Source of the DNA: a virus
IMG/VR virus record: IMGVR_UViG_3300010883_027301
Location: 1-44,901 of that record
Reading direction: 5' to 3' (one strand)
Length of the DNA stretch: 44,901 nucleotides
The notes under the pieces are model-generated. The model was not told the DNA's origin. It did not search any database and was given only the letters and a program-made list of their open reading frames with translations. Made by a program: the position numbers and the translations under genes. How positions within the stretch are numbered: the first letter of the stretch is position 1; each line of letters begins with the position of its first letter. This document shows positions 1 through 44,901 of the stretch, piece by piece.

Positions 1-1845
1 TTAGCTCTATTACTAGCTAACCTGATTATAGCTCTTCACGCTACTATGGCATTTCTACCAGCTGCTGCAGCCTTTGGATTAATGCTTGTACTACAGCCAT
101 TCGGTGGCGGTGGAATAAAATTAATAAAAGCTGGATTTAAAGTTCTTGGCGAATTAGCTTTTGCTATGATAAATGGTATGGCTCCTGCACTTCAATTGAT
201 TGGAAACTTAGACGTCGGAGATCCTAAAGCATTAGTCCTTAAGATTGGAGCTATTATTTCAGTGCTGATGGCAACTCAAGCTTTTGGTGGTATGGCTGTA
301 GCAATCGCAGCTTTAGATGTAATAGCTAGTAAAAATGGTGGAGAATCAGGCTCAATTTTAGAAGGCGCAGCAAATTTTATGAATGCAATGTTGGGAGGTA
401 TTACTTCCATGGTTCAAGCTTTAACTGTACTAGTAGCTATCATAAGCCCAGCAGACATACCAAAACTGGAAGCTATAGGAGGGTTAATAGGCGCTATAGC
501 AAATCTAATGTTAGCTTTAAAGCCTCCAGATGCTCTAATCGAAGCCCTAAAACCAGAAATATCCATGTCGTGGAGAGGCGTAACTACTAAAGCTCCAGAT
601 GTTTCAGGTACGCTAGCAGCATTTGGTAAAACTGTTATTGATATGATGAAGACTATGACAGAACTTTTACCTCCTTTCTTTACTGCTATTATGACAGTTG
701 ATTTAGGCGATGATCCTGAAAAAGCAAAAATAAAAATGGAAGCTATTGCAACTATTATAACAGCTATTGGTGGTTTTGCTGGAGACATCGGCGCAATAGC
801 AGCAAAAATAATGTGTATGAACTATGATCAGCAGAGCTGGATAATGAGTAGTCCAAAGATGGCAGACACACTCAAAGATTTCAAAAAGCAAATGCACACA
901 ATCTTAACTGCAGTTAAAGACCATCTCCCCAGCATGCTAGAGATGGTAATAGAATCTTCTAAGAAAATAGATGGCTCAGAGAAATCTATAAAGAAAATGA
1001 AAGTTATCTCAATGGCAATCACTGCTGTCGGTCAGTTTGCTTCAGGAATAGGGGCTATGGCAGATCTAATTCCGGAAGATAATAGTTGGAATCCCTTTGC
1101 AGATAAACCAGATATGCTTGGAAATATGATTTCTATGATTGAAGGAATTGTTGGAACTATAAAAGATACTTTACCAGGGCTAGTAACTGCATTACTAGCG
1201 GTAAAAGTTGGTTCTGGGGCTGAAAAGAAGTTAGAAATTATTGGGCTTGTTATTTCACAAATGAGCAATTTTACTAAAACTATTGGAGCCATTGCCGCAA
1301 GCTTTGGTGATGTTGCTGAATATTCAGAATTTAGAAGTAAGCTTGTATTGACAATGGGAATGATATCATATTTAATAGATCCAACTTACTATGGAGGAAC
1401 CCTCGAAGAGGGCCAAGCCGGGCTTAAGCAAGTTGTTGATTCTATGAGCTCACTTCCTGATCTTACTAGTACTGCTGCGCAGATGGAAAAAATGGCAAGT
1501 TTCATGAGCGATTTGTCACTCTTCAGCACAAAGCTTACTGCAATAGCCTCAGGATTTGTTTCTCATACTCAAGAGTCTGTAGCTCAAAGTGTGGGAACTG
1601 CAGTCGACGCCTATAACCAGACTGGAATAGAATTAGCTAGACTTAGAGTTTTTGATATTAACGCCGTGATGGAAGATGTTGGAGCTGCTCTTTCAGTTCA
1701 CAGGCAGAAAGTTACAGTTGAAGATAACGGTATTACAATTCAAATGAACCTTAATGTTACTATGGAAGCTGACCAATTGGCAGAAGTGTTAGTAGATAAG
1801 AAACTTGTAGTTGCTGGAACAGCCTTGGAAGGCCAAGGTGATTAA
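1..1845 (+). CDS. Tape-measure-like virion protein, C-terminal part (5' end outside window)
   Basis: The reading frame is open from base 1, so the start lies upstream and only about 614 residues are seen; the first internal ATG is at 46. The protein is rich in Ala, Ile, Met and Gly with many hydrophobic helices. It contains at least four degenerate copies of a unit ending in an IGxIAA-type hydrophobic stretch, anchored by K-[LM]-[EK]-x-I at bases 463, 733, 994 and 1228. Long, helical, repeat-bearing, hydrophobic proteins next to LysM and baseplate genes are typically tape measure proteins, which set tail length and may be injected. The C-terminus (from about base 1690) is a short beta-rich tail. 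The assignment rests on composition and context rather than on a signature motif. A membrane-active virion protein is the main alternative. Confidence 0.5.
   Translation, partial: LALLLANLIIALHATMAFLPAAAAFGLMLVLQPFGGGGIKLIKAGFKVLGELAFAMINGMAPALQLIGNLDVGDPKALVLKIGAIISVLMATQAFGGMAVAIAALDVIASKNGGESGSILEGAANFMNAMLGGITSMVQALTVLVAIISPADIPKLEAIGGLIGAIANLMLALKPPDALIEALKPEISMSWRGVTTKAPDVSGTLAAFGKTVIDMMKTMTELLPPFFTAIMTVDLGDDPEKAKIKMEAIATIITAIGGFAGDIGAIAAKIMCMNYDQQSWIMSSPKMADTLKDFKKQMHTILTAVKDHLPSMLEMVIESSKKIDGSEKSIKKMKVISMAITAVGQFASGIGAMADLIPEDNSWNPFADKPDMLGNMISMIEGIVGTIKDTLPGLVTALLAVKVGSGAEKKLEIIGLVISQMSNFTKTIGAIAASFGDVAEYSEFRSKLVLTMGMISYLIDPTYYGGTLEEGQAGLKQVVDSMSSLPDLTSTAAQMEKMASFMSDLSLFSTKLTAIASGFVSHTQESVAQSVGTAVDAYNQTGIELARLRVFDINAVMEDVGAALSVHRQKVTVEDNGITIQMNLNVTMEADQLAEVLVDKKLVVAGTALEGQGD
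460..1320 (+). repeat. Degenerate protein-level repeats (about 78-90 residues) in the tape-measure-like gene
   Basis: Four in-frame anchor motifs K-[LM]-[EK]-x-I recur at bases 463, 733, 994 and 1228, a spacing of 90, 87 and 78 codons. Each is followed by a hydrophobic helix. In the last three copies this helix reads roughly IxxIGxFAxxIGAIAA, and it is preceded by an LP-containing helix. The repeats are visible in the protein but are not conserved at DNA level, so they are old. Confidence 0.55.
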
Positions 1846-1862
1846 TAAAAAGAGAGATGATA

Positions 1863-2150
1863 ATGGAAGATAAAAAAAATAAAAAAGTAGAATTTTCTGA
1901 AGAAGAATACACAGAAATTCCAGAAATACCACTCTATGATGTTCATGGCACCTTAGAAGACAATCCAGCATATCAACACATGCTAGACCAAGTTCCAGAA
2001 GAGTCAAGAGCAGAAGTTATAGAAGATGTAAAAAAACAGACAGATAGCTGGCAAAAAGTTTTCGATCATCTTCATAAGTCTCTTCAAGATCCAGCTGCTA
2101 GAGAAAAATTTAGAGATTTGTTTAAACAAAAAGTGAAAAACAGCTACTGA
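1863..2150 (+). CDS. Small acidic virion-module protein, unknown function
   Basis: This 95-residue charged protein starts with a Lys-rich N-terminus followed by an acidic segment with a proline-rich turn, then predicted helices. I chose the ATG at 1863 over the in-frame ATG at 1857 because the AGAGAG Shine-Dalgarno at 1851-1856 is then 6 bases upstream, whereas 1857 would abut it. It sits between the tape-measure-like gene and a giant tail protein gene. Tail assembly chaperone, adaptor or minor structural protein are all possible. No family was recognised. Confidence 0.6.
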   Translation: MEDKKNKKVEFSEEEYTEIPEIPLYDVHGTLEDNPAYQHMLDQVPEESRAEVIEDVKKQTDSWQKVFDHLHKSLQDPAAREKFRDLFKQKVKNSY

Positions 2151-2175
2151 TACTATTTAATTTAAGAGAGTTCTA

Positions 2176-5100
2176 ATGAGCATTAAAAAAACAGAAGAAA
2201 TTGGAGAGATAGAAGAGGGTGTAAACGCTTCATCATTTTCTCCAGAGGGTACTAATGCTGACGGAACTGTAAATATTGATTTGCCAGATGAAATTAGGGG
2301 AATAACTTCGGCTGACCCTCCAAAGAAAACACTCGGTGATTATTTAGCAGATCGAACTGAAAAAAATCAATATGGCCCAAGCTCTGGTCTTTCTGTAGCT
2401 TCAAAAATACAAGGAGTTATTAATCCCCCTTTAATAAATACTAAAGGGGACGATTCTAGTGCAAGAGTTTTCTTTGATGACGTTTTAGAAGACGCCGCAG
2501 CTTATTTTGAAAGTATAGGCTCGGGTGGTACTCCCGACACAAGAAGCGGAGGTACTTTTTCACCTAGCGATTTAGCAGATATTTTAGATAAAAACGATGG
2601 CTTAAGTGGAAATACTTTACTTGGAGATATTACAGGAGATGCTTGGAATGATTCAGCAATGCCAAACTATGGAAATAGCAGCAATCATCCAGTTAAAGAA
2701 AAAATATCAGATGTATTAAAATACAATAGGTTTAGTCCGGGTGGTAGTTCACCTTATATCCAACAACAGCAATACTCAAAAGGCATGTGGTCAGAACAAA
2801 ATAAATTTGGTGAGTATGTTGAAGATGGAAAAACTCCTAGTTTTGAAGATCTTGCAAAAGTTGGTTTATCTTTAATGCTTAGATCAACTGGAGATGATAG
2901 TGATCCAGACAGTGCAAATTCTACAAAAGCTATTGGCCAAGGAATAGGAGTACAATTAGCTTTAAACAAAACTAAACCAACAGATTTAGACGTTAGTTCA
3001 GTTACAGAAAATTTGCTAGGATTAAATTCTCAGCCTGGCTTGACTAATACTGAGATATATACTGCAGGAATTAGAAGAAAAGGGAGTAAAACAGAGCCTT
3101 TAGAAGCTGTGAGCAGACAGTCTTGGGGACAACTAAACAGTTATTTAGAGCCTTGGGGCGGACCGATGCCTATCGCAATGATAGTATTGGCTGTGTTAGC
3201 AGCACTTGCGACTCTTGTAGCTGGAGTCATTATTGGCTTATTGCTAGATTTAATATTTTTGTTTTTTCCCGCTGGAGAAGAACAAGTTCCTGGTGAGGTC
3301 TTTCCTTTGGGCGCAGCTCCTGGTAAAAAGAGTTTTGGAACTAACAACATAGGCTCAAAAATACTAGCTTATTTAGGAATACCCAAATTACGTTCTGGTA
3401 AAGCGTTTTTCATATGCATGGCTATTGGAATATTAAGGTTTTATAGTAGGCTTTTAGGAACTTCATCTAGCTATTATGTTGTGGTTTCTCGAGCAGCAAT
3501 TAGAGATATTAGTCAGATTTCGGATTCTATGGCAGATGCAGATTTTAGCAATCCAGTAAGCTTCATTGAAAGTTTATTTTTAATTATAGATGCTTTCGCA
3601 ACTTCTACCACTTTTCAATTTTTAAACACCATGGCAAAATTAGGAGATATTGTTATGCTTTCTGGAGGGCTTTTTGGTGGAGGAGACCTTATACTTTCAC
3701 CATATCCAGAGGGAAAAAATTCAGACTTAACTAATCCAACAATTTATAATCTGCATACAAAATCTAGAACTCTTGTCGCTGGACAAGAAAATGATAGCAC
3801 TGCAATGGCTTGGAGGTTTGGAGCAAATCCATCAATGTATTTAATGCCAGCTGGATTTGATACACTTGTAAAGAGAAAGAAGTGGGCTGGCTTAGATATG
3901 TCCAGAGGTCATACACGCGGTGTCTTGGATGATGAAAAACATCCAGATGGATACGATAAAGTAAAAAGATCAAGAGAATTCAGGCTTTCTCTAGACGAAG
4001 TTATTGAACTTGAAGATATTTTAGACGCTTCTTATATGCCTTTTTACTTCCACGATCTTCGAACTAATGAAATAATTTCTTTTCACGCTTTTGTAGACAG
4101 CGTTAGTGATAGCTTTAGTCCAAAATGGAAAGAAGAAGAAGGATTCGGTAGAATGGATTCAGTCCAAATATATCAGAAAACTACTAGAAAAATTGGATTA
4201 AGTTTTTATGTAGCGGCAACAAGTCCTAGCGATTTTAATGAAATGTGGTTCGCAGTTAATAGGCTGGTTTCGATGGTATATCCACAGTGGTCTGTAGGTA
4301 ATCAACGCAAAGATGCAGAAGGTAATACTTTCATACAGCCATTTTCACAAACGCCAACTGCTTCTCCAGTCATAAGAATGCGGCTTGGAGAATTGTTTAA
4401 ATCAAATTATTCAAAAATAGGCATAGAGCGCTTATTCGGATTAGCCACTGAAATGTTTATGTTGGCAGTAGATGTAGGCGAAGCTAATGCTGCAATTAGA
4501 GAAAAGATGGCTTTGGCTGCCAATGTTGCAGCAGCAGACCTAGCTAGAGCCATAAAGGGACCTCCACCAGCTTCGGAAATGATGGGCATTCTAGGAGCTA
4601 TAGCTGTAGGATTAATGCCAACAGCTACTCAAGGATTTTTGCCCGGCATGCCATGCTCATTTGTGCCCACTGCTGGAGCTAAATATCCATATTGCAAAGC
4701 AACTTTAGTTCCGGGCCAATATAGTAAAGCGCTAAGGAGATTCACAGCGACTTCCCCAAACAAAATACCAGGGCAAATTATTGGATACAACATGAGGCCC
4801 TTAGTAGATTTAGGTGATGATGAGGAGAAAGCTGCTAAAAAATCTCAAAGAATGGAGAAAAGACAGTCTATAAGGTACGTTTTCAAGCCATCTGACCCGG
4901 ACTTCGGGTTGCCTGAAGGGATGGAAGGCATAATAGTTGACCACATACCCATCAAAGAAGCAAAAGATGAGTGGATCCGTGCGTATATGTGGAAAAAAAT
5001 AACTGAAGCATTCGAAGGTGCGGGAGGATTGCCTATGCCAGTTCCAATTCCAGATGTTGGCTCTGGGGTGATTCCAGATGGCGCTGAATGGTTTTATGCT

Positions 5101-5514
5101 CAGGAAGTCAATGATTGGTTTTCAGCAGAGAAGAATGCAGTAGTGAGATCTTTTGCTTCGGCTGGAGGCTCCGGATTAGCTGGAGTCATTAACGCCCTAG
5201 ATTTTGATTATGGCATTGGCAAAACGACATGGGAGACATCTCCGGGCAGTAGAGCTCCTCAAACAGTAAAAATAACTATCGGATTTTCTCCAATTCACGA
5301 TATTCCGCTTGGACTAGATGCAGATGGCTCAATGAGGTCTGTTGCATTCCCGGTTGGAGATATGGTAAGGCAATTATTTGGAGATCCAGTCAGAGAGTAT
5401 GGTGATGAAGAATATTTCTTCCGCCAACAACAAGCTGCCCGCGGATTTGGTCCAGCGCCAGAAGAAGGCGAAGAAGTCGATGAGGCAAACTTAGAAGGAA
5501 ATCCTTGGGAGTAA
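2176..5514 (+). CDS. Large tail/baseplate-like virion structural protein (1112 aa)
   Basis: The N-terminal third is polar, Ser/Asp/Gly-rich and low in complexity. A strong hydrophobic block at about residues 331-366 is long enough for one or two membrane helices, followed by another hydrophobic stretch. Residues 610-700 contain a beta-rich segment (FHDLRTNEIISF, then a SFSPKWKEE stretch, then TTRKIGLSFYVAA) of a kind I remember from phage tail and baseplate proteins, where a YP-containing loop follows. The C-terminus ends in an acidic tail. An AAGAGAG ribosome site lies just upstream of the ATG. It is followed after 3 bases by the LysM tail gene, which supports a baseplate or tail-tip role. 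The hydrophobic block is unusual for such a protein and may reflect an injected or membrane-contacting part. The exact role is unknown. Confidence 0.55.
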   Translation: MSIKKTEEIGEIEEGVNASSFSPEGTNADGTVNIDLPDEIRGITSADPPKKTLGDYLADRTEKNQYGPSSGLSVASKIQGVINPPLINTKGDDSSARVFFDDVLEDAAAYFESIGSGGTPDTRSGGTFSPSDLADILDKNDGLSGNTLLGDITGDAWNDSAMPNYGNSSNHPVKEKISDVLKYNRFSPGGSSPYIQQQQYSKGMWSEQNKFGEYVEDGKTPSFEDLAKVGLSLMLRSTGDDSDPDSANSTKAIGQGIGVQLALNKTKPTDLDVSSVTENLLGLNSQPGLTNTEIYTAGIRRKGSKTEPLEAVSRQSWGQLNSYLEPWGGPMPIAMIVLAVLAALATLVAGVIIGLLLDLIFLFFPAGEEQVPGEVFPLGAAPGKKSFGTNNIGSKILAYLGIPKLRSGKAFFICMAIGILRFYSRLLGTSSSYYVVVSRAAIRDISQISDSMADADFSNPVSFIESLFLIIDAFATSTTFQFLNTMAKLGDIVMLSGGLFGGGDLILSPYPEGKNSDLTNPTIYNLHTKSRTLVAGQENDSTAMAWRFGANPSMYLMPAGFDTLVKRKKWAGLDMSRGHTRGVLDDEKHPDGYDKVKRSREFRLSLDEVIELEDILDASYMPFYFHDLRTNEIISFHAFVDSVSDSFSPKWKEEEGFGRMDSVQIYQKTTRKIGLSFYVAATSPSDFNEMWFAVNRLVSMVYPQWSVGNQRKDAEGNTFIQPFSQTPTASPVIRMRLGELFKSNYSKIGIERLFGLATEMFMLAVDVGEANAAIREKMALAANVAAADLARAIKGPPPASEMMGILGAIAVGLMPTATQGFLPGMPCSFVPTAGAKYPYCKATLVPGQYSKALRRFTATSPNKIPGQIIGYNMRPLVDLGDDEEKAAKKSQRMEKRQSIRYVFKPSDPDFGLPEGMEGIIVDHIPIKEAKDEWIRAYMWKKITEAFEGAGGLPMPVPIPDVGSGVIPDGAEWFYAQEVNDWFSAEKNAVVRSFASAGGSGLAGVINALDFDYGIGKTTWETSPGSRAPQTVKITIGFSPIHDIPLGLDADGSMRSVAFPVGDMVRQLFGDPVREYGDEEYFFRQQQAARGFGPAPEEGEEVDEANLEGNPWE

Positions 5515-5517
5515 TTT

Positions 5518-5805
5518 ATGAGACGATATAATAGATCCATGCTGGTGAAAGGTGGAAGACAATATGGCACTGCTAAAGGCTCAACAGCTTTATATTATGC
5601 AGCCAAACAAGGGGTTATTGCTTGCTCTCGAAGAGTTACTAAAGAAGGAGATAGATTAGACATTATTGCTGGAGAGCTTTGGGGCGATGCTACACTTTGG
5701 TGGGTAATTGCTGCTTGTTCTGGTATAGGCTGGGGCCCGCAGATTCCGCCAGCTGTAGTTCTCCAAATTCCAGTAGATATAAATTCAGTACTACTTTACG
5801 TATAG
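5518..5805 (+). CDS. LysM-domain tail/baseplate protein (gpX / gp53-like)
   Basis: A basic N-terminal strand is followed by a LysM-like module: EGDRLDIIAGELWGDATLWW, then a helix, then PPAVVLQIP. This is the usual layout of small phage tail proteins such as P2 gpX and of the LysM part of T4 gp53, which join baseplate or tail-tip components. At 95 residues the gene is the right size for a stand-alone tail LysM protein. It lies between two giant structural genes, with 3 bases between it and the gene upstream. Family assignment is confident; the exact place in the particle is inferred from context. Confidence 0.75.
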   Translation: MRRYNRSMLVKGGRQYGTAKGSTALYYAAKQGVIACSRRVTKEGDRLDIIAGELWGDATLWWVIAACSGIGWGPQIPPAVVLQIPVDINSVLLYV

Positions 5806-5813
5806 ATGAGATT

Positions 5814-8800
5814 ATGCCAAAAAGACAAGAATTAATAGAAGAAGCGTGCAGCGAGATCGGCCTATACTTTGGTTCTATTACTAAAGATCGGTTTATAGAA
5901 ATGGTCTTGGAAATGCAGCCACAGTACTCTATAGAAGAAGGCAAAGTTGTATTTTATGACGTAAAAGCAGATATTGCTAAAGCTATAGTGAATATGACAG
6001 ATGGCGGATTTTATGCAGAAGAAATTGCTGGAATGTCTGCTTTAAACGGTATAGATGCCGAGAGTAAAGCTTTGGTTCAAGCAGCTTTTCAACTAGTGTG
6101 TAAAGACGACATTACGAACGACTTTGCTGAAATTCGTCATACTGGAGTTCCAATGGCGGAAATGTTGGGAGAACTTGGGAATGGAGTAAATCAAAATTCG
6201 CCTCCAACTAGAGATAAACCAGCGCTTTCGATCTTGCAAGTTCTTCCTGTAGAATTAAATTTTGGAAATAGAGACACTGGAGCTTTAGAAATATTTTTAA
6301 ATGCAATACCAGCTTTAGAGTGGAGTAGATCTATACCATATTTAGACTGCCAGCTAATCACTCCAGGGCATGTAATACAGGGAGGCAAGATAGCAAAAGC
6401 TAGCTTAATGAGATTTTTAATGGGAACCGCTTCTCCAGAGCAAGGTAGCCCAGATTACACTATGGCATCTGCAACTAATGCCGAAATCGCAGGAATGAAT
6501 TATGCTGCGGTTATTGAAGCTCAGCTAGAGACAGAAGCCGCTACTGCTGGATCTACTTCGCCTGAAGATGTAGAAGCTGCAATTCCAGCAACATTCTCTT
6601 CTTCGGGGATGGAGCTATTTACTGCTCCTCAAACTTTAATACCAGCAGATGAAGATCCTTTGTCTTATGATTCAGTAGCATATAGCATCGATGCTTGGAA
6701 AGCTGCCGCTGAAGAAAAAGTCGCGGCTGCGGGTAATGCTGGAATAGACTTAACACACATCTTAGATGATCTTGTATTGCCTGGAGAACCTGGCTCGAAC
6801 CGGCCTGCTCCAATTATAGACAGAATGCGTCCATTTATGAGTATTACCAGTGTAGACATCAGCGTGAAACCCACTCGCGGTATGATGTCTCATAAATCTG
6901 CAAAAATTAAGTTTACTCTTCATGATAGATCTAGATTGGCAGAAATAGCTGAAATGGTTAAGCCTTCAAGTTTTTCGCAAACAGAAATAATGCTAGAGTA
7001 TGGATGGTCTCACCCAGATGGCACTATAGGAGGAAATAATAGTTTTGGCAAACTTATTAACTCTTTGAGAGTTAAAGAAAAATTTGGTGTTTATAACACA
7101 GCATATAATTTCGATGATGCTGGCCAAGTTAAGATAACTCTAGACTTAGTAACAAAAGGAGCCGCGCATCTTAATATCAGTGATATCGGTATGTCGGGAA
7201 AGGTTGCTGCAAAGTGGTATGCTGTAGAAAAATTAATTGAAAAAATTCGTGGAGTTAGAAGAGATGTTTTAGCAGATGAAGGGATGAGAGATGTTATAGG
7301 AATGAGTGTTATTTCATCTTTGAGTCCAACAAATCTTTCAGATGCTTTTGATGGAGAAAAACTGCAAGAATTAAATAGCTTTATTTCAAATAGCCTTAAT
7401 TCAGAAAGTGAAGATATGTCAGCACTGGCAGGTTATGTAAATACACTTAAGGAAGACGTTCAAGCTTTCAATGTCACGATTGGTAAAGTCATAAAAGAAA
7501 AGACTGCGCAGTGTAGGGCAGAAGGAGACCCATTTTTAACTTCTCGAACCGGAACTCCAATGTGTAGCTATTGGGCTAAAGCAGGCCAAAGTGGAATGCA
7601 AGTTGCAGATCAGCCATCTGAAAGAAAACCAAGACAGACAGTTTGGTGTTCTTTTGCTAAGCTCATGTCTATTTTTGTGGGCTTACCCATTGTAGAATCT
7701 GGAAGATTTGAAGAAGTTCAAATGATATATTATGCTTTTAATGACTCATGTAGTTATATTAACACGCTGAATATAGGTTCTATGCCAATAGAAATGACTG
7801 GAGATAATGGATTTGAAAAATTATTTAAAACTTACCAAGAAGAAAAAGTTCAAGTATCTCCCGCGCGCTTTTTAGCTTTTATGAATAAAGAATTTATAAA
7901 CAATCAAGCTGCGGCGCATTATGGATTCTCAAAACTATACTCTAGAGATGATGAGGGAAATGTAGAAATGAGAGATTCTGCTAAAAATAATCCTGGTAGC
8001 ACCAAGTCTTTTAAAGATTCAGTTTTAGAAGATGCTTATGGTCCCGGGTCAGACATGAAATTTAAACTTCCTAGAGTTCAAATGTATATGGAAGCAGTGC
8101 CCCATGTAAGTCCTGTTGAGACTCCTGATGCTGCTGGTCAACCCTGGGCTCCAAGTGCGGCAAATACAGTTTTAAGACTGCACTTTTTTGATAGTGTGGC
8201 GTCAAAATATGCTGGAGTCGCTGATTTAATTAGAATTTCTAGAAACAGCGACATGGGCGCCCTCGGTTCTGTTCTTAGAGATATTACAAAAGTAGAAGAC
8301 GGAGATATGTCTCAACACGCAAAAGCTTTTAACGATGTTATTACTCGTGCTGTTGAAGCTGATTTACTACAAATGATCACAGCAGATGATGGCACCACTT
8401 ATTATAGGATGGGAGGCGGAGTACCAAAACTCAAGCATTTCGTTAAATCATCTGTTCCGACTCTTATTTATGGCGCTCAAAATAGCTCAGTTAATTCTTT
8501 GAGCGCAGATTCAATGCACAATTCAAAAGATACAACTGTCCACATGCTCCGGGCACAAAAGAATGCAAGTTCAGACCAGGGTGCTCCTGGTGAGCAAGAT
8601 AGAGGGTTGCCACTTAGAATGATGCCAATGAAGCTTAAAGTTAAAACATTCGGATGTCCTATTATAGCTCACGGGCAGCAAATGTTTGTAGACTTAGGCA
8701 CTGGAACGACTGTAGATAATATCTACGCAGTAAATGGCTTACAGCACGAAATTACTCCTGGTGGATTTAAAACTTCTTTTGAAATGATTCCATTTGGAGA

Positions 8801-8885
8801 TGCTTGGGGGACTTATGAGTCTCTAGACAATATGATAAGTAAAGCTTCAGCTACAATCGCTGCTGGCGGTAGCGATAATCTCTAA
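5814..8885 (+). CDS. Large baseplate/tail-hub-like virion protein (1023 aa)
   Basis: The frame is open further upstream to 5679, but that part overlaps the LysM gene in another frame. The ATG at 5814, 8 bases after the LysM stop, is the sensible start. Around residues 330-420 is a module with TRGMMSHKSAKIKFTLHDRS and EIMLEYGWSHPDG. The pattern of a beta-barrel strand followed by a [FY]GW turn is common in tail-hub and baseplate proteins of contractile tails. The last 100 residues (IYAVNGLQHEITPGGFKTSF) also resemble the C-terminal strands of hub proteins. A structural role next to the LysM and tape-measure-like genes is well supported. A specific hub role (gp27 or gpD type) is inference. Confidence 0.55.
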   Translation: MPKRQELIEEACSEIGLYFGSITKDRFIEMVLEMQPQYSIEEGKVVFYDVKADIAKAIVNMTDGGFYAEEIAGMSALNGIDAESKALVQAAFQLVCKDDITNDFAEIRHTGVPMAEMLGELGNGVNQNSPPTRDKPALSILQVLPVELNFGNRDTGALEIFLNAIPALEWSRSIPYLDCQLITPGHVIQGGKIAKASLMRFLMGTASPEQGSPDYTMASATNAEIAGMNYAAVIEAQLETEAATAGSTSPEDVEAAIPATFSSSGMELFTAPQTLIPADEDPLSYDSVAYSIDAWKAAAEEKVAAAGNAGIDLTHILDDLVLPGEPGSNRPAPIIDRMRPFMSITSVDISVKPTRGMMSHKSAKIKFTLHDRSRLAEIAEMVKPSSFSQTEIMLEYGWSHPDGTIGGNNSFGKLINSLRVKEKFGVYNTAYNFDDAGQVKITLDLVTKGAAHLNISDIGMSGKVAAKWYAVEKLIEKIRGVRRDVLADEGMRDVIGMSVISSLSPTNLSDAFDGEKLQELNSFISNSLNSESEDMSALAGYVNTLKEDVQAFNVTIGKVIKEKTAQCRAEGDPFLTSRTGTPMCSYWAKAGQSGMQVADQPSERKPRQTVWCSFAKLMSIFVGLPIVESGRFEEVQMIYYAFNDSCSYINTLNIGSMPIEMTGDNGFEKLFKTYQEEKVQVSPARFLAFMNKEFINNQAAAHYGFSKLYSRDDEGNVEMRDSAKNNPGSTKSFKDSVLEDAYGPGSDMKFKLPRVQMYMEAVPHVSPVETPDAAGQPWAPSAANTVLRLHFFDSVASKYAGVADLIRISRNSDMGALGSVLRDITKVEDGDMSQHAKAFNDVITRAVEADLLQMITADDGTTYYRMGGGVPKLKHFVKSSVPTLIYGAQNSSVNSLSADSMHNSKDTTVHMLRAQKNASSDQGAPGEQDRGLPLRMMPMKLKVKTFGCPIIAHGQQMFVDLGTGTTVDNIYAVNGLQHEITPGGFKTSFEMIPFGDAWGTYESLDNMISKASATIAAGGSDNL

Positions 8886-8906
8886 CCAATCTTTGCTTTT
8901 TGGTTA
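8883..8906 (+). promoter_or_regulatory. Inverted repeat between tail gene and polymerase-like gene
   Basis: TAACCAA (8883-8889) and TTGGTTA (8900-8906) form a perfect 7-bp stem around a 10-base loop. It includes the stop codon of the upstream gene. No U tract follows, so an intrinsic terminator is unlikely. It could shape the 5' end of the polymerase-like message. Confidence 0.3.
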
Positions 8907-8917
8907 AATTAGAAGTA

Positions 8918-10117
8918 ATGAATCTATTAATAGAAGCTAGTAATTTTGGAAAGTCGAATCATCTTAGCTATGATGGTCAAAATTATTTTTGGACTAATGC
9001 TGTGGATGAAAATTCTATAGTTTTGTGCGGAGATCCCAAAAAAGAATATTCAATAGAACACTTTTGTCGCCTTTTAGAAATCCAATGTCCATCAATAATA
9101 AGCGAAAATCAAAAAAAGGCATTTTTGGAACTTGGGGTAGAAATTAATGGAGTTCCCTCTATAATGATTCAACGGCCAGAAGATTTTAAAGAAAATCTGA
9201 AAAAAGTTACAGAATGGGCTTCTGAAGTATACGATATTTTAGATGAGTATTCCTATTTAAAGACCTTTAAGAAAGAGCAGAAGTTACTGCGCGGTATGAG
9301 CGAGGCCGTTTTTGACTCTATCTCTTTTAACCGCTGGCTTTTAGACAATAAAATTGATAAAAAAGTTAAAAAGTCATTTTCAACTAACAGACACGGTTAT
9401 CTCGAAAGAGTAGTGTATAATAATTATTCTACTAGAACAGGCAGAATTGTAACAGAGTCTGGACCTCAACTTTTAACAACTCAAAAAGAAATTAGAGGAT
9501 TTTTAAAGTCAAGATATAAGGGTGGAAAAATAATTCAGTTCGACTTTATTTCTTTAGAGCCGAGAGTAGCTCTTTCTAGCGCGGGAAATAATTCGCAAAA
9601 AGATATTTATGAAATGTTTAATGAAAATTATTTTTCTAATTCTTTAGAGAGATCTCAAATTAAAAAACTTGTGTTATGTGCTCTGTATGGAGCTGGTGTT
9701 AGGACTTTAAAGAAAATATTGCCACCAGGTATAAAGCCTTTTGAAGCTGTAAATCATATCAAGAATTCTATGAATTTTAATGATATAGTAAGTGTTAAAA
9801 AACAAGAATTAGAAAAAAAATCTTTTATATCTAATATTTTTGGCAGAAGCATAATTCCATCTTCTGATAGAGACTCTATTATATTTAATAATTGGGTGCA
9901 ATCTTCAGCAGTAGATGTTTCTTTAATAGGGTTTCAAAATTTAATAGAAGAGTTAAGGTCAGAAAATTTAAATTTTGAACCAATATTTTTGATTCATGAT
10001 GCTTTAATAATAGACGCGAGTCCAGACATGATAAAAAAGATAGAAAAAGAATCACAAATATCGATTTTTATTAAAGAATTAGGCCACTTCCCTCTTTCAG
10101 TGGAATACCTGAGTTAA
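8918..10117 (+). CDS. Compact family A DNA polymerase-like protein (palm/fingers only)
   Basis: The polymerase motifs of the Pol I family are present in order. TGRIV with SGPQLLTT is the template-binding region. Motif A is QFDFISLEPRVAL at about residue 205-217, keeping D, E and R of DYSQIELR. Motif B is RSQIKKLVLCALYG at about 244-258, with Arg and Lys in place, Leu at the position equivalent to E. coli Phe762 and Cys at the next position. Motif C is IHDALI near 358, with the catalytic Asp but Ala in place of Glu. At 399 residues the gene lacks a 3'-5' exonuclease domain and much of the fingers and thumb. The ATG at 8918 is preferred over a TTG at 8900 that lies inside a hairpin. Replicative, translesion or gap-filling roles are possible, and another polymerase is encoded at 25722. 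Confidence 0.75.
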   Translation: MNLLIEASNFGKSNHLSYDGQNYFWTNAVDENSIVLCGDPKKEYSIEHFCRLLEIQCPSIISENQKKAFLELGVEINGVPSIMIQRPEDFKENLKKVTEWASEVYDILDEYSYLKTFKKEQKLLRGMSEAVFDSISFNRWLLDNKIDKKVKKSFSTNRHGYLERVVYNNYSTRTGRIVTESGPQLLTTQKEIRGFLKSRYKGGKIIQFDFISLEPRVALSSAGNNSQKDIYEMFNENYFSNSLERSQIKKLVLCALYGAGVRTLKKILPPGIKPFEAVNHIKNSMNFNDIVSVKKQELEKKSFISNIFGRSIIPSSDRDSIIFNNWVQSSAVDVSLIGFQNLIEELRSENLNFEPIFLIHDALIIDASPDMIKKIEKESQISIFIKELGHFPLSVEYLS

Positions 10118-10145
10118 GATTGATATTTATTCTAAAGGTGCATCG

Positions 10146-10913
10146 ATGAAAGAAATACAGATTCGCAATTATATTCGAAAGATTATAAAAGAGCAAAATG
10201 AAGAAGAGCCACAAACCACGCAAAAGCGTGGTAAGGGTAGATATAAAAAAGAGATCGAAGCTGTGGGAAAAGTTCCTCCAGGCGAACTAATGCAAAGACT
10301 CAATGCAAAAAAAGGAGCTGGAGATTCTGATATTAAAAAACTCATAAGTTTTTTAGATTCAGCTACTGGCGGAGTTGAAGCCATGAAAATAGTTTATGAT
10401 TCTCCAAAAGAAAAGAAAGATTCTCATGATAGACTTGGCGCTGAAATACCACTTAGCAGTATAAAAGGAGCGGCTGGCACCATTCCAGCTAGAGACGGAC
10501 GAAGGTATATACAATACACAATGGAAGCTGGTAAGAAAGCTGGTTTTATTGATATTCCTCCATTTGTAATAGAAATTTTTGGAAAAGGAGTTTTAATATA
10601 TTTTTCTGACACGCCTTATATGTGGAATAGAGCTAAAAATAATGCTAAAAAGAAGAAAGTTGCGAATGAGTCCGTTGTAGATGAAGAACTACTTGGAGAA
10701 CCTGATGAATCTAGCCAAGATGAAAGAGAAGACGCAGAAAAAGATGAATACAGCGTTTCTGCAAATGTTGCTGGCGTAGTAACTCCATTGGGCACAGGGC
10801 CAACTGGAGGAAAAGGAAAAAAAGATAAAGAGGGTGATCCACGTAAAAGAGCAATCGATGCTAATGAGAGAGCATTTGGCGGTGGAAAGGTCTATTCTCC
10901 CAAGAAGAAATAA
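10146..10913 (+). CDS. Probable virion protein with [I/L]KEQ leader, unknown function
   Basis: The N-terminus reads MKEIQIRNYIRKIIKEQ, nearly the same as the leader of the small protein at 25372. The I-K-E site at residues 14-16 fits the consensus (I/L)-x-E cut by T4-type prohead proteases. The rest is a Lys/Glu-rich body with a compact central segment (about residues 60-170) and a charged, Gly/Lys-rich C-terminus. The basic composition would suit a DNA-associated internal protein. An AAAGG ribosome site lies 10 bases upstream. No known family was recognised, and the packaging idea is inference from the leader. Confidence 0.55.
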   Translation: MKEIQIRNYIRKIIKEQNEEEPQTTQKRGKGRYKKEIEAVGKVPPGELMQRLNAKKGAGDSDIKKLISFLDSATGGVEAMKIVYDSPKEKKDSHDRLGAEIPLSSIKGAAGTIPARDGRRYIQYTMEAGKKAGFIDIPPFVIEIFGKGVLIYFSDTPYMWNRAKNNAKKKKVANESVVDEELLGEPDESSQDEREDAEKDEYSVSANVAGVVTPLGTGPTGGKGKKDKEGDPRKRAIDANERAFGGGKVYSPKKK

Positions 10914-10951
10914 CTTAAAGCTCAGTCTTATATCTATTAATATAGGTCTTA

Positions 10952-11404
10952 GTGAGCAATATGAAAAAAAGCGAGTCTGTATTTTTGTCTGGAGATTTAG
11001 TAGCAGTTTTTGGTGCTGAGTCTGGAAAAGAGGGACAAAAAGCAGAAAAAGTTTCTATTTGTAAGATTATTTCTGTTGGGGATAAAGATCTTATTGTAGA
11101 AGAGGTAGACTCTCCTTCATATTCTTCTAGACAGCCCTATTTTATAGTACCACAAGATATTTGTCATAAACTCAGTATAGATCCAGAGATTGTAATTTCT
11201 TCAACATTTTTAACTCCAAAGATTGGAGATCTTGTTCTTTCTTATGTAAAAGAAGCTTTCAAAAATGAAGATCCAGTTGAAATAACTGGAATATTATATA
11301 ATGTTACTTACAAGTTAGGCAGACCAATTACTGCAACGTTGCTTATGGGTACCGAAATGAAAGAAGTTCCATTTTCAAGTTTGATGGTTTTGCAAAGAAA
11401 TTAG
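10952..11404 (+). CDS. Conserved-looking phage protein, unknown function
   Basis: This 150-residue protein is mostly beta-rich. It opens with a FLSGDLVAVFG stretch and has a second similar stretch near residue 89 (PKIGDLVLSYV), suggesting one or two small SH3-like barrels. The start is uncertain. GTG at 10952 has an ATAGG-like site about 7 bases upstream; ATG at 10961 has a weaker one. It lies directly before the gp32-type gene, separated by a structured 88-base leader. No function is evident. Confidence 0.5.
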   Translation: MSNMKKSESVFLSGDLVAVFGAESGKEGQKAEKVSICKIISVGDKDLIVEEVDSPSYSSRQPYFIVPQDICHKLSIDPEIVISSTFLTPKIGDLVLSYVKEAFKNEDPVEITGILYNVTYKLGRPITATLLMGTEMKEVPFSSLMVLQRN

Positions 11405-11492
11405 TTGTACACTTGGTAGTCTCCTTATAGATTTATTATGTGGTTATCTACCACACTATAAACTAAAAATTTGCACATTTAAGGAGTTAACA
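11405..11492 (+). promoter_or_regulatory. Structured leader of the ssDNA-binding protein gene
   Basis: TGTGG (11439-11443) can pair with CCACA (11451-11455). Alternatively TGGTAG (11414-11419) can pair with CTACCA (11448-11453). The two helices share bases and exclude each other. A TATTAT box (11434-11439) is a possible -10 element but has no good -35. AAGGAG precedes the ATG at 11493. T4 gene 32 is autoregulated through a structured leader, so a similar control is plausible here but not shown. Confidence 0.4.
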
Positions 11493-12332
11493 ATGGCAAT
11501 TGACCTAGACGCAATTCGTAAGAAGCTAAACCAGCTTTCTGGTAATAATTCAAAGCGCAACAGTATGTGGCGCCCGCAAGAAGGGGAAGACCACACGGTT
11601 CGAATTCTTGCTTTTTCTGATAATGATGGACAGCCTTTTAAGGAGCGCTGGTTCTATTATAATATTGGAAACAATCCCGGGCTTTTAGCTCCTCACCAGT
11701 TTGGTGAGCCAGATCCGATTCAAGATTTGATCAACACTCTTCGAAATGATGGCACTAAAGAGTCTTATGAGTTGGCTAAAAAGCTTTATCCTAAGATGCG
11801 AGCTTACGCGCCAGTTATTGTTCGAGGTGAAGAAGCTCAAGGAGTTAGGCTTTGGTCTTTTGGAAAAATGGTATACCAGTCTCTTCTCAACTTGATGCTA
11901 GATGATGAAGTGGGCGATATTACAGATCCAACTACTGGTCGTGATATTAAAGTCACTTGTACGAAGCCTCCAGGCAGAATGTGGGCTACCACTGAAGTCC
12001 GGCCGCGCATGAGTACTACAGATCTTGCTGATAACGCAAAGCAAGCTAAACAATGGCTAGATGATATTCCAGATTTAGATGAAATGTATACTTGCAAGAG
12101 TTATGACGAACTTGAAACTATTGTCAATGCTTGGTTGAATGGAGACGATACTGATGATTCTAATTCTGATAATTTTGGCTCTACTAGAGGCGGAACGACT
12201 CAAAATAGTTCCACCAGTGATACATCAACTAGCACTGACAAGTCCACTAATGCAGCTGCAGATAATACTAAAATGGCAGAAAAATATGCAAGTTTAGATG
12301 ATGCATTTGCTGATATTGAAAAAGATTTCTAA
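11493..12332 (+). CDS. gp32-type single-stranded DNA-binding protein
   Basis: The protein follows the layout of T4-type gp32. A basic N-terminal segment (LDAIRKKLNQLSG) would serve cooperative binding. The OB-fold core opens with a HTVRILAF strand and FKERWFYYNIG, as in cyanophage and T4 relatives. A Ser/Thr/Asp-rich linker from about residue 220 is followed by an acidic tail ending DDAFADIEKDF, the partner-binding tail typical of phage SSBs. At 279 residues it is close to the T4 protein. The usual Cys/His zinc site of T4 gp32 is not evident. It has its own leader and a strong downstream terminator, consistent with separate, high-level expression. It coats ssDNA during replication and recombination with the UvsX, nuclease and helicase genes that follow. 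Confidence 0.85.
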   Translation: MAIDLDAIRKKLNQLSGNNSKRNSMWRPQEGEDHTVRILAFSDNDGQPFKERWFYYNIGNNPGLLAPHQFGEPDPIQDLINTLRNDGTKESYELAKKLYPKMRAYAPVIVRGEEAQGVRLWSFGKMVYQSLLNLMLDDEVGDITDPTTGRDIKVTCTKPPGRMWATTEVRPRMSTTDLADNAKQAKQWLDDIPDLDEMYTCKSYDELETIVNAWLNGDDTDDSNSDNFGSTRGGTTQNSSTSDTSTSTDKSTNAAADNTKMAEKYASLDDAFADIEKDF

Positions 12333-12364
12333 GATCTCTAAGTAGATATACACGAAAATTATCG

Positions 12365-12411
12365 GGGTGCCGAAGCTATTCTTGATGAATGCATTCGGCA
12401 CCCTTTTTTTT
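12365..12411 (+). terminator. Rho-independent terminator after the ssDNA-binding protein gene
   Basis: GGGTGCCGAA (12365-12374) pairs perfectly with TTCGGCACCC (12394-12403). The loop can add GC/GC and ATTC/GAAT pairs with single-base bulges. Eight T residues follow at 12404-12411. It is the clearest terminator in the window. Confidence 0.92.
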
Positions 12412-12458
12412 ATGAACACTGAATGATTTATTTTTATATTAAATTAGGAGATTAATAG

Positions 12459-13649
12459 ATGAGAAAAAGTGCAAAAAACAAAGATCCAGATGATTTTACT
12501 AGCGATCTAATAAGACAACTTAATAAAGAGCACGGTTCTAAAGTTGCTTATAACTTAGAAGATGATGAATCTCCTACTCATATCAAGCGATGGATTAGCA
12601 CCGGTTGTAAGCAGTTAGATTACATAATTTCTAATCGCCCTAATGGCGGTTTGCCAGAAGGCCGGATTATAGAAATATTTGGACCACCATCAATTGGAAA
12701 ATCACATATTGCAATTCAAATTGCTCGTACAACTCAAAAAATGGGTGGAATTGTAGTTTATATTGATACAGAAAATGCTACTTCAGTTGAAAATCTTAGC
12801 AATTTAGGAGTCAATATTTCTAAGCGCTTCGTTTATGTTGACACTCATATGACAGAAGAAGTTTTATCTATAGCAGAGTCGACTATCCTTAAAGCTAGAG
12901 CAATGGAAAAAGACGTTCCCATTACTATTATTTGGGATTCAGTGGCTGCATCATCTCCAAAAGCCGAGCTTGATGGAACCTATGAACAAAATTCAATTGG
13001 ACTACAAGCTAGAGCAATTTCTAAAGGAATGAGAAAAATTACTGGAGTGATCGGCCAAACTAATGCTTTGTTTGTAATATTAAATCAGATCAGAACTAAG
13101 ATCGGAGTTATGTACGGTGATCCCACTACAACCCCTGGTGGAAAAGCAATACCATTCCATTCTTCTGTGAGAATCAAGCTTGGTGCAGGTCAGCATATTA
13201 CAAATAAAGATAAGGAAGTAATTGGAATCAACGTTTCTGCTAAGACAATTAAAAATAAGGTTGCTCCTCCATTCCGTACAGCAAATTTTGAAATTCACTT
13301 TGGCAAAGGGGTCTATGAGCATGAACAAGTTTTTGACTTATTGAGAAAGCACGGTCCTGAAACAGTCGATGGAAAAGAGATAGTTGTTTCAGGATCTGGA
13401 GCTTGGAAAAACTTAACCGTTACCGATATTTCTACTGGGGAAATAATCGTTGAAAAGAAATTCTACAAAGCTGATTTTGGCGATGTTTGGAAAGATCCTA
13501 AGAATGAGCCATACATTGAAAGCTTATTAGAGCAGTGTTTGGTAAAAACTTTAAAAGATCCAGACTCGATGGATATTGACATTGAGTCTTTTGAAGAAGT
13601 CAGAGCTTTGGCAATGGAAGCTGAGTTGTTATTAGATTCTAATGAATAG
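12459..13649 (+). CDS. uvsX: UvsX/RecA-type recombinase
   Basis: An ATP-dependent strand-exchange protein. Walker A is GPPSIGKS at residues 75-82, and Walker B lies in ITIIWDSVAA at about 145-155. The Q-rich segment QARAISKGMRKITG and the NQIRTKIGVMYGDP loop match the L1/L2 region of RecA family proteins, with TTPGGKAIPFHSSVR after it. At 396 residues it is close to T4 UvsX. An AGGAG site lies 8 bases before the ATG. Transcription is separated from the ssDNA-binding gene by the terminator at 12365. The stop overlaps the start of the nuclease gene by 8 bases, so the two are probably co-translated. It would drive recombination-dependent replication together with the gp32-type protein. Confidence 0.9.
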   Translation: MRKSAKNKDPDDFTSDLIRQLNKEHGSKVAYNLEDDESPTHIKRWISTGCKQLDYIISNRPNGGLPEGRIIEIFGPPSIGKSHIAIQIARTTQKMGGIVVYIDTENATSVENLSNLGVNISKRFVYVDTHMTEEVLSIAESTILKARAMEKDVPITIIWDSVAASSPKAELDGTYEQNSIGLQARAISKGMRKITGVIGQTNALFVILNQIRTKIGVMYGDPTTTPGGKAIPFHSSVRIKLGAGQHITNKDKEVIGINVSAKTIKNKVAPPFRTANFEIHFGKGVYEHEQVFDLLRKHGPETVDGKEIVVSGSGAWKNLTVTDISTGEIIVEKKFYKADFGDVWKDPKNEPYIESLLEQCLVKTLKDPDSMDIDIESFEEVRALAMEAELLLDSNE

Positions 13650-14604
13650 AAAAGAGCGTCCCATAGTTTTAGTTGACGCATTAAATTTTTTTATGCGACA
13701 CTTTACTGTTAATCCATCTGTAGGAATGAATGGTCAGCACATTGGAGGGTCTTTAGGTTTTTTAAGAGGCCTTGGATATCTAGCAGATTTGTTAAATCCT
13801 GAATGTGTATACGTTGTTTGGGAAGGTGGAGGCTCTCCGCGGAGAAGGAGTATATTTCCAGAATACAAGAAAAATAAGCGCCCAGTAAAACTAAACAGGT
13901 TTTATGAAGGAGATATTCCAAACACAGTTGAAAATAGAAACTATCAAGTAAATTTAATTGTGAATCTTTTAAAGAGGTCTGGAATAAAACAAATATACAC
14001 TTCAGACTGCGAAGCTGACGATGTTATAGGATATATTTGTAAAAGAGAACTTTTAGAAAAACCAAAAGTTATAGTCTCTTCAGATAAAGATTATTACCAG
14101 TTACTAGAAGATGAAAAAATAAAGATTTGGTCACCCGGACAAAAAGATTTTGTAACTTCCGAAAAAATATTGAAAAAATTTGGTATCACTGCTGCCAACT
14201 TTTGCCTATGTCGGTGCTTTACTGGAGATGGTTCTGATGGGATACCAGGAATAAAAGGTGTAGGCTTTCGTTCTCTAGCCAAACGTTTTCCAGATCTTGC
14301 ATCTTCTGGATCAATGGAAGTAGAAGAAATACTTACTTTAAGTAGGGCAAGGGCAGTTAACAGCAAACTTCAGATTTACCAGAATATCGATAAAGACGAA
14401 GATGTTGTAAAAAGGAATTGGAAGTTAATGTACTTAGATACTTCCAATCTATCTTTTAATCAAGTACAAAAAATAAATAGCCAGTTGGAATCCGATATTC
14501 CAAAAATAGATAAAATGGACTTTATGAGAATTATTCTAAAAGAAGGAATACAAGATTTCGACGTAGAAAAATTTTTCATGAGTATGAAAGCAATGAGTTA
14601 TTAG
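13642..14604 (+). CDS. FEN-type 5'-3' exonuclease (RNase H-like role in phage replication)
   Basis: The metal-binding acidic residues of the 5' nuclease family are present in order: IVLVDALNFF with D12, a basic arch region with SPRRRS and PEYKKNKRP at residues 65-81, CEADDVIGYI at 123-132, VSSDKDYYQLL at 145-155 and the helix-three-turn-helix GDGSDGIPGIKGVG at 195-208. At 320 residues it is the size of T4 RNase H and of the Pol I 5' nuclease domain. It would remove RNA primers and flaps. It overlaps uvsX by 8 bases and is followed by the helicase gene. Identification as a family member is firm; the precise in vivo substrate is inferred. Confidence 0.88.
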   Translation: MNRKERPIVLVDALNFFMRHFTVNPSVGMNGQHIGGSLGFLRGLGYLADLLNPECVYVVWEGGGSPRRRSIFPEYKKNKRPVKLNRFYEGDIPNTVENRNYQVNLIVNLLKRSGIKQIYTSDCEADDVIGYICKRELLEKPKVIVSSDKDYYQLLEDEKIKIWSPGQKDFVTSEKILKKFGITAANFCLCRCFTGDGSDGIPGIKGVGFRSLAKRFPDLASSGSMEVEEILTLSRARAVNSKLQIYQNIDKDEDVVKRNWKLMYLDTSNLSFNQVQKINSQLESDIPKIDKMDFMRIILKEGIQDFDVEKFFMSMKAMSY

Positions 14605-14612
14605 GAGTAACT

Positions 14613-16013
14613 GTGTCAGAATTGTATGACGTATCACCCCAACCAGGGTCACCTTATTTTTCAAAATATGGAAAGCATTTTCAAGAAAAGATTTTCCAGG
14701 GTTTATTAACAGACCATAGATGGGCATCTCAAATGGTAGAGATTATGCACCCTGAGTTTTTCGAACTTAGATATTTGACATATCTTTCAGAAAAATATTT
14801 TAGTTATTTTATAAAATATAGCACATTTCCAACACCTCAGCTCTTAGTTACAATCGTCAAAGAAGATCTATCAGAAACTGGCGACATTCTTTTAAAAGAA
14901 CAAGTAGTAGATTTTCTTCATAGGCTTAAATCAAGTCCTGACTTAGGAGATCAAAGCTATGTAAAAGAAAAAGCTTTAGATTTTTGTAAATGCCAAGTAT
15001 TTAAAGAAGCTCTAGATAAAGCTGTAGATCTTATATCTACTGAAAAATTTGAATCTGTAGTGGGTTTGATGAAAGAAGCAGTATCTATTGGAATGCCAAA
15101 CAGCTTAGGCCACGACTTTTTTGAAGATATAGATTCTAGGTTTATTAAAGACGCTAGAATTGTAATACCCACAGGACTTCCAAGATTAGATGCTCATGAT
15201 ATCCTCCGTGGTGGACTTGGCAGAGGAGAAATTGGAGTCATAACAGCTAATACTGGAGTTGGAAAATCCCACTGGCTTGTGGAGATGGGCTCTAATGCTA
15301 TGAGAGCTGGAAAAAATGTTGTACATTACACTTTCGAGCTATCTGAAGAAGCAGTCGGCTTAAGATATGATTCTAACCTTTGCGATATCGCTAATAATGA
15401 AGTTGTGAATCATAAAGATGAAGTAGAAGATTTTTATAAAGATCACGAAATGGGCAAGCTTATCATAAAAGAGTACCCAACAGGATCTGCTAGCATAGTA
15501 ACTCTTAAGAATCATTTAGACAAACTTCTTCTTAAAAATTTTAAGCCGCACATAATCATTGTAGATTATGCTGATATTATGAGATCAACAAGGTCTTATG
15601 ATTCTCTAAGGCACGAATTAAAACTAGTTTACGAAGAGTTAAGAAATATGGCAATGGAATTAAATATTCCAATCTGGACAGCTTCTCAAGCTAATAGAGA
15701 TTCTGCTAATTCTGATATTGTAGGTTTAGAAAATATGGCAGAAGCTTATGGAAAAGCTATGGTTGCTGATTTAGTAATCTCTATTTCTAGGAAAGCTACT
15801 GAAAAAGCTACTGGAGGAGGTAGACTTTTTATAGCTAAAAACAGAGCTGGAAGAGATGGACTGCTTTTCCCGATAGCTATAGATACAGCAAAATCTAAAT
15901 TTAAAATATTAGATGAAAATTCAATTACTTTAAACGAAGCTGTCAAACAAGATAATAATGAAATAAAAGATCAATTACGCGAGAAGTGGGCTGAAGTAAG
16001 AAGGATGCAGTAA
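14613..16013 (+). CDS. DnaB-family replicative helicase (T4 gp41-like)
   Basis: Starts at GTG with AGGAG 7 bases upstream. An N-terminal helical domain (about 1-170) is followed by a RecA-like core. GLPRLDAHDILRGGLGRGE leads into Walker A ANTGVGKS (212-219). HYTFELSEEAVGLRYDS is the DnaB motif 1a region. Walker B is IIIVDYAD at 314-321, followed by PIWTASQANRDS and an arginine-rich C-terminal loop (KNRAGRDG). At 466 residues it matches T4 gp41 and DnaB. It unwinds the fork ahead of the polymerase. A separate primase or helicase loader is not visible in this window. The next gene begins 1 base after the stop. Confidence 0.92.
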   Translation: MSELYDVSPQPGSPYFSKYGKHFQEKIFQGLLTDHRWASQMVEIMHPEFFELRYLTYLSEKYFSYFIKYSTFPTPQLLVTIVKEDLSETGDILLKEQVVDFLHRLKSSPDLGDQSYVKEKALDFCKCQVFKEALDKAVDLISTEKFESVVGLMKEAVSIGMPNSLGHDFFEDIDSRFIKDARIVIPTGLPRLDAHDILRGGLGRGEIGVITANTGVGKSHWLVEMGSNAMRAGKNVVHYTFELSEEAVGLRYDSNLCDIANNEVVNHKDEVEDFYKDHEMGKLIIKEYPTGSASIVTLKNHLDKLLLKNFKPHIIIVDYADIMRSTRSYDSLRHELKLVYEELRNMAMELNIPIWTASQANRDSANSDIVGLENMAEAYGKAMVADLVISISRKATEKATGGGRLFIAKNRAGRDGLLFPIAIDTAKSKFKILDENSITLNEAVKQDNNEIKDQLREKWAEVRRMQ

Positions 16014-16014
16014 T

Positions 16015-18456
16015 ATGAAGAAATATGAAAAAGATAGAGTTTTAAAAGAGACTAATTCTTATTTCAGCGGTGACGAATTAGCGACTAGTGCAATCGTCAA
16101 CAAATATCTTCTTCGAGATTCTTCTGGTAATTTTCTAGAATCTAACCCAGATCAAATGCATAGAAGGCTAGCTTCAGAGTTTGCAAGAATAGAAAAAAAG
16201 TATAATGGCTCCAGATCACTTGATGAAGAGCAAATATATGGCTTGTTCAAAGATTTCAAGCAAATAATCCCTCAAGGTTCTCCAATGTTTGGAATAGGAA
16301 ATGACCACGCGGTTGTTAGTCTTTCTAATTGCGTGGTTGTAGAATCTCCTCAAGATGATATAAGCTCAATTTTAAATCGCGGAAAAGATTTAGCTAATCT
16401 TTTTAAGAGAAGATGCGGTGTAGGAATAGACATTTCTACTCTTAGGCCAGATGGAGCAAAAGTATCTAATTCTGCTAGAACAACTACTGGAGCTTGGAGT
16501 TTTGCAGATTTTTATAGCTACGTCTGTAGGATGATAGGCCAAAACGGCCGCCGTGGTGCGCTTATGATAACTTTAGATGTTCGCCATCCAGACATTGCTA
16601 AATTTGTTACGATGAAGCAAGATCTCTCTAAAGTTACTGGAGCAAATGTTTCAATAAAAATTACTAATGATTTTATGCGTGCTGTAGAAAGTGGAGATAA
16701 ATTTAAACTACAGTGGCCAGTTGAATCTAGCGACCCTTGCTTTTCTGAAGAAATAGATGCAGAATATCTGTGGAAACTAATTGTAGATTCTGCCACTAAA
16801 ACTGCAGAGCCAGGCTTAATGATGTGGGACAACATAATAGAAGATTTACCAGCAGAATCTTATAGCGATGTAGGTTTTAAAACAATAACTACTAATCCTT
16901 GTGGAGAAATACCCCTTAGCGCTTACGACTCTTGCAGACTTATAGCAATTAACTTAACGAGTTATGTTGATAATCCGTTCCAAAAAAATGCGTCTTTTAA
17001 TTTTGAAAAATTCAAAATGGCTTCTCGTTATGCAATGAGATTAAGCGACGATTTAGTAGATTTAGAATCTGAAAAACTTCAAGCTATTCTTTTAAAAGTA
17101 GATACAGAAGACGAGAAAATTCTTTGGACAAAACTTTTAAATGCTTGTTTAGATGGAAGAAGAACAGGTTTGGGCACTCTTGGTTTAGGAGACACTCTTG
17201 TTAAACTTGGAATAACTTATGGCTCTGAAAAATCTATTAAAGTAATAGAAGAAATATACGAATCTTTAAAGATATCTGCATACACAGAGAGCGTGGTATT
17301 AGCTGAAGAAAGAGGGCCATTTAGAGTTTGGGATTGGGAAAAAGAAAAAGATAACGCTTTTATTAAAAGACTTCCAGATAATTTGAAAAAAGCTATTAAA
17401 CAGCATGGAAGGAGAAATATTGCTTGCTTAACAAATGCGCCAACGGGAACATGCTCAATTGCAGCTCAAACTTCTAGCGGAATTGAGCCTATTTTCAGGC
17501 TAAGCTACACTAGAAGGAAAAAAATAAATCCAGATGAAGAAGAAAAGCCAGATTTTATAGATAATTTAGGAGATAAGTGGAAAGAATTTAAAATATACCA
17601 TCACGCTCTTAAAGAGTATTGGGAAACTGGAGGATCTAAAAAAGAAGATTCTCTACCAAATTATTTTATAACTTCGGATGAAATAGACTGGGTGAAAAGA
17701 ATAGAGGTTCAAGCAGCTATTCAAAGGCACATTGATCACTCTATAAGCAGCACTATTAATTTACCAGCAGACACTTCTCCAGATGTGGTTGATGTTCTAT
17801 ACAGAAAAGCTTGGAAGAATGGACTAAAGGGCGTGACTGTTTATGTAGATGGCTCTAGATCTGGTGTGTTAATCACAAAAAAAGAAGAAGATTCTACACT
17901 GAAATATAAGTCAGCCTCAAAAAGAGCAGAATTGCTAAGTTGCGATATTCATAGAGCTTCTATCACTGGAGATGATTGGACTATTCTAGTAGGTCTCCAC
18001 GATGGCCAGCCCTATGAAATATTTGGAGGACTTTCTGAGTATGTAGAAATTCCTAAAAAACACTGTTCGGGACAAATTAAAAAGAGGTCTAGAAAATCAG
18101 TTCCTTCTAAGTACGATTTGATAGTTGGTACTAATGGAGATGAATTTGTCATAAAAGATATAGTTTCTGTTTTTAGAAATCCTAATCACACCGCTTTTAC
18201 AAGGACTATATCGTTATCTATGCGCCATGGAGTTCCAGTACAATATTTAGTAGAACAACTACAAAAAGATAAAGAAGCAGATTTATTTTCTTTTAGTAAA
18301 GTTATAGCTAGAGTTCTTAAAAAATATATTAAAGATGGCACCAAAGTAAGCAATGGTGTAATAGATTGCAATTGTGAAAACAAAGAACATTGTAGAGTAG
18401 TGTATCAAGAAGGGTGCGCGACTTGTTTAACTTGCGGTTATGCAAAGTGCGGATAA
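16015..18456 (+). CDS. nrdJ: Class II (adenosylcobalamin-dependent) ribonucleotide reductase
   Basis: The barrel contains SNCVVV (C106), TTNPCGEIPL (N294, C296, E298) and C307. These match the paired redox cysteines and the thiyl-radical cysteine of class II enzymes, with the same 11-residue step between the active and second redox cysteine. NAPTGTCSIAA and GVTVYVDGSRSGVL are further NrdJ landmarks. The C-terminal part (RTISLSMRHGVPVQYLVEQL) resembles the TSCPD domain, and the end carries CATCLTCGYAKCG, a shuttle or zinc cysteine cluster. No NrdB-type radical subunit is encoded nearby, as expected for class II. It makes dNTP precursors from host ribonucleotides and would depend on host B12. 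It sits between the helicase and the Fe-S cassette. Confidence 0.9.
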   Translation: MKKYEKDRVLKETNSYFSGDELATSAIVNKYLLRDSSGNFLESNPDQMHRRLASEFARIEKKYNGSRSLDEEQIYGLFKDFKQIIPQGSPMFGIGNDHAVVSLSNCVVVESPQDDISSILNRGKDLANLFKRRCGVGIDISTLRPDGAKVSNSARTTTGAWSFADFYSYVCRMIGQNGRRGALMITLDVRHPDIAKFVTMKQDLSKVTGANVSIKITNDFMRAVESGDKFKLQWPVESSDPCFSEEIDAEYLWKLIVDSATKTAEPGLMMWDNIIEDLPAESYSDVGFKTITTNPCGEIPLSAYDSCRLIAINLTSYVDNPFQKNASFNFEKFKMASRYAMRLSDDLVDLESEKLQAILLKVDTEDEKILWTKLLNACLDGRRTGLGTLGLGDTLVKLGITYGSEKSIKVIEEIYESLKISAYTESVVLAEERGPFRVWDWEKEKDNAFIKRLPDNLKKAIKQHGRRNIACLTNAPTGTCSIAAQTSSGIEPIFRLSYTRRKKINPDEEEKPDFIDNLGDKWKEFKIYHHALKEYWETGGSKKEDSLPNYFITSDEIDWVKRIEVQAAIQRHIDHSISSTINLPADTSPDVVDVLYRKAWKNGLKGVTVYVDGSRSGVLITKKEEDSTLKYKSASKRAELLSCDIHRASITGDDWTILVGLHDGQPYEIFGGLSEYVEIPKKHCSGQIKKRSRKSVPSKYDLIVGTNGDEFVIKDIVSVFRNPNHTAFTRTISLSMRHGVPVQYLVEQLQKDKEADLFSFSKVIARVLKKYIKDGTKVSNGVIDCNCENKEHCRVVYQEGCATCLTCGYAKCG

Positions 18457-18482
18457 TACTTAGTTAAAAGAAAGGAACCTAT

Positions 18483-18869
18483 ATGGCATATTCACAAAAA
18501 ACAATAGATCATTTTGAAAATCCGCAGAATGTGGGTAGCATGGATCGAAACGATCCTGGTGTAGGCACCGGTATGGTAGGCGCTCCTGCATGCGGCGATG
18601 TAATGAAACTCCAGCTTAAAATTAATGACAGCGGAATTATAGAAGATGCCAAATTTAAAACATTCGGTTGTGGGTCTGCAATTGCATCTAGTTCTTTAAT
18701 TACTAGTATGGTGAAAGGCCAATCTATTGAACAAGCTTTAGAAATATCTAATGCAGACATCGCGAAAGAACTTTCTCTTCCACCAGTAAAAATTCATTGC
18801 TCTGTTTTAGCTGAAGATGCAATTAAAGCTGCAATTAGAGATTATAGGAAAAAACATGACGAAAAATGA
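18483..18869 (+). CDS. iscU: IscU Fe-S cluster scaffold protein
   Basis: The protein is the same length as bacterial IscU and very close to it throughout. GAPACGDVMKLQ carries C37 and D39, KTFGCGSAIASSS carries C63, and LPPVKIHC carries the LPPVK motif (99-103), H105 and C106. All cluster ligands and the chaperone-recognition motif are intact, so it should be a working scaffold. In bacteria IscU receives sulfur from IscS and passes clusters on with HscA/HscB. No iscS, hscA or fdx is in the window, so the phage protein would have to use host partners. A GAAAGG site precedes the ATG. It overlaps the nfu gene by 14 bases. Confidence 0.95.
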   Translation: MAYSQKTIDHFENPQNVGSMDRNDPGVGTGMVGAPACGDVMKLQLKINDSGIIEDAKFKTFGCGSAIASSSLITSMVKGQSIEQALEISNADIAKELSLPPVKIHCSVLAEDAIKAAIRDYRKKHDEK

Positions 18870-19128
18870 TATACAGCAATTTATAGATAAAGAAATTAAT
18901 CCTCTCATAGCTTCTCATGGAGGTTATATATCAATACATAATTTCAATGAAGAAAGCAAGGAATTAAAGATTACTATGGGTGGCGGATGCCAAGGCTGCG
19001 CATCGTCAAAAATGACATTGAGACTAGGAGTAGAAAATCATCTTAGAGAAGAATTTCCAAGTATAGGAGATATTGAAGATGTTACTGATCATTTATCTGG
19101 TGAAAATCCATACTATGAAAAGGAGTAA
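18856..19128 (+). CDS. Nfu-type Fe-S carrier (NifU C-terminal domain)
   Basis: The frame is open back to an ATG at 18817, but that lies inside iscU. The ATG at 18856 has TAGGA about 6 bases upstream and gives a protein starting at the normal Nfu domain boundary. INPLIASHGG, GGGCQGCASSKMTLRLGVE and EFPSIGDIEDVTDH are the hallmarks of the NifU C-terminal domain, including the CxxC that binds a 4Fe-4S cluster. The end (GENPYY) resembles the end of E. coli NfuA. It lacks the N-terminal A-type domain that NfuA carries. It would carry clusters from IscU to targets. Confidence 0.92.
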   Translation: MTKNDIQQFIDKEINPLIASHGGYISIHNFNEESKELKITMGGGCQGCASSKMTLRLGVENHLREEFPSIGDIEDVTDHLSGENPYYEKE

Positions 19129-19131
19129 ATA

Positions 19132-19458
19132 ATGCCGATAACAGTCACTGATAAAGCAAAAACTAAAATTTATTCTTTGCTTAAAAAACGCCAAACTCTT
19201 GAACACTACTTAAAAATATCTCTCCAGGGAGGGGGATGTTCTGGGTTTATGTATCATTATGATTTTGTTTTAGAGCCGGAAGAAAAAGATAAAGTTTTTG
19301 AATTTGGAGATGTTAAAATTTGTATAGACAAGAAATCATATCTATTTCTCAATGGTGTAGAAATAGATTATGAAGAAGACCTTTTTAAATCTGGTCTAGT
19401 ATTTAAATCGCCTAACGCAAAAAGAACTTGCGGATGCGGCGAATCAGTAGCTTTTTAG
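19132..19458 (+). CDS. A-type Fe-S carrier (IscA/ErpA/HesB family)
   Basis: ITVTDKAKTKIYSLL opens the HesB fold, GGGCSGFMYHY holds the first conserved cysteine and TCGCGESVAF the last two, the standard three-cysteine set. GLVFKSPNAKRTCGCG matches the family C-terminus. At 108 residues it is full length. It lies 3 bases after the nfu gene and directly before the ClpP-like gene, so it belongs to the same transcription unit. A-type carriers deliver clusters to apo-proteins or hold iron; IscA and ErpA cannot be told apart here. Confidence 0.93.
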   Translation: MPITVTDKAKTKIYSLLKKRQTLEHYLKISLQGGGCSGFMYHYDFVLEPEEKDKVFEFGDVKICIDKKSYLFLNGVEIDYEEDLFKSGLVFKSPNAKRTCGCGESVAF

Positions 19459-19466
19459 GAAAAAAT

Positions 19467-20069
19467 ATGAAGTGGACGACTAAAATATCTCCGTTGCTTA
19501 AAGAGTTTGAGCTTAGGAAAAATCCAGTAATAATTCGAGTAAATAAATTTGATGAAGAATCAGCTAAGAAATTTAGCCAAGAAATAGCTCAAGCACATAA
19601 TACCGGCCAAAAAGTAATTCCTATAGTCATAGATTCTTATGGAGGACAAGTATATAGTCTTATGGCTATGATAAGCGATATTAAAAATTCAGAACTTCCA
19701 GTTGCAACTATAGTTGAGGGAAAAGCGATGTCATGCGGAGCAATATTATTCTCTTTTGGTGAAGAGGGGTATAGGTTTATGGATCCAAACGCGACTATTA
19801 TGATTCATGATGTATCTTCGATGGATATGGGGAAAGTAGAAGAACTAAAAGCAGGCGCTAAAGAAGCAGATAGGTTGAATACAATAGTTTATAAAATGAT
19901 GTCACAAAACTGTGGTAAAAAAGATGATTATTTTATGAAAATTGTAGATAAGAAAAAACATGCTGATTGGTTTGTAGATGCTGCAGAAGCTAAAAAGCAT
20001 GGAATGGCTAATCATTTAAGAGTGCCGAAACTTAATATTACTATTGAAGTAGACATAGAGTTTGAATAG
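19467..20069 (+). CDS. ClpP-like serine protease (S14 family)
   Basis: The frame is open to an ATG at 19428 inside the IscA-type gene. ATG 19467, with AGGA 6 bases upstream, is preferred. Residues 53-61 (IVIDSYGGQ) match the oxyanion loop of ClpP. KAMSCGAILFS carries the nucleophile S89, IMIHDVSS carries H114, and D167 precedes the WFVDAAEAKKHGMAN segment that matches the ClpP C-terminal helix. The triad is therefore complete. At 200 residues it is ClpP-sized. In phages such proteases serve either as host-type degradation subunits or as prohead proteases. The location beside Fe-S and lysis genes does not decide this. Confidence 0.85.
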   Translation: MKWTTKISPLLKEFELRKNPVIIRVNKFDEESAKKFSQEIAQAHNTGQKVIPIVIDSYGGQVYSLMAMISDIKNSELPVATIVEGKAMSCGAILFSFGEEGYRFMDPNATIMIHDVSSMDMGKVEELKAGAKEADRLNTIVYKMMSQNCGKKDDYFMKIVDKKKHADWFVDAAEAKKHGMANHLRVPKLNITIEVDIEFE

Positions 20070-20101
20070 ACAACATAAAGAAAGTATTAAAGGACTATAA
20101 A

Positions 20102-21037
20102 ATGGCTATAGATAAAGTTTTTTATAACAAGAGTTCTTCTGATTCACTTGGTTGGGAACCAAGTTGGTTTGGCGTTAAGCATCATGATGAAGAATTAGTA
20201 AAATCTATTAAAACATGGCAAAAACAAAGAAGCTTAACTGCAGATGGTCTTTGCGGACCAGCCACATATAGAAGAATATGGACAGAAAGAGATGCAGAAA
20301 TAGGAAACTATATACACTACAATCACAAAACCCGTGATAACTCTTTTATAATACACAATAGTAAACCAATTCCAATAGAGTGGGATAAAGTGGTGATTTG
20401 GTCAGATTCTGGTGGACTAAAAATGAAGCCTGGAACTTATTACGACTATGCAGGCAATCCTGATAGAAAGCCAACGCACTTTGTTAATCATTGGGATGTG
20501 TGTCTTTCTTCAGAGTCTTGTGTAAAAGTTCTTAATCGAAGAGGTATTTCTGTTCATTTCTGTATTGATAATGATGGCACTATTTATCAGATTTTAGATA
20601 CGCAACATGGCGCTTGGCATGCTGGAAATGTTTATGGAAATAAGCATGGCATAGGTGTAGAAATAAGCAATGCATATTATATAAAATATCAAGACTGGTA
20701 TGTTAAAAATGGTTTTGGAGAAAGGCCGTTACAAGAAAATGGACATGTACATGGCAAAACTCTTGATGCATTTACAGATTTTTATCCAGTTCAACTAGAA
20801 GCTCTCAAAGCTCTTTGGAAAGCTATTCATATTGGAATAGGTGTGCCACTAGAGTATCCAAAGAATTCAGATGGAAACATAGAAACAAGTGTGCACAAAG
20901 ATGTTGAAAAAGGCAAATTTTCTGGATTTTGTAACCACTATAATTTTACAAGAAATAAGATAGACTGCGCTGGATTAGATCTTCCCAAGCTTTTAGAAGA
21001 AGTTAAGAATTCTCCTCTATATTGTTTGGATAAATAA
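20102..21037 (+). CDS. Endolysin: peptidoglycan-binding domain plus N-acetylmuramoyl-L-alanine amidase
   Basis: Residues 18-62 form a PG_binding_1 domain (LVKSIKTWQKQRSLTADGLCGPATYRRI). From about 120 an Amidase_2 domain follows: HFVNHWDV with zinc ligand H130, SVHFCIDNDGTIYQ, AWHAGNVYGNKHGIGVEISN, and GFCNHYNFTRNKIDC with H279 and C289 as the remaining ligands, as in T7 lysozyme. No signal peptide or SAR anchor is visible, so release should depend on a holin. A GGACT site precedes the ATG. It cuts the amide bond between the sugar chain and the stem peptide at lysis. Confidence 0.9.
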   Translation: MAIDKVFYNKSSSDSLGWEPSWFGVKHHDEELVKSIKTWQKQRSLTADGLCGPATYRRIWTERDAEIGNYIHYNHKTRDNSFIIHNSKPIPIEWDKVVIWSDSGGLKMKPGTYYDYAGNPDRKPTHFVNHWDVCLSSESCVKVLNRRGISVHFCIDNDGTIYQILDTQHGAWHAGNVYGNKHGIGVEISNAYYIKYQDWYVKNGFGERPLQENGHVHGKTLDAFTDFYPVQLEALKALWKAIHIGIGVPLEYPKNSDGNIETSVHKDVEKGKFSGFCNHYNFTRNKIDCAGLDLPKLLEEVKNSPLYCLDK

Positions 21038-21038
21038 A

Positions 21039-21503
21039 ATGGCTAACAACAAGTGGAGGTCTATGAATCTTTTGTCTACTCACTTATGCAAAACTAGTGA
21101 TGTAGGTTTTCATGGAAATTTATTCGGCGGAAAATTATTAGCTTGGTTAGATGAAGCTGGAGCAGCTCTCTCTGCAGAGTTTACTGAGACTGGAAGGATA
21201 GTCACTAAGCATATTTCTGAAGTTAATTTTCAGAGTCCAGTGCGTCCAGGCCAGCTTATTAAGATATATGGAAAAATATTGAAAATTGGAAGAACTTCAA
21301 TAACGCTAGAAGTTGAAGCCAGGAGACATAGTATATACAACGGAACTCAAAAACCAGTATGTAAATGCCAGATGATATTTGTGAGAATAGATGGTGATGG
21401 CGAGCCAGTACCAATTCAACCGCACATTCATAAAAAATTTGAAAGACCAATAGAAAGAGAAAAGGTTTCAGAATATGATAGCTCTTCTAATACAAAAAAT
21501 TAA
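21039..21503 (+). CDS. Hotdog-fold acyl-CoA thioesterase
   Basis: NLFGGKLLAWLDEAGAALS (N27 to D38) is the conserved core of YciA/BACH-type acyl-CoA thioesterases, with the catalytic Asp in the long helix. HISEVNFQSPVRPGQLIKIYGKILKIGRTS matches the next strands. At 154 residues it is a single hotdog domain. The gene begins 1 base after the endolysin stop and is probably translated with it. It would hydrolyse fatty acyl-CoA, so a role in lipid or membrane change during infection is possible. Such genes are uncommon in phages. Confidence 0.85.
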   Translation: MANNKWRSMNLLSTHLCKTSDVGFHGNLFGGKLLAWLDEAGAALSAEFTETGRIVTKHISEVNFQSPVRPGQLIKIYGKILKIGRTSITLEVEARRHSIYNGTQKPVCKCQMIFVRIDGDGEPVPIQPHIHKKFERPIEREKVSEYDSSSNTKN

Positions 21504-21666
21504 AAATATTTTCAAAAAAAAATCTAAGAGTCAAAAAAGTAATTCTGAAGAACCGTTAGACAACATAATTTATCTTGAGAGTTTTTTAAAGTACCGCTTA
21601 AAATTTAATCCAGAGAACAAAAAATATCAAAAAGTTTTAGAATACTCTGAAGAAGATCTAAAATAG
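21475..21666 (+). CDS. Small basic protein, unknown function
   Basis: This 63-residue protein begins with an amphipathic, strongly basic helix (MIALLIQKIKNIFKKKSK), followed by a polar tail. It overlaps the end of the thioesterase gene by 29 bases, and AAAGG lies about 9 bases before the ATG. The N-terminal helix could sit on the inner membrane surface. A lysis accessory role is possible from position alone. The long overlap makes it less certain than its neighbours. Confidence 0.5.
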   Translation: MIALLIQKIKNIFKKKSKSQKSNSEEPLDNIIYLESFLKYRLKFNPENKKYQKVLEYSEEDLK

Positions 21667-21715
21667 GTTCTAAATCTTTATATTTAAGAAATGTTGGCTC
21701 TCTTTGGTTGGATTA

Positions 21716-21961
21716 ATGAGTAAAAGTTCTCCATGTTCTGTTTCTGATTCTATCTTAAAGTTAAGATCTTTAAGAGATAAGCTGTGTTCTAGTGAAAAAG
21801 AATGGAAAGAAGCTTTTAAAGTAAGAGATTTTTTAGTTGAAGAGTTGATTTGTTTAAGCTCTATGCTAGAAGATGAAAGTAAGACTAAAGAAGATTGCCA
21901 TGAAAAAATTTCCGAAATTTTGAAAGATTTTTCTTCAGAATCTAAAAATAAGGGTAGTTGA
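21716..21961 (+). CDS. Small helical acidic protein, unknown function
   Basis: 81 residues, largely helical and charged (SILKLRSLRDKLCSSEKEWKEAFKVRDFLVEEL as separate helix segments) with coiled-coil character. The ATG at 21716 is preferred to a TTG at 21704. Its stop is directly followed by the next ATG at 21962, so the two genes are probably coupled. No family was recognised. Confidence 0.5.
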   Translation: MSKSSPCSVSDSILKLRSLRDKLCSSEKEWKEAFKVRDFLVEELICLSSMLEDESKTKEDCHEKISEILKDFSSESKNKGS

Positions 21962-22285
21962 ATGTCAGACGGCGAAAATGGTTGGAGCGAATATTCTCGA
22001 CTAGTATTAAAAGAGCTTACTACGCTTGCCGCTAGCATTCAGTCTTTGAACTCAGAAATTCAAGATCTTAAGCAAGAAATTGCTCGGATGAGAGAGCGCG
22101 AAGACCGAGTTGATGAACTTCGAGTATGGAAAGAAAAAGTTGATGAAGTCGCTTCTCCATCTCAGATATTAGTAAAGTTTAACGAAGTTGAAGACTTAAA
22201 GCAGTTTAAGACAAAAGCAGTAACTGTTTTCATGGTAGTTCAATTTTTAATGGGCGTTATTGTTTTTGCCCAGAGATTTATGTAA
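21962..22285 (+). CDS. Coiled-coil protein with C-terminal membrane anchor (XhlA-like layout)
   Basis: Residues 15-65 form a clear heptad-type coiled coil (LAASIQSLNSEIQDLKQEIARMRE). The C-terminus has a single transmembrane helix at about 86-104 (VTVFMVVQFLMGVIVFAQ), ending just before the stop. This layout matches phage XhlA-type lysis accessory proteins and some holin-associated proteins. It lies about 900 bases after the endolysin gene. No second membrane helix is present, so it would not be a classical class I or II holin. The lysis role is inferred from layout and position. Confidence 0.6.
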   Translation: MSDGENGWSEYSRLVLKELTTLAASIQSLNSEIQDLKQEIARMREREDRVDELRVWKEKVDEVASPSQILVKFNEVEDLKQFKTKAVTVFMVVQFLMGVIVFAQRFM

Positions 22286-22372
22286 AAACAACTTTTCGTA
22301 GTTAAAATAAAGCTATGAAGTTTAAGTTACTTAATCTATACGTGCGCCAGCGCAACTATCTAAGTGAGAACT

Positions 22373-23179
22373 ATGCCTGAAGGACCAGAGTGCAGAAGGA
22401 TTGGAGAGTCTCTTGCAAAAGAAGTTTCTAGTAAGACTATAGTGGCCATCGACATCTTAGGAGGCAGGTATACTAAGAAAGAACCGTCTGGTTTATCAGA
22501 TTTGATTTCTGAACTACCGATAGGCGTCGTCGGCGTCGGCGTCCATGGAAAATTTATCTACTGGATTCTTTTTAAGCAATATTCGCTTTGGAACACTTTA
22601 GGTATGAGCGGATATTGGTCTGGAGAAAAGCAAAAGCATTCTCGGATAAAAATTACTTTTTCTGATAAAACAGAAGTTTATTTTAATGACACTGGAAACT
22701 TTGGAACGATTAAATTAGTTAAGGGAAAATCAAACCTCATTAATAAACTTAAATCTCTTGGTCCGGATATGCTTTCTGACGATGTAGAAGATTCTACATT
22801 TTTAGACGCTTTGAGAAAAAAGAATAAACACAACATTTGTAAGGTTCTAATGGATCAAAAAGTTATATCGGGAGTCGGAAACTATGTAAAAGCTGAAGCT
22901 TTATGGCTAGCAAGAATTAATCCAGGTTCTAATGTAGAAGATTTAACTGATGAAAAACTTCTTGATCTTAGCGAAGCTATCAAAAATGTTTTAAAAACTT
23001 CTTATGAAAGTGGAGGAGCAACAATTAAATCTTATAAAAATTTCGATGGCGAAATTGGAGATTTCTCTTCAAGATTTCTTGTTTATAATCAGAAAACTGA
23101 TCCTCACGGAAATAAAGTGATAAAATATAAAACACCTGATGGAAGAACAACACATTGGGTACCAGAAGTTCAAATTTAG
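22373..23179 (+). CDS. Fpg/Nei-family DNA glycosylase with zincless finger
   Basis: The frame allows a GTG at 22364, but members of this family need Pro as residue 2 after Met removal, so ATG 22373 (MPEGPE) is the start. P2 and E3 are the catalytic pair, K60 lies in the VGVHGKF hairpin and a helix-two-turn-helix lies near residues 160-170 (DQKVISGVGNYVKAEALW). The C-terminal beta-hairpin (DPHGNKVIKYK, then DGRTTHW with R258) has the catalytic Arg but none of the four zinc cysteines. This makes it a zincless finger as in NEIL1-type enzymes. It removes oxidised bases, possibly to repair or edit phage or host DNA. Confidence 0.9.
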   Translation: MPEGPECRRIGESLAKEVSSKTIVAIDILGGRYTKKEPSGLSDLISELPIGVVGVGVHGKFIYWILFKQYSLWNTLGMSGYWSGEKQKHSRIKITFSDKTEVYFNDTGNFGTIKLVKGKSNLINKLKSLGPDMLSDDVEDSTFLDALRKKNKHNICKVLMDQKVISGVGNYVKAEALWLARINPGSNVEDLTDEKLLDLSEAIKNVLKTSYESGGATIKSYKNFDGEIGDFSSRFLVYNQKTDPHGNKVIKYKTPDGRTTHWVPEVQI

Positions 23180-23188
23180 GAGAAAAAA

Positions 23189-23470
23189 ATGAGCGACAAA
23201 ACAACATACAAAATGACAGACCACTCTATTGCCCATGTAGCAAAATTGATTCAAGTTGCAATGCTTACAGGAACTGACGTTGTAGACCATCTACGATCTG
23301 TTGAATTTATTCTTGATGACAACGGATATTTAAGTCCATCTTCAAACACACTTTCGGCTTTAGGATCAGAAATTGAATCTATGTTTACTGACCTTGAAAA
23401 CGAAGCACAAAACAATGAAGAAATTACATTAGAAAAAAGCAGTCCAAAAACAAGAATTTTTGAAGTATAG
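23189..23470 (+). CDS. Small phage protein, unknown function
   Basis: 93 residues. The N-terminal half is a compact helical segment (MTDHSIAHVAKLIQVAMLTGTDVVDHLR), a pattern I remember from short conserved proteins of large marine phages. The C-terminal third is acidic. AGGAG lies close upstream of the ATG, 10 bases after the glycosylase stop. No function can be given. Confidence 0.6.
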   Translation: MSDKTTYKMTDHSIAHVAKLIQVAMLTGTDVVDHLRSVEFILDDNGYLSPSSNTLSALGSEIESMFTDLENEAQNNEEITLEKSSPKTRIFEV

Positions 23471-23480
23471 TACTTTCCTA

Positions 23481-23505
23481 GTGATACTTATTATCAAGGT
23501 ATCAC
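23481..23505 (+). promoter_or_regulatory. Hairpin presenting the ribosome-binding site of the J-domain gene
   Basis: GTGATAC (23481-23487) pairs perfectly with GTATCAC (23499-23505) around an 11-base loop. The AAGG Shine-Dalgarno (23496-23499) lies at the loop and stem edge, 9 bases before the ATG at 23509. No U tract follows, so a translational or promoter-linked role is more likely than termination. Confidence 0.5.
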
Positions 23506-23508
23506 GAA

Positions 23509-24348
23509 ATGAAAGCTTCTAGTGTAAGAGAAAGAATAAAGCTCAGTAAAAAATATTCTGAGCTAAGCTATTGGAGAAGCATATGCAGCGACACCAAAGA
23601 GTTATTTTTTGCTTACGATGCTGAATTAGCAGATTTTTTAAATCAAGCAGCCGAAGTAATTAACGGTTCAGATCTTACAAAAGAAAATTCTTCTTCAAGC
23701 TCTAATGAAAAAGAAGATAGTTTAATAAAGTTTGAAGAAAAAAACGAAGAAGAGATATTTGAAAATTTCAAAAGCTACGAACAAGAAACTGAAAAAGAAA
23801 ATTCTGTAGAAGAAATTATAGAAAATAAAAAAGCTCCCGATTGGATGAAGAAAGCTTTTAAATCTATAGCATTAAAAACTCATCCAGACAAAGTTCAACA
23901 CCGAGATGATATTTCTGATATTGAAAAAGAAGAATTGATAAATAAATATTCGGAAGCTGCTAAGGCTATGTCTTCTCTAAGCGGAATTTCTTTAATAGAG
24001 ATAGCACAGTCTTTGGGAATAGAATTAGACTTAAATCCCAAACAACAGATTTTAATGATAGAAAATAAAGTAGAAAAAATAAAAAAAGAAGTAGAAGAAT
24101 ATCAGCAAATGATTTCTTGGTCATGGGGCGAAAATGAGGGAAATTTAGATACTCGGTCAAACTTATTTCTTCACGTGCTAAACCATTTACAGATGAAGCC
24201 TATCGAAATAAGTCAAATTAAAAAAATGATTGAAAAATTTGAAAATGGCGACAATTTGGTTGAAAAAATAAATAGAAGAGATAAAATATCAAATAGGCGT
24301 GTTGGTCAAAGACCAGTTCCTGGTATTTCTAGGTCAAGGAAAAAATGA
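23509..24348 (+). CDS. J-domain-containing protein
   Basis: Residues about 108-160 resemble a J-domain: DWMKKAFKSIALKTHPDKV has the helix II and the HPD tripeptide (125-127), followed by a helix III-like segment (EELINKYSEAAKAMSSLSG). The domain is preceded by a 70-residue acidic, Ser/Glu-rich region and followed by a long coiled coil and a basic tail rich in Arg. J-proteins stimulate the ATPase of DnaK-type Hsp70s, so this protein may recruit host DnaK or HscA to a phage target. The N-terminal helices and C-terminal coil would bind that target. The HPD helix is clear; the partner is inferred. Confidence 0.7.
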   Translation: MKASSVRERIKLSKKYSELSYWRSICSDTKELFFAYDAELADFLNQAAEVINGSDLTKENSSSSSNEKEDSLIKFEEKNEEEIFENFKSYEQETEKENSVEEIIENKKAPDWMKKAFKSIALKTHPDKVQHRDDISDIEKEELINKYSEAAKAMSSLSGISLIEIAQSLGIELDLNPKQQILMIENKVEKIKKEVEEYQQMISWSWGENEGNLDTRSNLFLHVLNHLQMKPIEISQIKKMIEKFENGDNLVEKINRRDKISNRRVGQRPVPGISRSRKK

Positions 24349-24581
24349 AAGTTGGTTCCCTTATAGTTTTCGAACAAGAATCTCAAGGATATGATTTTAT
24401 CCAAAATCAGGGAGACCTTTTTAATAATGAATTAGTTAGAATAACCACTGGAACGTGTGGCATAGTTTGTAAAATACAAGAACATCCAGATATGCACATT
24501 AGATTAGCAGAAATGTTGATCGGAAACAAGCTTATATTTGATATTAACTTGAATCAGCTCGAATACAAACTTCTAAATTAA
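24345..24581 (+). CDS. Small beta-barrel-like protein, unknown function
   Basis: 78 residues. It begins MKVGSLIVFEQ and contains TGTCGIVCKIQ and NKLIFDINLNQLEY. This order fits the small SH3-like proteins common in large phages (a G-x-[LI]-[IV] strand, a GIV strand and a final LE strand). It overlaps the J-domain gene by 4 bases (ATGA). Its stop codon is interlocked with the stop of the minus-strand gene at 24578. Confidence 0.5.
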   Translation: MKVGSLIVFEQESQGYDFIQNQGDLFNNELVRITTGTCGIVCKIQEHPDMHIRLAEMLIGNKLIFDINLNQLEYKLLN

Positions 24582-25312
24582 AAACATTCTCTAGCTAAAG
24601 AAACAGAGCCGTCAGAAGAAACTTGGAAAGTTCTTATTTTAACATGTGGATAGTAATCTTGGCATAAGTCTGCAACTGCGTTAATGTTTCCAGAGTTATC
24701 ATCATAAAAATAAACTTCTTCTGGATCGTGTTGATCTATGTAGGATTTCATTATTTTTGCTTTCGCACTTGGACTCCCTCCAGTATCTCCAGCTGTTTGA
24801 ATATTAGCTCCAGAAACACTCAATCCTTGCGATTGCAAAAATTTAGAAATATCTTCTTTGTTAGTAGGTTTTACAGAAGACCCCCTAAGTGAAGCTATAT
24901 TTTCATTTCCAGATCTTGCTGTTATGATCACCACTATTGCTCCTGGCACGCTTTGTGCACTTTTAGCAATATTTATTACACTTGAAATAGGAGAAGTTGA
25001 TTCTAGATTAACGCTTGCAGTTTCTGAAAAATCAAATATATCTTCTAAAGAATTAGAATTTAAATAGTCAGAATCTTCTCTAATTTTTTGTTCATAGCTA
25101 GCAAATTCTTCTGAAGAAAACCAAATTATTTCATTTTCCCCTCCCTTGTTTTCAATAGATTCAAAATCTAAAGAATTATCTAAGATCCAATCTATGAAAG
25201 AAGGATCAGTTTTTCCATCTGGAGTAATTCTTCTAACTCCAATGAGACTTTCAGTCACCGCGAGTGTATCATCAAAGTCAAAAGCAAATATTTTTTTAAT
25301 TTGTGAAGGCAT
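24578..25312 (-). CDS. HAD-superfamily phosphatase
   Basis: The only clearly real gene on the minus strand. FAFDFDDTLAVT holds motif I (D12, D14, T16). IVVIITARSGNENI is the motif II region, with a threonine in the ITAR context. YFYDDNSGNINAV holds the acidic motif IV. A cap-like insertion lies between about residues 25 and 115. This set fits phage HAD proteins that dephosphorylate nucleotides, DNA ends or small metabolites. It meets the gene at 24345 tail to tail with stop codons overlapping at TTAA (24578-24581). The substrate cannot be read from sequence. Confidence 0.75.
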   Translation of the reverse strand: MPSQIKKIFAFDFDDTLAVTESLIGVRRITPDGKTDPSFIDWILDNSLDFESIENKGGENEIIWFSSEEFASYEQKIREDSDYLNSNSLEDIFDFSETASVNLESTSPISSVINIAKSAQSVPGAIVVIITARSGNENIASLRGSSVKPTNKEDISKFLQSQGLSVSGANIQTAGDTGGSPSAKAKIMKSYIDQHDPEEVYFYDDNSGNINAVADLCQDYYPHVKIRTFQVSSDGSVSLARECF

Positions 25313-25333
25313 GTGTACAATTCCATTATCTAA

Positions 25334-25348
25334 ATTATAAGTATTATA
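25334..25348 (-). promoter_or_regulatory. Candidate minus-strand promoter for the HAD gene
   Basis: Read on the minus strand, TATAAT occurs twice (25343-25348 and 25334-25339) within the 59-base divergent gap. They lie about 22-36 bases before the ATG at 25312. No clear -35 is seen. The region is AT-rich, so one match may be chance. Confidence 0.45.
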
Positions 25349-25371
25349 GTATTACTGAACAAGAGACTCTA

Positions 25372-25665
25372 ATGAATCCTTTAAGACTTTTTATAAGAGA
25401 GATTTTAAAAGAACAAGTGCTCGGGTATACACCTCCGCAAAAAAAATCGGATGATTCTGATGCAGATTTTTTAGCTTATGGAGATATGTCTAGTCCAGCT
25501 CCTGAAAAATCATCTGAAACAGAAGATCCAGAAGATGAAGAGCAACTACAAACGCAGCTTCAAACTTCTAATCAGCAGAGACAGAAAGATTTAGATTCTA
25601 AAAATGCTCCAGCTGCTAATTACGATGCTAGAGTACTTCAAAAACTTCAAAAAACTACTGCATAA
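25372..25665 (+). CDS. Small acidic protein with [I/L]KEQ leader
   Basis: The ATG at 25372 starts MNPLRLFIREILKEQ. The leader is nearly superposable on that of the protein at 10146 (both have F/Y-I-R-E/K-I-x-KEQ). The L-K-E at residues 12-14 fits the (I/L)-x-E prohead cleavage pattern. The remaining 80 residues are acidic and Gln-rich without fold markers. Length and composition suit an internal or scaffold-like virion protein with a capsid-targeting leader. This is inference. Confidence 0.5.
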   Translation: MNPLRLFIREILKEQVLGYTPPQKKSDDSDADFLAYGDMSSPAPEKSSETEDPEDEEQLQTQLQTSNQQRQKDLDSKNAPAANYDARVLQKLQKTTA

Positions 25666-25687
25666 TTGTGAAAATTTGAGCAGCTTG

Positions 25688-25696
25688 TGATATAAT
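25688..25696 (+). promoter_or_regulatory. Extended -10 promoter before the DnaE-type polymerase gene
   Basis: TGATATAAT (TG-N-TATAAT) is a perfect extended -10 element. A transcription start would fall near 25703, and AGAGGTAGG at 25707-25715 would then serve the TTG start at 25722. The same layout occurs at 38480. There is no good -35, as is usual for extended -10 promoters. Confidence 0.65.
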
Positions 25697-25721
25697 GAAA
25701 TATATCAGAGGTAGGTTTAAA

Positions 25722-28700
25722 TTGAAAGTCCCCAGTAAGTTTTTTGGTTTGCATTCTCATTCAGGTTTTTCCATTTTCGATGGGCTTGGATATCCACAAG
25801 AGCACATCGATTTTTGTAGAAAGAATGGTTTAGATGGATGGTCTTTAACAGACCATGGCCATATGAATGGTTTTGCACATGCATATTTACATACAGAGAA
25901 GCTAAATAAAGCTGGTGGTAATTTCAAACTTATTCCAGGTTGCGAAATGTATGTGCACCCTGATTTAGACGTTTGGAAATTAGACTATGAAATTTCTAGA
26001 ACAGCTAAAAAAGGCGACAAAGAAGCCTTAGCTATTCTAAAAAAGCAAAGAGAATTAATTCAAACTCCGCTTTTAGCTTTTGTAGATGAGCATGATGAAA
26101 CTTTAAAAGTCGGACTAAAAGATGCTTCTCTCACTGTAGAAAATGAAGAAGAGACTAAATCTGCCAAGTTTTATGACCCCATTAAGCGCCGCCACCATCT
26201 AGTAGTTTTACCAAAGACTTCCGAAGGCTTACAGAGATTATTCCACTTGGTTTCTCGTGGATACACAGAAGGATTTTATAGATTTCCAAGAGTAGACTAT
26301 AAAATGCTAAAAGAAGCCGCTAAGGGAGGTCATCTAATGGTTTCTACAGCTTGCATTGGTGGCCCATTAGCTTATGATGTTTTCCAACCACTGCAAGAAA
26401 CTAATTTTGATGATCTTGTTCCATCTCTTTTTGATGATGAGTCTTTAAGAAACAAAATTCTTTCTAAGTTTGAATATTCTTATGACCAACTTGCAGATGC
26501 AGTTGGTGAAGAAAATGTAATGCTAGAATTGCAATTTAATAAATTGCCAGCTCAGCACTTGGTGAATAGAGCTATTTTAGAATTTGCAAGAACTCGTTCT
26601 TTAACAGACCAGCTTGTAGTTACTTGCGATTCACATTATGCTTCTCCAGATCACTGGAAAGAAAGAGAGCTATATAAAAAGCTTGGATGGTTAAACTACC
26701 AAAGCTTTAATCCAGATAATTTGCCTAAATCTAAAGAAGAGCTTAAATGCGAACTATATCCCAAAAACGCAAAGCAGGTTTGGGAATCATATCTTGAAAC
26801 TACTTCTGAGCATAACTTCTACGATGGAGATGAGATATTTGATGCCATTGAAAGAACTCATGATATAGCTCATGAAATGATTGGCGAGCTCCATCCAGAC
26901 CGTAAAATGAAACTTCCATCTTATGTAGTTCCAAAGGGTATGACTGCCAACAAAGCGCTTCTAGAAGCGGTTAAATCTGGTTTGGTAAAACGAGGCTTAG
27001 CTGAAAAGCCGGAATATGTAGAAAGAATGAGAACTGAATTAAAAGTTATCTTTGAAAAGAACTTTTCTGAATATTTTCTTACGATGAAGTCTATTATCGA
27101 TCTAGCGCGTGAGAAAATGTTAGCCGGCCCTGGTCGCGGATCTGGTGCTGGCTCTTTAGTAAATTACGCATTATACATTACAGATATAGACCCCGTAGAA
27201 TATGGGCTACTTTTTGAGAGATTTATGTCTCCAGAAAGAACTGAGATGCCAGATATCGATACAGACATTGCCGACCGCGATGAGCTTATCAAAATTCTTA
27301 GAGAAAAATTTGGCAACATGAATGTAATTCCAATCTCAAACTATAACACGTTTAAAATTAAGAGCCTTCTTAAAGACGTTTCTAGATTTTATGGGATTGA
27401 ATTTTCTGAAGTAAATAAAACATTAGCATCTTTAGAGAGAGAGGTGTCTCAAGGCAGAAAAGCTGATGGAGTAGATGCAGCTTTTGATATTAGCTTTGAA
27501 GAAGCTAAAAAGTATTCTACGAAGGTTAGTGACTATTTAGAAAAATATCCACAAATTGCTGCGCCTATAAACGTTCTATATAAGCAGAATAAAGCTCTTG
27601 GAAGACATGCTGGCGGCGTGATTGTTTCTGAAAGAATTGCAGAGAGAATGCCCTTGATTGTTGCTAGAGGAGAAATGCAAACTCCGTGGACTGAAGGGAT
27701 GACTAATAAACATCTTGAGGAATTTGGGTGGATTAAATTTGATTTGCTTGGTTTAGAAACTCTTAGGATTATTGAAAGAACCATTTCTCTTGTTTTGCAA
27801 AAATCAGGCATAGAGAATCCATCGTTTGAGCAAATTGTAGAGTGGTACAGTAAAAATATATCTCCAAACGTGATAGATTTTAATGACAAAAAAGTGTATA
27901 AAAATGTTTATCATTCTGGCCGATGGGCTGGTATCTTTCAATGTACTCAAAGAGGCGCTCAAGCTCTTTTTAAGAGGGCTAAACCAGAATCAGTGGTAGA
28001 TCTAGCAACTCTTACCTCTATTTATCGGCCTGGTCCGCTATCTGCAAAAGTAGATAAGCTTTATATTAAAGCTAAAAACAATCCTGAAAATGTTTTTTAT
28101 GGACACCCTTTAATCGAGCAAGTTCTTAATTCAACTTATGGAATGATTATTTTTCAAGAACAAGTAATGGAACTATGCCACGTGGTAGCAGGCTTTCCAA
28201 AAGCAGAATGTAACAAGCTTAGAAAGATGATGAAGCCAGTTAGTTCTGGAAATGAAAATATAAAGGCAGCTTCAGCTCTAAAGAGTAAGTTTGTAGAAGG
28301 AGCTGCTCAGAATGGAGTAAATCAAAGTATAGCTAGCGAACTTTATGACAGAGTTCTATATTTTAGTGGTTATGGTTTTAATAAGTCTCATGCTGTTTCT
28401 TATGCAGTCAATTCTTATCACTGCGCTTGGTTGATGACTTATTATGAGCAGGAGTGGATCCAAGCTTATCTTGAAGCTTGCTCTGGTAATCCCAAAAAGC
28501 TCTCAAAAGCTTTGAGCGAAGTAAAAGCTTTGGGCTATAAAATTGTTCCAATCGATATTAATAAAGCTGAAAAAGCTTGGACATGTATTGATGATAATTC
28601 TTTGATGCCATCATTTCTTTCATGCAAAGGTGTGGGAGAAGCCGCGGTAGAAGAAATTTTAAAAAATAGACCATATTCGTCAATTGAAAATATGCTTTGG

Positions 28701-29321
28701 AAAGAAGATGGAAGTTGGAAACATGCAAAATTTAATAAAAGAGCAATTGAATCTTTGATGAAAATTAGAGCTTTTGATTCTCTTGACTGTGTTGGTGAAG
28801 ACAAGACTTTTAAAAGCTATTCTCATATGCATTCTGTAGTTATGGAAAATTTTAATGATATTAGAAAGAGAACAAAGAAAGATCCATATAGAGGAAAAAA
28901 CAACTTTTTTAAAGCCTTGGTAGAATCTCCAGAATCTGAAGAATGGTCTTTCGATGCTTTGATGAATTTTGAAGAAGAATTGTTAGGGACAATTAACGTA
29001 GAAGCTCTTCTTCCAGAGAAATTTGTAAAAAAGATGACTGAAAAGAACATTCACTCTCTAGATGATCACTCAGGTAAAGAATATTATTGGTTCGTTCTTA
29101 CTAAAGCCATTCCAAAGCTCACAAAAAACAAGAAACCATATCTGCTTTTAAATGGAATAGCTTCAACTGGAAAGGTTCATAGGATGTTTTGTTGGGGGGT
29201 TCCAAAAGATGCTGACATCCTTCCATTCACTTTTTGTATTGCCGAAGTAGATAAAAATGATTTTGGAATGTCTACTAAATGGAACAGAGTTAAAAAGTTT
29301 AGTTTTAATGATCTGACTTGA
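25722..29321 (+). CDS. Family C DNA polymerase III alpha-like subunit (DnaE-type)
   Basis: The order is PHP, palm, fingers and tail, as in DnaE. The PHP domain has LHSHSGFSIFDG and SLTDHG near the N-terminus. GPGRGSGAGSLVNY lies near residue 467. PDIDTDI near 510-516 carries the two catalytic Asp, and KFDLLGL further on carries the third. FNKSHAVSYA and the helix-hairpin-helix-like CKGVGEAAVEEIL follow. At 1199 residues it is close to bacterial DnaE. I prefer the TTG at 25722, because the ATG at 25695 overlaps a perfect -10 box while TTG has a strong ribosome site 6 bases upstream. No clamp, loader or proofreading subunit is visible in this window. It is probably the main replicative polymerase, and a second polymerase-like gene lies at 8918. 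Confidence 0.88.
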   Translation: MKVPSKFFGLHSHSGFSIFDGLGYPQEHIDFCRKNGLDGWSLTDHGHMNGFAHAYLHTEKLNKAGGNFKLIPGCEMYVHPDLDVWKLDYEISRTAKKGDKEALAILKKQRELIQTPLLAFVDEHDETLKVGLKDASLTVENEEETKSAKFYDPIKRRHHLVVLPKTSEGLQRLFHLVSRGYTEGFYRFPRVDYKMLKEAAKGGHLMVSTACIGGPLAYDVFQPLQETNFDDLVPSLFDDESLRNKILSKFEYSYDQLADAVGEENVMLELQFNKLPAQHLVNRAILEFARTRSLTDQLVVTCDSHYASPDHWKERELYKKLGWLNYQSFNPDNLPKSKEELKCELYPKNAKQVWESYLETTSEHNFYDGDEIFDAIERTHDIAHEMIGELHPDRKMKLPSYVVPKGMTANKALLEAVKSGLVKRGLAEKPEYVERMRTELKVIFEKNFSEYFLTMKSIIDLAREKMLAGPGRGSGAGSLVNYALYITDIDPVEYGLLFERFMSPERTEMPDIDTDIADRDELIKILREKFGNMNVIPISNYNTFKIKSLLKDVSRFYGIEFSEVNKTLASLEREVSQGRKADGVDAAFDISFEEAKKYSTKVSDYLEKYPQIAAPINVLYKQNKALGRHAGGVIVSERIAERMPLIVARGEMQTPWTEGMTNKHLEEFGWIKFDLLGLETLRIIERTISLVLQKSGIENPSFEQIVEWYSKNISPNVIDFNDKKVYKNVYHSGRWAGIFQCTQRGAQALFKRAKPESVVDLATLTSIYRPGPLSAKVDKLYIKAKNNPENVFYGHPLIEQVLNSTYGMIIFQEQVMELCHVVAGFPKAECNKLRKMMKPVSSGNENIKAASALKSKFVEGAAQNGVNQSIASELYDRVLYFSGYGFNKSHAVSYAVNSYHCAWLMTYYEQEWIQAYLEACSGNPKKLSKALSEVKALGYKIVPIDINKAEKAWTCIDDNSLMPSFLSCKGVGEAAVEEILKNRPYSSIENMLWKEDGSWKHAKFNKRAIESLMKIRAFDSLDCVGEDKTFKSYSHMHSVVMENFNDIRKRTKKDPYRGKNNFFKALVESPESEEWSFDALMNFEEELLGTINVEALLPEKFVKKMTEKNIHSLDDHSGKEYYWFVLTKAIPKLTKNKKPYLLLNGIASTGKVHRMFCWGVPKDADILPFTFCIAEVDKNDFGMSTKWNRVKKFSFNDLT

Positions 29322-29346
29322 CATATTGAGTTGTAAATTCTTTAAA
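29318..29346 (+). promoter_or_regulatory. Candidate sigma70-like promoter before the dCMP hydroxymethylase-like gene
   Basis: TTGACA (29318-29323), a perfect -35, overlaps the polymerase stop codon. TTTAAA (29341-29346) follows at 17 bases but matches the -10 consensus at only four of six positions. The start would then be 10-15 bases before the ATG at 29365. It is a plausible but unproven promoter for the long nucleotide and modification gene run. Confidence 0.35.
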
Positions 29347-29364
29347 ACTGGATAAGATTACTAT

Positions 29365-30213
29365 ATGAATACACGGTACAAAAATTTAAATCAAGCTTTT
29401 GTAGAAGAATTAGCTGATTGTTGCTATAATGGAGTAGAGGTAAAAAGTCGGGGCTTTGTTCAAAAAGAAAAACTTTTTGCTTCTTTCATCATTCAAGATC
29501 CAACCGACTTGAGAATCGAAGTTCCAGCTCGAAAATTTAATGAAGAATATGCAATTCTTGAATGGCTTTGGTATTTGACTTCTGATTCTAAAATTGAAAC
29601 TATAGGTAAATTTGCTGATATTTGGAATAAAATATCAGATGATAATGATACAGTAGAATCTAATTACGGAAAATATTTAAAGCCTCACTGGTATGATTTA
29701 GTTGATGAGCTTTTAAAAGATAGAGATACTCGTCGTGCTACGTGCGTAATAAATCAACCATATCATAGGTTCAAGAATCCGAAAGATTATCCATGCACAC
29801 ACTATATTCACTTCTTTATTAGAGAAGATGCTCTTCACATGGGCGTATATATGCGGTCTAATGATGCCGTTTTTGGATTTTGCAATGATGTTTTTACTTT
29901 TGCATTATTCCAACAACTGATGTTAAATGAACTAAATGCTCGCGGCTCTAATCTTACACTAGGAAACTATTATCACTCTGCAGGCAGCTTCCATGTTTAT
30001 GATAGGCATTATGCAATGATGGAAAAAATATCTGAAAATTATTTTAAGAAAGCTAGAAAAAGTGGTTATCCTACCAACTTGAAAAAAGTGGTTTTAGATC
30101 CGGATTTAACGTGGCCAAAAATGGAAAACTTTATATCTTTTTTTAACGAAGAATTAGACAAAGAAGAAGTTTTGAATAAGATTAAGAAGATAAAAGAGGT
30201 TATATTCAAGTGA
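29365..30213 (+). CDS. Thymidylate synthase-family enzyme resembling T4 dCMP hydroxymethylase (gp42)
   Basis: Residues DTRRATC (121-127), YPCTHYIHF with C144, YMRSNDAVFGFCND (162-175) and GSFHVYDRHY match the ThyA fold. The nucleophile is C144. At the position that is Asn in thymidylate synthase (selecting dUMP), this protein has Asp (D175 in FGFCND). T4 gp42 has the same context (FGFRND, D179), which selects dCMP. The protein is therefore better read as a dCMP hydroxymethylase or other dCMP-specific methylene transferase than as ThyA. If so, phage DNA may contain hydroxymethylcytosine or a derivative. It opens a run of nucleotide-metabolism and modification genes. Confidence 0.78.
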   Translation: MNTRYKNLNQAFVEELADCCYNGVEVKSRGFVQKEKLFASFIIQDPTDLRIEVPARKFNEEYAILEWLWYLTSDSKIETIGKFADIWNKISDDNDTVESNYGKYLKPHWYDLVDELLKDRDTRRATCVINQPYHRFKNPKDYPCTHYIHFFIREDALHMGVYMRSNDAVFGFCNDVFTFALFQQLMLNELNARGSNLTLGNYYHSAGSFHVYDRHYAMMEKISENYFKKARKSGYPTNLKKVVLDPDLTWPKMENFISFFNEELDKEEVLNKIKKIKEVIFK

Positions 30214-30491
30214 ATATTTTAGAAAAAGCTAATGAAATAATCAACAGTCGCTCTGAAGAAAAAGAGAGGCAGTATGGTCCAATGGGCGAAGGCTTAGAAC
30301 GCGCTGCTCTAATAGCTTCTGGAATGACTGGAAAAGACTTTACTGCAGATGATATTTTTGCTACTTTAGTAGCTCTTAAATTTTCTCGTCACTCTTACAA
30401 TTACAAAGAAGATAACTTTTTAGATGCTGCCGCTTATTTGGGGGCATGGAATGATTACGTACAGGAGAAATTGAAAAGTGAAAATAAGTAA
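30210..30491 (+). CDS. MazG-like / DUF6378-like nucleotide pyrophosphohydrolase candidate
   Basis: GTG start, overlapping the upstream gene by 4 bases. The 93-residue helical protein has EKERQYGPMGEG, ATLVALKFSRHSYNYKEDNFLDAAAYLGAWNDY. This ERQYG, LK-x-x-R and KEDN-x-x-D pattern is that of short MazG-like phage proteins, which bind metal and hydrolyse nucleoside triphosphates. Placement between a dCMP hydroxymethylase-like gene and dUTPase suggests nucleotide pool cleaning, for example removal of unmodified dCTP. Substrate is not known. Confidence 0.6.
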   Translation: MNILEKANEIINSRSEEKERQYGPMGEGLERAALIASGMTGKDFTADDIFATLVALKFSRHSYNYKEDNFLDAAAYLGAWNDYVQEKLKSENK

Positions 30492-30912
30492 AGTTAGAAA
30501 AGTTAAAACGCCTGTTCGCGGAACTCCAGAATCAGCTGGAATAGATTTTTTTGTTCCCAGTGGTGTTCAAGCAAAACTAAAGCCTGGAGATTCTTGTTTA
30601 CTACCAAGCGGAATTAAAGTTGATGTCCCTTCTGGCCACGCTCTAATAGCTTTTAATAAAAGCGGAGTAGCAGTTAAGAAAAGTCTTTATGCTGGCGCTT
30701 GCGTAGTAGACGAAGACTATCAGGGAGAAATTCACATCAATCTTACTAATGTGGGTTGTGAAGAAGTTGAAATAAGTTCAGGTGAAAAAATAATTCAGTT
30801 TATTTTACTTCCCGTTTTTTATGACACAATTGAAGAAGTAGAGCTAGAAAATCTTTATGCAGAAGTAACTGCTAGAGGCGAAGGCGGCTTTGGTAGTACG
30901 GGAGTAGAATAA
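30478..30912 (+). CDS. dut: dUTP diphosphatase (trimeric type)
   Basis: GTG start with AGGAG 10 bases upstream, overlapping the previous gene by 14 bases. The dUTPase motifs are in order: PESAGIDFF (motif 1), AFNKSGVAVKK (motif 2), AGACVVDEDYQGEIHINLTN (motif 3), EKIIQFILLPV (motif 4) and GEGGFGSTG (motif 5, C-terminal arm). At 144 residues it is full length. It turns dUTP into dUMP, keeping uracil out of DNA and feeding thymidylate synthesis. It fits the neighbouring deaminase and kinase genes. Confidence 0.92.
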   Translation: MKISKVRKVKTPVRGTPESAGIDFFVPSGVQAKLKPGDSCLLPSGIKVDVPSGHALIAFNKSGVAVKKSLYAGACVVDEDYQGEIHINLTNVGCEEVEISSGEKIIQFILLPVFYDTIEEVELENLYAEVTARGEGGFGSTGVE

Positions 30913-31976
30913 TGAACTATTTTATAGATTGCAATGTTCCTAAAAACTTTAAAATTGGAATTGATGGATTAGAAAGAAATGTGCCGGCTAGAAAACATAG
31001 TCATAATGCAGCTTGGGTTCATCTTTATAAAAATATGCTTCAGTCGGCTGGTTGGGAAGATGTTCATATCCTTAGCAACCACGACACTTATGCAGGTTAT
31101 GATGCAATGATTTTTTATCCCGGTATTGCTTATGCTGGAACAATTAACTTCTTTTTTGGTGCCGATGATAATGTTGTACGTCGATTTTCTAGAATTCAAG
31201 ATTTCAAAGGCCCAACGTTCATTTTAAATCATGATATGCCGCTTATAGGAACTACAATAAAAGGTCGCCTCCATAATAAATCTACTAGCTCTAAAGTTGG
31301 AAATTTAAAATTAGAAATTCTTGATGATATTTGCAAAAGCACCACAAGGATAGATTGCGTAGAAAAATCTACTAAATTGTGCTTCGGAGATAGCCACTGC
31401 TTTTCTACATATTTGCCAGGATATTCAGTTTGCCGAAATGATGGCTTGACGCTATATTCAACTTTAAGAGATGGAGTAAAGCAAATTATAGAAGATAATT
31501 CTGAAATGCTGGTGAAAAATTTAACTCATCTTACTTTTTATATGGGAAATATTGATATTCGCCATCATTTAATGAGACAAGAAAAACCAAATGACCAACT
31601 CCGCGGAATGGCCATTGAATTAGGCGAACAACTTAAATCTTTAAATATTTCTAATATTGAAATAGTGCATGCTTTGCCTATAGAAAATGAAAGTAGGAAA
31701 CTTCCAAAAACTGGATATTTTAAAGGTACTCCATTTTATGGCACTAAAGAAGAAAGATCAAGTCTTGTCAATACATTCAACACTGAAGTTGATAGAATTT
31801 GTATAGAAAATGGTTGGTCTGTTTTTAAGTGGCCAAAAGAATTCCTCAATGAAGAAGATGAGCTTGATTTTGAATATATGGAAAGGCCAAAAAGCGTTCA
31901 TTTAAGTCCCACTTCTTATCGATGGGATCTTTTTAATAATAGTTTGAATATAAAACACAAAAATAACGGAGAATAA
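30912..31976 (+). CDS. SGNH/GDSL-like hydrolase
   Basis: The ATG overlaps the dut stop by 1 base. The N-terminal 150 residues form an alpha/beta segment. Then CFGDSHCFST (GDSH at 159-162) gives the block I serine, YMGNIDIRHHL resembles block III with Gly and Asn, and the final PKSVHLSPTSYRW provides the block V histidine. These fit an SGNH esterase or acyltransferase fold. Similar proteins with a GDSH motif are seen in glycan and modification clusters of large phages. The substrate is not predictable. The next gene starts 1 base after the stop. Confidence 0.6.
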   Translation: MNYFIDCNVPKNFKIGIDGLERNVPARKHSHNAAWVHLYKNMLQSAGWEDVHILSNHDTYAGYDAMIFYPGIAYAGTINFFFGADDNVVRRFSRIQDFKGPTFILNHDMPLIGTTIKGRLHNKSTSSKVGNLKLEILDDICKSTTRIDCVEKSTKLCFGDSHCFSTYLPGYSVCRNDGLTLYSTLRDGVKQIIEDNSEMLVKNLTHLTFYMGNIDIRHHLMRQEKPNDQLRGMAIELGEQLKSLNISNIEIVHALPIENESRKLPKTGYFKGTPFYGTKEERSSLVNTFNTEVDRICIENGWSVFKWPKEFLNEEDELDFEYMERPKSVHLSPTSYRWDLFNNSLNIKHKNNGE

Positions 31977-31977
31977 T

Positions 31978-33168
31978 GTGTCTAAAAATAAATCAATCAG
32001 AGTAGCAATAGTTGGAGTTGGCAATTGCGCTAATTCTTTCTATCAAGGACTAACATATTACGCTGGATATACAGCAGGACAAGAACGCGACGGAATTATG
32101 AAAAGTCGAATTGGAGGTTATTCAGTCGCAGATCTTAAAGTGGTCGCAGCTTTTGATGTTGATAAAAGAAAAGTTGGAAAATGCTTTAGAGAAGCAATGA
32201 GAGCAAAACCTAATTGCACTCCGACTTATGAGCAAAACGTTCCCGACGGCCCGATTGTTCAAATGGGTCCAATTATGGACGGTGTTCCATCTCTTATGAG
32301 AGATTATCCAGATGATGAAGCTTTTCGTGTGGCAGATTTAGAGCCCGTAGATGTAACTCAGATTCTTATTGATGAGCAAGTTGATATTCTAATCAACTAC
32401 TTACCAGTAGGTTCTCAGAAAGCCACTGAGTACTATGCTGAAGCTTGCTTAGACGCTAGAGTTTCTCTTTTGAACTGTATTCCAGTTTTTATTGCATCTA
32501 ATCCTAAATGGGAGCAGCGTTTTATTGATGCTGGAATTCCATTAATTGGCGATGATATGAAATCTCAATTTGGGGCTTCTATTCTTTCTCAAATGCTCCA
32601 AGAGCTTGCATTTGCTCGTGGATTAAACGTCAATGCGCATATTCAACGTAACGTTGGAGGGAATACAGACTTTTTGAATATGGTTGATCAATCAAGGTTA
32701 AAGTATAAGAAGGTTTCAAAGGAAAATGTAATTCGCTCTCAACACATTATTAGAGGCGTGGATCCAGAAGAATCTTTCTTGCACGCTGGACCGTCTGAAT
32801 ATATTCGTTATTACAAAGATAATAAAGTTGCAAATTTTCGAATTGAAATGGAGGGATTTCTTGGAGCTCCAGTTATTTTAGATGCTCAACTTTCAGTAAT
32901 TGATTCACCAAACTCCGGTGGTGTTGTTATAGATGCAGCGAGATATTTGAAAGTTGCTAGAGAAATGGGAATAGTTGGAGCGCTTAGAGGACCGTCAGCA
33001 TTTACTCAAAAGACACCACCCCAACAACTCATGTTTTCAGAAACTCTTTATGAGTGTGATGCTCTTTCTGAAAGAAAGCTTACAAGATTTACTCGCAGGC
33101 AAACTGAAAAATATAGCGCTAAAGAACTGTACAGCGCGTGTCCAGCTGGAAATAAGGAAATTGACTAA
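31978..33168 (+). CDS. ino1: myo-Inositol-1-phosphate (inositol-3-phosphate) synthase
   Basis: GTG start with GGAG upstream. VAIVGVGNCANS (10-20) is the NAD-binding Rossmann loop. GDDMKSQFGA (191-200) and QRNVGGNTDFLNM further on are diagnostic for inositol-phosphate synthase, the latter containing conserved Asn and Asp around the active site. At 396 residues it matches the short bacterial/archaeal form rather than the 500-residue eukaryotic one. It converts glucose-6-phosphate to inositol phosphate with NAD. It lies among sugar and DNA-modification genes. A role in making an inositol-derived precursor, for DNA or surface glycan or for phospholipid, is inference. Presence in a phage is unusual. 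Confidence 0.88.
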   Translation: MSKNKSIRVAIVGVGNCANSFYQGLTYYAGYTAGQERDGIMKSRIGGYSVADLKVVAAFDVDKRKVGKCFREAMRAKPNCTPTYEQNVPDGPIVQMGPIMDGVPSLMRDYPDDEAFRVADLEPVDVTQILIDEQVDILINYLPVGSQKATEYYAEACLDARVSLLNCIPVFIASNPKWEQRFIDAGIPLIGDDMKSQFGASILSQMLQELAFARGLNVNAHIQRNVGGNTDFLNMVDQSRLKYKKVSKENVIRSQHIIRGVDPEESFLHAGPSEYIRYYKDNKVANFRIEMEGFLGAPVILDAQLSVIDSPNSGGVVIDAARYLKVAREMGIVGALRGPSAFTQKTPPQQLMFSETLYECDALSERKLTRFTRRQTEKYSAKELYSACPAGNKEID

Positions 33169-33884
33169 TGGCAAAACTGCACGACCAAAAAGGGAAACTT
33201 TTTAATCCAGATTCTGGAAATTTTGAAGAGTGTGTAATAAAGTTTAATGGTAGAAATGGCTTTTGGTACCGACCAGGCACTTTTGACTTAAATTCTATAA
33301 GGGAATGCAGAGACAATTATAGCGATATTGACACATGCGGAAAAACAGTTTTAGACTTAGGAGCTAATATAGGGGGGTTTTCAAAAATGGCGCTACAAAA
33401 AGGAGCTAAGAAATTAATAGCTTTAGAGCCATGTCCTTATAATTTTCAAATTCTAGAAATTAATGCTCCAAACGCAGAATGTTTTAATGCCGCAGTTTGT
33501 GAAAGCGAATTAGAAGAAGTGGTTTTTCATTACGCTGGATCTAAAAGAAACTCTGTTTCTTCTTCTACGCTTAAACGAAGAAATGCTTCTGGCGTCTCTA
33601 TTTCTGTTCCAGGTCTCTCTTTTTCAGGTCTTTTAGAAAAATACAAGCCAGAAATACTAAAGATAGATATTGAAGGAAAAGAGTACGATATTTTAGATTC
33701 TATTGATAAAATTCCAGACTTTGTAGAAATAGTGGGAATTGAATTTCATAATACTCGTAAACCCTACTCAGAATATCCGCTTCGTTTTTTTCCAGAGGCA
33801 GATTGGAAAAAAGTAGAGCACCCAATTCTAATGTTCGGCCAAAAGAAAGTCTTAGACTACACTTTTTATCGCAAACATATCTAA
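33168..33884 (+). CDS. FkbM-family SAM methyltransferase
   Basis: VLDLGANIGGFS is the SAM-binding motif I, and LIALEPCPYNFQILEIN supplies the acidic residue of the next strand. LKIDIEGKEYDIL and VGIEFHN are the conserved FkbM segments. At 238 residues it is typical. Members O-methylate sugars and other small molecules. ATG overlaps the stop of the inositol synthase gene by 1 base, so the two are probably made together. The natural acceptor is unknown; inositol or a DNA-linked sugar would fit the context. Confidence 0.8.
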   Translation: MAKLHDQKGKLFNPDSGNFEECVIKFNGRNGFWYRPGTFDLNSIRECRDNYSDIDTCGKTVLDLGANIGGFSKMALQKGAKKLIALEPCPYNFQILEINAPNAECFNAAVCESELEEVVFHYAGSKRNSVSSSTLKRRNASGVSISVPGLSFSGLLEKYKPEILKIDIEGKEYDILDSIDKIPDFVEIVGIEFHNTRKPYSEYPLRFFPEADWKKVEHPILMFGQKKVLDYTFYRKHI

Positions 33885-33893
33885 GGAGGACAA

Positions 33894-34310
33894 GTGACAG
33901 TAAACGCTTTTGATATTGATGGAGTAATCCATTTGGGAGATGGAGTCTGCGGAATTCATCCTGGGCCTAGCGATGTGATAATCACTGGCCGAAGTTTTGA
34001 AGAAGAGGCTGAGACCCTAGCTTTTCTCCACAGAAATGGAATTCATAATCCAGTATTTTTTAATCAGTGCCACTATGAAGACAAGACACGCAAAAGCTCT
34101 GGTTGGCATAAAGGAGAAACTATTAAATTGCTCCATCGAGCTGGATTGAGTATTCAATATTTTTTTGAAGACGATGAAGTTCAAAAATCTGAAATTGAAA
34201 GAAAGTTAGAGGAAGTTTCGGTTTGGAATATCGGCACTAAAGTAATTCATGTCAATAATCCGAACGTTAAAAAAGAGAACCGTCGCCATTTAGAGGATTT
34301 AGATGAGTAG
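33894..34310 (+). CDS. Small HAD-like phosphatase
   Basis: GTG start with a strong AAGGAGG site. AFDIDGVIHLG holds the DxDGV motif I (D7, D9). SDVIITGRSF is the motif II region and YFFEDDEVQ resembles the acidic C-terminal motif. At 138 residues it lacks a cap domain. It is likely to dephosphorylate a small metabolite. Lying two genes after inositol-phosphate synthase, it could supply the inositol monophosphatase step, but that is inference. Confidence 0.65.
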   Translation: MTVNAFDIDGVIHLGDGVCGIHPGPSDVIITGRSFEEEAETLAFLHRNGIHNPVFFNQCHYEDKTRKSSGWHKGETIKLLHRAGLSIQYFFEDDEVQKSEIERKLEEVSVWNIGTKVIHVNNPNVKKENRRHLEDLDE

Positions 34311-35748
34311 TTCTGAACTTCTTAAGATGACTGATAAACAACTGTTCGATGAGATTCCTTCTCACAAAAAGCAGGACTTTGTAGATTTTATAAAAGAGCT
34401 TAATCGAAGAGAGTATCTAGTAAGGTTTGCAAAATCGTGCACTTTTGAAACATTTCAGCATTTGCCTAACGAATCTTTAAAGTTTGGTAGTGGATTTATC
34501 GTAAATGGAAAATCAGTACCTTATTTCCACCCTAATCGTAGTTTTCATGACGAGATTATTTGGTTGAATGAGAACCTATTTTATAATCCCCAAGCGACAT
34601 TTGAAGATAAGCTTATTAATGCAGCTATCATTAAATTCTATGGCCCATCTAACACTCTTAAGCTTATATCTGCTAACACAGGAAAGAATTTTGTAGACTA
34701 TAAGAAGTTTATTAGTAGTCCAAAGTATCTAAAGAAGATTTGTGTAAATCTAGAAACTGCTGTTAAAAATAAAGAAAAAATTTATGGCACAACTGAACTT
34801 AGAACAAGCCTTCAAACGGCAGCTAGAAATTATGCTAGAGATGTTGGATCTCCAATAGACAAAATTGAATTAATTTCGAAAGCTGATAGAAAAGTTCGAA
34901 CATGCCGCTCTTCTGATATTTTGTTTTGGTTTACTAAAATAGGTCCAGATTTTGTTAATTTTTATAAGCAAACTCCAAATATGGAAGAGTCTTTTAATTT
35001 TCTAAATTCTTTTAGAGGGATTGGAAATTATTATGGTTATCACTTTAGTTGTAACTTAGCTCGCATGCCAGAAGTTGGAAACTTGATATTTCAAGGCTCG
35101 CCCGGCCGTATTAACGAAGACGATGAATATGTTGTCCCGGGCGTCGGCGCGATGGCTGCCATAAATTGGTTTTATGAGCATCGAGGGCATTCTATAAACA
35201 CTAAAGTCGGAAAAAAATTAATAAATGCTATTAGAAAGCATCAAAATAGTTTCTTTGATTTAAAAAAATCAGATAATTCTAAATTTTATATGGAAAAAGT
35301 TTCTGAACTTGGATATTTTACTAATTTTGGTTGTGAAATATCTTGCTGCCAGTTCGGAGTTTATCGAAGATTAAGAGAAGATAAAAAATTAGCTTTAAGA
35401 AGAGCAGCTGCACCAATTTCAAAAGAGGAAGTCAAAATGATTCTTACACCCAAAACATTAATGCAAAAATTAGGGCTTATTTCAGAAGATAAGCCAATCA
35501 AAAAAGAACTAGAAATTAAGTCTCCAACACTAGATTTTTCTTCTACTAGTAAAGAAGATTTAATTCTTAATATTGTAGATCAGTCTGGCGAGGCATGTTC
35601 TCATTCATTAGTCGCTAAGCTAATTGAAGAAAAAGGATATACTCAATACAAACAAGAGGGATCTTGGAAAGAGAGTTGGGTTATAATGAGAGACCTTGTT
35701 GAAAAGGGTGCTTTAGTAAAAGACGGAAAGTTTTACCGGAGGCCGTAA
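34303..35748 (+). CDS. Protein resembling AADT / alpha-glutamyl-putrescinyl-thymine pyrophosphorylase-like helical fold
   Basis: The 481-residue protein has a long helical N-terminal part. Its core SFRGIGNYYGYHFSCNLAR (about 236-254) and NEDDEYVVPGVGAMAAINW (271-289) match, by eye, the GIG helix-hairpin-helix and GPGA-type motifs of the DNA glycosylase-like families described in hypermodified phages. Those families include amino-acid:DNA transferase and alpha-glutamyl/putrescinyl thymine pyrophosphorylase. A C-terminal winged-helix-like segment (about 415-481) follows. ATG overlaps the HAD gene by 8 bases and its stop overlaps the next start by 1 base. This is a best guess from remembered motifs. 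An unrelated HhH nucleic-acid protein remains possible. Confidence 0.55.
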   Translation: MSSSELLKMTDKQLFDEIPSHKKQDFVDFIKELNRREYLVRFAKSCTFETFQHLPNESLKFGSGFIVNGKSVPYFHPNRSFHDEIIWLNENLFYNPQATFEDKLINAAIIKFYGPSNTLKLISANTGKNFVDYKKFISSPKYLKKICVNLETAVKNKEKIYGTTELRTSLQTAARNYARDVGSPIDKIELISKADRKVRTCRSSDILFWFTKIGPDFVNFYKQTPNMEESFNFLNSFRGIGNYYGYHFSCNLARMPEVGNLIFQGSPGRINEDDEYVVPGVGAMAAINWFYEHRGHSINTKVGKKLINAIRKHQNSFFDLKKSDNSKFYMEKVSELGYFTNFGCEISCCQFGVYRRLREDKKLALRRAAAPISKEEVKMILTPKTLMQKLGLISEDKPIKKELEIKSPTLDFSSTSKEDLILNIVDQSGEACSHSLVAKLIEEKGYTQYKQEGSWKESWVIMRDLVEKGALVKDGKFYRRP

Positions 35749-36926
35749 TGCCAGAAGTTAAATGGGGAACTATTATCCCTCTTATTGGTGGCAGTGCTAT
35801 AGGATGTTCTCAAGCGACTAAAAATAGACCAAAGTTTCATCTTAGCTACTCTGCTTTTTCTGCAAATGAAAAATATCTTACAGATTACTGGAAAGATGTT
35901 CCTCGCATTGTTTTAGATGAGGGCGGAAAAATTCCAAATGAAGAAATAGATTTCATAAACTCTGTATGTCCTTGCGCTGGATTAAGCCAGTTAAGTACTT
36001 CACGCAGTATAGAAAAGAGAGAAGAGCAAAACTATTGGATGTATGAATCTTCTAATAGAATTCTAGGCGATGTTCGCCCAAAAGTTTACTGGGGCGAAAA
36101 TGCTCCCGGCCTTTTTACTAATTCAGGCGCGTACGTAAGAGATAAATTAAAGGATCTTGCTCTTAAATACGGGTATACTTTTTCTCTATATAAAACAGAT
36201 ACGCAGAGACATGGTATACCACAGCGCAGAGTTAGAACTTTCTATTTTTTTTGGAGAGATACCAATCCGCCCTTGCTAAACTACTTTAATCAGCCAATGC
36301 CAACTTTTGCTGACTATATTAAAGAGATACCAAGCTCAGCATCTCTACAAGACAAGTTTAATATAGAGGGTAAAATTTCTGATAACTTTGATTCTTATGC
36401 TTTTATTTTGCAGCGCTTAAATATTGACCATAATTCTTTTGTTAAGAACAATGATGGCGGATCAATACACTCAGTTTATTCTTATCTAGCAGAAAACAAT
36501 ATTCTAAAAGAGTGTATTGAGTGGATTGAAAAAAATAAGCTAGAAGAAACTGCTGAGCATAGAAGGCTTAAGTCAATTTATAAAAAAGTTCAGTCAGGCG
36601 GCCGGTTTATGGATGCTTCTCCTGGATATTATTATCGTAGAACTAATGCAATAGTGGGTAGAACTTTAACCCATCTTATTCATCCAACAGAAGATCGTGG
36701 TATGTCTATTAGAGAACTTCTTCACATGATGGGACTACCACATGATTTTGAAATGAGCGATAGGAAATCTTTAAATGCAATTGCTCAAAATGTTCCAACA
36801 TGTACAGCTCGAGATATGGCTAGTCAAGTTATTGAATATTTAAACAACGACTTACAAATTGCAGAAAATAGTTTTTTAATGCAAAATAACCTAAAAGAGG
36901 AAATTACATTATGCGAGCGCTTGTAA
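35748..36926 (+). CDS. Cytosine-C5-methyltransferase-like protein
   Basis: The motifs are in family order. A motif I-like segment PLIGGSAIGCSQA lies at about 11-23. VCPCAGLS has catalytic-type P75-C76. ENAPGLF is motif VI. QRHGIPQRRVRTF is motif VIII. SIRELLHMMGLPHDF and IAQNVPTCTARDMASQV are motifs IX and X. The catalytic Cys and the QRxxR residues are present, so it may be active. The target-recognition region between motifs VIII and IX is about 130 residues. It overlaps the gene upstream by 1 base and the epimerase by 16. It may modify DNA cytosine. If the phage DNA carries hydroxymethylcytosine, its role needs a different explanation. Confidence 0.7.
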   Translation: MPEVKWGTIIPLIGGSAIGCSQATKNRPKFHLSYSAFSANEKYLTDYWKDVPRIVLDEGGKIPNEEIDFINSVCPCAGLSQLSTSRSIEKREEQNYWMYESSNRILGDVRPKVYWGENAPGLFTNSGAYVRDKLKDLALKYGYTFSLYKTDTQRHGIPQRRVRTFYFFWRDTNPPLLNYFNQPMPTFADYIKEIPSSASLQDKFNIEGKISDNFDSYAFILQRLNIDHNSFVKNNDGGSIHSVYSYLAENNILKECIEWIEKNKLEETAEHRRLKSIYKKVQSGGRFMDASPGYYYRRTNAIVGRTLTHLIHPTEDRGMSIRELLHMMGLPHDFEMSDRKSLNAIAQNVPTCTARDMASQVIEYLNNDLQIAENSFLMQNNLKEEITLCERL

Positions 36927-37897
36927 CAGGTGGATGCGGATTTATTGGATCGTGTCTTACAAAAAAATTAGTAGACTTAGGATGGGATGTTGAAATTGTT
37001 GATGATATGTCAAATGGAGATTATTCTTTTTTAGGTGATTATTCGTTTAGAACAATACCAGTTCAGCTTGGACATATTTACGATAGTCAAAATCTAAAAA
37101 AAGAAAGAGATATAACAATTCTAGTTGGAGATTTTGTAAGCAAAGAAATTATTCGTAGAATTATAGAAAAAAAATACGATATAATCTTTCACTTTGCAGC
37201 AAATCCAAGAGTAGAGTATTCTGTGCAAAACCCATTAGAAACCACTGATGAAAATTTGACAAAAACTATACGACTTTTTACCCATGCGGTTGGAAATGTT
37301 AAAAGAATAGTTTTTTCTTCTAGTTGTTCAATCTATGGTGATCCATGGACTCTCCCAACTACAGAAAATCATGGTAAAAATCCGAATAGCCCATATGCTC
37401 TTCAAAAACAATGCGTGGAAGAATACTCCAAGCTTTATTCTAAGATTTATGATTTAGACATAGCTTGTCTAAGATACTTTAACGTGTATGGACCTAATCA
37501 ATACGGGGACTCTCCATACTCTACAGCCATTGTTTCTTGGTGCGATAAAGTATCTAAAGGCCTTCCTTTAAGAAGTGACGGAGATGGCACGCAGTCTAGA
37601 GATATGGTATTTGTAGAAGACGTAGCTAGAGCTAATATATTAGCCGCCACTAGAGAAGAAAACTTTGGCGGAAAATGTATAAACATTGGAAGCGGAACTT
37701 CGTATACAAACAATCAAATTTTAGATATTTTTAAAAATAAATTTGGAAGTCTAGAAATAGTTCACGCTCCAGAAAGGCTTGGAGACGTAAAGCATACGCA
37801 AGCAGAAACTAGAGAAGCAAAAAATGCACTGGGATTTCAAACTGAGTATACTTTAGAAGAAGGATTGAAAAAGACGTTTTTATGGTGGGAGCTTTAA
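36911..37897 (+). CDS. NAD-dependent epimerase/dehydratase (extended SDR, GalE/RmlB-like)
   Basis: TGGCGFIG is the NAD-binding loop, FHFAANPRV the conserved strand, SSSCSIYGD carries the catalytic Ser and YALQK (162-166) the Tyr-Lys pair. RYFNVYGPNQ and RDMVFVEDVARA complete the extended SDR signature. At 328 residues it is full length. It acts on a nucleotide sugar, as epimerase or dehydratase, which supports sugar-based modification or glycan work in this gene block. AAGAGG precedes the ATG. Confidence 0.88.
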   Translation: MRALVTGGCGFIGSCLTKKLVDLGWDVEIVDDMSNGDYSFLGDYSFRTIPVQLGHIYDSQNLKKERDITILVGDFVSKEIIRRIIEKKYDIIFHFAANPRVEYSVQNPLETTDENLTKTIRLFTHAVGNVKRIVFSSSCSIYGDPWTLPTTENHGKNPNSPYALQKQCVEEYSKLYSKIYDLDIACLRYFNVYGPNQYGDSPYSTAIVSWCDKVSKGLPLRSDGDGTQSRDMVFVEDVARANILAATREENFGGKCINIGSGTSYTNNQILDIFKNKFGSLEIVHAPERLGDVKHTQAETREAKNALGFQTEYTLEEGLKKTFLWWEL

Positions 37898-38451
37898 TGA
37901 TTAATCCACAGTTTATTATTTTTACCGGACCGATGTTTGGAGGTAAGACTACTCGTTTACTATCAGCTTTAGATAGATATGTTCACCAAAAAAGAGACGT
38001 TCTTGCATTTAAGCCAGACGTAGATAAAAGATACGGCGAAGAGTCTATTAATACTCACACTGGTGGAAAAATTAGTGCTGTAAGAGTTGCAAATGGTAGA
38101 GAGATTACTTCTGCCGTTTTAGAAAAAGCGGAAACAGGATCAGTAGACATCATTGCAGTAGATGAAGCTTTTATGATTCCTGGTTCTGCTAAAGCGTTGA
38201 TAGAACTTTTCAATGCAGGTTTTACAGTGCTGATTTCTACGCTGCAACTCTGTTCTGATGGAACTTCATACGGAGAAATTAAAGAAATGATGCCTTGGGC
38301 AACTAAAATAGAAATATGCCCCGCGGTTTGCACCACGTGCGGTGCTGATGCTTTTTACACTTTTAAAAAAGGCGGAAATAGCCACCAACAAATCGAAGTT
38401 GGCGGATCCGATTTATACGAACCAAGGTGTTTAAGTCATTTTGAATTTTGA
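37897..38451 (+). CDS. tdk: Thymidine kinase
   Basis: ATG 37897 overlaps the upstream stop by 1 base and has GGGAG 6 bases upstream; an earlier ATG at 37882 lies inside the epimerase gene. GPMFGGKT (11-18) is the P-loop of type II thymidine kinase. VDEAFM stands where DEAQF is usual. GFTVLISTLQLCSDG is the lasso-side strand. CPAVCTTCGADA with a later YEPRC gives the zinc cysteines. At 184 residues it is complete. It salvages thymidine into dTMP, compensating if the ThyA homologue is a hydroxymethylase instead. Confidence 0.9.
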   Translation: MINPQFIIFTGPMFGGKTTRLLSALDRYVHQKRDVLAFKPDVDKRYGEESINTHTGGKISAVRVANGREITSAVLEKAETGSVDIIAVDEAFMIPGSAKALIELFNAGFTVLISTLQLCSDGTSYGEIKEMMPWATKIEICPAVCTTCGADAFYTFKKGGNSHQQIEVGGSDLYEPRCLSHFEF

Positions 38452-38479
38452 ATTATTAAATGAAATTATGCTTACTTTT

Positions 38480-38488
38480 TGTTATAAT
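38480..38488 (+). promoter_or_regulatory. Extended -10 promoter before the cupin gene
   Basis: TGTTATAAT (TG-N-TATAAT) lies 30 bases before the ATG at 38510. It is followed by ATATATC and then AAAGGAG. The element at 25688 has the same order of -10 box, ATATATC and ribosome site. No -35 match is seen. Confidence 0.6.
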
Positions 38489-38509
38489 ATATCTAAAGGA
38501 GTTTAACTT

Positions 38510-38935
38510 ATGCCTGAATATAAAAGCTCTTGGAAGTCTAAATCTACTACTCGTGAGACCCCTTGGGGATCAGAGATTATGTGGACTGCTACCACTGGAT
38601 GCGCTGGAAAATGCCTAAGCATAAAAAAGGGTTTGAGAACCAGTTTAAAATACTATAAAATTAAAGACGAAGTACTTTTTTTATATAAGGGTAAAATTTT
38701 AGTTACTCATGGCGACGAACAAACTCTTTCTGATCCTGAAAGACATCCGTATGTAGAAAGTATGCTTTCTCCTGGAGAAATGGTTATAATCCAAAGCAGC
38801 TGCCCATATAGAATAGAAGCTATAGAAGATTCAGAAGTTATTGAAATTGGAACTAGAAAACCCTCTGGATTAATGCGAATAATGGTAGAAGACGATTTTG
38901 GAAGAGTAAAAAAAGAAGAAAATGGAGAATTTTAA
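38510..38935 (+). CDS. Cupin-like protein related to mannose-6-phosphate isomerase type II
   Basis: ETPWGSEIMW, GKCLSIKKGLRTSL and KDEVLFLYKGKILV follow the order of the cupin domain of GMP/PMI-type enzymes (PWG, then GxR-x-S, then a DE-containing strand). The usual metal-binding HxH is absent: the matching site reads YYKIKDE. It may be a non-catalytic cupin or a binding protein for a sugar or for a capsid or glycan partner. It has its own extended -10 promoter. The role is unclear. Confidence 0.6.
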   Translation: MPEYKSSWKSKSTTRETPWGSEIMWTATTGCAGKCLSIKKGLRTSLKYYKIKDEVLFLYKGKILVTHGDEQTLSDPERHPYVESMLSPGEMVIIQSSCPYRIEAIEDSEVIEIGTRKPSGLMRIMVEDDFGRVKKEENGEF

Positions 38936-38937
38936 AA

Positions 38938-39840
38938 ATGATAGTGACTGATCCATCTTCAGTAAATCTTGTGATTTATCATGCTGATTGTACAGACGGC
39001 TTTGGCGCTGCATATTCTGCTTGGAAGCATTTAGGAAATCGTGCTGAATATTATGCATGCAAACATGGAACAACACCGCCAAGCGTAAAAGGAAAAAATG
39101 TTGTTATTTTAGACTTTTCTTACGGAAATGAATTAACTAAGAAAATGATAGAAGAAGCTAATTCTCTTATTATTATTGATCATCATAAGTCCGCAATGGT
39201 AGAACTCCACGATATTACTAATACTCATTTTGATATGACGAAAAGTGGCGCAATATTATCGTGGGAATTTTTCCATCCAGGAAAAGAAGCTCCTAAATTT
39301 ATCAAATATATTCAAGATCGTGATCTGTGGAAGTGGGAGCTTGAGTACTCAAAAGAATTCAGTGCAGCATTTGACATGGTCCCATTTGAATTTGAAGAGT
39401 TTGAGAAGTTTGAAGATGACTCTGTTTTTGATGATTCGTGTAAACGAGGATCGTATATTTTAGCTTATAGTAAGACTGTAGTTAAGAAAGTGTGCGAAAA
39501 AGCAACATCTAGAAAAATGGATGGAAAAGATGTCATGGTAGTTAATGCGTCTCACTGGATGTCAGAAATAGGTGCTCGACTTGCTCCCGATTGCGACTTT
39601 GCAATGATATGGTATTGGGATCATGAAGCAGGTCATACAAAAGTAAGTCTAAGAGCTTTTCACGAAACTGTTGATGTTTCAGAAATTTCAAAGAAATTTG
39701 GCGGTGGCGGCCATAAAAAAGCTGCAGGCTTTCAGCTTGCTAAAAATAAACATATAGAAGATTTATTTGACAAGCCTAAACCAGTTAAGAAAAGATCTAC
39801 TAGAAAAAAATCAGAAAAACAAAAAGAAGGTATTGCATAA
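38938..39840 (+). CDS. DHH/DHHA1-family phosphoesterase
   Basis: YHADCTDGFGAA holds the first motif, VILDFSY the second, IIDHHKS (DHH at 81-83) the third, and FGGGGHKKAAGFQL the DHHA1 GGGH site. A basic, Lys-rich C-terminus (KKRSTRKKSEKQ) may bind nucleic acid. Members degrade nanoRNA, cyclic dinucleotides or pAp, or act like RecJ. At 300 residues it is NrnA-sized. Possible roles include removal of short RNA or of cyclic-dinucleotide signals. The last base of the stop codon is the first base of the next ATG. Confidence 0.85.
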   Translation: MIVTDPSSVNLVIYHADCTDGFGAAYSAWKHLGNRAEYYACKHGTTPPSVKGKNVVILDFSYGNELTKKMIEEANSLIIIDHHKSAMVELHDITNTHFDMTKSGAILSWEFFHPGKEAPKFIKYIQDRDLWKWELEYSKEFSAAFDMVPFEFEEFEKFEDDSVFDDSCKRGSYILAYSKTVVKKVCEKATSRKMDGKDVMVVNASHWMSEIGARLAPDCDFAMIWYWDHEAGHTKVSLRAFHETVDVSEISKKFGGGGHKKAAGFQLAKNKHIEDLFDKPKPVKKRSTRKKSEKQKEGIA

Positions 39841-40568
39841 TGAGCTATACGGGTTTTGTTCGTCCTATTCTTGGAAGCTATCCTTTTAATAGTGACTGCC
39901 CAAAAATATTAGAAATAGGAGTAGACAAAGGACAGTCTACATTTCCAATAGTTCAAAATTTGTCTTCTCGATTTTCGCATTTTTTATATTACGGAGTAGA
40001 TGTTTTTCTAAGACAACAAACATTTGAGTCTATAATTCAATTTTATGATGTTTCAGTTGTGCCAATAGATGAAAGATCTACAAGAAATGTTGTTTTTGCT
40101 CAAGAAAATAGTTTAGATTGGCTGGTAAAAAACAAGAATAATAATCCTAAGTTCGATATAGTTTTCCTCGATGGAGATCACAATTATCATACCGTCAGCA
40201 AAGAGCTAAAACTGCTTCAAAGTTTGATGCACCCTCAGTCTATAATAATATGTGATGATTTTAATGGTCGTCATGCTTTTAAAGATTCTTTTTACGGAGA
40301 AAGAGAAGAGTATAAAAACATAAAAAATGCTACTAGAAAAACTGAAAGTGAAAAGCAAGGTGTACAAACTGCAGTGAGAGACTTTATAGGTGAAAATACT
40401 GACTGGAAAGGTTTTCAGTGGCCTTCGATGGAACCATGCGTACTTTACAGATCTGACGTTTGGGAAGATCTTGAAGTAAAAGATTTCCCTGAAGGCAAAG
40501 AGGTGAAGTTGAGAGATATGATTTTTAACTTTAATCTAAAAAATACAACCCCAACTTCAGAGTTTTAA
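39840..40568 (+). CDS. Class I SAM-dependent methyltransferase (Methyltransf_24-like)
   Basis: ILEIGVDKGQST is motif I. FDIVFLDGDHNYHTVSKEL is the conserved acidic strand and helix of Methyltransf_24/CmcI-type enzymes, and SIIICDDFNG follows as the next strand. At 242 residues it is a single domain. Such enzymes O-methylate sugars and small molecules. It follows the DHH gene with a 1-base overlap and is the second methyltransferase of this block besides the FkbM protein. The target is unknown. Confidence 0.7.
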   Translation: MSYTGFVRPILGSYPFNSDCPKILEIGVDKGQSTFPIVQNLSSRFSHFLYYGVDVFLRQQTFESIIQFYDVSVVPIDERSTRNVVFAQENSLDWLVKNKNNNPKFDIVFLDGDHNYHTVSKELKLLQSLMHPQSIIICDDFNGRHAFKDSFYGEREEYKNIKNATRKTESEKQGVQTAVRDFIGENTDWKGFQWPSMEPCVLYRSDVWEDLEVKDFPEGKEVKLRDMIFNFNLKNTTPTSEF

Positions 40569-40570
40569 AA

Positions 40571-40972
40571 ATGAGACCGTCTTGGGATGAAATTTGGCTG
40601 GAGTTTGCTCATTCAATAGCTAAGCGTTCTTATGATCCAAGGTTTAGAGTTGGAGCAGTTGTTGTAACAGAAGACAATAGCCAAGTTTTAGCAGTTGGAT
40701 ACAATGGAAATTATTCTGGCGGACCTAATGAAGTAGAATCAGAAATTCCAGGTGAATCTGGAATGCTGCATGCAGAAATTAATGCACTACTAAAGATGGA
40801 TTATAATAACCCTAAGAAGAAAAAGCTTTATTTAACTCTTTCTCCTTGTAAGATGTGCGCAAAGGCTATAATTAATAGCGGGATTAATGAAGTAGTCTAT
40901 GCTGAGTCTTATAGGGACCTTTCTGGGATAAATCTTTTAAAAGAGTGTGGTATATCAGTAAGACACCTTTGA
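40571..40972 (+). CDS. dCMP deaminase
   Basis: The zinc site is complete: MLHAEINAL carries H67 and E69, and LSPCKMC carries C93 and C96. RVGAVVV and GYNGNYSGGPNE match the substrate loop of deoxycytidylate deaminases. At 133 residues it is a compact form. It turns dCMP into dUMP and would compete with a dCMP hydroxymethylase for the same substrate, so the balance of the two pools is a point of control. It closes the nucleotide gene run; a candidate promoter follows at 40969. Confidence 0.9.
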   Translation: MRPSWDEIWLEFAHSIAKRSYDPRFRVGAVVVTEDNSQVLAVGYNGNYSGGPNEVESEIPGESGMLHAEINALLKMDYNNPKKKKLYLTLSPCKMCAKAIINSGINEVVYAESYRDLSGINLLKECGISVRHL

Positions 40973-40995
40973 CTCAGAACTTAATATGTAATAAT
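40969..40995 (+). promoter_or_regulatory. Candidate promoter before the second virion module
   Basis: TTGACT (40969-40974) resembles a -35 and TGTAATAAT (40987-40995) resembles an extended -10, with 15 bases between TTGACT and AATAAT. The spacing is short. It precedes the ATG at 41022 by 26 bases and fits a change from metabolic to structural genes. Confidence 0.4.
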
Positions 40996-41021
40996 GAACT
41001 GTAAGCAATGAGGTTAATACA

Positions 41022-43007
41022 ATGTCACAAATGACCATGAGAGAAAGATTAGATCTCTTCGCGAAGTGCGGAGCTTTCGGAGATTTAGAAGATTTAATGC
41101 TTCAAGAGTCTAATCTTTCTTTTTTATTAGTAGAACAATTAGAAAATGAAGATGTTCAAAAACTTAGAGCTTCTATTGCTGCTACTATTGGAGTTTTAGA
41201 TGATGTTAAAGGAAAGATTGGAACGTCTTTTCCTTCTTTAGGGACTTACTTAGATAAAAACAAGCTCGCGCTTTCGAAAGCTGAAGAACTAGCTTCTAAA
41301 ATAGATCTTTCAGACCCCAAAGGGTTAAAAGGTTTTCTCGGAAGCATGTTTGGTGATAAAGTAGATATAGGCAGAGCTCTTCAGGGAGTTTTAGAAATAG
41401 AATCTAAAGCTAATCAATCTCTAAATACTTTTAAATCAGCTATACCACTAATAGCAAGAAACCTAAAGGGTAAACTTGAAAGAGAGACAAAATTATCTCA
41501 AATCCCAGCTGATGTAGGAATTACTTCTGACCAACTCCGAGGCGGCGTAACTAAAGCATTTGGCTCCGCTGGTAAAAAAGGTATGTTTGCAAAAATGGCA
41601 GGCTTTTTTAAAGGCAAAGCCGCAAAAATACCTGGTGCAGAAGATCCAGGAGAATTTCCTTCCGATTCTTTTGCTGATGAACTACTAGAGTTAACTTATG
41701 GAGATTTAGAAGATTTAGTTTCTGCTGTTGAAGCAGTAAACCTTCCAGAGCCAGCTCAAGACGCAATAGAAGATGTAAATGCCGCTGCCCAAGAAGCTGA
41801 AGGATCTGATGATCCTTTGGCTGGAACTCCTGCTGAAGCTGATACTGGAGAAGAGTCCAAAGATGAAAAAACTAAAGAAGCAGAAACAGTCAGCACTACT
41901 AAAAATAATTTAGTTAAGAAAGCAACTGATGTAGCAGGAAAACCTGGCGGTTTAATTATTTCTAAGTTGATTGATATGGGCACTTTAAAAGATGCCGGTC
42001 TTGAAATAGCTGAAGAGTCATTTTATAGAAAAGAGCTAACTAATTTGCTTTTTGAACAAATCAAAATTTCTCACGAAAAATATCAAGCAGCTGTAGATGC
42101 TGTTGCAGAAGAAGATGAAACGGCATTCGAAGACGTTGATTTAGACGATGTTAGAGAAAAATTAGGATCACTTGATGACCCAGCGCTAGATATAGAAGCT
42201 AAAAAGATTAATCCGAAAGATTTATCTGATAAAGCTTATAGACAAAGTAGTCTTGTCGTAACGATGGATGGAAAAAAAATAGCGGATGGTCGACCTTCGC
42301 AAATTGCAGACATGCTTTCAATGGAGTTAACTAAGGATGAAGATCTTCAGCAAGATTTTGCTGAAGATGCAGAAGTTGAAGTTGTTGGAGGAGGGGGTTT
42401 AAAAATTCCATTTACAGAAATGGAAGACTTAGTTGCTAGAATAAACAAAAATTTAGAAGCGGGAAAATACGGAGAAACAAGCTTTAAATTAGGCGCTAGT
42501 AATGATAGCGCAGATTCAGATGCAGATGACGTTGGTGCTGCTCTAGAAAAAGCAGTAGCTGATGTTTCTGGTGAAGCTGAAGCTCCAGCAGTAGCTATTG
42601 GACATGCTTTAGATGGCTGGCATTCTAGTCTCTCGCAATCTGCTCAAAGCGTACTAAAAGCTAAAGGGCGATTTGATGGTCTTAAAACTTCAGTAGATAC
42701 TTCTTTATCTAATGCAGCAAGTGCTATTGCTGGAGAGGTACAAAAGGCAGTTGATTCATGGTGGAAAGAGCATGAAGAAACTTTAGTTAAAAGCAAAAAG
42801 TTTAGTAAAACCAATGGCCAAACTTTAAGAGCAGAGATTCCAAAAATAGCCGCAGCAATGCTCCAACAAAAATCAGAAAATAAGTTTCCAATAACAAAAT
42901 CTACCATCCGCCGTGTAACTAATAAATACTTGGATAAAAAATACTTTTCAAATAATTTAATCCAAGAATCATCTCGGTGGAAAACTCTTGCAGGGATTGA
43001 AAAATGA
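41022..43007 (+). CDS. Large acidic virion/prohead-core-like protein with repeated LxEQ sites
   Basis: 661 residues, Ala/Asp/Glu/Lys-rich and mostly helical, with no membrane segment. Candidate (I/L)-x-E sites include LQE at 27-29, LVEQ at 36-39, LLFEQ near residue 342 and LIQES near 648. A Ser/Glu/Asp-rich linker lies near residues 255-290 and a Gly/Lys-rich basic patch near 190-210. The Trp-bearing KWKT-type C-terminus follows the last site. Composition and repeated sites are like scaffold or internal proteins that are cut during head maturation. It leads a four-gene virion cluster. No known family was recognised. Confidence 0.55.
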   Translation: MSQMTMRERLDLFAKCGAFGDLEDLMLQESNLSFLLVEQLENEDVQKLRASIAATIGVLDDVKGKIGTSFPSLGTYLDKNKLALSKAEELASKIDLSDPKGLKGFLGSMFGDKVDIGRALQGVLEIESKANQSLNTFKSAIPLIARNLKGKLERETKLSQIPADVGITSDQLRGGVTKAFGSAGKKGMFAKMAGFFKGKAAKIPGAEDPGEFPSDSFADELLELTYGDLEDLVSAVEAVNLPEPAQDAIEDVNAAAQEAEGSDDPLAGTPAEADTGEESKDEKTKEAETVSTTKNNLVKKATDVAGKPGGLIISKLIDMGTLKDAGLEIAEESFYRKELTNLLFEQIKISHEKYQAAVDAVAEEDETAFEDVDLDDVREKLGSLDDPALDIEAKKINPKDLSDKAYRQSSLVVTMDGKKIADGRPSQIADMLSMELTKDEDLQQDFAEDAEVEVVGGGGLKIPFTEMEDLVARINKNLEAGKYGETSFKLGASNDSADSDADDVGAALEKAVADVSGEAEAPAVAIGHALDGWHSSLSQSAQSVLKAKGRFDGLKTSVDTSLSNAASAIAGEVQKAVDSWWKEHEETLVKSKKFSKTNGQTLRAEIPKIAAAMLQQKSENKFPITKSTIRRVTNKYLDKKYFSNNLIQESSRWKTLAGIEK

Positions 43008-43375
43008 AAATTGAAAAGATTGCTAATAAATTATTTTATGAAAGATACAAGAACAGACTTCTAGAAGCTATTTCTGAAGTAGATGTAATGGATGGTCGTG
43101 GAAACATTATAATATCTAAAGATTTAAAAGTTAGGCACATGGATTCTGGATTTGAGTATACAGTAGATGATGTGATAGATGATAATGGAAATATTAGCGT
43201 AGTGCTTAGAGATCCAGCAGTGCCCAGGATAGAAGATCCTCCTGGGGATGAAACTCTGCTTGGGGCTCCACCATCTTCTGATTTTCTTCACGAAGATGAT
43301 GACGAACAAGTTGAAGAAGAGACAATATTCGTAATAGATCAAAGCGAATTTGAAAAGGAATATGAGATAAAATGA
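43004..43375 (+). CDS. Acidic small virion-module protein, unknown function
   Basis: 123 residues. The N-terminus KLFYERYKNRLLEAISE is an amphipathic helix with an L-L-E site like its neighbours. The middle is a small beta-rich unit and the C-terminus a strongly acidic tail (HEDDDEQVEEE). It overlaps the upstream gene by 4 bases and the downstream gene by 4 bases (ATGA), so the three are translationally coupled. No family was recognised. Confidence 0.55.
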   Translation: MKIEKIANKLFYERYKNRLLEAISEVDVMDGRGNIIISKDLKVRHMDSGFEYTVDDVIDDNGNISVVLRDPAVPRIEDPPGDETLLGAPPSSDFLHEDDDEQVEEETIFVIDQSEFEKEYEIK

Positions 43376-44058
43376 AAGATTTAGAAAAAAATTTACAAGT
43401 TCAAATACGTTCAGATCTTGGACTAGAAGACAAAAAACTTTCCGAAGCTTATGTTACACAAGCTAAGAAATTTAATTTATCTACTGAGCTTTTAAGTTCC
43501 AAAACTAAAAAAGTTCAACAGGAAATGCTTAATGGATATGTTGAGACACTCAATCATGTTGCAGCTTCTTTAGACACTGCCGATAGAGACCAAGCAAATT
43601 CTGATTCTTCAAAGTTTAGATCTTTAAAAATAGATGAATCTTATAATTTAAATGGCGCTTTTCTTTTTGGAATGCATTTCGAAAATATTTCAGACCCTCA
43701 ATCTCAAGTTGCAATGGATTCTTTAGTTTTTATGAGACTAGAAAGAGACTTTGGAACCTTTGACGCATGGCAAAAAGACTTTATTGCTTGCGCTCTTTCT
43801 TCTCGGTCTGGCTGGGTAGTCACTGTATATAATGGATTTTTAAACAGATATATAAATTGCACTGTGGATTCGAATGATATTAGTCTTCAGATTAATGCAT
43901 ATCCAGTTTTAGTATTGAGTATGCATCCTGAGTCTTATGTTAGAGATTATCTAGAAGACAAAAAAGCTTACGTTTATGCTATGATGCAAGAGTTTAACTG
44001 GGGAGTAATAGAAGACAGATTTAAGAAATCTGATAAGATTAGTAGGATACTTCGATGA
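43372..44058 (+). CDS. Degenerate Fe/Mn superoxide dismutase-fold protein in virion operon
   Basis: The layout follows Fe/Mn-SOD: LNGYVETLN (53-61), MHFENIS (101-107), RDFGTFDAWQKDF (125-137), SGWVV (146-150), PVLVLSMHPESYVRDY (178-193) and FNWGVIEDRF (208-217). The last two match the conserved DVWEHAYYLDY and NW-x-x-x-x-R segments. The metal ligands are lost by eye. The DVWEH motif reads SMHPE (Asp to Ser, His to Glu), the N-terminal HH pair is ML and the middle His is replaced. The fold is therefore retained without the active site, pointing to a structural or binding role. It lies between acidic virion genes, overlapping both by 4 bases. Confidence 0.65.
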   Translation: MKDLEKNLQVQIRSDLGLEDKKLSEAYVTQAKKFNLSTELLSSKTKKVQQEMLNGYVETLNHVAASLDTADRDQANSDSSKFRSLKIDESYNLNGAFLFGMHFENISDPQSQVAMDSLVFMRLERDFGTFDAWQKDFIACALSSRSGWVVTVYNGFLNRYINCTVDSNDISLQINAYPVLVLSMHPESYVRDYLEDKKAYVYAMMQEFNWGVIEDRFKKSDKISRILR

Positions 44059-44720
44059 AAAGAGACGATTACAAAAAATATTTTAGAAAATATTACTCTA
44101 ATACGCTTATTCAAGAGCAAGACGAATTATTCGGAGATGAAGATTCAGCTGATGATGAAGCGGCTGACGAAGAAGGCGATACTGAAACTGAAGAAGAAGC
44201 TCCAGAAGAAGAAGCTTCAGAAGAAGATCCAGAAGAAGAAAAGGTTGAAATAGAAGCTGGAGATGAAGTACGACTTGGCAAACCTTTTGAGGCTCAGATA
44301 GACTCTATACTCGGTGATTTTGAAATAGATGCTCTTAAAAGCGCTCAAATAAATACTGAAAATGAAGTTGCAGTAGAGTCTAAATGGTGGAAGAAATCTC
44401 TTTCTAGCGTTTTATTAGAACAAGAAGAAATAACTACTGAAGCAGATATAGATATCGACATATTTGCTTCAGACGTAGCTAGATTTATTGGCAACTATGA
44501 TACTCTTCTTGATATGGAGTCTATAATATACAATAAAGCTAAAGAGCTTTTAAGCACTAAATACGGAGACGAAGTAGCTCTTGCATTTGAAGAAATATTA
44601 AAGAGCCGCCACAGTATTGATTTGTCACCAGCAGTAGATGGAAAAGCAGTTTCTAGCACTGAAGATATTCAAGTGCCGCTAGCCGTAGGATCTTCAGGTG
44701 CTGCAGCTGATGCTTCATGA
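44055..44720 (+). CDS. Acidic virion-core/scaffold-like protein with LxEQ sites
   Basis: 221 residues. The N-terminus KKYFRKYYSNTLIQEQ carries an I-Q-E site at 19-21, and a second L-L-E-Q lies at 120-123 after a KWWKKSL stretch. Between them is a highly acidic low-complexity region (about residues 24-66). The C-terminal 90 residues are helical (EADIDIDIFASDVARFIGNY). Site spacing suggests release of the acidic segment by a prohead protease, as for T4 core proteins. This is inference. ATGA overlap with the SOD-like gene. Confidence 0.55.
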   Translation: MKRDDYKKYFRKYYSNTLIQEQDELFGDEDSADDEAADEEGDTETEEEAPEEEASEEDPEEEKVEIEAGDEVRLGKPFEAQIDSILGDFEIDALKSAQINTENEVAVESKWWKKSLSSVLLEQEEITTEADIDIDIFASDVARFIGNYDTLLDMESIIYNKAKELLSTKYGDEVALAFEEILKSRHSIDLSPAVDGKAVSSTEDIQVPLAVGSSGAAADAS

Positions 44721-44901
44721 CGAGCCGCTTTCAAACTAGGAAATCTGTTCACGTTAACCTTAGTACAGGAGTACACGCAGAATTCAGGATGGAGCTTTTT
44801 AAGAGAGGTTTATCCATGCAGGAAGTGTTTGAACATTTAGCTTGTTCGATAACTAGCGGAGATTCTTATTTAACTAATCTTTTAGACGTTCTTGAATATA
44901 A
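44717..44901 (+). CDS. Partial gene: probable ribbon-helix-helix-type protein (3' end outside window)
   Basis: ATG 44717 overlaps the upstream stop by 4 bases, and the frame stays open to the last base (61 codons seen). The N-terminal KSVHVNLSTGVHAEFRMELF followed by GLSMQEVFEHLA has the strand-helix-helix pattern of ribbon-helix-helix DNA-binding proteins. Such small proteins act as transcriptional repressors or partner proteins in large phages. The truncated C-terminus limits certainty. Confidence 0.6.
   Translation, partial: MTSRFQTRKSVHVNLSTGVHAEFRMELFKRGLSMQEVFEHLACSITSGDSYLTNLLDVLEY

Follow-up and report, generated by a model that had tools for sequence, protein, structure and literature searches.

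Genes of the Ino1 locus

We analysed a 44,901-nucleotide stretch of viral DNA (hereafter the window), to which a 293-kb contig is a close relative. The initial annotation had described a gene for inositol-phosphate synthase (Ino1) directly followed by genes for an FkbM methyltransferase and a HAD phosphatase, and both of these are indeed present (Table 1). A point absent from it is that the genes flanking Ino1 are DNA-modification genes. From position 30912 to 36926 the genes overlap or nearly touch and all lie on the plus strand, and Ino1 is therefore part of a tight operon. Members of the protein cluster to which the DUF6378 protein belongs were found in 56 of 83 loci. Close relatives of the window also have the C5-cytosine methyltransferase gene next to the cassette, and it occurs in 19 of 79 HMUDK_hel loci; in the window it accompanies a pathway predicted to yield hydroxymethylcytosine, a base in which C5 would no longer be free. 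Outside the operon, a lone minus-strand gene among plus-strand genes (24578-25312) gave a second polynucleotide-kinase-type (phrog_415) match.

Table 1. Genes of the cassette and its immediate surroundings, with the evidence for each assignment
Product	Position	Strand	Evidence and remarks
dCMP hydroxymethylase-type protein of the thymidylate-synthase family	29365..30213	+	PF00303; predicted to make 5-hydroxymethyl-dCMP
DUF6378 protein, small, conserved, just upstream of the cassette	30210..30491	+	PF19905, 43.5 bits
dUTPase	30478..30912	+	TIGR00576, above cut-off
SGNH/GDSL-fold protein, part of the cassette core, with an additional alpha/beta domain at the N terminus	30912..31976	+	motifs, fold
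Ino1, inositol-3-phosphate synthase	31978..33168	+	PF01658, 1gr0, phrog_33138
FkbM-family O-methyltransferase	33168..33884	+	PF05050, 50.8 bits (cut-off 22.7); TIGR01444, 79.3 (cut-off 37.7)
Small HAD phosphatase, polynucleotide-kinase-phosphatase-like	33894..34310	+	four HAD motifs; phrog_415
HMUDK_hel-domain protein with C-terminal winged helix	34303..35748	+	PF18723, 32.1 bits (cut-off 25)
C5-cytosine DNA methyltransferase homologue	35748..36926	+	PF00145, 70.9 bits
Nucleotide-sugar epimerase family protein, adjacent to the cassette	36911..37897	+	PF01370, phrog_540

Ino1 and its phosphatase partner

The Ino1 gene encodes a complete short-form inositol-3-phosphate synthase of 396 aa with a GTG start. 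Its identity was confirmed by matches to PF01658 (76.7 bits, cut-off 27) and phrog_33138 (497 bits), and by an end-to-end alignment with M. tuberculosis Ino1 (1gr0; over residues 5-351, reaching 1gr0 residues 14-352; E 1e-87). The NAD motif is kept, and all three motifs cited in the initial annotation, GVGNCANS and GDDMKSQFGA among them, were found. The residues named as catalytic for the yeast, archaeal and rice enzymes (N350, G353, N354, D356, K369, K373, K412 and D438; PMC5614600) map to N225, G228, N229, D231, K244, K248, K283 and D309 of the window protein, respectively, which places them in an N-x-x-G-N-x-D block at 225-231 and a K-x-x-x-K pentapeptide (K244, K248), among others. All 82 phage Ino1 proteins share these residues without exception, and also K345, likely the fourth catalytic lysine. 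The initial annotation had made its call depend on a catalytic Lys/Asp set, and since all named residues are present and invariant, the call stands at the sequence level. Judged by these features, the enzyme probably makes inositol phosphate from glucose-6-phosphate. It thus resembles the bacterial short-form enzyme (M. tuberculosis Rv0046c, 1gr0, TIGR03450) in full-length alignment, NAD motif and catalytic residues, but it lies in a phage operon without mycothiol or phosphatidylinositol genes. Its score against the mycothiol-type equivalog TIGR03450 was 333.7 bits, far below the cut-off of 638, and a mycothiol role for the product gained no support.

The small HAD protein keeps all four motifs of its family (DxDGV, ITGR, K and FEDD). 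Of 50,697 phage records, 18 contain its gene; these are precisely the 18 that contain Ino1, and they fall into two lineages. This strict co-occurrence strongly supports the prediction that the HAD protein dephosphorylates the Ino1 product. A search of 11 phage records for the classical inositol monophosphatase (IMPase, PF00459) found none, while all 14 controls were positive, and we propose that the HAD enzyme replaces it in these phages.

Conservation of Ino1 loci across phages

A search of IMG/VR with Ino1 gave at least 327 matches, and 80 loci were analysed by gene clustering; Ino1 genes are also annotated in Menderavirus and Caulobacter phage Cr30. A DNA-modification partner lies beside Ino1 at 81 of 82 phage loci, the sole exception stopping at a contig edge, but such locus counts overstate independence because the loci are related. 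Once similar sequences are thinned out, a DNA-modification partner is still present in 33 of the 34 phage Ino1 lineages. The partners in the 81 loci are SGNH together with HMUDK_hel (52), SGNH (14), the amino-acid:DNA transferase ADDT (10) and QueC (5). The reverse search, with HMUDK_hel as query, recovered Ino1 in 78 of 79 loci and HAD in 76 of 79 (within 8 kb). None of the cassette families was present in 39 viral loci (343 kb) drawn by random 15-mer, and none of the partner genes at 10 cellular Ino1 loci.

The loci fall into three settings. Setting A (66 loci, including the window) has the slightly variable order SGNH-Ino1-(FkbM)-HAD-HMUDK_hel together with a dCMP hydroxymethylase. Setting B (10 loci, including Cr30) has ADDT-Ino1-HAD with a P-loop kinase family adjoining and, in several loci, a TET/JBP oxygenase. 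Setting C (5 loci, including Menderavirus) combines Ino1-HAD with the 7-deazaguanine genes QueC, FolE and QueE; QueC is found in Menderavirus and four metagenomic loci, FolE in most, and a TGT/DpdA-like gene in some. Ino1 and the small HAD are the only genes common to all three. On the Ino1 tree the settings switched several times, with the Mendera protein nesting in the setting-B group (support 100/97), which indicates that the donor unit moved between attachment systems. Two Ino1 genes from Bacteroidales MAGs (L083, L084) nest among the phage sequences on this tree and have no cassette partner within 6 kb; they are possibly prophage or phage contigs.

The hydroxymethylase and the predicted base

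For the thymidylate-synthase (TS)-family protein upstream of the cassette, the best PDB matches were the CMP 5-hydroxymethylase MilA (88 bits) and T4 dCMP hydroxymethylase (70 bits), with thymidylate synthases scoring lower. At the position equivalent to E. coli residue 177 the protein has Asp, as does T4 gp42 (GFCND aligns with T4 GFRND), whereas TS and the SPO1 dUMP hydroxymethylase have Asn at this diagnostic position. The TS-family protein carries the dCMP-hydroxymethylase-type Asp in 7 of 7 setting-A contigs of at least 140 kb. As cytidylate hydroxymethylases are the closest solved relatives and the diagnostic Asp is present, the modified base in this phage is predicted to be 5-hydroxymethylcytosine. 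A dUMP-hydroxymethylase (hydroxymethyluracil) pathway was ruled out for the window by the same residue.

Candidate attachment proteins

The SGNH protein carries the motifs GDSHS, GNID and SVHLS, and its block I Ser (S161), block III Asn (N213) and block V His (H330) are invariant. The Asp of the DxxH motif is missing; three residues before H330 the window protein has K, and its relatives mostly have G. GDSL Pfam matches were weak and seen in 14 of 31 SGNH members. The AlphaFold model (pLDDT 88.5) matched sialate O-acetylesterases and other GDSL enzymes with Z 13 and rmsd 3-4 over ~170 aligned residues, and the sequence matches phrog_13881 and the N-terminal half of phrog_17781. The usual activity of SGNH proteins is that of an esterase or acyltransferase.

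HMUDK_hel is the helical domain of 5-hmdU DNA kinases. Compared with viral models by Foldseek, the window protein matched the SP10 5-hmdU DNA kinase and ORF233c of Aeromonas phage 31; the comparison with PDB structures covered its winged helix (412-481). HMUDK_hel was the sole domain detected by sequence, no P-loop kinase domain being found in this ORF, and PF18751 was absent from the window and the setting-A contigs. The protein is predicted to be a DNA-base-modifying or base-presenting enzyme. Profiles of SGNH, HMUDK_hel and HAD, run against PDB sequences, returned chance matches or nothing. Homology between HMUDK_hel and ADDT was considered and dropped, as profile comparison gave no signal.

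In Aeromonas phages 31 and 44RR the SGNH and HMUDK_hel proteins are fused as one 795-residue chain, which argues that the two work together. Since the SGNH(+HMUDK_hel) protein is found in Aeromonas phages without Ino1, neither protein is inositol-specific. Among its carriers are phages in which gene 42 was reported present and glucosyltransferase genes absent (44RR, 31 and 25; Petrov et al. 2010, PMC2993671). In Aeromonas phage 31 (6184-10164) the fusion gene adjoins a gene for an SGLT-type sodium:solute symporter (vSGLT, 351 bits), which might import a hexose or the inositol that other phages make via Ino1. Aeromonas phage phiAS4 (4225-7497) has a UDP-galactopyranose mutase gene, an unknown 358-aa gene and then the SGNH gene, which may point to a galactofuranose-based variant of the system.

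Alternative roles of Ino1

In the reading that we favour, Ino1 makes the donor for hypermodification of phage DNA, and inositol from Ino1 and HAD would be joined to hydroxymethylated or deazaguanine bases; we put the probability of this reading at roughly 60%. The same role could be played by a different cyclitol, either an Ari2-like five-membered cyclitol phosphate or inositol that is later oxidised or aminated. Some Ino1 homologues, such as Ari2, can make other cyclitols, and Ari2 (6k96) is the second-best solved relative of the window protein. Moreover, some loci have a PLP cysteine-synthase-like gene between SGNH and Ino1 (L031, 9011-9889, and the same cluster elsewhere), which suggests that the appended group is altered further. 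However, the window protein scores 298 bits to M. tuberculosis Ino1 against 179 to Ari2, and every residue named for inositol synthesis is invariant, which makes this variant unlikely.

Alternatively, the inositol from Ino1 and HAD may go into glycans or lipids of the phage or the host surface, or into capsid decoration, with the DNA-modification neighbours explained by an early gene cluster. An FkbM methyltransferase and a nucleotide-sugar epimerase do lie close by, and in the Menderavirus study Ino1 appears among the bacteria-like genes, with no role assigned (PMC9025141). Yet the linkage spans three unrelated DNA-modification settings with no fixed glycan gene, and the absence of any virion-glycan gene among the conserved neighbours left the glycan-bound inositol raised in the initial annotation without support. 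The same applies to the lipid change it had considered: all 14 control genomes had a CDP-alcohol phosphatidyltransferase, and none of the 11 phage records did. With this enzyme and IMPase both missing from the 11 records, lipid or mycothiol use was rejected, and the broader surface or capsid role appears quite improbable. Least credible is that Ino1 is a metabolic drain or stress gene unrelated to its neighbours (using host glucose-6-phosphate, or making inositol as a compatible solute), roles that Ino1 does have in cells; this would leave the linkage to DNA-modification genes unexplained, and the strict pairing with one HAD phosphatase and these genes, together with the empty control loci, makes it very unlikely.

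Discussion

Taking gene identities, catalytic residues, the Asp-type hydroxymethylase and the conserved linkage from the sequences, we infer a hypermodification route, from enzyme activities and HAD substrate through the bond-making protein, product and linkage chemistry to the biological role. Ino1 would convert glucose-6-phosphate to inositol-1-phosphate (3-phosphate in other numbering), which the small HAD phosphatase would dephosphorylate to free inositol. The TS-family enzyme of this phage would supply 5-hydroxymethyl-dCMP for incorporation into DNA, and the HMUDK_hel and SGNH proteins, the only candidates for bond-making in setting A, would link inositol to the hydroxymethyl group of hydroxymethylcytosine. 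SGNH may alternatively acylate or de-acylate the appended group. The proposal that FkbM methylates the product is plausible and would apply to some phages, given that only about half of the loci have FkbM. Inositol would take the place of T4's glucose and may shield the DNA from host nucleases. In setting B the same Ino1-HAD pair would act with the TET/JBP oxygenase, kinase and amino-acid:DNA transferase on pyrimidines, and in setting C with QueC/DpdA-type deazaguanine enzymes, so that the base handle receiving inositol would be a hydroxymethyl (A), an oxidised methyl (B) or a deazaguanine side group (C). DNA-bound inositol, one of the options in the initial annotation, is thus the best supported by context (~80 loci and two cultured-phage groups), with the adduct itself a prediction. 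At slightly better than even odds, inositol or methyl-inositol is a natural DNA-base substituent, and a modular Ino1-HAD unit feeds three unrelated routes in many phages.

The route has parallels in known systems. T4-type hydroxymethylcytosine glucosylation (gp42, alpha/beta-gt) likewise has a diagnostic-Asp dCMP hydroxymethylase with donor-making genes adjoining, and the RB69-type arabinosylation set also holds a gene with a PNK-type phosphatase domain (PMC8056088). Unlike both, the window has a cyclitol synthase rather than a nucleotide-sugar route, with SGNH and HMUDK_hel instead; no glycosyltransferase family was recognised in the setting-A cassette. Thymidine hypermodification (SP10, phiW-14, ViI, M6) shares HMUDK_hel with the window and ADDT and the P-loop kinase with setting B, but the window HMUDK_hel lacks a kinase domain and the predicted base is cytosine, not uracil. 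We found no description of Ino1 and HAD in those systems. Phage 7-deazaguanine modification (FolE, QueC, QueE, DpdA) is shared with the setting-C phages and not with the window. The carboxymethylcytosine handle (CmoX/CmoY, PMC12783734) likewise sits on cytosine and is then elaborated further by phage enzymes; the window differs in the first enzyme and the appended group.

That a phage inositol-DNA link is unexplored, as the initial annotation stated, agrees with the literature found. No report linking inositol with phage DNA modification was retrieved, in a coverage that is incomplete and may have missed an earlier mention. Inositol is not mentioned in the MetaGPA paper (PMC8670742) or in the study of phage 7-deazaguanine by Hutinet et al. 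2019 (PMC6884629), and the Ino1 of Ps15 was given as bacteria-like, with no tie made to its deazaguanine cluster (PMC9025141). Inositol and a hexose add equal mass (+162.05 Da), and earlier "hexosylated" signals therefore cannot separate the two; where inositol on DNA was seen, it could have been mistaken for glucose.

The known hypermodifications of phage DNA are sugars, amino acids, polyamines or deazaguanine, and to our knowledge inositol decoration is not known on any DNA. If the proposed pathway is true, inositol would add a further chemical class to those found on DNA and be the first cyclitol known there, and the route would be common in environmental viruses, in keeping with the number of IMG/VR matches, and also present in cultured phages. 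Its enzymes might be put to use in adding hydroxyl-rich groups to DNA, and the inositol route would also be relevant to the Aeromonas-type hydroxymethylcytosine phages that lack glucosyltransferases.

Follow-up and report, generated by a model that had tools for sequence, protein, structure and literature searches.

The window analysed here (positions 1 to 44,901 of the viral record IMGVR_UViG_3300010883_027301 from IMG/VR; 44,901 nucleotides) contains a gene for a 481-aa helical protein directly joined to one for a 392-aa homologue of cytosine-C5 methyltransferases (C5-MTases), which raises the question of what the two products do, and whether they do it together. The initial annotation had considered them a coupled pair, an AADT/pyrophosphorylase-like and a C5-MTase-like protein, possibly defining a cytosine-directed hypermodification. 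It appears probable, if by no means certain, that both genes are part of a phage cassette that hypermodifies 5-hydroxymethylcytosine (hmC) with a cyclitol derived through myo-inositol-3-phosphate synthase (MIPS), a product that we infer via the mechanism set out below. The relevant genes of the window are:

29365-30213, plus strand: dCMP hydroxymethylase-type enzyme (PF00303; best solved relatives MilA, a CMP 5-hydroxymethylase, and T4 dCMP hydroxymethylase)
30210-30491, plus strand: DUF6378 small protein (PF19905; same gene order in relatives)
30478-30912, plus strand: dUTPase-like gene, conserved in the cassette (homologue annotated as deoxyuridine triphosphatase in phage Mendera)
30912-31976, plus strand: SGNH-fold protein (GDSH, GNIDIRHH and VHL; phrog_17781 residues 11-335)
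31978-33168, plus strand: MIPS/Ino1 (PF01658; 1.3e-87 to the solved inositol-3-phosphate synthase 1gr0)
33168-33884, plus strand: FkbM-family methyltransferase (PF05050 and TIGR01444, above cut-off)
33894-34310, plus strand: small HAD-type phosphatase (phrog_415, 1e-7; motifs DIDGV, TGRS, HKGETIKLL and EDDEV)
34303-35748, plus strand: helical protein of the HMUDK_hel superfamily (PF18723, 9.8e-8, above cut-off; phrog_17781 residues 384-779, 1.1e-88)
35748-36926, plus strand: divergent C5-MTase homologue (PF00145, 1.7e-19; motifs compared with those of Dcm and phage MTases)
36911-37897, plus strand: NAD-dependent nucleotide-sugar epimerase (PF01370, 5e-47), also in the cassette of close relatives

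The 481-aa and 392-aa ORFs were found exactly where the initial annotation had placed them. When the window was shuffled 20 times, the longest stop-free frame was 159 codons, and close homologues of both ORFs are 71-89% identical; thus, both are real genes. They have one base in common (TAATG at 35746-35750), from which joint use had been deduced. The overlap itself was confirmed, but it carries little weight as a sign of joint function and was dropped as evidence, because 4 of the 14 junctions of this operon are exact one-base overlaps, TAATG is no more frequent than in shuffled sequence, and the pair is interrupted in L012, a related phage, by two genes (encoding a PF03567 sulfotransferase of 290 aa, then a product of 288 aa).

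The 481-aa protein is, as had been proposed, a member of the helical superfamily of DNA-hypermodification proteins. PF18723 (HMUDK_hel, the helical domain of 5-hmdU DNA kinase) matched its residues 88-357 with 32.1 bits (cut-off 25); its relatives mostly score 44-59 bits, and an Ackermannvirus member matches at 4.6e-82. The GIG and GPGA-like motifs ascribed to it were recovered as GIGNYYGYH at residue 239 and PGVGA at residue 279, with G239/G241 invariant in 10 homologues and G280/G282 also invariant; GTTELRTSLQT and GCEISCCQ are conserved as well. The AADT assignment was not borne out, since PF18724 (ADDT) gave no match at E<=1, whereas the control from Caulobacter phage Cr30 scored 1.3e-52. 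A profile search yielded no kinase family match in the 481-aa protein, and its sole Walker-A-like string, GFIVNGKS, was rejected as a kinase signature (low-confidence loop, present in 13 of 89 homologues, not conserved). The C-terminal extra stretch (approximately residues 415-481) is restricted to this group and is probably a winged helix. The AlphaFold model was weak (pLDDT 65.7) and without significant Foldseek match (best E 1.2), so that no conclusion was drawn from it. Neither the helical nor the SGNH profile matched a PDB sequence, and the relatives' genomes, when searched for a second PF18723 copy, contained one each. Among 29 pattern matches in a bacterial genome collection there was one true relative, on a short metagenome-assembled contig; therefore, the system is essentially viral.

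A weak match of the 481-aa protein to the FokI recognition domain (E 0.07) and a local one to the DpnI winged helix, together with the TAATG coupling, could point to a restriction-modification or anti-defence pair formed with the C5-MTase homologue. Both matches are insignificant, so the 481-aa protein was rejected as a restriction enzyme; it also has no PADLOC match, its relatives carry polymerase-type tails, and it is linked instead to MIPS, SGNH, HAD and hydroxymethylase genes, which leaves such a pair very improbable.

This linkage was quantified after dereplicating the helical-protein loci at 80% identity into 30 clusters, referred to as lineages, several records being fragments and many loci near-identical. 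MIPS accompanied the helical protein in 29/30 lineages, the HAD phosphatase in 27/30 and SGNH in 27/30, the C5-MTase homologue in 15/30 and FkbM in 13/30. Thus, the anticipated co-occurrence of helical and C5-MTase genes across phages was observed (35 loci in those 15 lineages, distant phages included), but the functional unit is MIPS-HAD-helical protein-SGNH rather than the pair, with the C5-MTase homologue as an optional addition. SGNH also occurs without helical protein and MIPS (loci L013 and L088). The SGNH protein was modelled with a pLDDT of 82.8 and matched GDSL/SGNH hydrolases (GDSL-like lipases) with a Foldseek probability of 1.00; fold and GDS nucleophile block are both present, and GDSH and His330 are invariant. 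MIPS is scarce elsewhere (18 of 50,697 phage records). The phage MIPS is a true homologue of Ino1, and Cr30 and Menderavirus have MIPS adjoined by the HAD homologue and no PF18723 protein, as might be expected if MIPS, HAD and FkbM were auxiliary metabolic genes serving the inositol metabolism of the host, by chance located beside DNA-modification genes. This is quite unlikely, given that MIPS stays with the helical protein even where the gene order is otherwise different, and that the MIPS of Cr30 again lies among DNA-modification genes, adjoining ADDT (PF18724, 1.3e-52) and a TAGT-like gene.

The target base is indicated by the hydroxymethylase. The product of 29365-30213 contains the catalytic Cys (in YPCTH) and, in place of the Asn of TS, an Asp (in GFCND) that aligns with that of T4 gp42 and also with MilA. 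All hydroxymethylase-type sequences with a readable motif in the module loci carry Asp at this dCMP-specific position, and thus the target is hmC, not hmU; a 5-hmdU DNA kinase would act in a 5-hmdU genome with a dUMP hydroxymethylase, whereas the sequences here carry the dCMP-type Asp. The cytosine-derived target of the initial annotation therefore stands, with a dCMP hydroxymethylase-type enzyme in the operon, and the two-gene pair as its unit does not.

Modification of hmC could also follow the usual route, glycosylation, with the helical and SGNH proteins being accessory (base flipping, sugar trimming, acylation) and MIPS feeding an unusual donor to a separate glycosyltransferase. A GT4 glycosyltransferase adjoins the helical protein in some module loci (L030, L033 and L060), AGT-like, TAGT-like or GT10-like genes are often present in C5-MTase loci outside the module, and Aeromonas phage 25 combines SGNH with UDP-galactopyranose mutase. 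However, profile search recognised no glycosyltransferase in the cassette of the window, whereas helical protein and MIPS are nearly inseparable, and in Aeromonas phages 44RR and 31 the T4 glucosyltransferases have no homologues (PMC2993671); we regard this route as rather unlikely. The question whether 44RR, 31 and other hmC phages devoid of glucosyltransferases decorate hmC in some other way was raised in 2010 (PMC2993671). In these two phages, SGNH and helical protein form one polypeptide, ORF233c (phrog_17781), the halves of which are ∼32% (SGNH, N-terminal; tblastn) and ∼41% (helical) identical to the window proteins. Unlike the window, 44RR and 31 have no C5-MTase homologue. All 19 Aeromonas records with the fusion had no MIPS match and encode a vSGLT-like sodium/sugar symporter directly upstream of it, ORF234c in 44RR, possibly an import route in place of synthesis; its substrate could be glucose or galactose. 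Phage 44RR is a cultured relative.

The 392-aa protein has, as previously noted, C5-MTase motifs, among them CPCAGLS (from residue 74), which contains the catalytic Cys. Motifs IV (PC), VI (EN; ENAPG) and VIII (QxRxR; PQRRVR) are kept, and with them the catalytic Cys/Glu/Arg throughout the homologues. In contrast to M.HhaI and Dcm, with which the family shares fold and catalytic motifs, the SAM-binding motif I FxGxGG is replaced by (I/V)PL(I/V)GG and motif X GN(A/S)VP by (A/C)QNVP in 23/23 aligned members, and PCQ of motif IV by PCA throughout. The replacements include Q82 to A and N304 to Q, the two positions at which M.HhaI has been engineered to transfer bulky groups (PMC10666283); C5-MTases can also couple thiols to hmC without SAM (PMC7176277). 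Because the standard cofactor motifs are lost, ordinary SAM methylation is doubtful; the changes predict, short of proving, loss of SAM use. It is, nevertheless, conceivable that the protein is an ordinary SAM-dependent m5C enzyme that protects residual cytosines and adjoins the helical protein incidentally. PF00145 is above cut-off, PADLOC lists the protein as Type II MTase-like, and the homologue (>550 relatives in IMG/VR) is found mostly without the module. We doubt this explanation in view of the family-wide motif replacements, a TIGR00675 score of 40 that is far under the cut-off of 100.65, and a dCMP hydroxymethylase-type gene in 20 of the 25 C5-MTase loci with 8 kb on each side.

Where a phage encodes a family-B polymerase, the predicted clamp-binding tail of that polymerase also forms the C-terminus of its helical, SGNH and C5-MTase proteins (e.g., VQSLLSF with SLLEF/TLLSF/LFNF; VNSIVQF with IIQF/IVTF). 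The pairing of tails and polymerases was significant by permutation (p≈0.0002), the true pairing being the best of 120 in 5 clades, and no excess was observed for the metabolic enzymes MIPS and HAD. In T4, the C-terminal clamp motifs of gp43, gp55 and gp33 are interchangeable (PMC2988020). The tails on these three proteins therefore imply post-replicative action on DNA. A clamp tether is predicted only for relatives with B polymerases; in the clade of the window, which has its own DnaE, no clamp tails, B polymerase or PF09116 clamp were found.

In the mechanism that we favor, the hydroxymethylase would provide hm-dCMP before replication, which would then be polymerised into DNA. MIPS would convert glucose-6-phosphate to inositol-3-phosphate, the HAD phosphatase probably removes the phosphate from this intermediate or from a related one, and O-methylation of the inositol compound may be due to the FkbM enzyme. 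After polymerisation, the hydroxymethyl group of hmC would receive the cyclitol, as inositol or inositol phosphate, from the helical and SGNH proteins, which in many relatives are presumably tethered at the replication fork via their polymerase-like tail. No kinase or other enzyme activating hmC (leaving group) was identified in the cassette. The C5-MTase homologue would flip the base and attack C6 with its Cys as usual, and its remodelled cofactor pocket most likely activates or exchanges a 5-CH2-X substituent, or transfers a non-methyl group, instead of the methyl group of SAM. That all of this holds in full, i.e., inositol, its phosphate or its O-methyl derivative covalently on hmC, a clamp-tethered helical-SGNH transferase at the fork and, in half of the lineages, 5-CH2-X chemistry instead of SAM methylation by the C5-MTase homologue, is proposed tentatively. 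No paper linking MIPS with phage DNA modification and no description of inositol-on-hmC chemistry was found in the literature searched, and the family goes unmentioned in the MetaGPA study of modified cytosines.

The cassette resembles the 5-hmdU pathway of ViI/M6/PhiW-14-type phages (HMUDK, ADDT; PF18723/PF18724), in which a hydroxymethyl-pyrimidine is likewise synthesised ahead of replication and then elaborated within the DNA, with a homologous helical protein; Serratia phage 3M (Ackermannvirus) also has a stand-alone PF18723 protein. It differs in its cytosine-type hydroxymethylase, the lack of a kinase domain and of ADDT in the window, the obligate-looking partners MIPS, HAD and SGNH, and a donor that is probably a cyclitol rather than an amino acid. 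With hmC glucosylation in T4 (gp42, alpha-GT, beta-GT) it has in common dCMP hydroxymethylation and decoration of hmC in DNA, and the binding of T4 alpha-GT to the sliding clamp gp45 (PMC13216743) is what is predicted for the tailed enzymes here; the cassette, however, has no recognised glucosyltransferase homologue, other enzyme folds and polymerase-shared tails on three unrelated enzymes. Arabinosyl-hmC of RB69 (PMC6024577) is an alternative decoration in T4-like phages without glucosyltransferases; helical, SGNH and MIPS genes here take the place of the arabinosyltransferase pathway.

The cassette would thus be a widespread hmC counterpart of hmU hypermodification, with MIPS as a presumed donor enzyme that no paper found ties to DNA modification, and provides a specific candidate gene for DNA protection in hmC phages of the 44RR type. 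The clamp peptide of a phage's own polymerase at the C-terminus may serve as a general marker for DNA-acting modification enzymes, and the large family of C5-MTase homologues, with natural changes resembling those of engineered M.HhaI, is a possible source of DNA-labelling enzymes.

Two ORFs sharing one base are present where the initial annotation had placed a coupled gene pair (34303-35748 and 35748-36926, plus strand). Both are genes: in shuffled sequence no stop-free frame was longer than ~159 codons, and the 481- and 392-aa products are 71-89% identical to metagenomic relatives. The families guessed for them were also good: a profile search placed the 481-aa helical protein in PF18723 (HMUDK_hel, 5-hmdU DNA kinase, helical domain) with a score above the curated cut-off, and the 392-aa protein matched PF00145, i.e., is a C5-MTase homologue. 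Aeromonas phages 44RR and 31 encode an uncharacterised 795-aa protein (phrog_17781), the C-terminal half of which is homologous to most of the helical protein. The N-terminal half of this Aeromonas protein is homologous to the product of 30912-31976, the AlphaFold model of which (pLDDT 82.8) matched GDSL/SGNH hydrolases at probability 1.00.

Loci gathered with the helical-protein profile (79 in the first collection, 92 in all) were clustered at 80% identity into 30 lineages. Of these, 29 contained myo-inositol-3-phosphate synthase (MIPS). A small HAD phosphatase and SGNH were each present in 27 (SGNH additionally in its fused Aeromonas version); the C5-MTase homologue occurred in 15 and an FkbM methyltransferase in 13. 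Gene order varies from lineage to lineage, indicating that the linkage is selected. The two-gene finding is real, the partners occurring together in 15/30 lineages, but the pair is not the unit; the unit is a MIPS-HAD-helical-SGNH module, predicted to act on 5-hydroxymethylcytosine (hmC), in which the non-standard C5-MTase homologue is optional.

The predicted target of the module is cytosine. CMP/dCMP hydroxymethylases are the closest solved structures to the window's thymidylate-synthase-like protein, which carries Asp at the position held by Asn in thymidylate synthases. The same Asp was found in every hydroxymethylase-type homologue with a readable motif from module or C5-MTase loci (three unreadable or truncated homologues stand outside this count); larger genomes often encode an ordinary thymidylate synthase too. 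The first PF18723 proteins to be described came from hydroxymethyluracil pathways, and the cytosine-type target sets this system apart from those.

Relatives of the C5-MTase homologue are encoded in >550 IMG/VR stretches, and 20 of 25 such loci (8 kb either side) contain a dCMP hydroxymethylase-type gene. The catalytic Cys, EN and QxRxR are kept in 23/23 aligned homologues. Compared with Dcm and phage C5-MTases, however, motif I FxGxGG is replaced by (I/V)PLIGG (23/23), PCQ by PCA (VCS in XG4), and motif X GN(A/S)VP by (A/C)QNVP (23/23; register from the alignment alone). In M.HhaI, Q82 and N304, located in motifs IV and X common to C5-MTases, were shortened by engineers to admit bulky groups (PMC10666283), and C5-MTases can join hmC to thiols without SAM (PMC7176277). 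Together with the replaced cofactor motifs, this makes a non-methylation role on hmC likely. Bacillus phage G gp301, encoded near glucosyltransferase and nucleotidyltransferase genes, has PCSGLS, ENAP and AQGVP in common with this family.

Where a phage has a family-B polymerase, its helical, SGNH and C5-MTase proteins carry a short hydrophobic motif at the C terminus, similar to the clamp peptides of T4 (gp43 SLDFLFG, gp55 SLDFLYE). After dereplication, it was found in 21/30 helical, 16/25 SGNH and 12/15 C5-MTase proteins, compared with 14% of other ORFs (Fisher p as guides: 1e-11, 2e-8 and 2e-8), and in just 1/29 MIPS and 5/27 HAD proteins. A strict pattern matched 39/109, 11/86 and 9/92 proteins of the tailed families, none of the metabolic families, and 10/1897 other ORFs, two of these ten being DNA polymerases. 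Before look-up, each phage's polymerase was predicted to bear the same tail variant as its modification proteins. The tails in six phage loci were as follows.

L060: polymerase VQSLLSF; module SLLEF, TLLSF, KLFNF
L033: polymerase RLLSFD; module GLLEF, ALLSF
L142: polymerase ATLDSFF; module TIEGFFL, NLESFF, TIVDFMQ
L101: polymerase STSLF; module SCLF, NTLF
L165: polymerase SLKAFF; module LSKYF, SLKNF
L139: polymerase NSIVQF; module KQIIQF, NKIVTF

Shuffling polymerases among genomes gave p=0.0002 for the pairing, and when each clade was represented by a single genome, the actual pairing was the best of 120; all tail p-values are guides, since tail pattern and permutation score were picked after some tails had been seen. 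In T4, gp43, gp55 and gp33 have C-terminal clamp motifs that can be exchanged for one another (PMC2988020), and gp45 is bound by alpha-GT (PMC13216743). In the window's clade, tails are absent, a B polymerase was not found and gp45 was not recognisable; the helical protein has an additional C-terminal stretch in place of the tail, and the window itself encodes a DnaE-like protein of its own (25695-29321, recognised by reading the sequence). We infer that the helical, SGNH and C5-MTase enzymes would act on polymerised DNA, in tailed relatives at the fork.

Similar tails were seen elsewhere. The SGNH protein of Aeromonas phage 25 ends in TLELFDI, similar to LFDMFDI at the end of the polymerase of its relative, phage 31. 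In Stenotrophomonas phage Mendera, a 403-aa protein (11488-12699) flanked by queuosine-type genes ends in NSLDDLFG, resembling the polymerase tail SLEDLFG; it is a candidate for another clamp-tailed DNA-modification enzyme.

MIPS is scarce elsewhere in phages (18/50,697 records). Those 18 belong to Menderavirus and to Caulobacter phage Cr30, and in both the same HAD gene is close by. In Cr30, the neighbours of MIPS include an ADDT-family and a TAGT-like protein; these two adjoin (6729-8866), with MIPS immediately downstream, and the tail of the TAGT-like glycosyltransferase (DLSKLF) resembles that of the Cr30 polymerase (DLSSLFD). A MIPS match was absent from 19/19 Aeromonas records with the SGNH-helical fusion. 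Exactly these 19 carry, immediately upstream of the fusion, a symporter gene whose nearest solved relatives are sodium/glucose cotransporters.

8801-10324 of Aeromonas phage 31: sodium/sugar symporter gene

Polyol synthesis and polyol import may be alternatives.

Other loci differ in gene content. In one (L012), the helical protein and the C5-MTase homologue are separated by an insertion of two adjoining genes (8264-9999). A match to Sulfotransfer_2 was obtained for the first (1.8e-9), the second begins with a similar HIPKCGG motif, and another similar ORF is present at 14080-14805. A sulfated variant of the modification is possible. Aeromonas phage 25 (4731-8002) encodes UDP-galactopyranose mutase, an uncharacterised 358-aa protein and SGNH but no helical protein, a set that may serve galactofuranose-type hmC decoration. 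In L088 (4691-8731), unclassified proteins of 383, 339 and 300 aa, all without Pfam matches, SGNH and the C5-MTase homologue adjoin dCMP hydroxymethylase, which may be another hmC pathway. Three further window genes were recognised by eye.

18483-18869: IscU/NifU-like iron-sulfur scaffold protein
22364-23179: Fpg/Nei-like DNA glycosylase (MPEGPE start)
24578-25312, minus strand: HAD-like gene (DFDDT motif)

The first two are uncommon phage cargo; the third is the lone minus-strand gene within an otherwise plus-strand region.

We rate the module as a putative new variant of phage DNA hypermodification. What substitutes for glucosylation in hmC phages such as 44RR and 31 was posed as a question in a 2010 review (PMC2993671). 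Both Aeromonas phages are cultured, so the module is directly testable in them.

Follow-up and report, generated by a model that had tools for sequence, protein, structure and literature searches.

The protein encoded at 43372..44058 of the window probably belongs to the internal proteins of a T4-type jumbo phage head, and it would be one that arose from a virion-borne iron superoxide dismutase (Fe-SOD) and now has a non-catalytic role. The window, that is, the whole stretch of DNA analysed, is a 44.9-kb fragment of a phage genome. The open reading frame codes for 228 residues on the plus strand and shares a 4-base ATGA overlap with the gene on either side. Both neighbours encode acidic proteins (pI 4.26 and 4.05), and in these respects the arrangement is as described in a first-pass annotation made from the sequence alone.

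Relatives of the protein were collected in three scans of viral contigs. The window protein used as the query returned 26 loci, an alignment returned 135 relatives that were reduced to 80, and an alignment centred differently also left 80. Pooling of the three scans gave 105 distinct sequences; L142, which had a misplaced reading frame, was dropped and 104 were compared. The full H-H-D-H metal site is present in 83 of the 104, and the LHELYF and WEH-x-Y segments are retained in most members. The hosts of the SOD family are taken to be jumbo phages because the contigs reach 369 kb and many are longer than 200 kb. No cellular relative was detected when 84,980 genomes of bacteria and archaea were scanned by pattern, a scan that excludes close relatives only, and the comparison of the SOD protein and its direct neighbours with PHROGs was uninformative. 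Judged by the capsid protein, the nearest cultured phages are Microcystis phage Mel-JY01 and Flavobacterium phage immuto, neither of which was among the SOD matches. The literature searched, subscription papers and preprints being outside the search, contained no description of a head-targeted phage SOD or of this family.

Fold and metal site of the window protein

Sequence comparison and structure prediction both indicate that the window protein is a homologue of the Fe/Mn-SODs, at a level far above chance. The protein matched the Pfam family PF02777 (Sod_Fe_C) with an E-value of 1.2e-13, and a phmmer search of solved structures aligned residues 53-224 with 1coj at 2e-19. The AlphaFold2 model, obtained with a 24-sequence alignment as input, had a pLDDT of 86.5. 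It consists of a helix at residues 2-15 and an irregular stretch to residue 42, followed by the helix and strand order of a SOD; the confidence was lowest at residues 11-30. When the model was compared with the PDB using Foldseek, 1coj ranked first (E 9.8e-12, TM-score 0.85 on the target) and the top matches were SODs throughout. A viral structure library yielded only two other clear matches, both SODs of uncultured phages. Homology of sequence and fold extends over the whole domain, as in members of the Fe/Mn-SOD fold family. The first-pass annotation had proposed this fold and had named structure prediction and Foldseek as the way to check it; the proposal is borne out by the profile match, by phmmer and by the model, with 1coj on top.

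Active Fe/Mn-SODs hold the metal with three His and one Asp and have an outer-sphere Gln or His. None of these is present in the window protein. In the family alignment the four ligand columns, H/H/D/H in complete members, read Q49, F99, S183 and E187, and the outer-sphere position is N168 in place of His. We take the latter column, by motif, to be the place of His145 in the M. tuberculosis Fe-SOD. The earlier reading of DVWEH as SMHPE was correct, and the N-terminal and middle histidines that it found missing correspond to Q49 and F99. The C-terminal helix motif had been given as NW-x4-R and is actually NW-x5-R (W210 and R216, both invariant across 24 sequences). Identical letters occur at the ligand columns of L002 (the same as L003) and L004, which lie on other contigs at 80-90% identity, so that the loss is not a sequencing error. 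An alternative alignment that would bring the ligands back was ruled out: close H/H/D/H relatives align without gaps at those columns, and the ligand-free state described on first pass survives realignment. The window copy is very probably a pseudoenzyme.

The possibility was considered that a new metal site has formed in the protein, which would then still be an active or altered redox enzyme. Two histidines common to the window, L002 and L004, H101 and H185, are indeed two residues from the old ligand columns. However, H101 replaces an aromatic residue and is also found in members with other losses (L016, L049 and L058), H185 replaces the Trp of DxWEH, and the ligand columns themselves hold Q, F, S and E with the outer-sphere His lost as well, making this possibility very improbable.

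Table 1. Features of the SOD-like gene and its operon neighbours in the window (arrow, predicted cut or its counterpart)
Feature	Position	Strand	Basis
661-aa acidic protein upstream, same operon, variable family F19/C30, N-terminal LQE↓S and LVE↓Q	41022..43007	+	pI 4.74
123-aa acidic protein directly upstream, family F9/C7, N-terminal LLE↓A	43004..43375	+	pI 4.26
SOD-like open reading frame, 228 aa	43372..44058	+	ORF listing of the window
ATGA overlap, start of SOD-like gene	43372-43375		
Predicted propeptide/capsid-targeting sequence, residues 1-25, MKDLEKNLQVQIRSDLGLEDKKLSE	43372..43446	+	Glu25 conservation and model secondary structure suggest this function
Predicted prohead-protease site LSE↓A, cut after Glu25 between 43446 and 43447	43438..43449	+	T4 gp21 rule L/I-X-E
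SOD-fold domain, residues 26-228, predicted mature protein of 203 aa	43447..44055	+	PF02777, 1coj by sequence, AlphaFold/Foldseek
Q49 at ligand His 1 column	43516..43518	+	His in 85/104 relatives
F99 at ligand His 2 column	43666..43668	+	His in ligand-complete relatives (FLHxxYF)
N168 at outer-sphere His column	43873..43875	+	His in 79/83 ligand-complete and 1/21 other members
S183 at ligand Asp column	43918..43920	+	Family alignment
E187 at ligand His 3 column	43930..43932	+	Family alignment
ATGA overlap, end of SOD-like gene	44055-44058		
221-aa acidic protein directly downstream, family F1/C2, N-terminal IQE↓Q	44055..44720	+	pI 4.05
Start of ~93-aa conserved ORF, family F10/C8, running off the window	44717..44899	+	ORF listing, family comparison

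The N-terminal extension and head targeting

In every member of the family the SOD domain is preceded by an N-terminal extension that is closed by a glutamate, Glu25 in the window protein. This residue is invariant in 104 of 104 relatives and is the sole invariant residue among window positions 1-60. Two positions before it (P3), L was found in 76 sequences, I in 16, V in 10 and K in 2, that is, L, I or V in 102, and the residue after it (P1') was A in 71, S in 31 and N in 2, that is, A or S in 102. The extension varies from 9 to 94 residues, although some of the long ones may stem from a wrongly assigned start. By contrast, the sequence behind the glutamate is nearly constant at 202-210 residues in all members and begins where the SOD fold begins. 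When the model of L005, the nearest ligand-complete relative, was compared with 1coj by VIA-align, the alignment ran from residue 36, the one next to Glu35, as far as the C-terminus, with a Z of 26.2 and an rmsd of 1.4 over 201 residues.

In T4, the prohead protease gp21 cleaves after L/I-X-E, and the N-terminal propeptides that it takes off are 7-65 residues long (PMC9026906); the propeptides of the internal proteins are capsid-targeting sequences (PMC9026906; PMC7411985). The window protein likewise has a short candidate propeptide that ends in such a motif, LSE↓A. The motif alone is not proof, because it is short and because N-terminal LxE columns are also well conserved in some further families of these loci, in one case within a P-loop motif; in the metabolic families found there (deaminase, epimerase, thymidine kinase, DHH phosphoesterase and polymerase), no LxE column exceeded 56%. 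The case for a cleavage site rests on the invariance of the glutamate, the A or S that follows it and the constant downstream length. Taken from the alignment, the extension with its invariant Glu is evidence that the SOD protein may be targeted to the head.

The N-terminal ~25 residues would then serve for capsid targeting and direct the protein to the core of the prohead. A gp21-type prohead protease would cut after Glu25, freeing the 203-residue SOD-fold domain in the maturing head, and the domain would stay with the DNA in the head and may be ejected into the host. Head packaging of the SOD family is considered likely. A late SOD that protects the infected cell without being packaged, with an extension that serves some other purpose, would be in keeping with the full catalytic site of the ligand-complete majority and with the existence of phage SOD genes in non-structural neighbourhoods (PA5oct; MW462191). 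However, such an auxiliary function would leave the invariant Glu within [LIV]xE↓[AS] and the constant downstream length unexplained, as well as the retention of the protein in the ligand-free clades, and is regarded as improbable.

The genes required for processing of the T4 type were sought in 14 related contigs. Peptidase_S77 was detected in 9 of the 14 and gp23 in 9 of the 14; a gp21-type protease together with a gp23-type capsid protein was found in nine, including G001 and G002, the searched contigs of the window clade, each of which has both genes. The capsid proteins of related contigs carry LRE↓A near residue 60 (LRE↓Q in L099, LKE↓A in L102). The SOD operon is tens of kb away from the capsid genes, which speaks against the head assignment. 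A SOD with an apparent head-packaging tag is present in many of the large phages known from metagenomes, and the virus's own protease would be the cutter of this tag.

Two further observations were made near the capsid genes. G001 and G002, close relatives of the window, have two tandem gp23-type genes (L096:8270-10168 and 10262-12151; L097:8111-10021 and 10083-11966) whose products have nearly identical N-termini, while the other contigs have a single gene. At L100:9946-11887 the capsid gene is followed by a run of small ORFs, most of which start with near-identical basic helices (MKITKRQLRxIIKE...) closed by an LxE-like site, as though a single tag had been duplicated in front of many proteins.

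Among cultured phages, the Pseudomonas jumbo phage PA5oct resembles this arrangement in having a SOD domain with an LxE-type N-terminal site and in encoding an S77 protease and a gp23-type capsid protein. The protein in question, EST35_0261 (MK797984.1 172979-173527; L034:7818-8366), is annotated as hypothetical; it is SOD-like with full ligand motifs and its N-terminus holds IAE↓A, the capsid protein having LVE↓N at the matching place. The record marks EST35_0261 as seen by ESI-MS/MS, a mark that is only suggestive because it is also attached to non-structural proteins. The PA5oct SOD is a distant one (~25% identity) and differs from the window protein in its complete ligands and in having genes for ClpX, ClpS and FtsH as neighbours.

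The gene order of the SOD operon is conserved across loci. The family of the directly downstream protein is present in 83 of 87 loci, and 97% of its members have an N-terminal [LIVMF]xE column. The directly upstream family was found in 76 of 87 loci, with an LLE↓A site that is only partly conserved, and an LxE column occurs in 92% of the 12 distinct members of the 661-residue protein's family. The locus looks like a late region because an Rz-like spanin gene (L022:12061-12495; phrog_739, 8.8e-5) follows the SOD gene at a distance of a few genes on the downstream side. The spanin gene adjoins a small membrane-protein-like ORF, likely a lysis cassette inside the same late operon. The same operon encodes, in 78 of 87 loci, a pterin-4a-carbinolamine-dehydratase-like protein (family C5; L003:15692-16072 and L022:14907-15305, Pfam matches of 2.3e-11 and 8.2e-14), often with an N-terminal [LIV]xE↓[ASG] site. 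The HHP motif of this protein is intact in 4 of 70 members and degraded in the majority, and the protein is possibly a second packaged enzyme fold that is losing its active site. Elsewhere in the window, three consecutive ORFs at 18483-19458 resemble, by eye, Fe-S cluster assembly proteins (IscU/NifU-like and IscA-like).

Loss of the metal ligands within the family

The members that depart from HHDH fall into several groups. QFSE is found in three sequences (the window, L002 and L004), RRDG, LREG, RQDG or QRDG in eight, N[ST][SC][RS] in seven and MSNR in one; two members have the partial sets HNDN and HHDT. The outer-sphere His tracks the ligands, being present in 79 of the 83 complete members and in 1 of the 21 others. 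The replacements differ between the ligand-free clades, and L023 and L180 have long branches.

The first tree was calculated from 78 sequences with the ligand columns and the extension excluded. Supported branches forced three departures from the complete site, two of which are full losses, and the window clade was placed beside the ligand-complete L005 (96/89). The tree of 104 sequences needed five changes, three of them forced, and placed the window clade within a group of 18 ligand-free rows and L005 (93/90). The exact number of losses is uncertain because it depends on the placement of L005; four or five are favoured because a regain of four ligands is unlikely. On these trees it is safe to state that the full ligand set was lost at least twice. 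The ancestral state was most likely a head-packaged, potentially active Fe-SOD from which the ligands were lost secondarily and repeatedly, since 83 of the 104 members keep the complete ligands and the outer-sphere His. The first-pass proposal of a SOD fold repurposed in a virion operon is thus retained as regards the ligand-free fold and the conserved late operon; a single repurposing does not fit a family that is mostly ligand-complete.

The dN/dS ratio within the window clade was ~0.04-0.05 and thus did not exceed that of neighbouring genes (0.04-0.13), values that are only rough because dS is near saturation. By this estimate the window lineage is under strong purifying selection. Sequencing error or a decaying pseudogene was ruled out by this ratio together with the letters shared by L002 and L004. 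A second, active SOD that might serve as a replacement was found in none of the 16 contigs searched, some of which are fragments; each has one SOD, indicating a pseudoenzyme without an active backup where this could be checked.

Role of the SOD-fold protein and comparison with known systems

In the HHDH majority the domain is probably a virion-borne superoxide dismutase, as all of the Fe/Mn-SOD ligands are kept. In the window clade, where the metal site is gone and the rest of the protein is held by selection, the role would be non-catalytic, most likely that of a packaged core or head component, a role that the SOD version may already have held beside its chemistry. The ligand-free form could be structural or host-directed; the structural role is favoured, and a function in head structure or maturation is plausible.

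An ejected effector is the host-directed alternative: the ligand-free SOD fold, packaged and cut, would bind a host target after ejection, like Alt and IPI of T4. The targeting-type N-terminus suits ejected as well as structural proteins, and those internal proteins of T4 that carry such sequences are delivered into the host (PMC9026906, PMC7411985). The different replacements in the ligand-free clades and the long branches of L023 and L180 would be expected if the targets differ. However, the window clade is under strong purifying selection, whereas the T4 IP proteins change fast and are poorly conserved among T4 relatives (PMC9026906), and an effector is considered rather unlikely.

Whether structural or ejected, the SOD protein resembles the T4 proteins IPI, IPII, IPIII and Alt (PMC9026906, PMC7411985) in its short N-terminal extension, the L/I-x-E cut rule and the folded cargo behind it, in a phage type with a gp21-type protease and a gp23-type capsid protein. 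It differs in that the cargo is a SOD fold rather than an IP or an ADP-ribosyltransferase, that the site is known from sequence, and that the family is conserved across a large group of jumbo phages. The nearest solved SOD, the Aquifex pyrophilus Fe-SOD 1coj, has its whole fold in common with the window protein; in contrast to SODs of this type, the window clade lacks the four ligands and the outer-sphere His, and the family adds an N-terminal tag with a protease-type site. SOD-family proteins are also part of a large assembly in the plastid RNA polymerase (PAP4/FSD3 and PAP9/FSD2, sequence matches in the PDB), which is eukaryotic. The yeast mitoribosomal proteins mS42 and mS43 have a SOD-like fold that is kept for structure. 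Their structural role (PMC9892005) is in a ribosome and not in a virion. The virion of chlorovirus PBCV-1 packages a Cu/Zn-SOD (PMC7019647), likewise a superoxide dismutase in a virus particle, but one of unrelated fold and metal, active as an enzyme and belonging to a eukaryotic virus.

What the virus requires seems to be the protein as such and not its chemistry alone, because in this phage and in several other lineages the metal site was destroyed and the rest of the protein was kept. There is about an even chance that a group of jumbo phages packages an Fe/Mn-type SOD, maybe delivered with the DNA, and that a second, non-catalytic function predates the several losses of the site. If this is true, phage particles would deliver an antioxidant enzyme, tying infection to the oxidative stress of the host. 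The [LIV]xE↓[AS] motif ahead of a domain could flag other packaged enzymes of jumbo phages, for example the pterin-dehydratase-like protein of the operon. Furthermore, related phages that package this protein in forms that have the metal site and forms that lack it would offer a natural experiment in which the chemical and the structural role may be separated.
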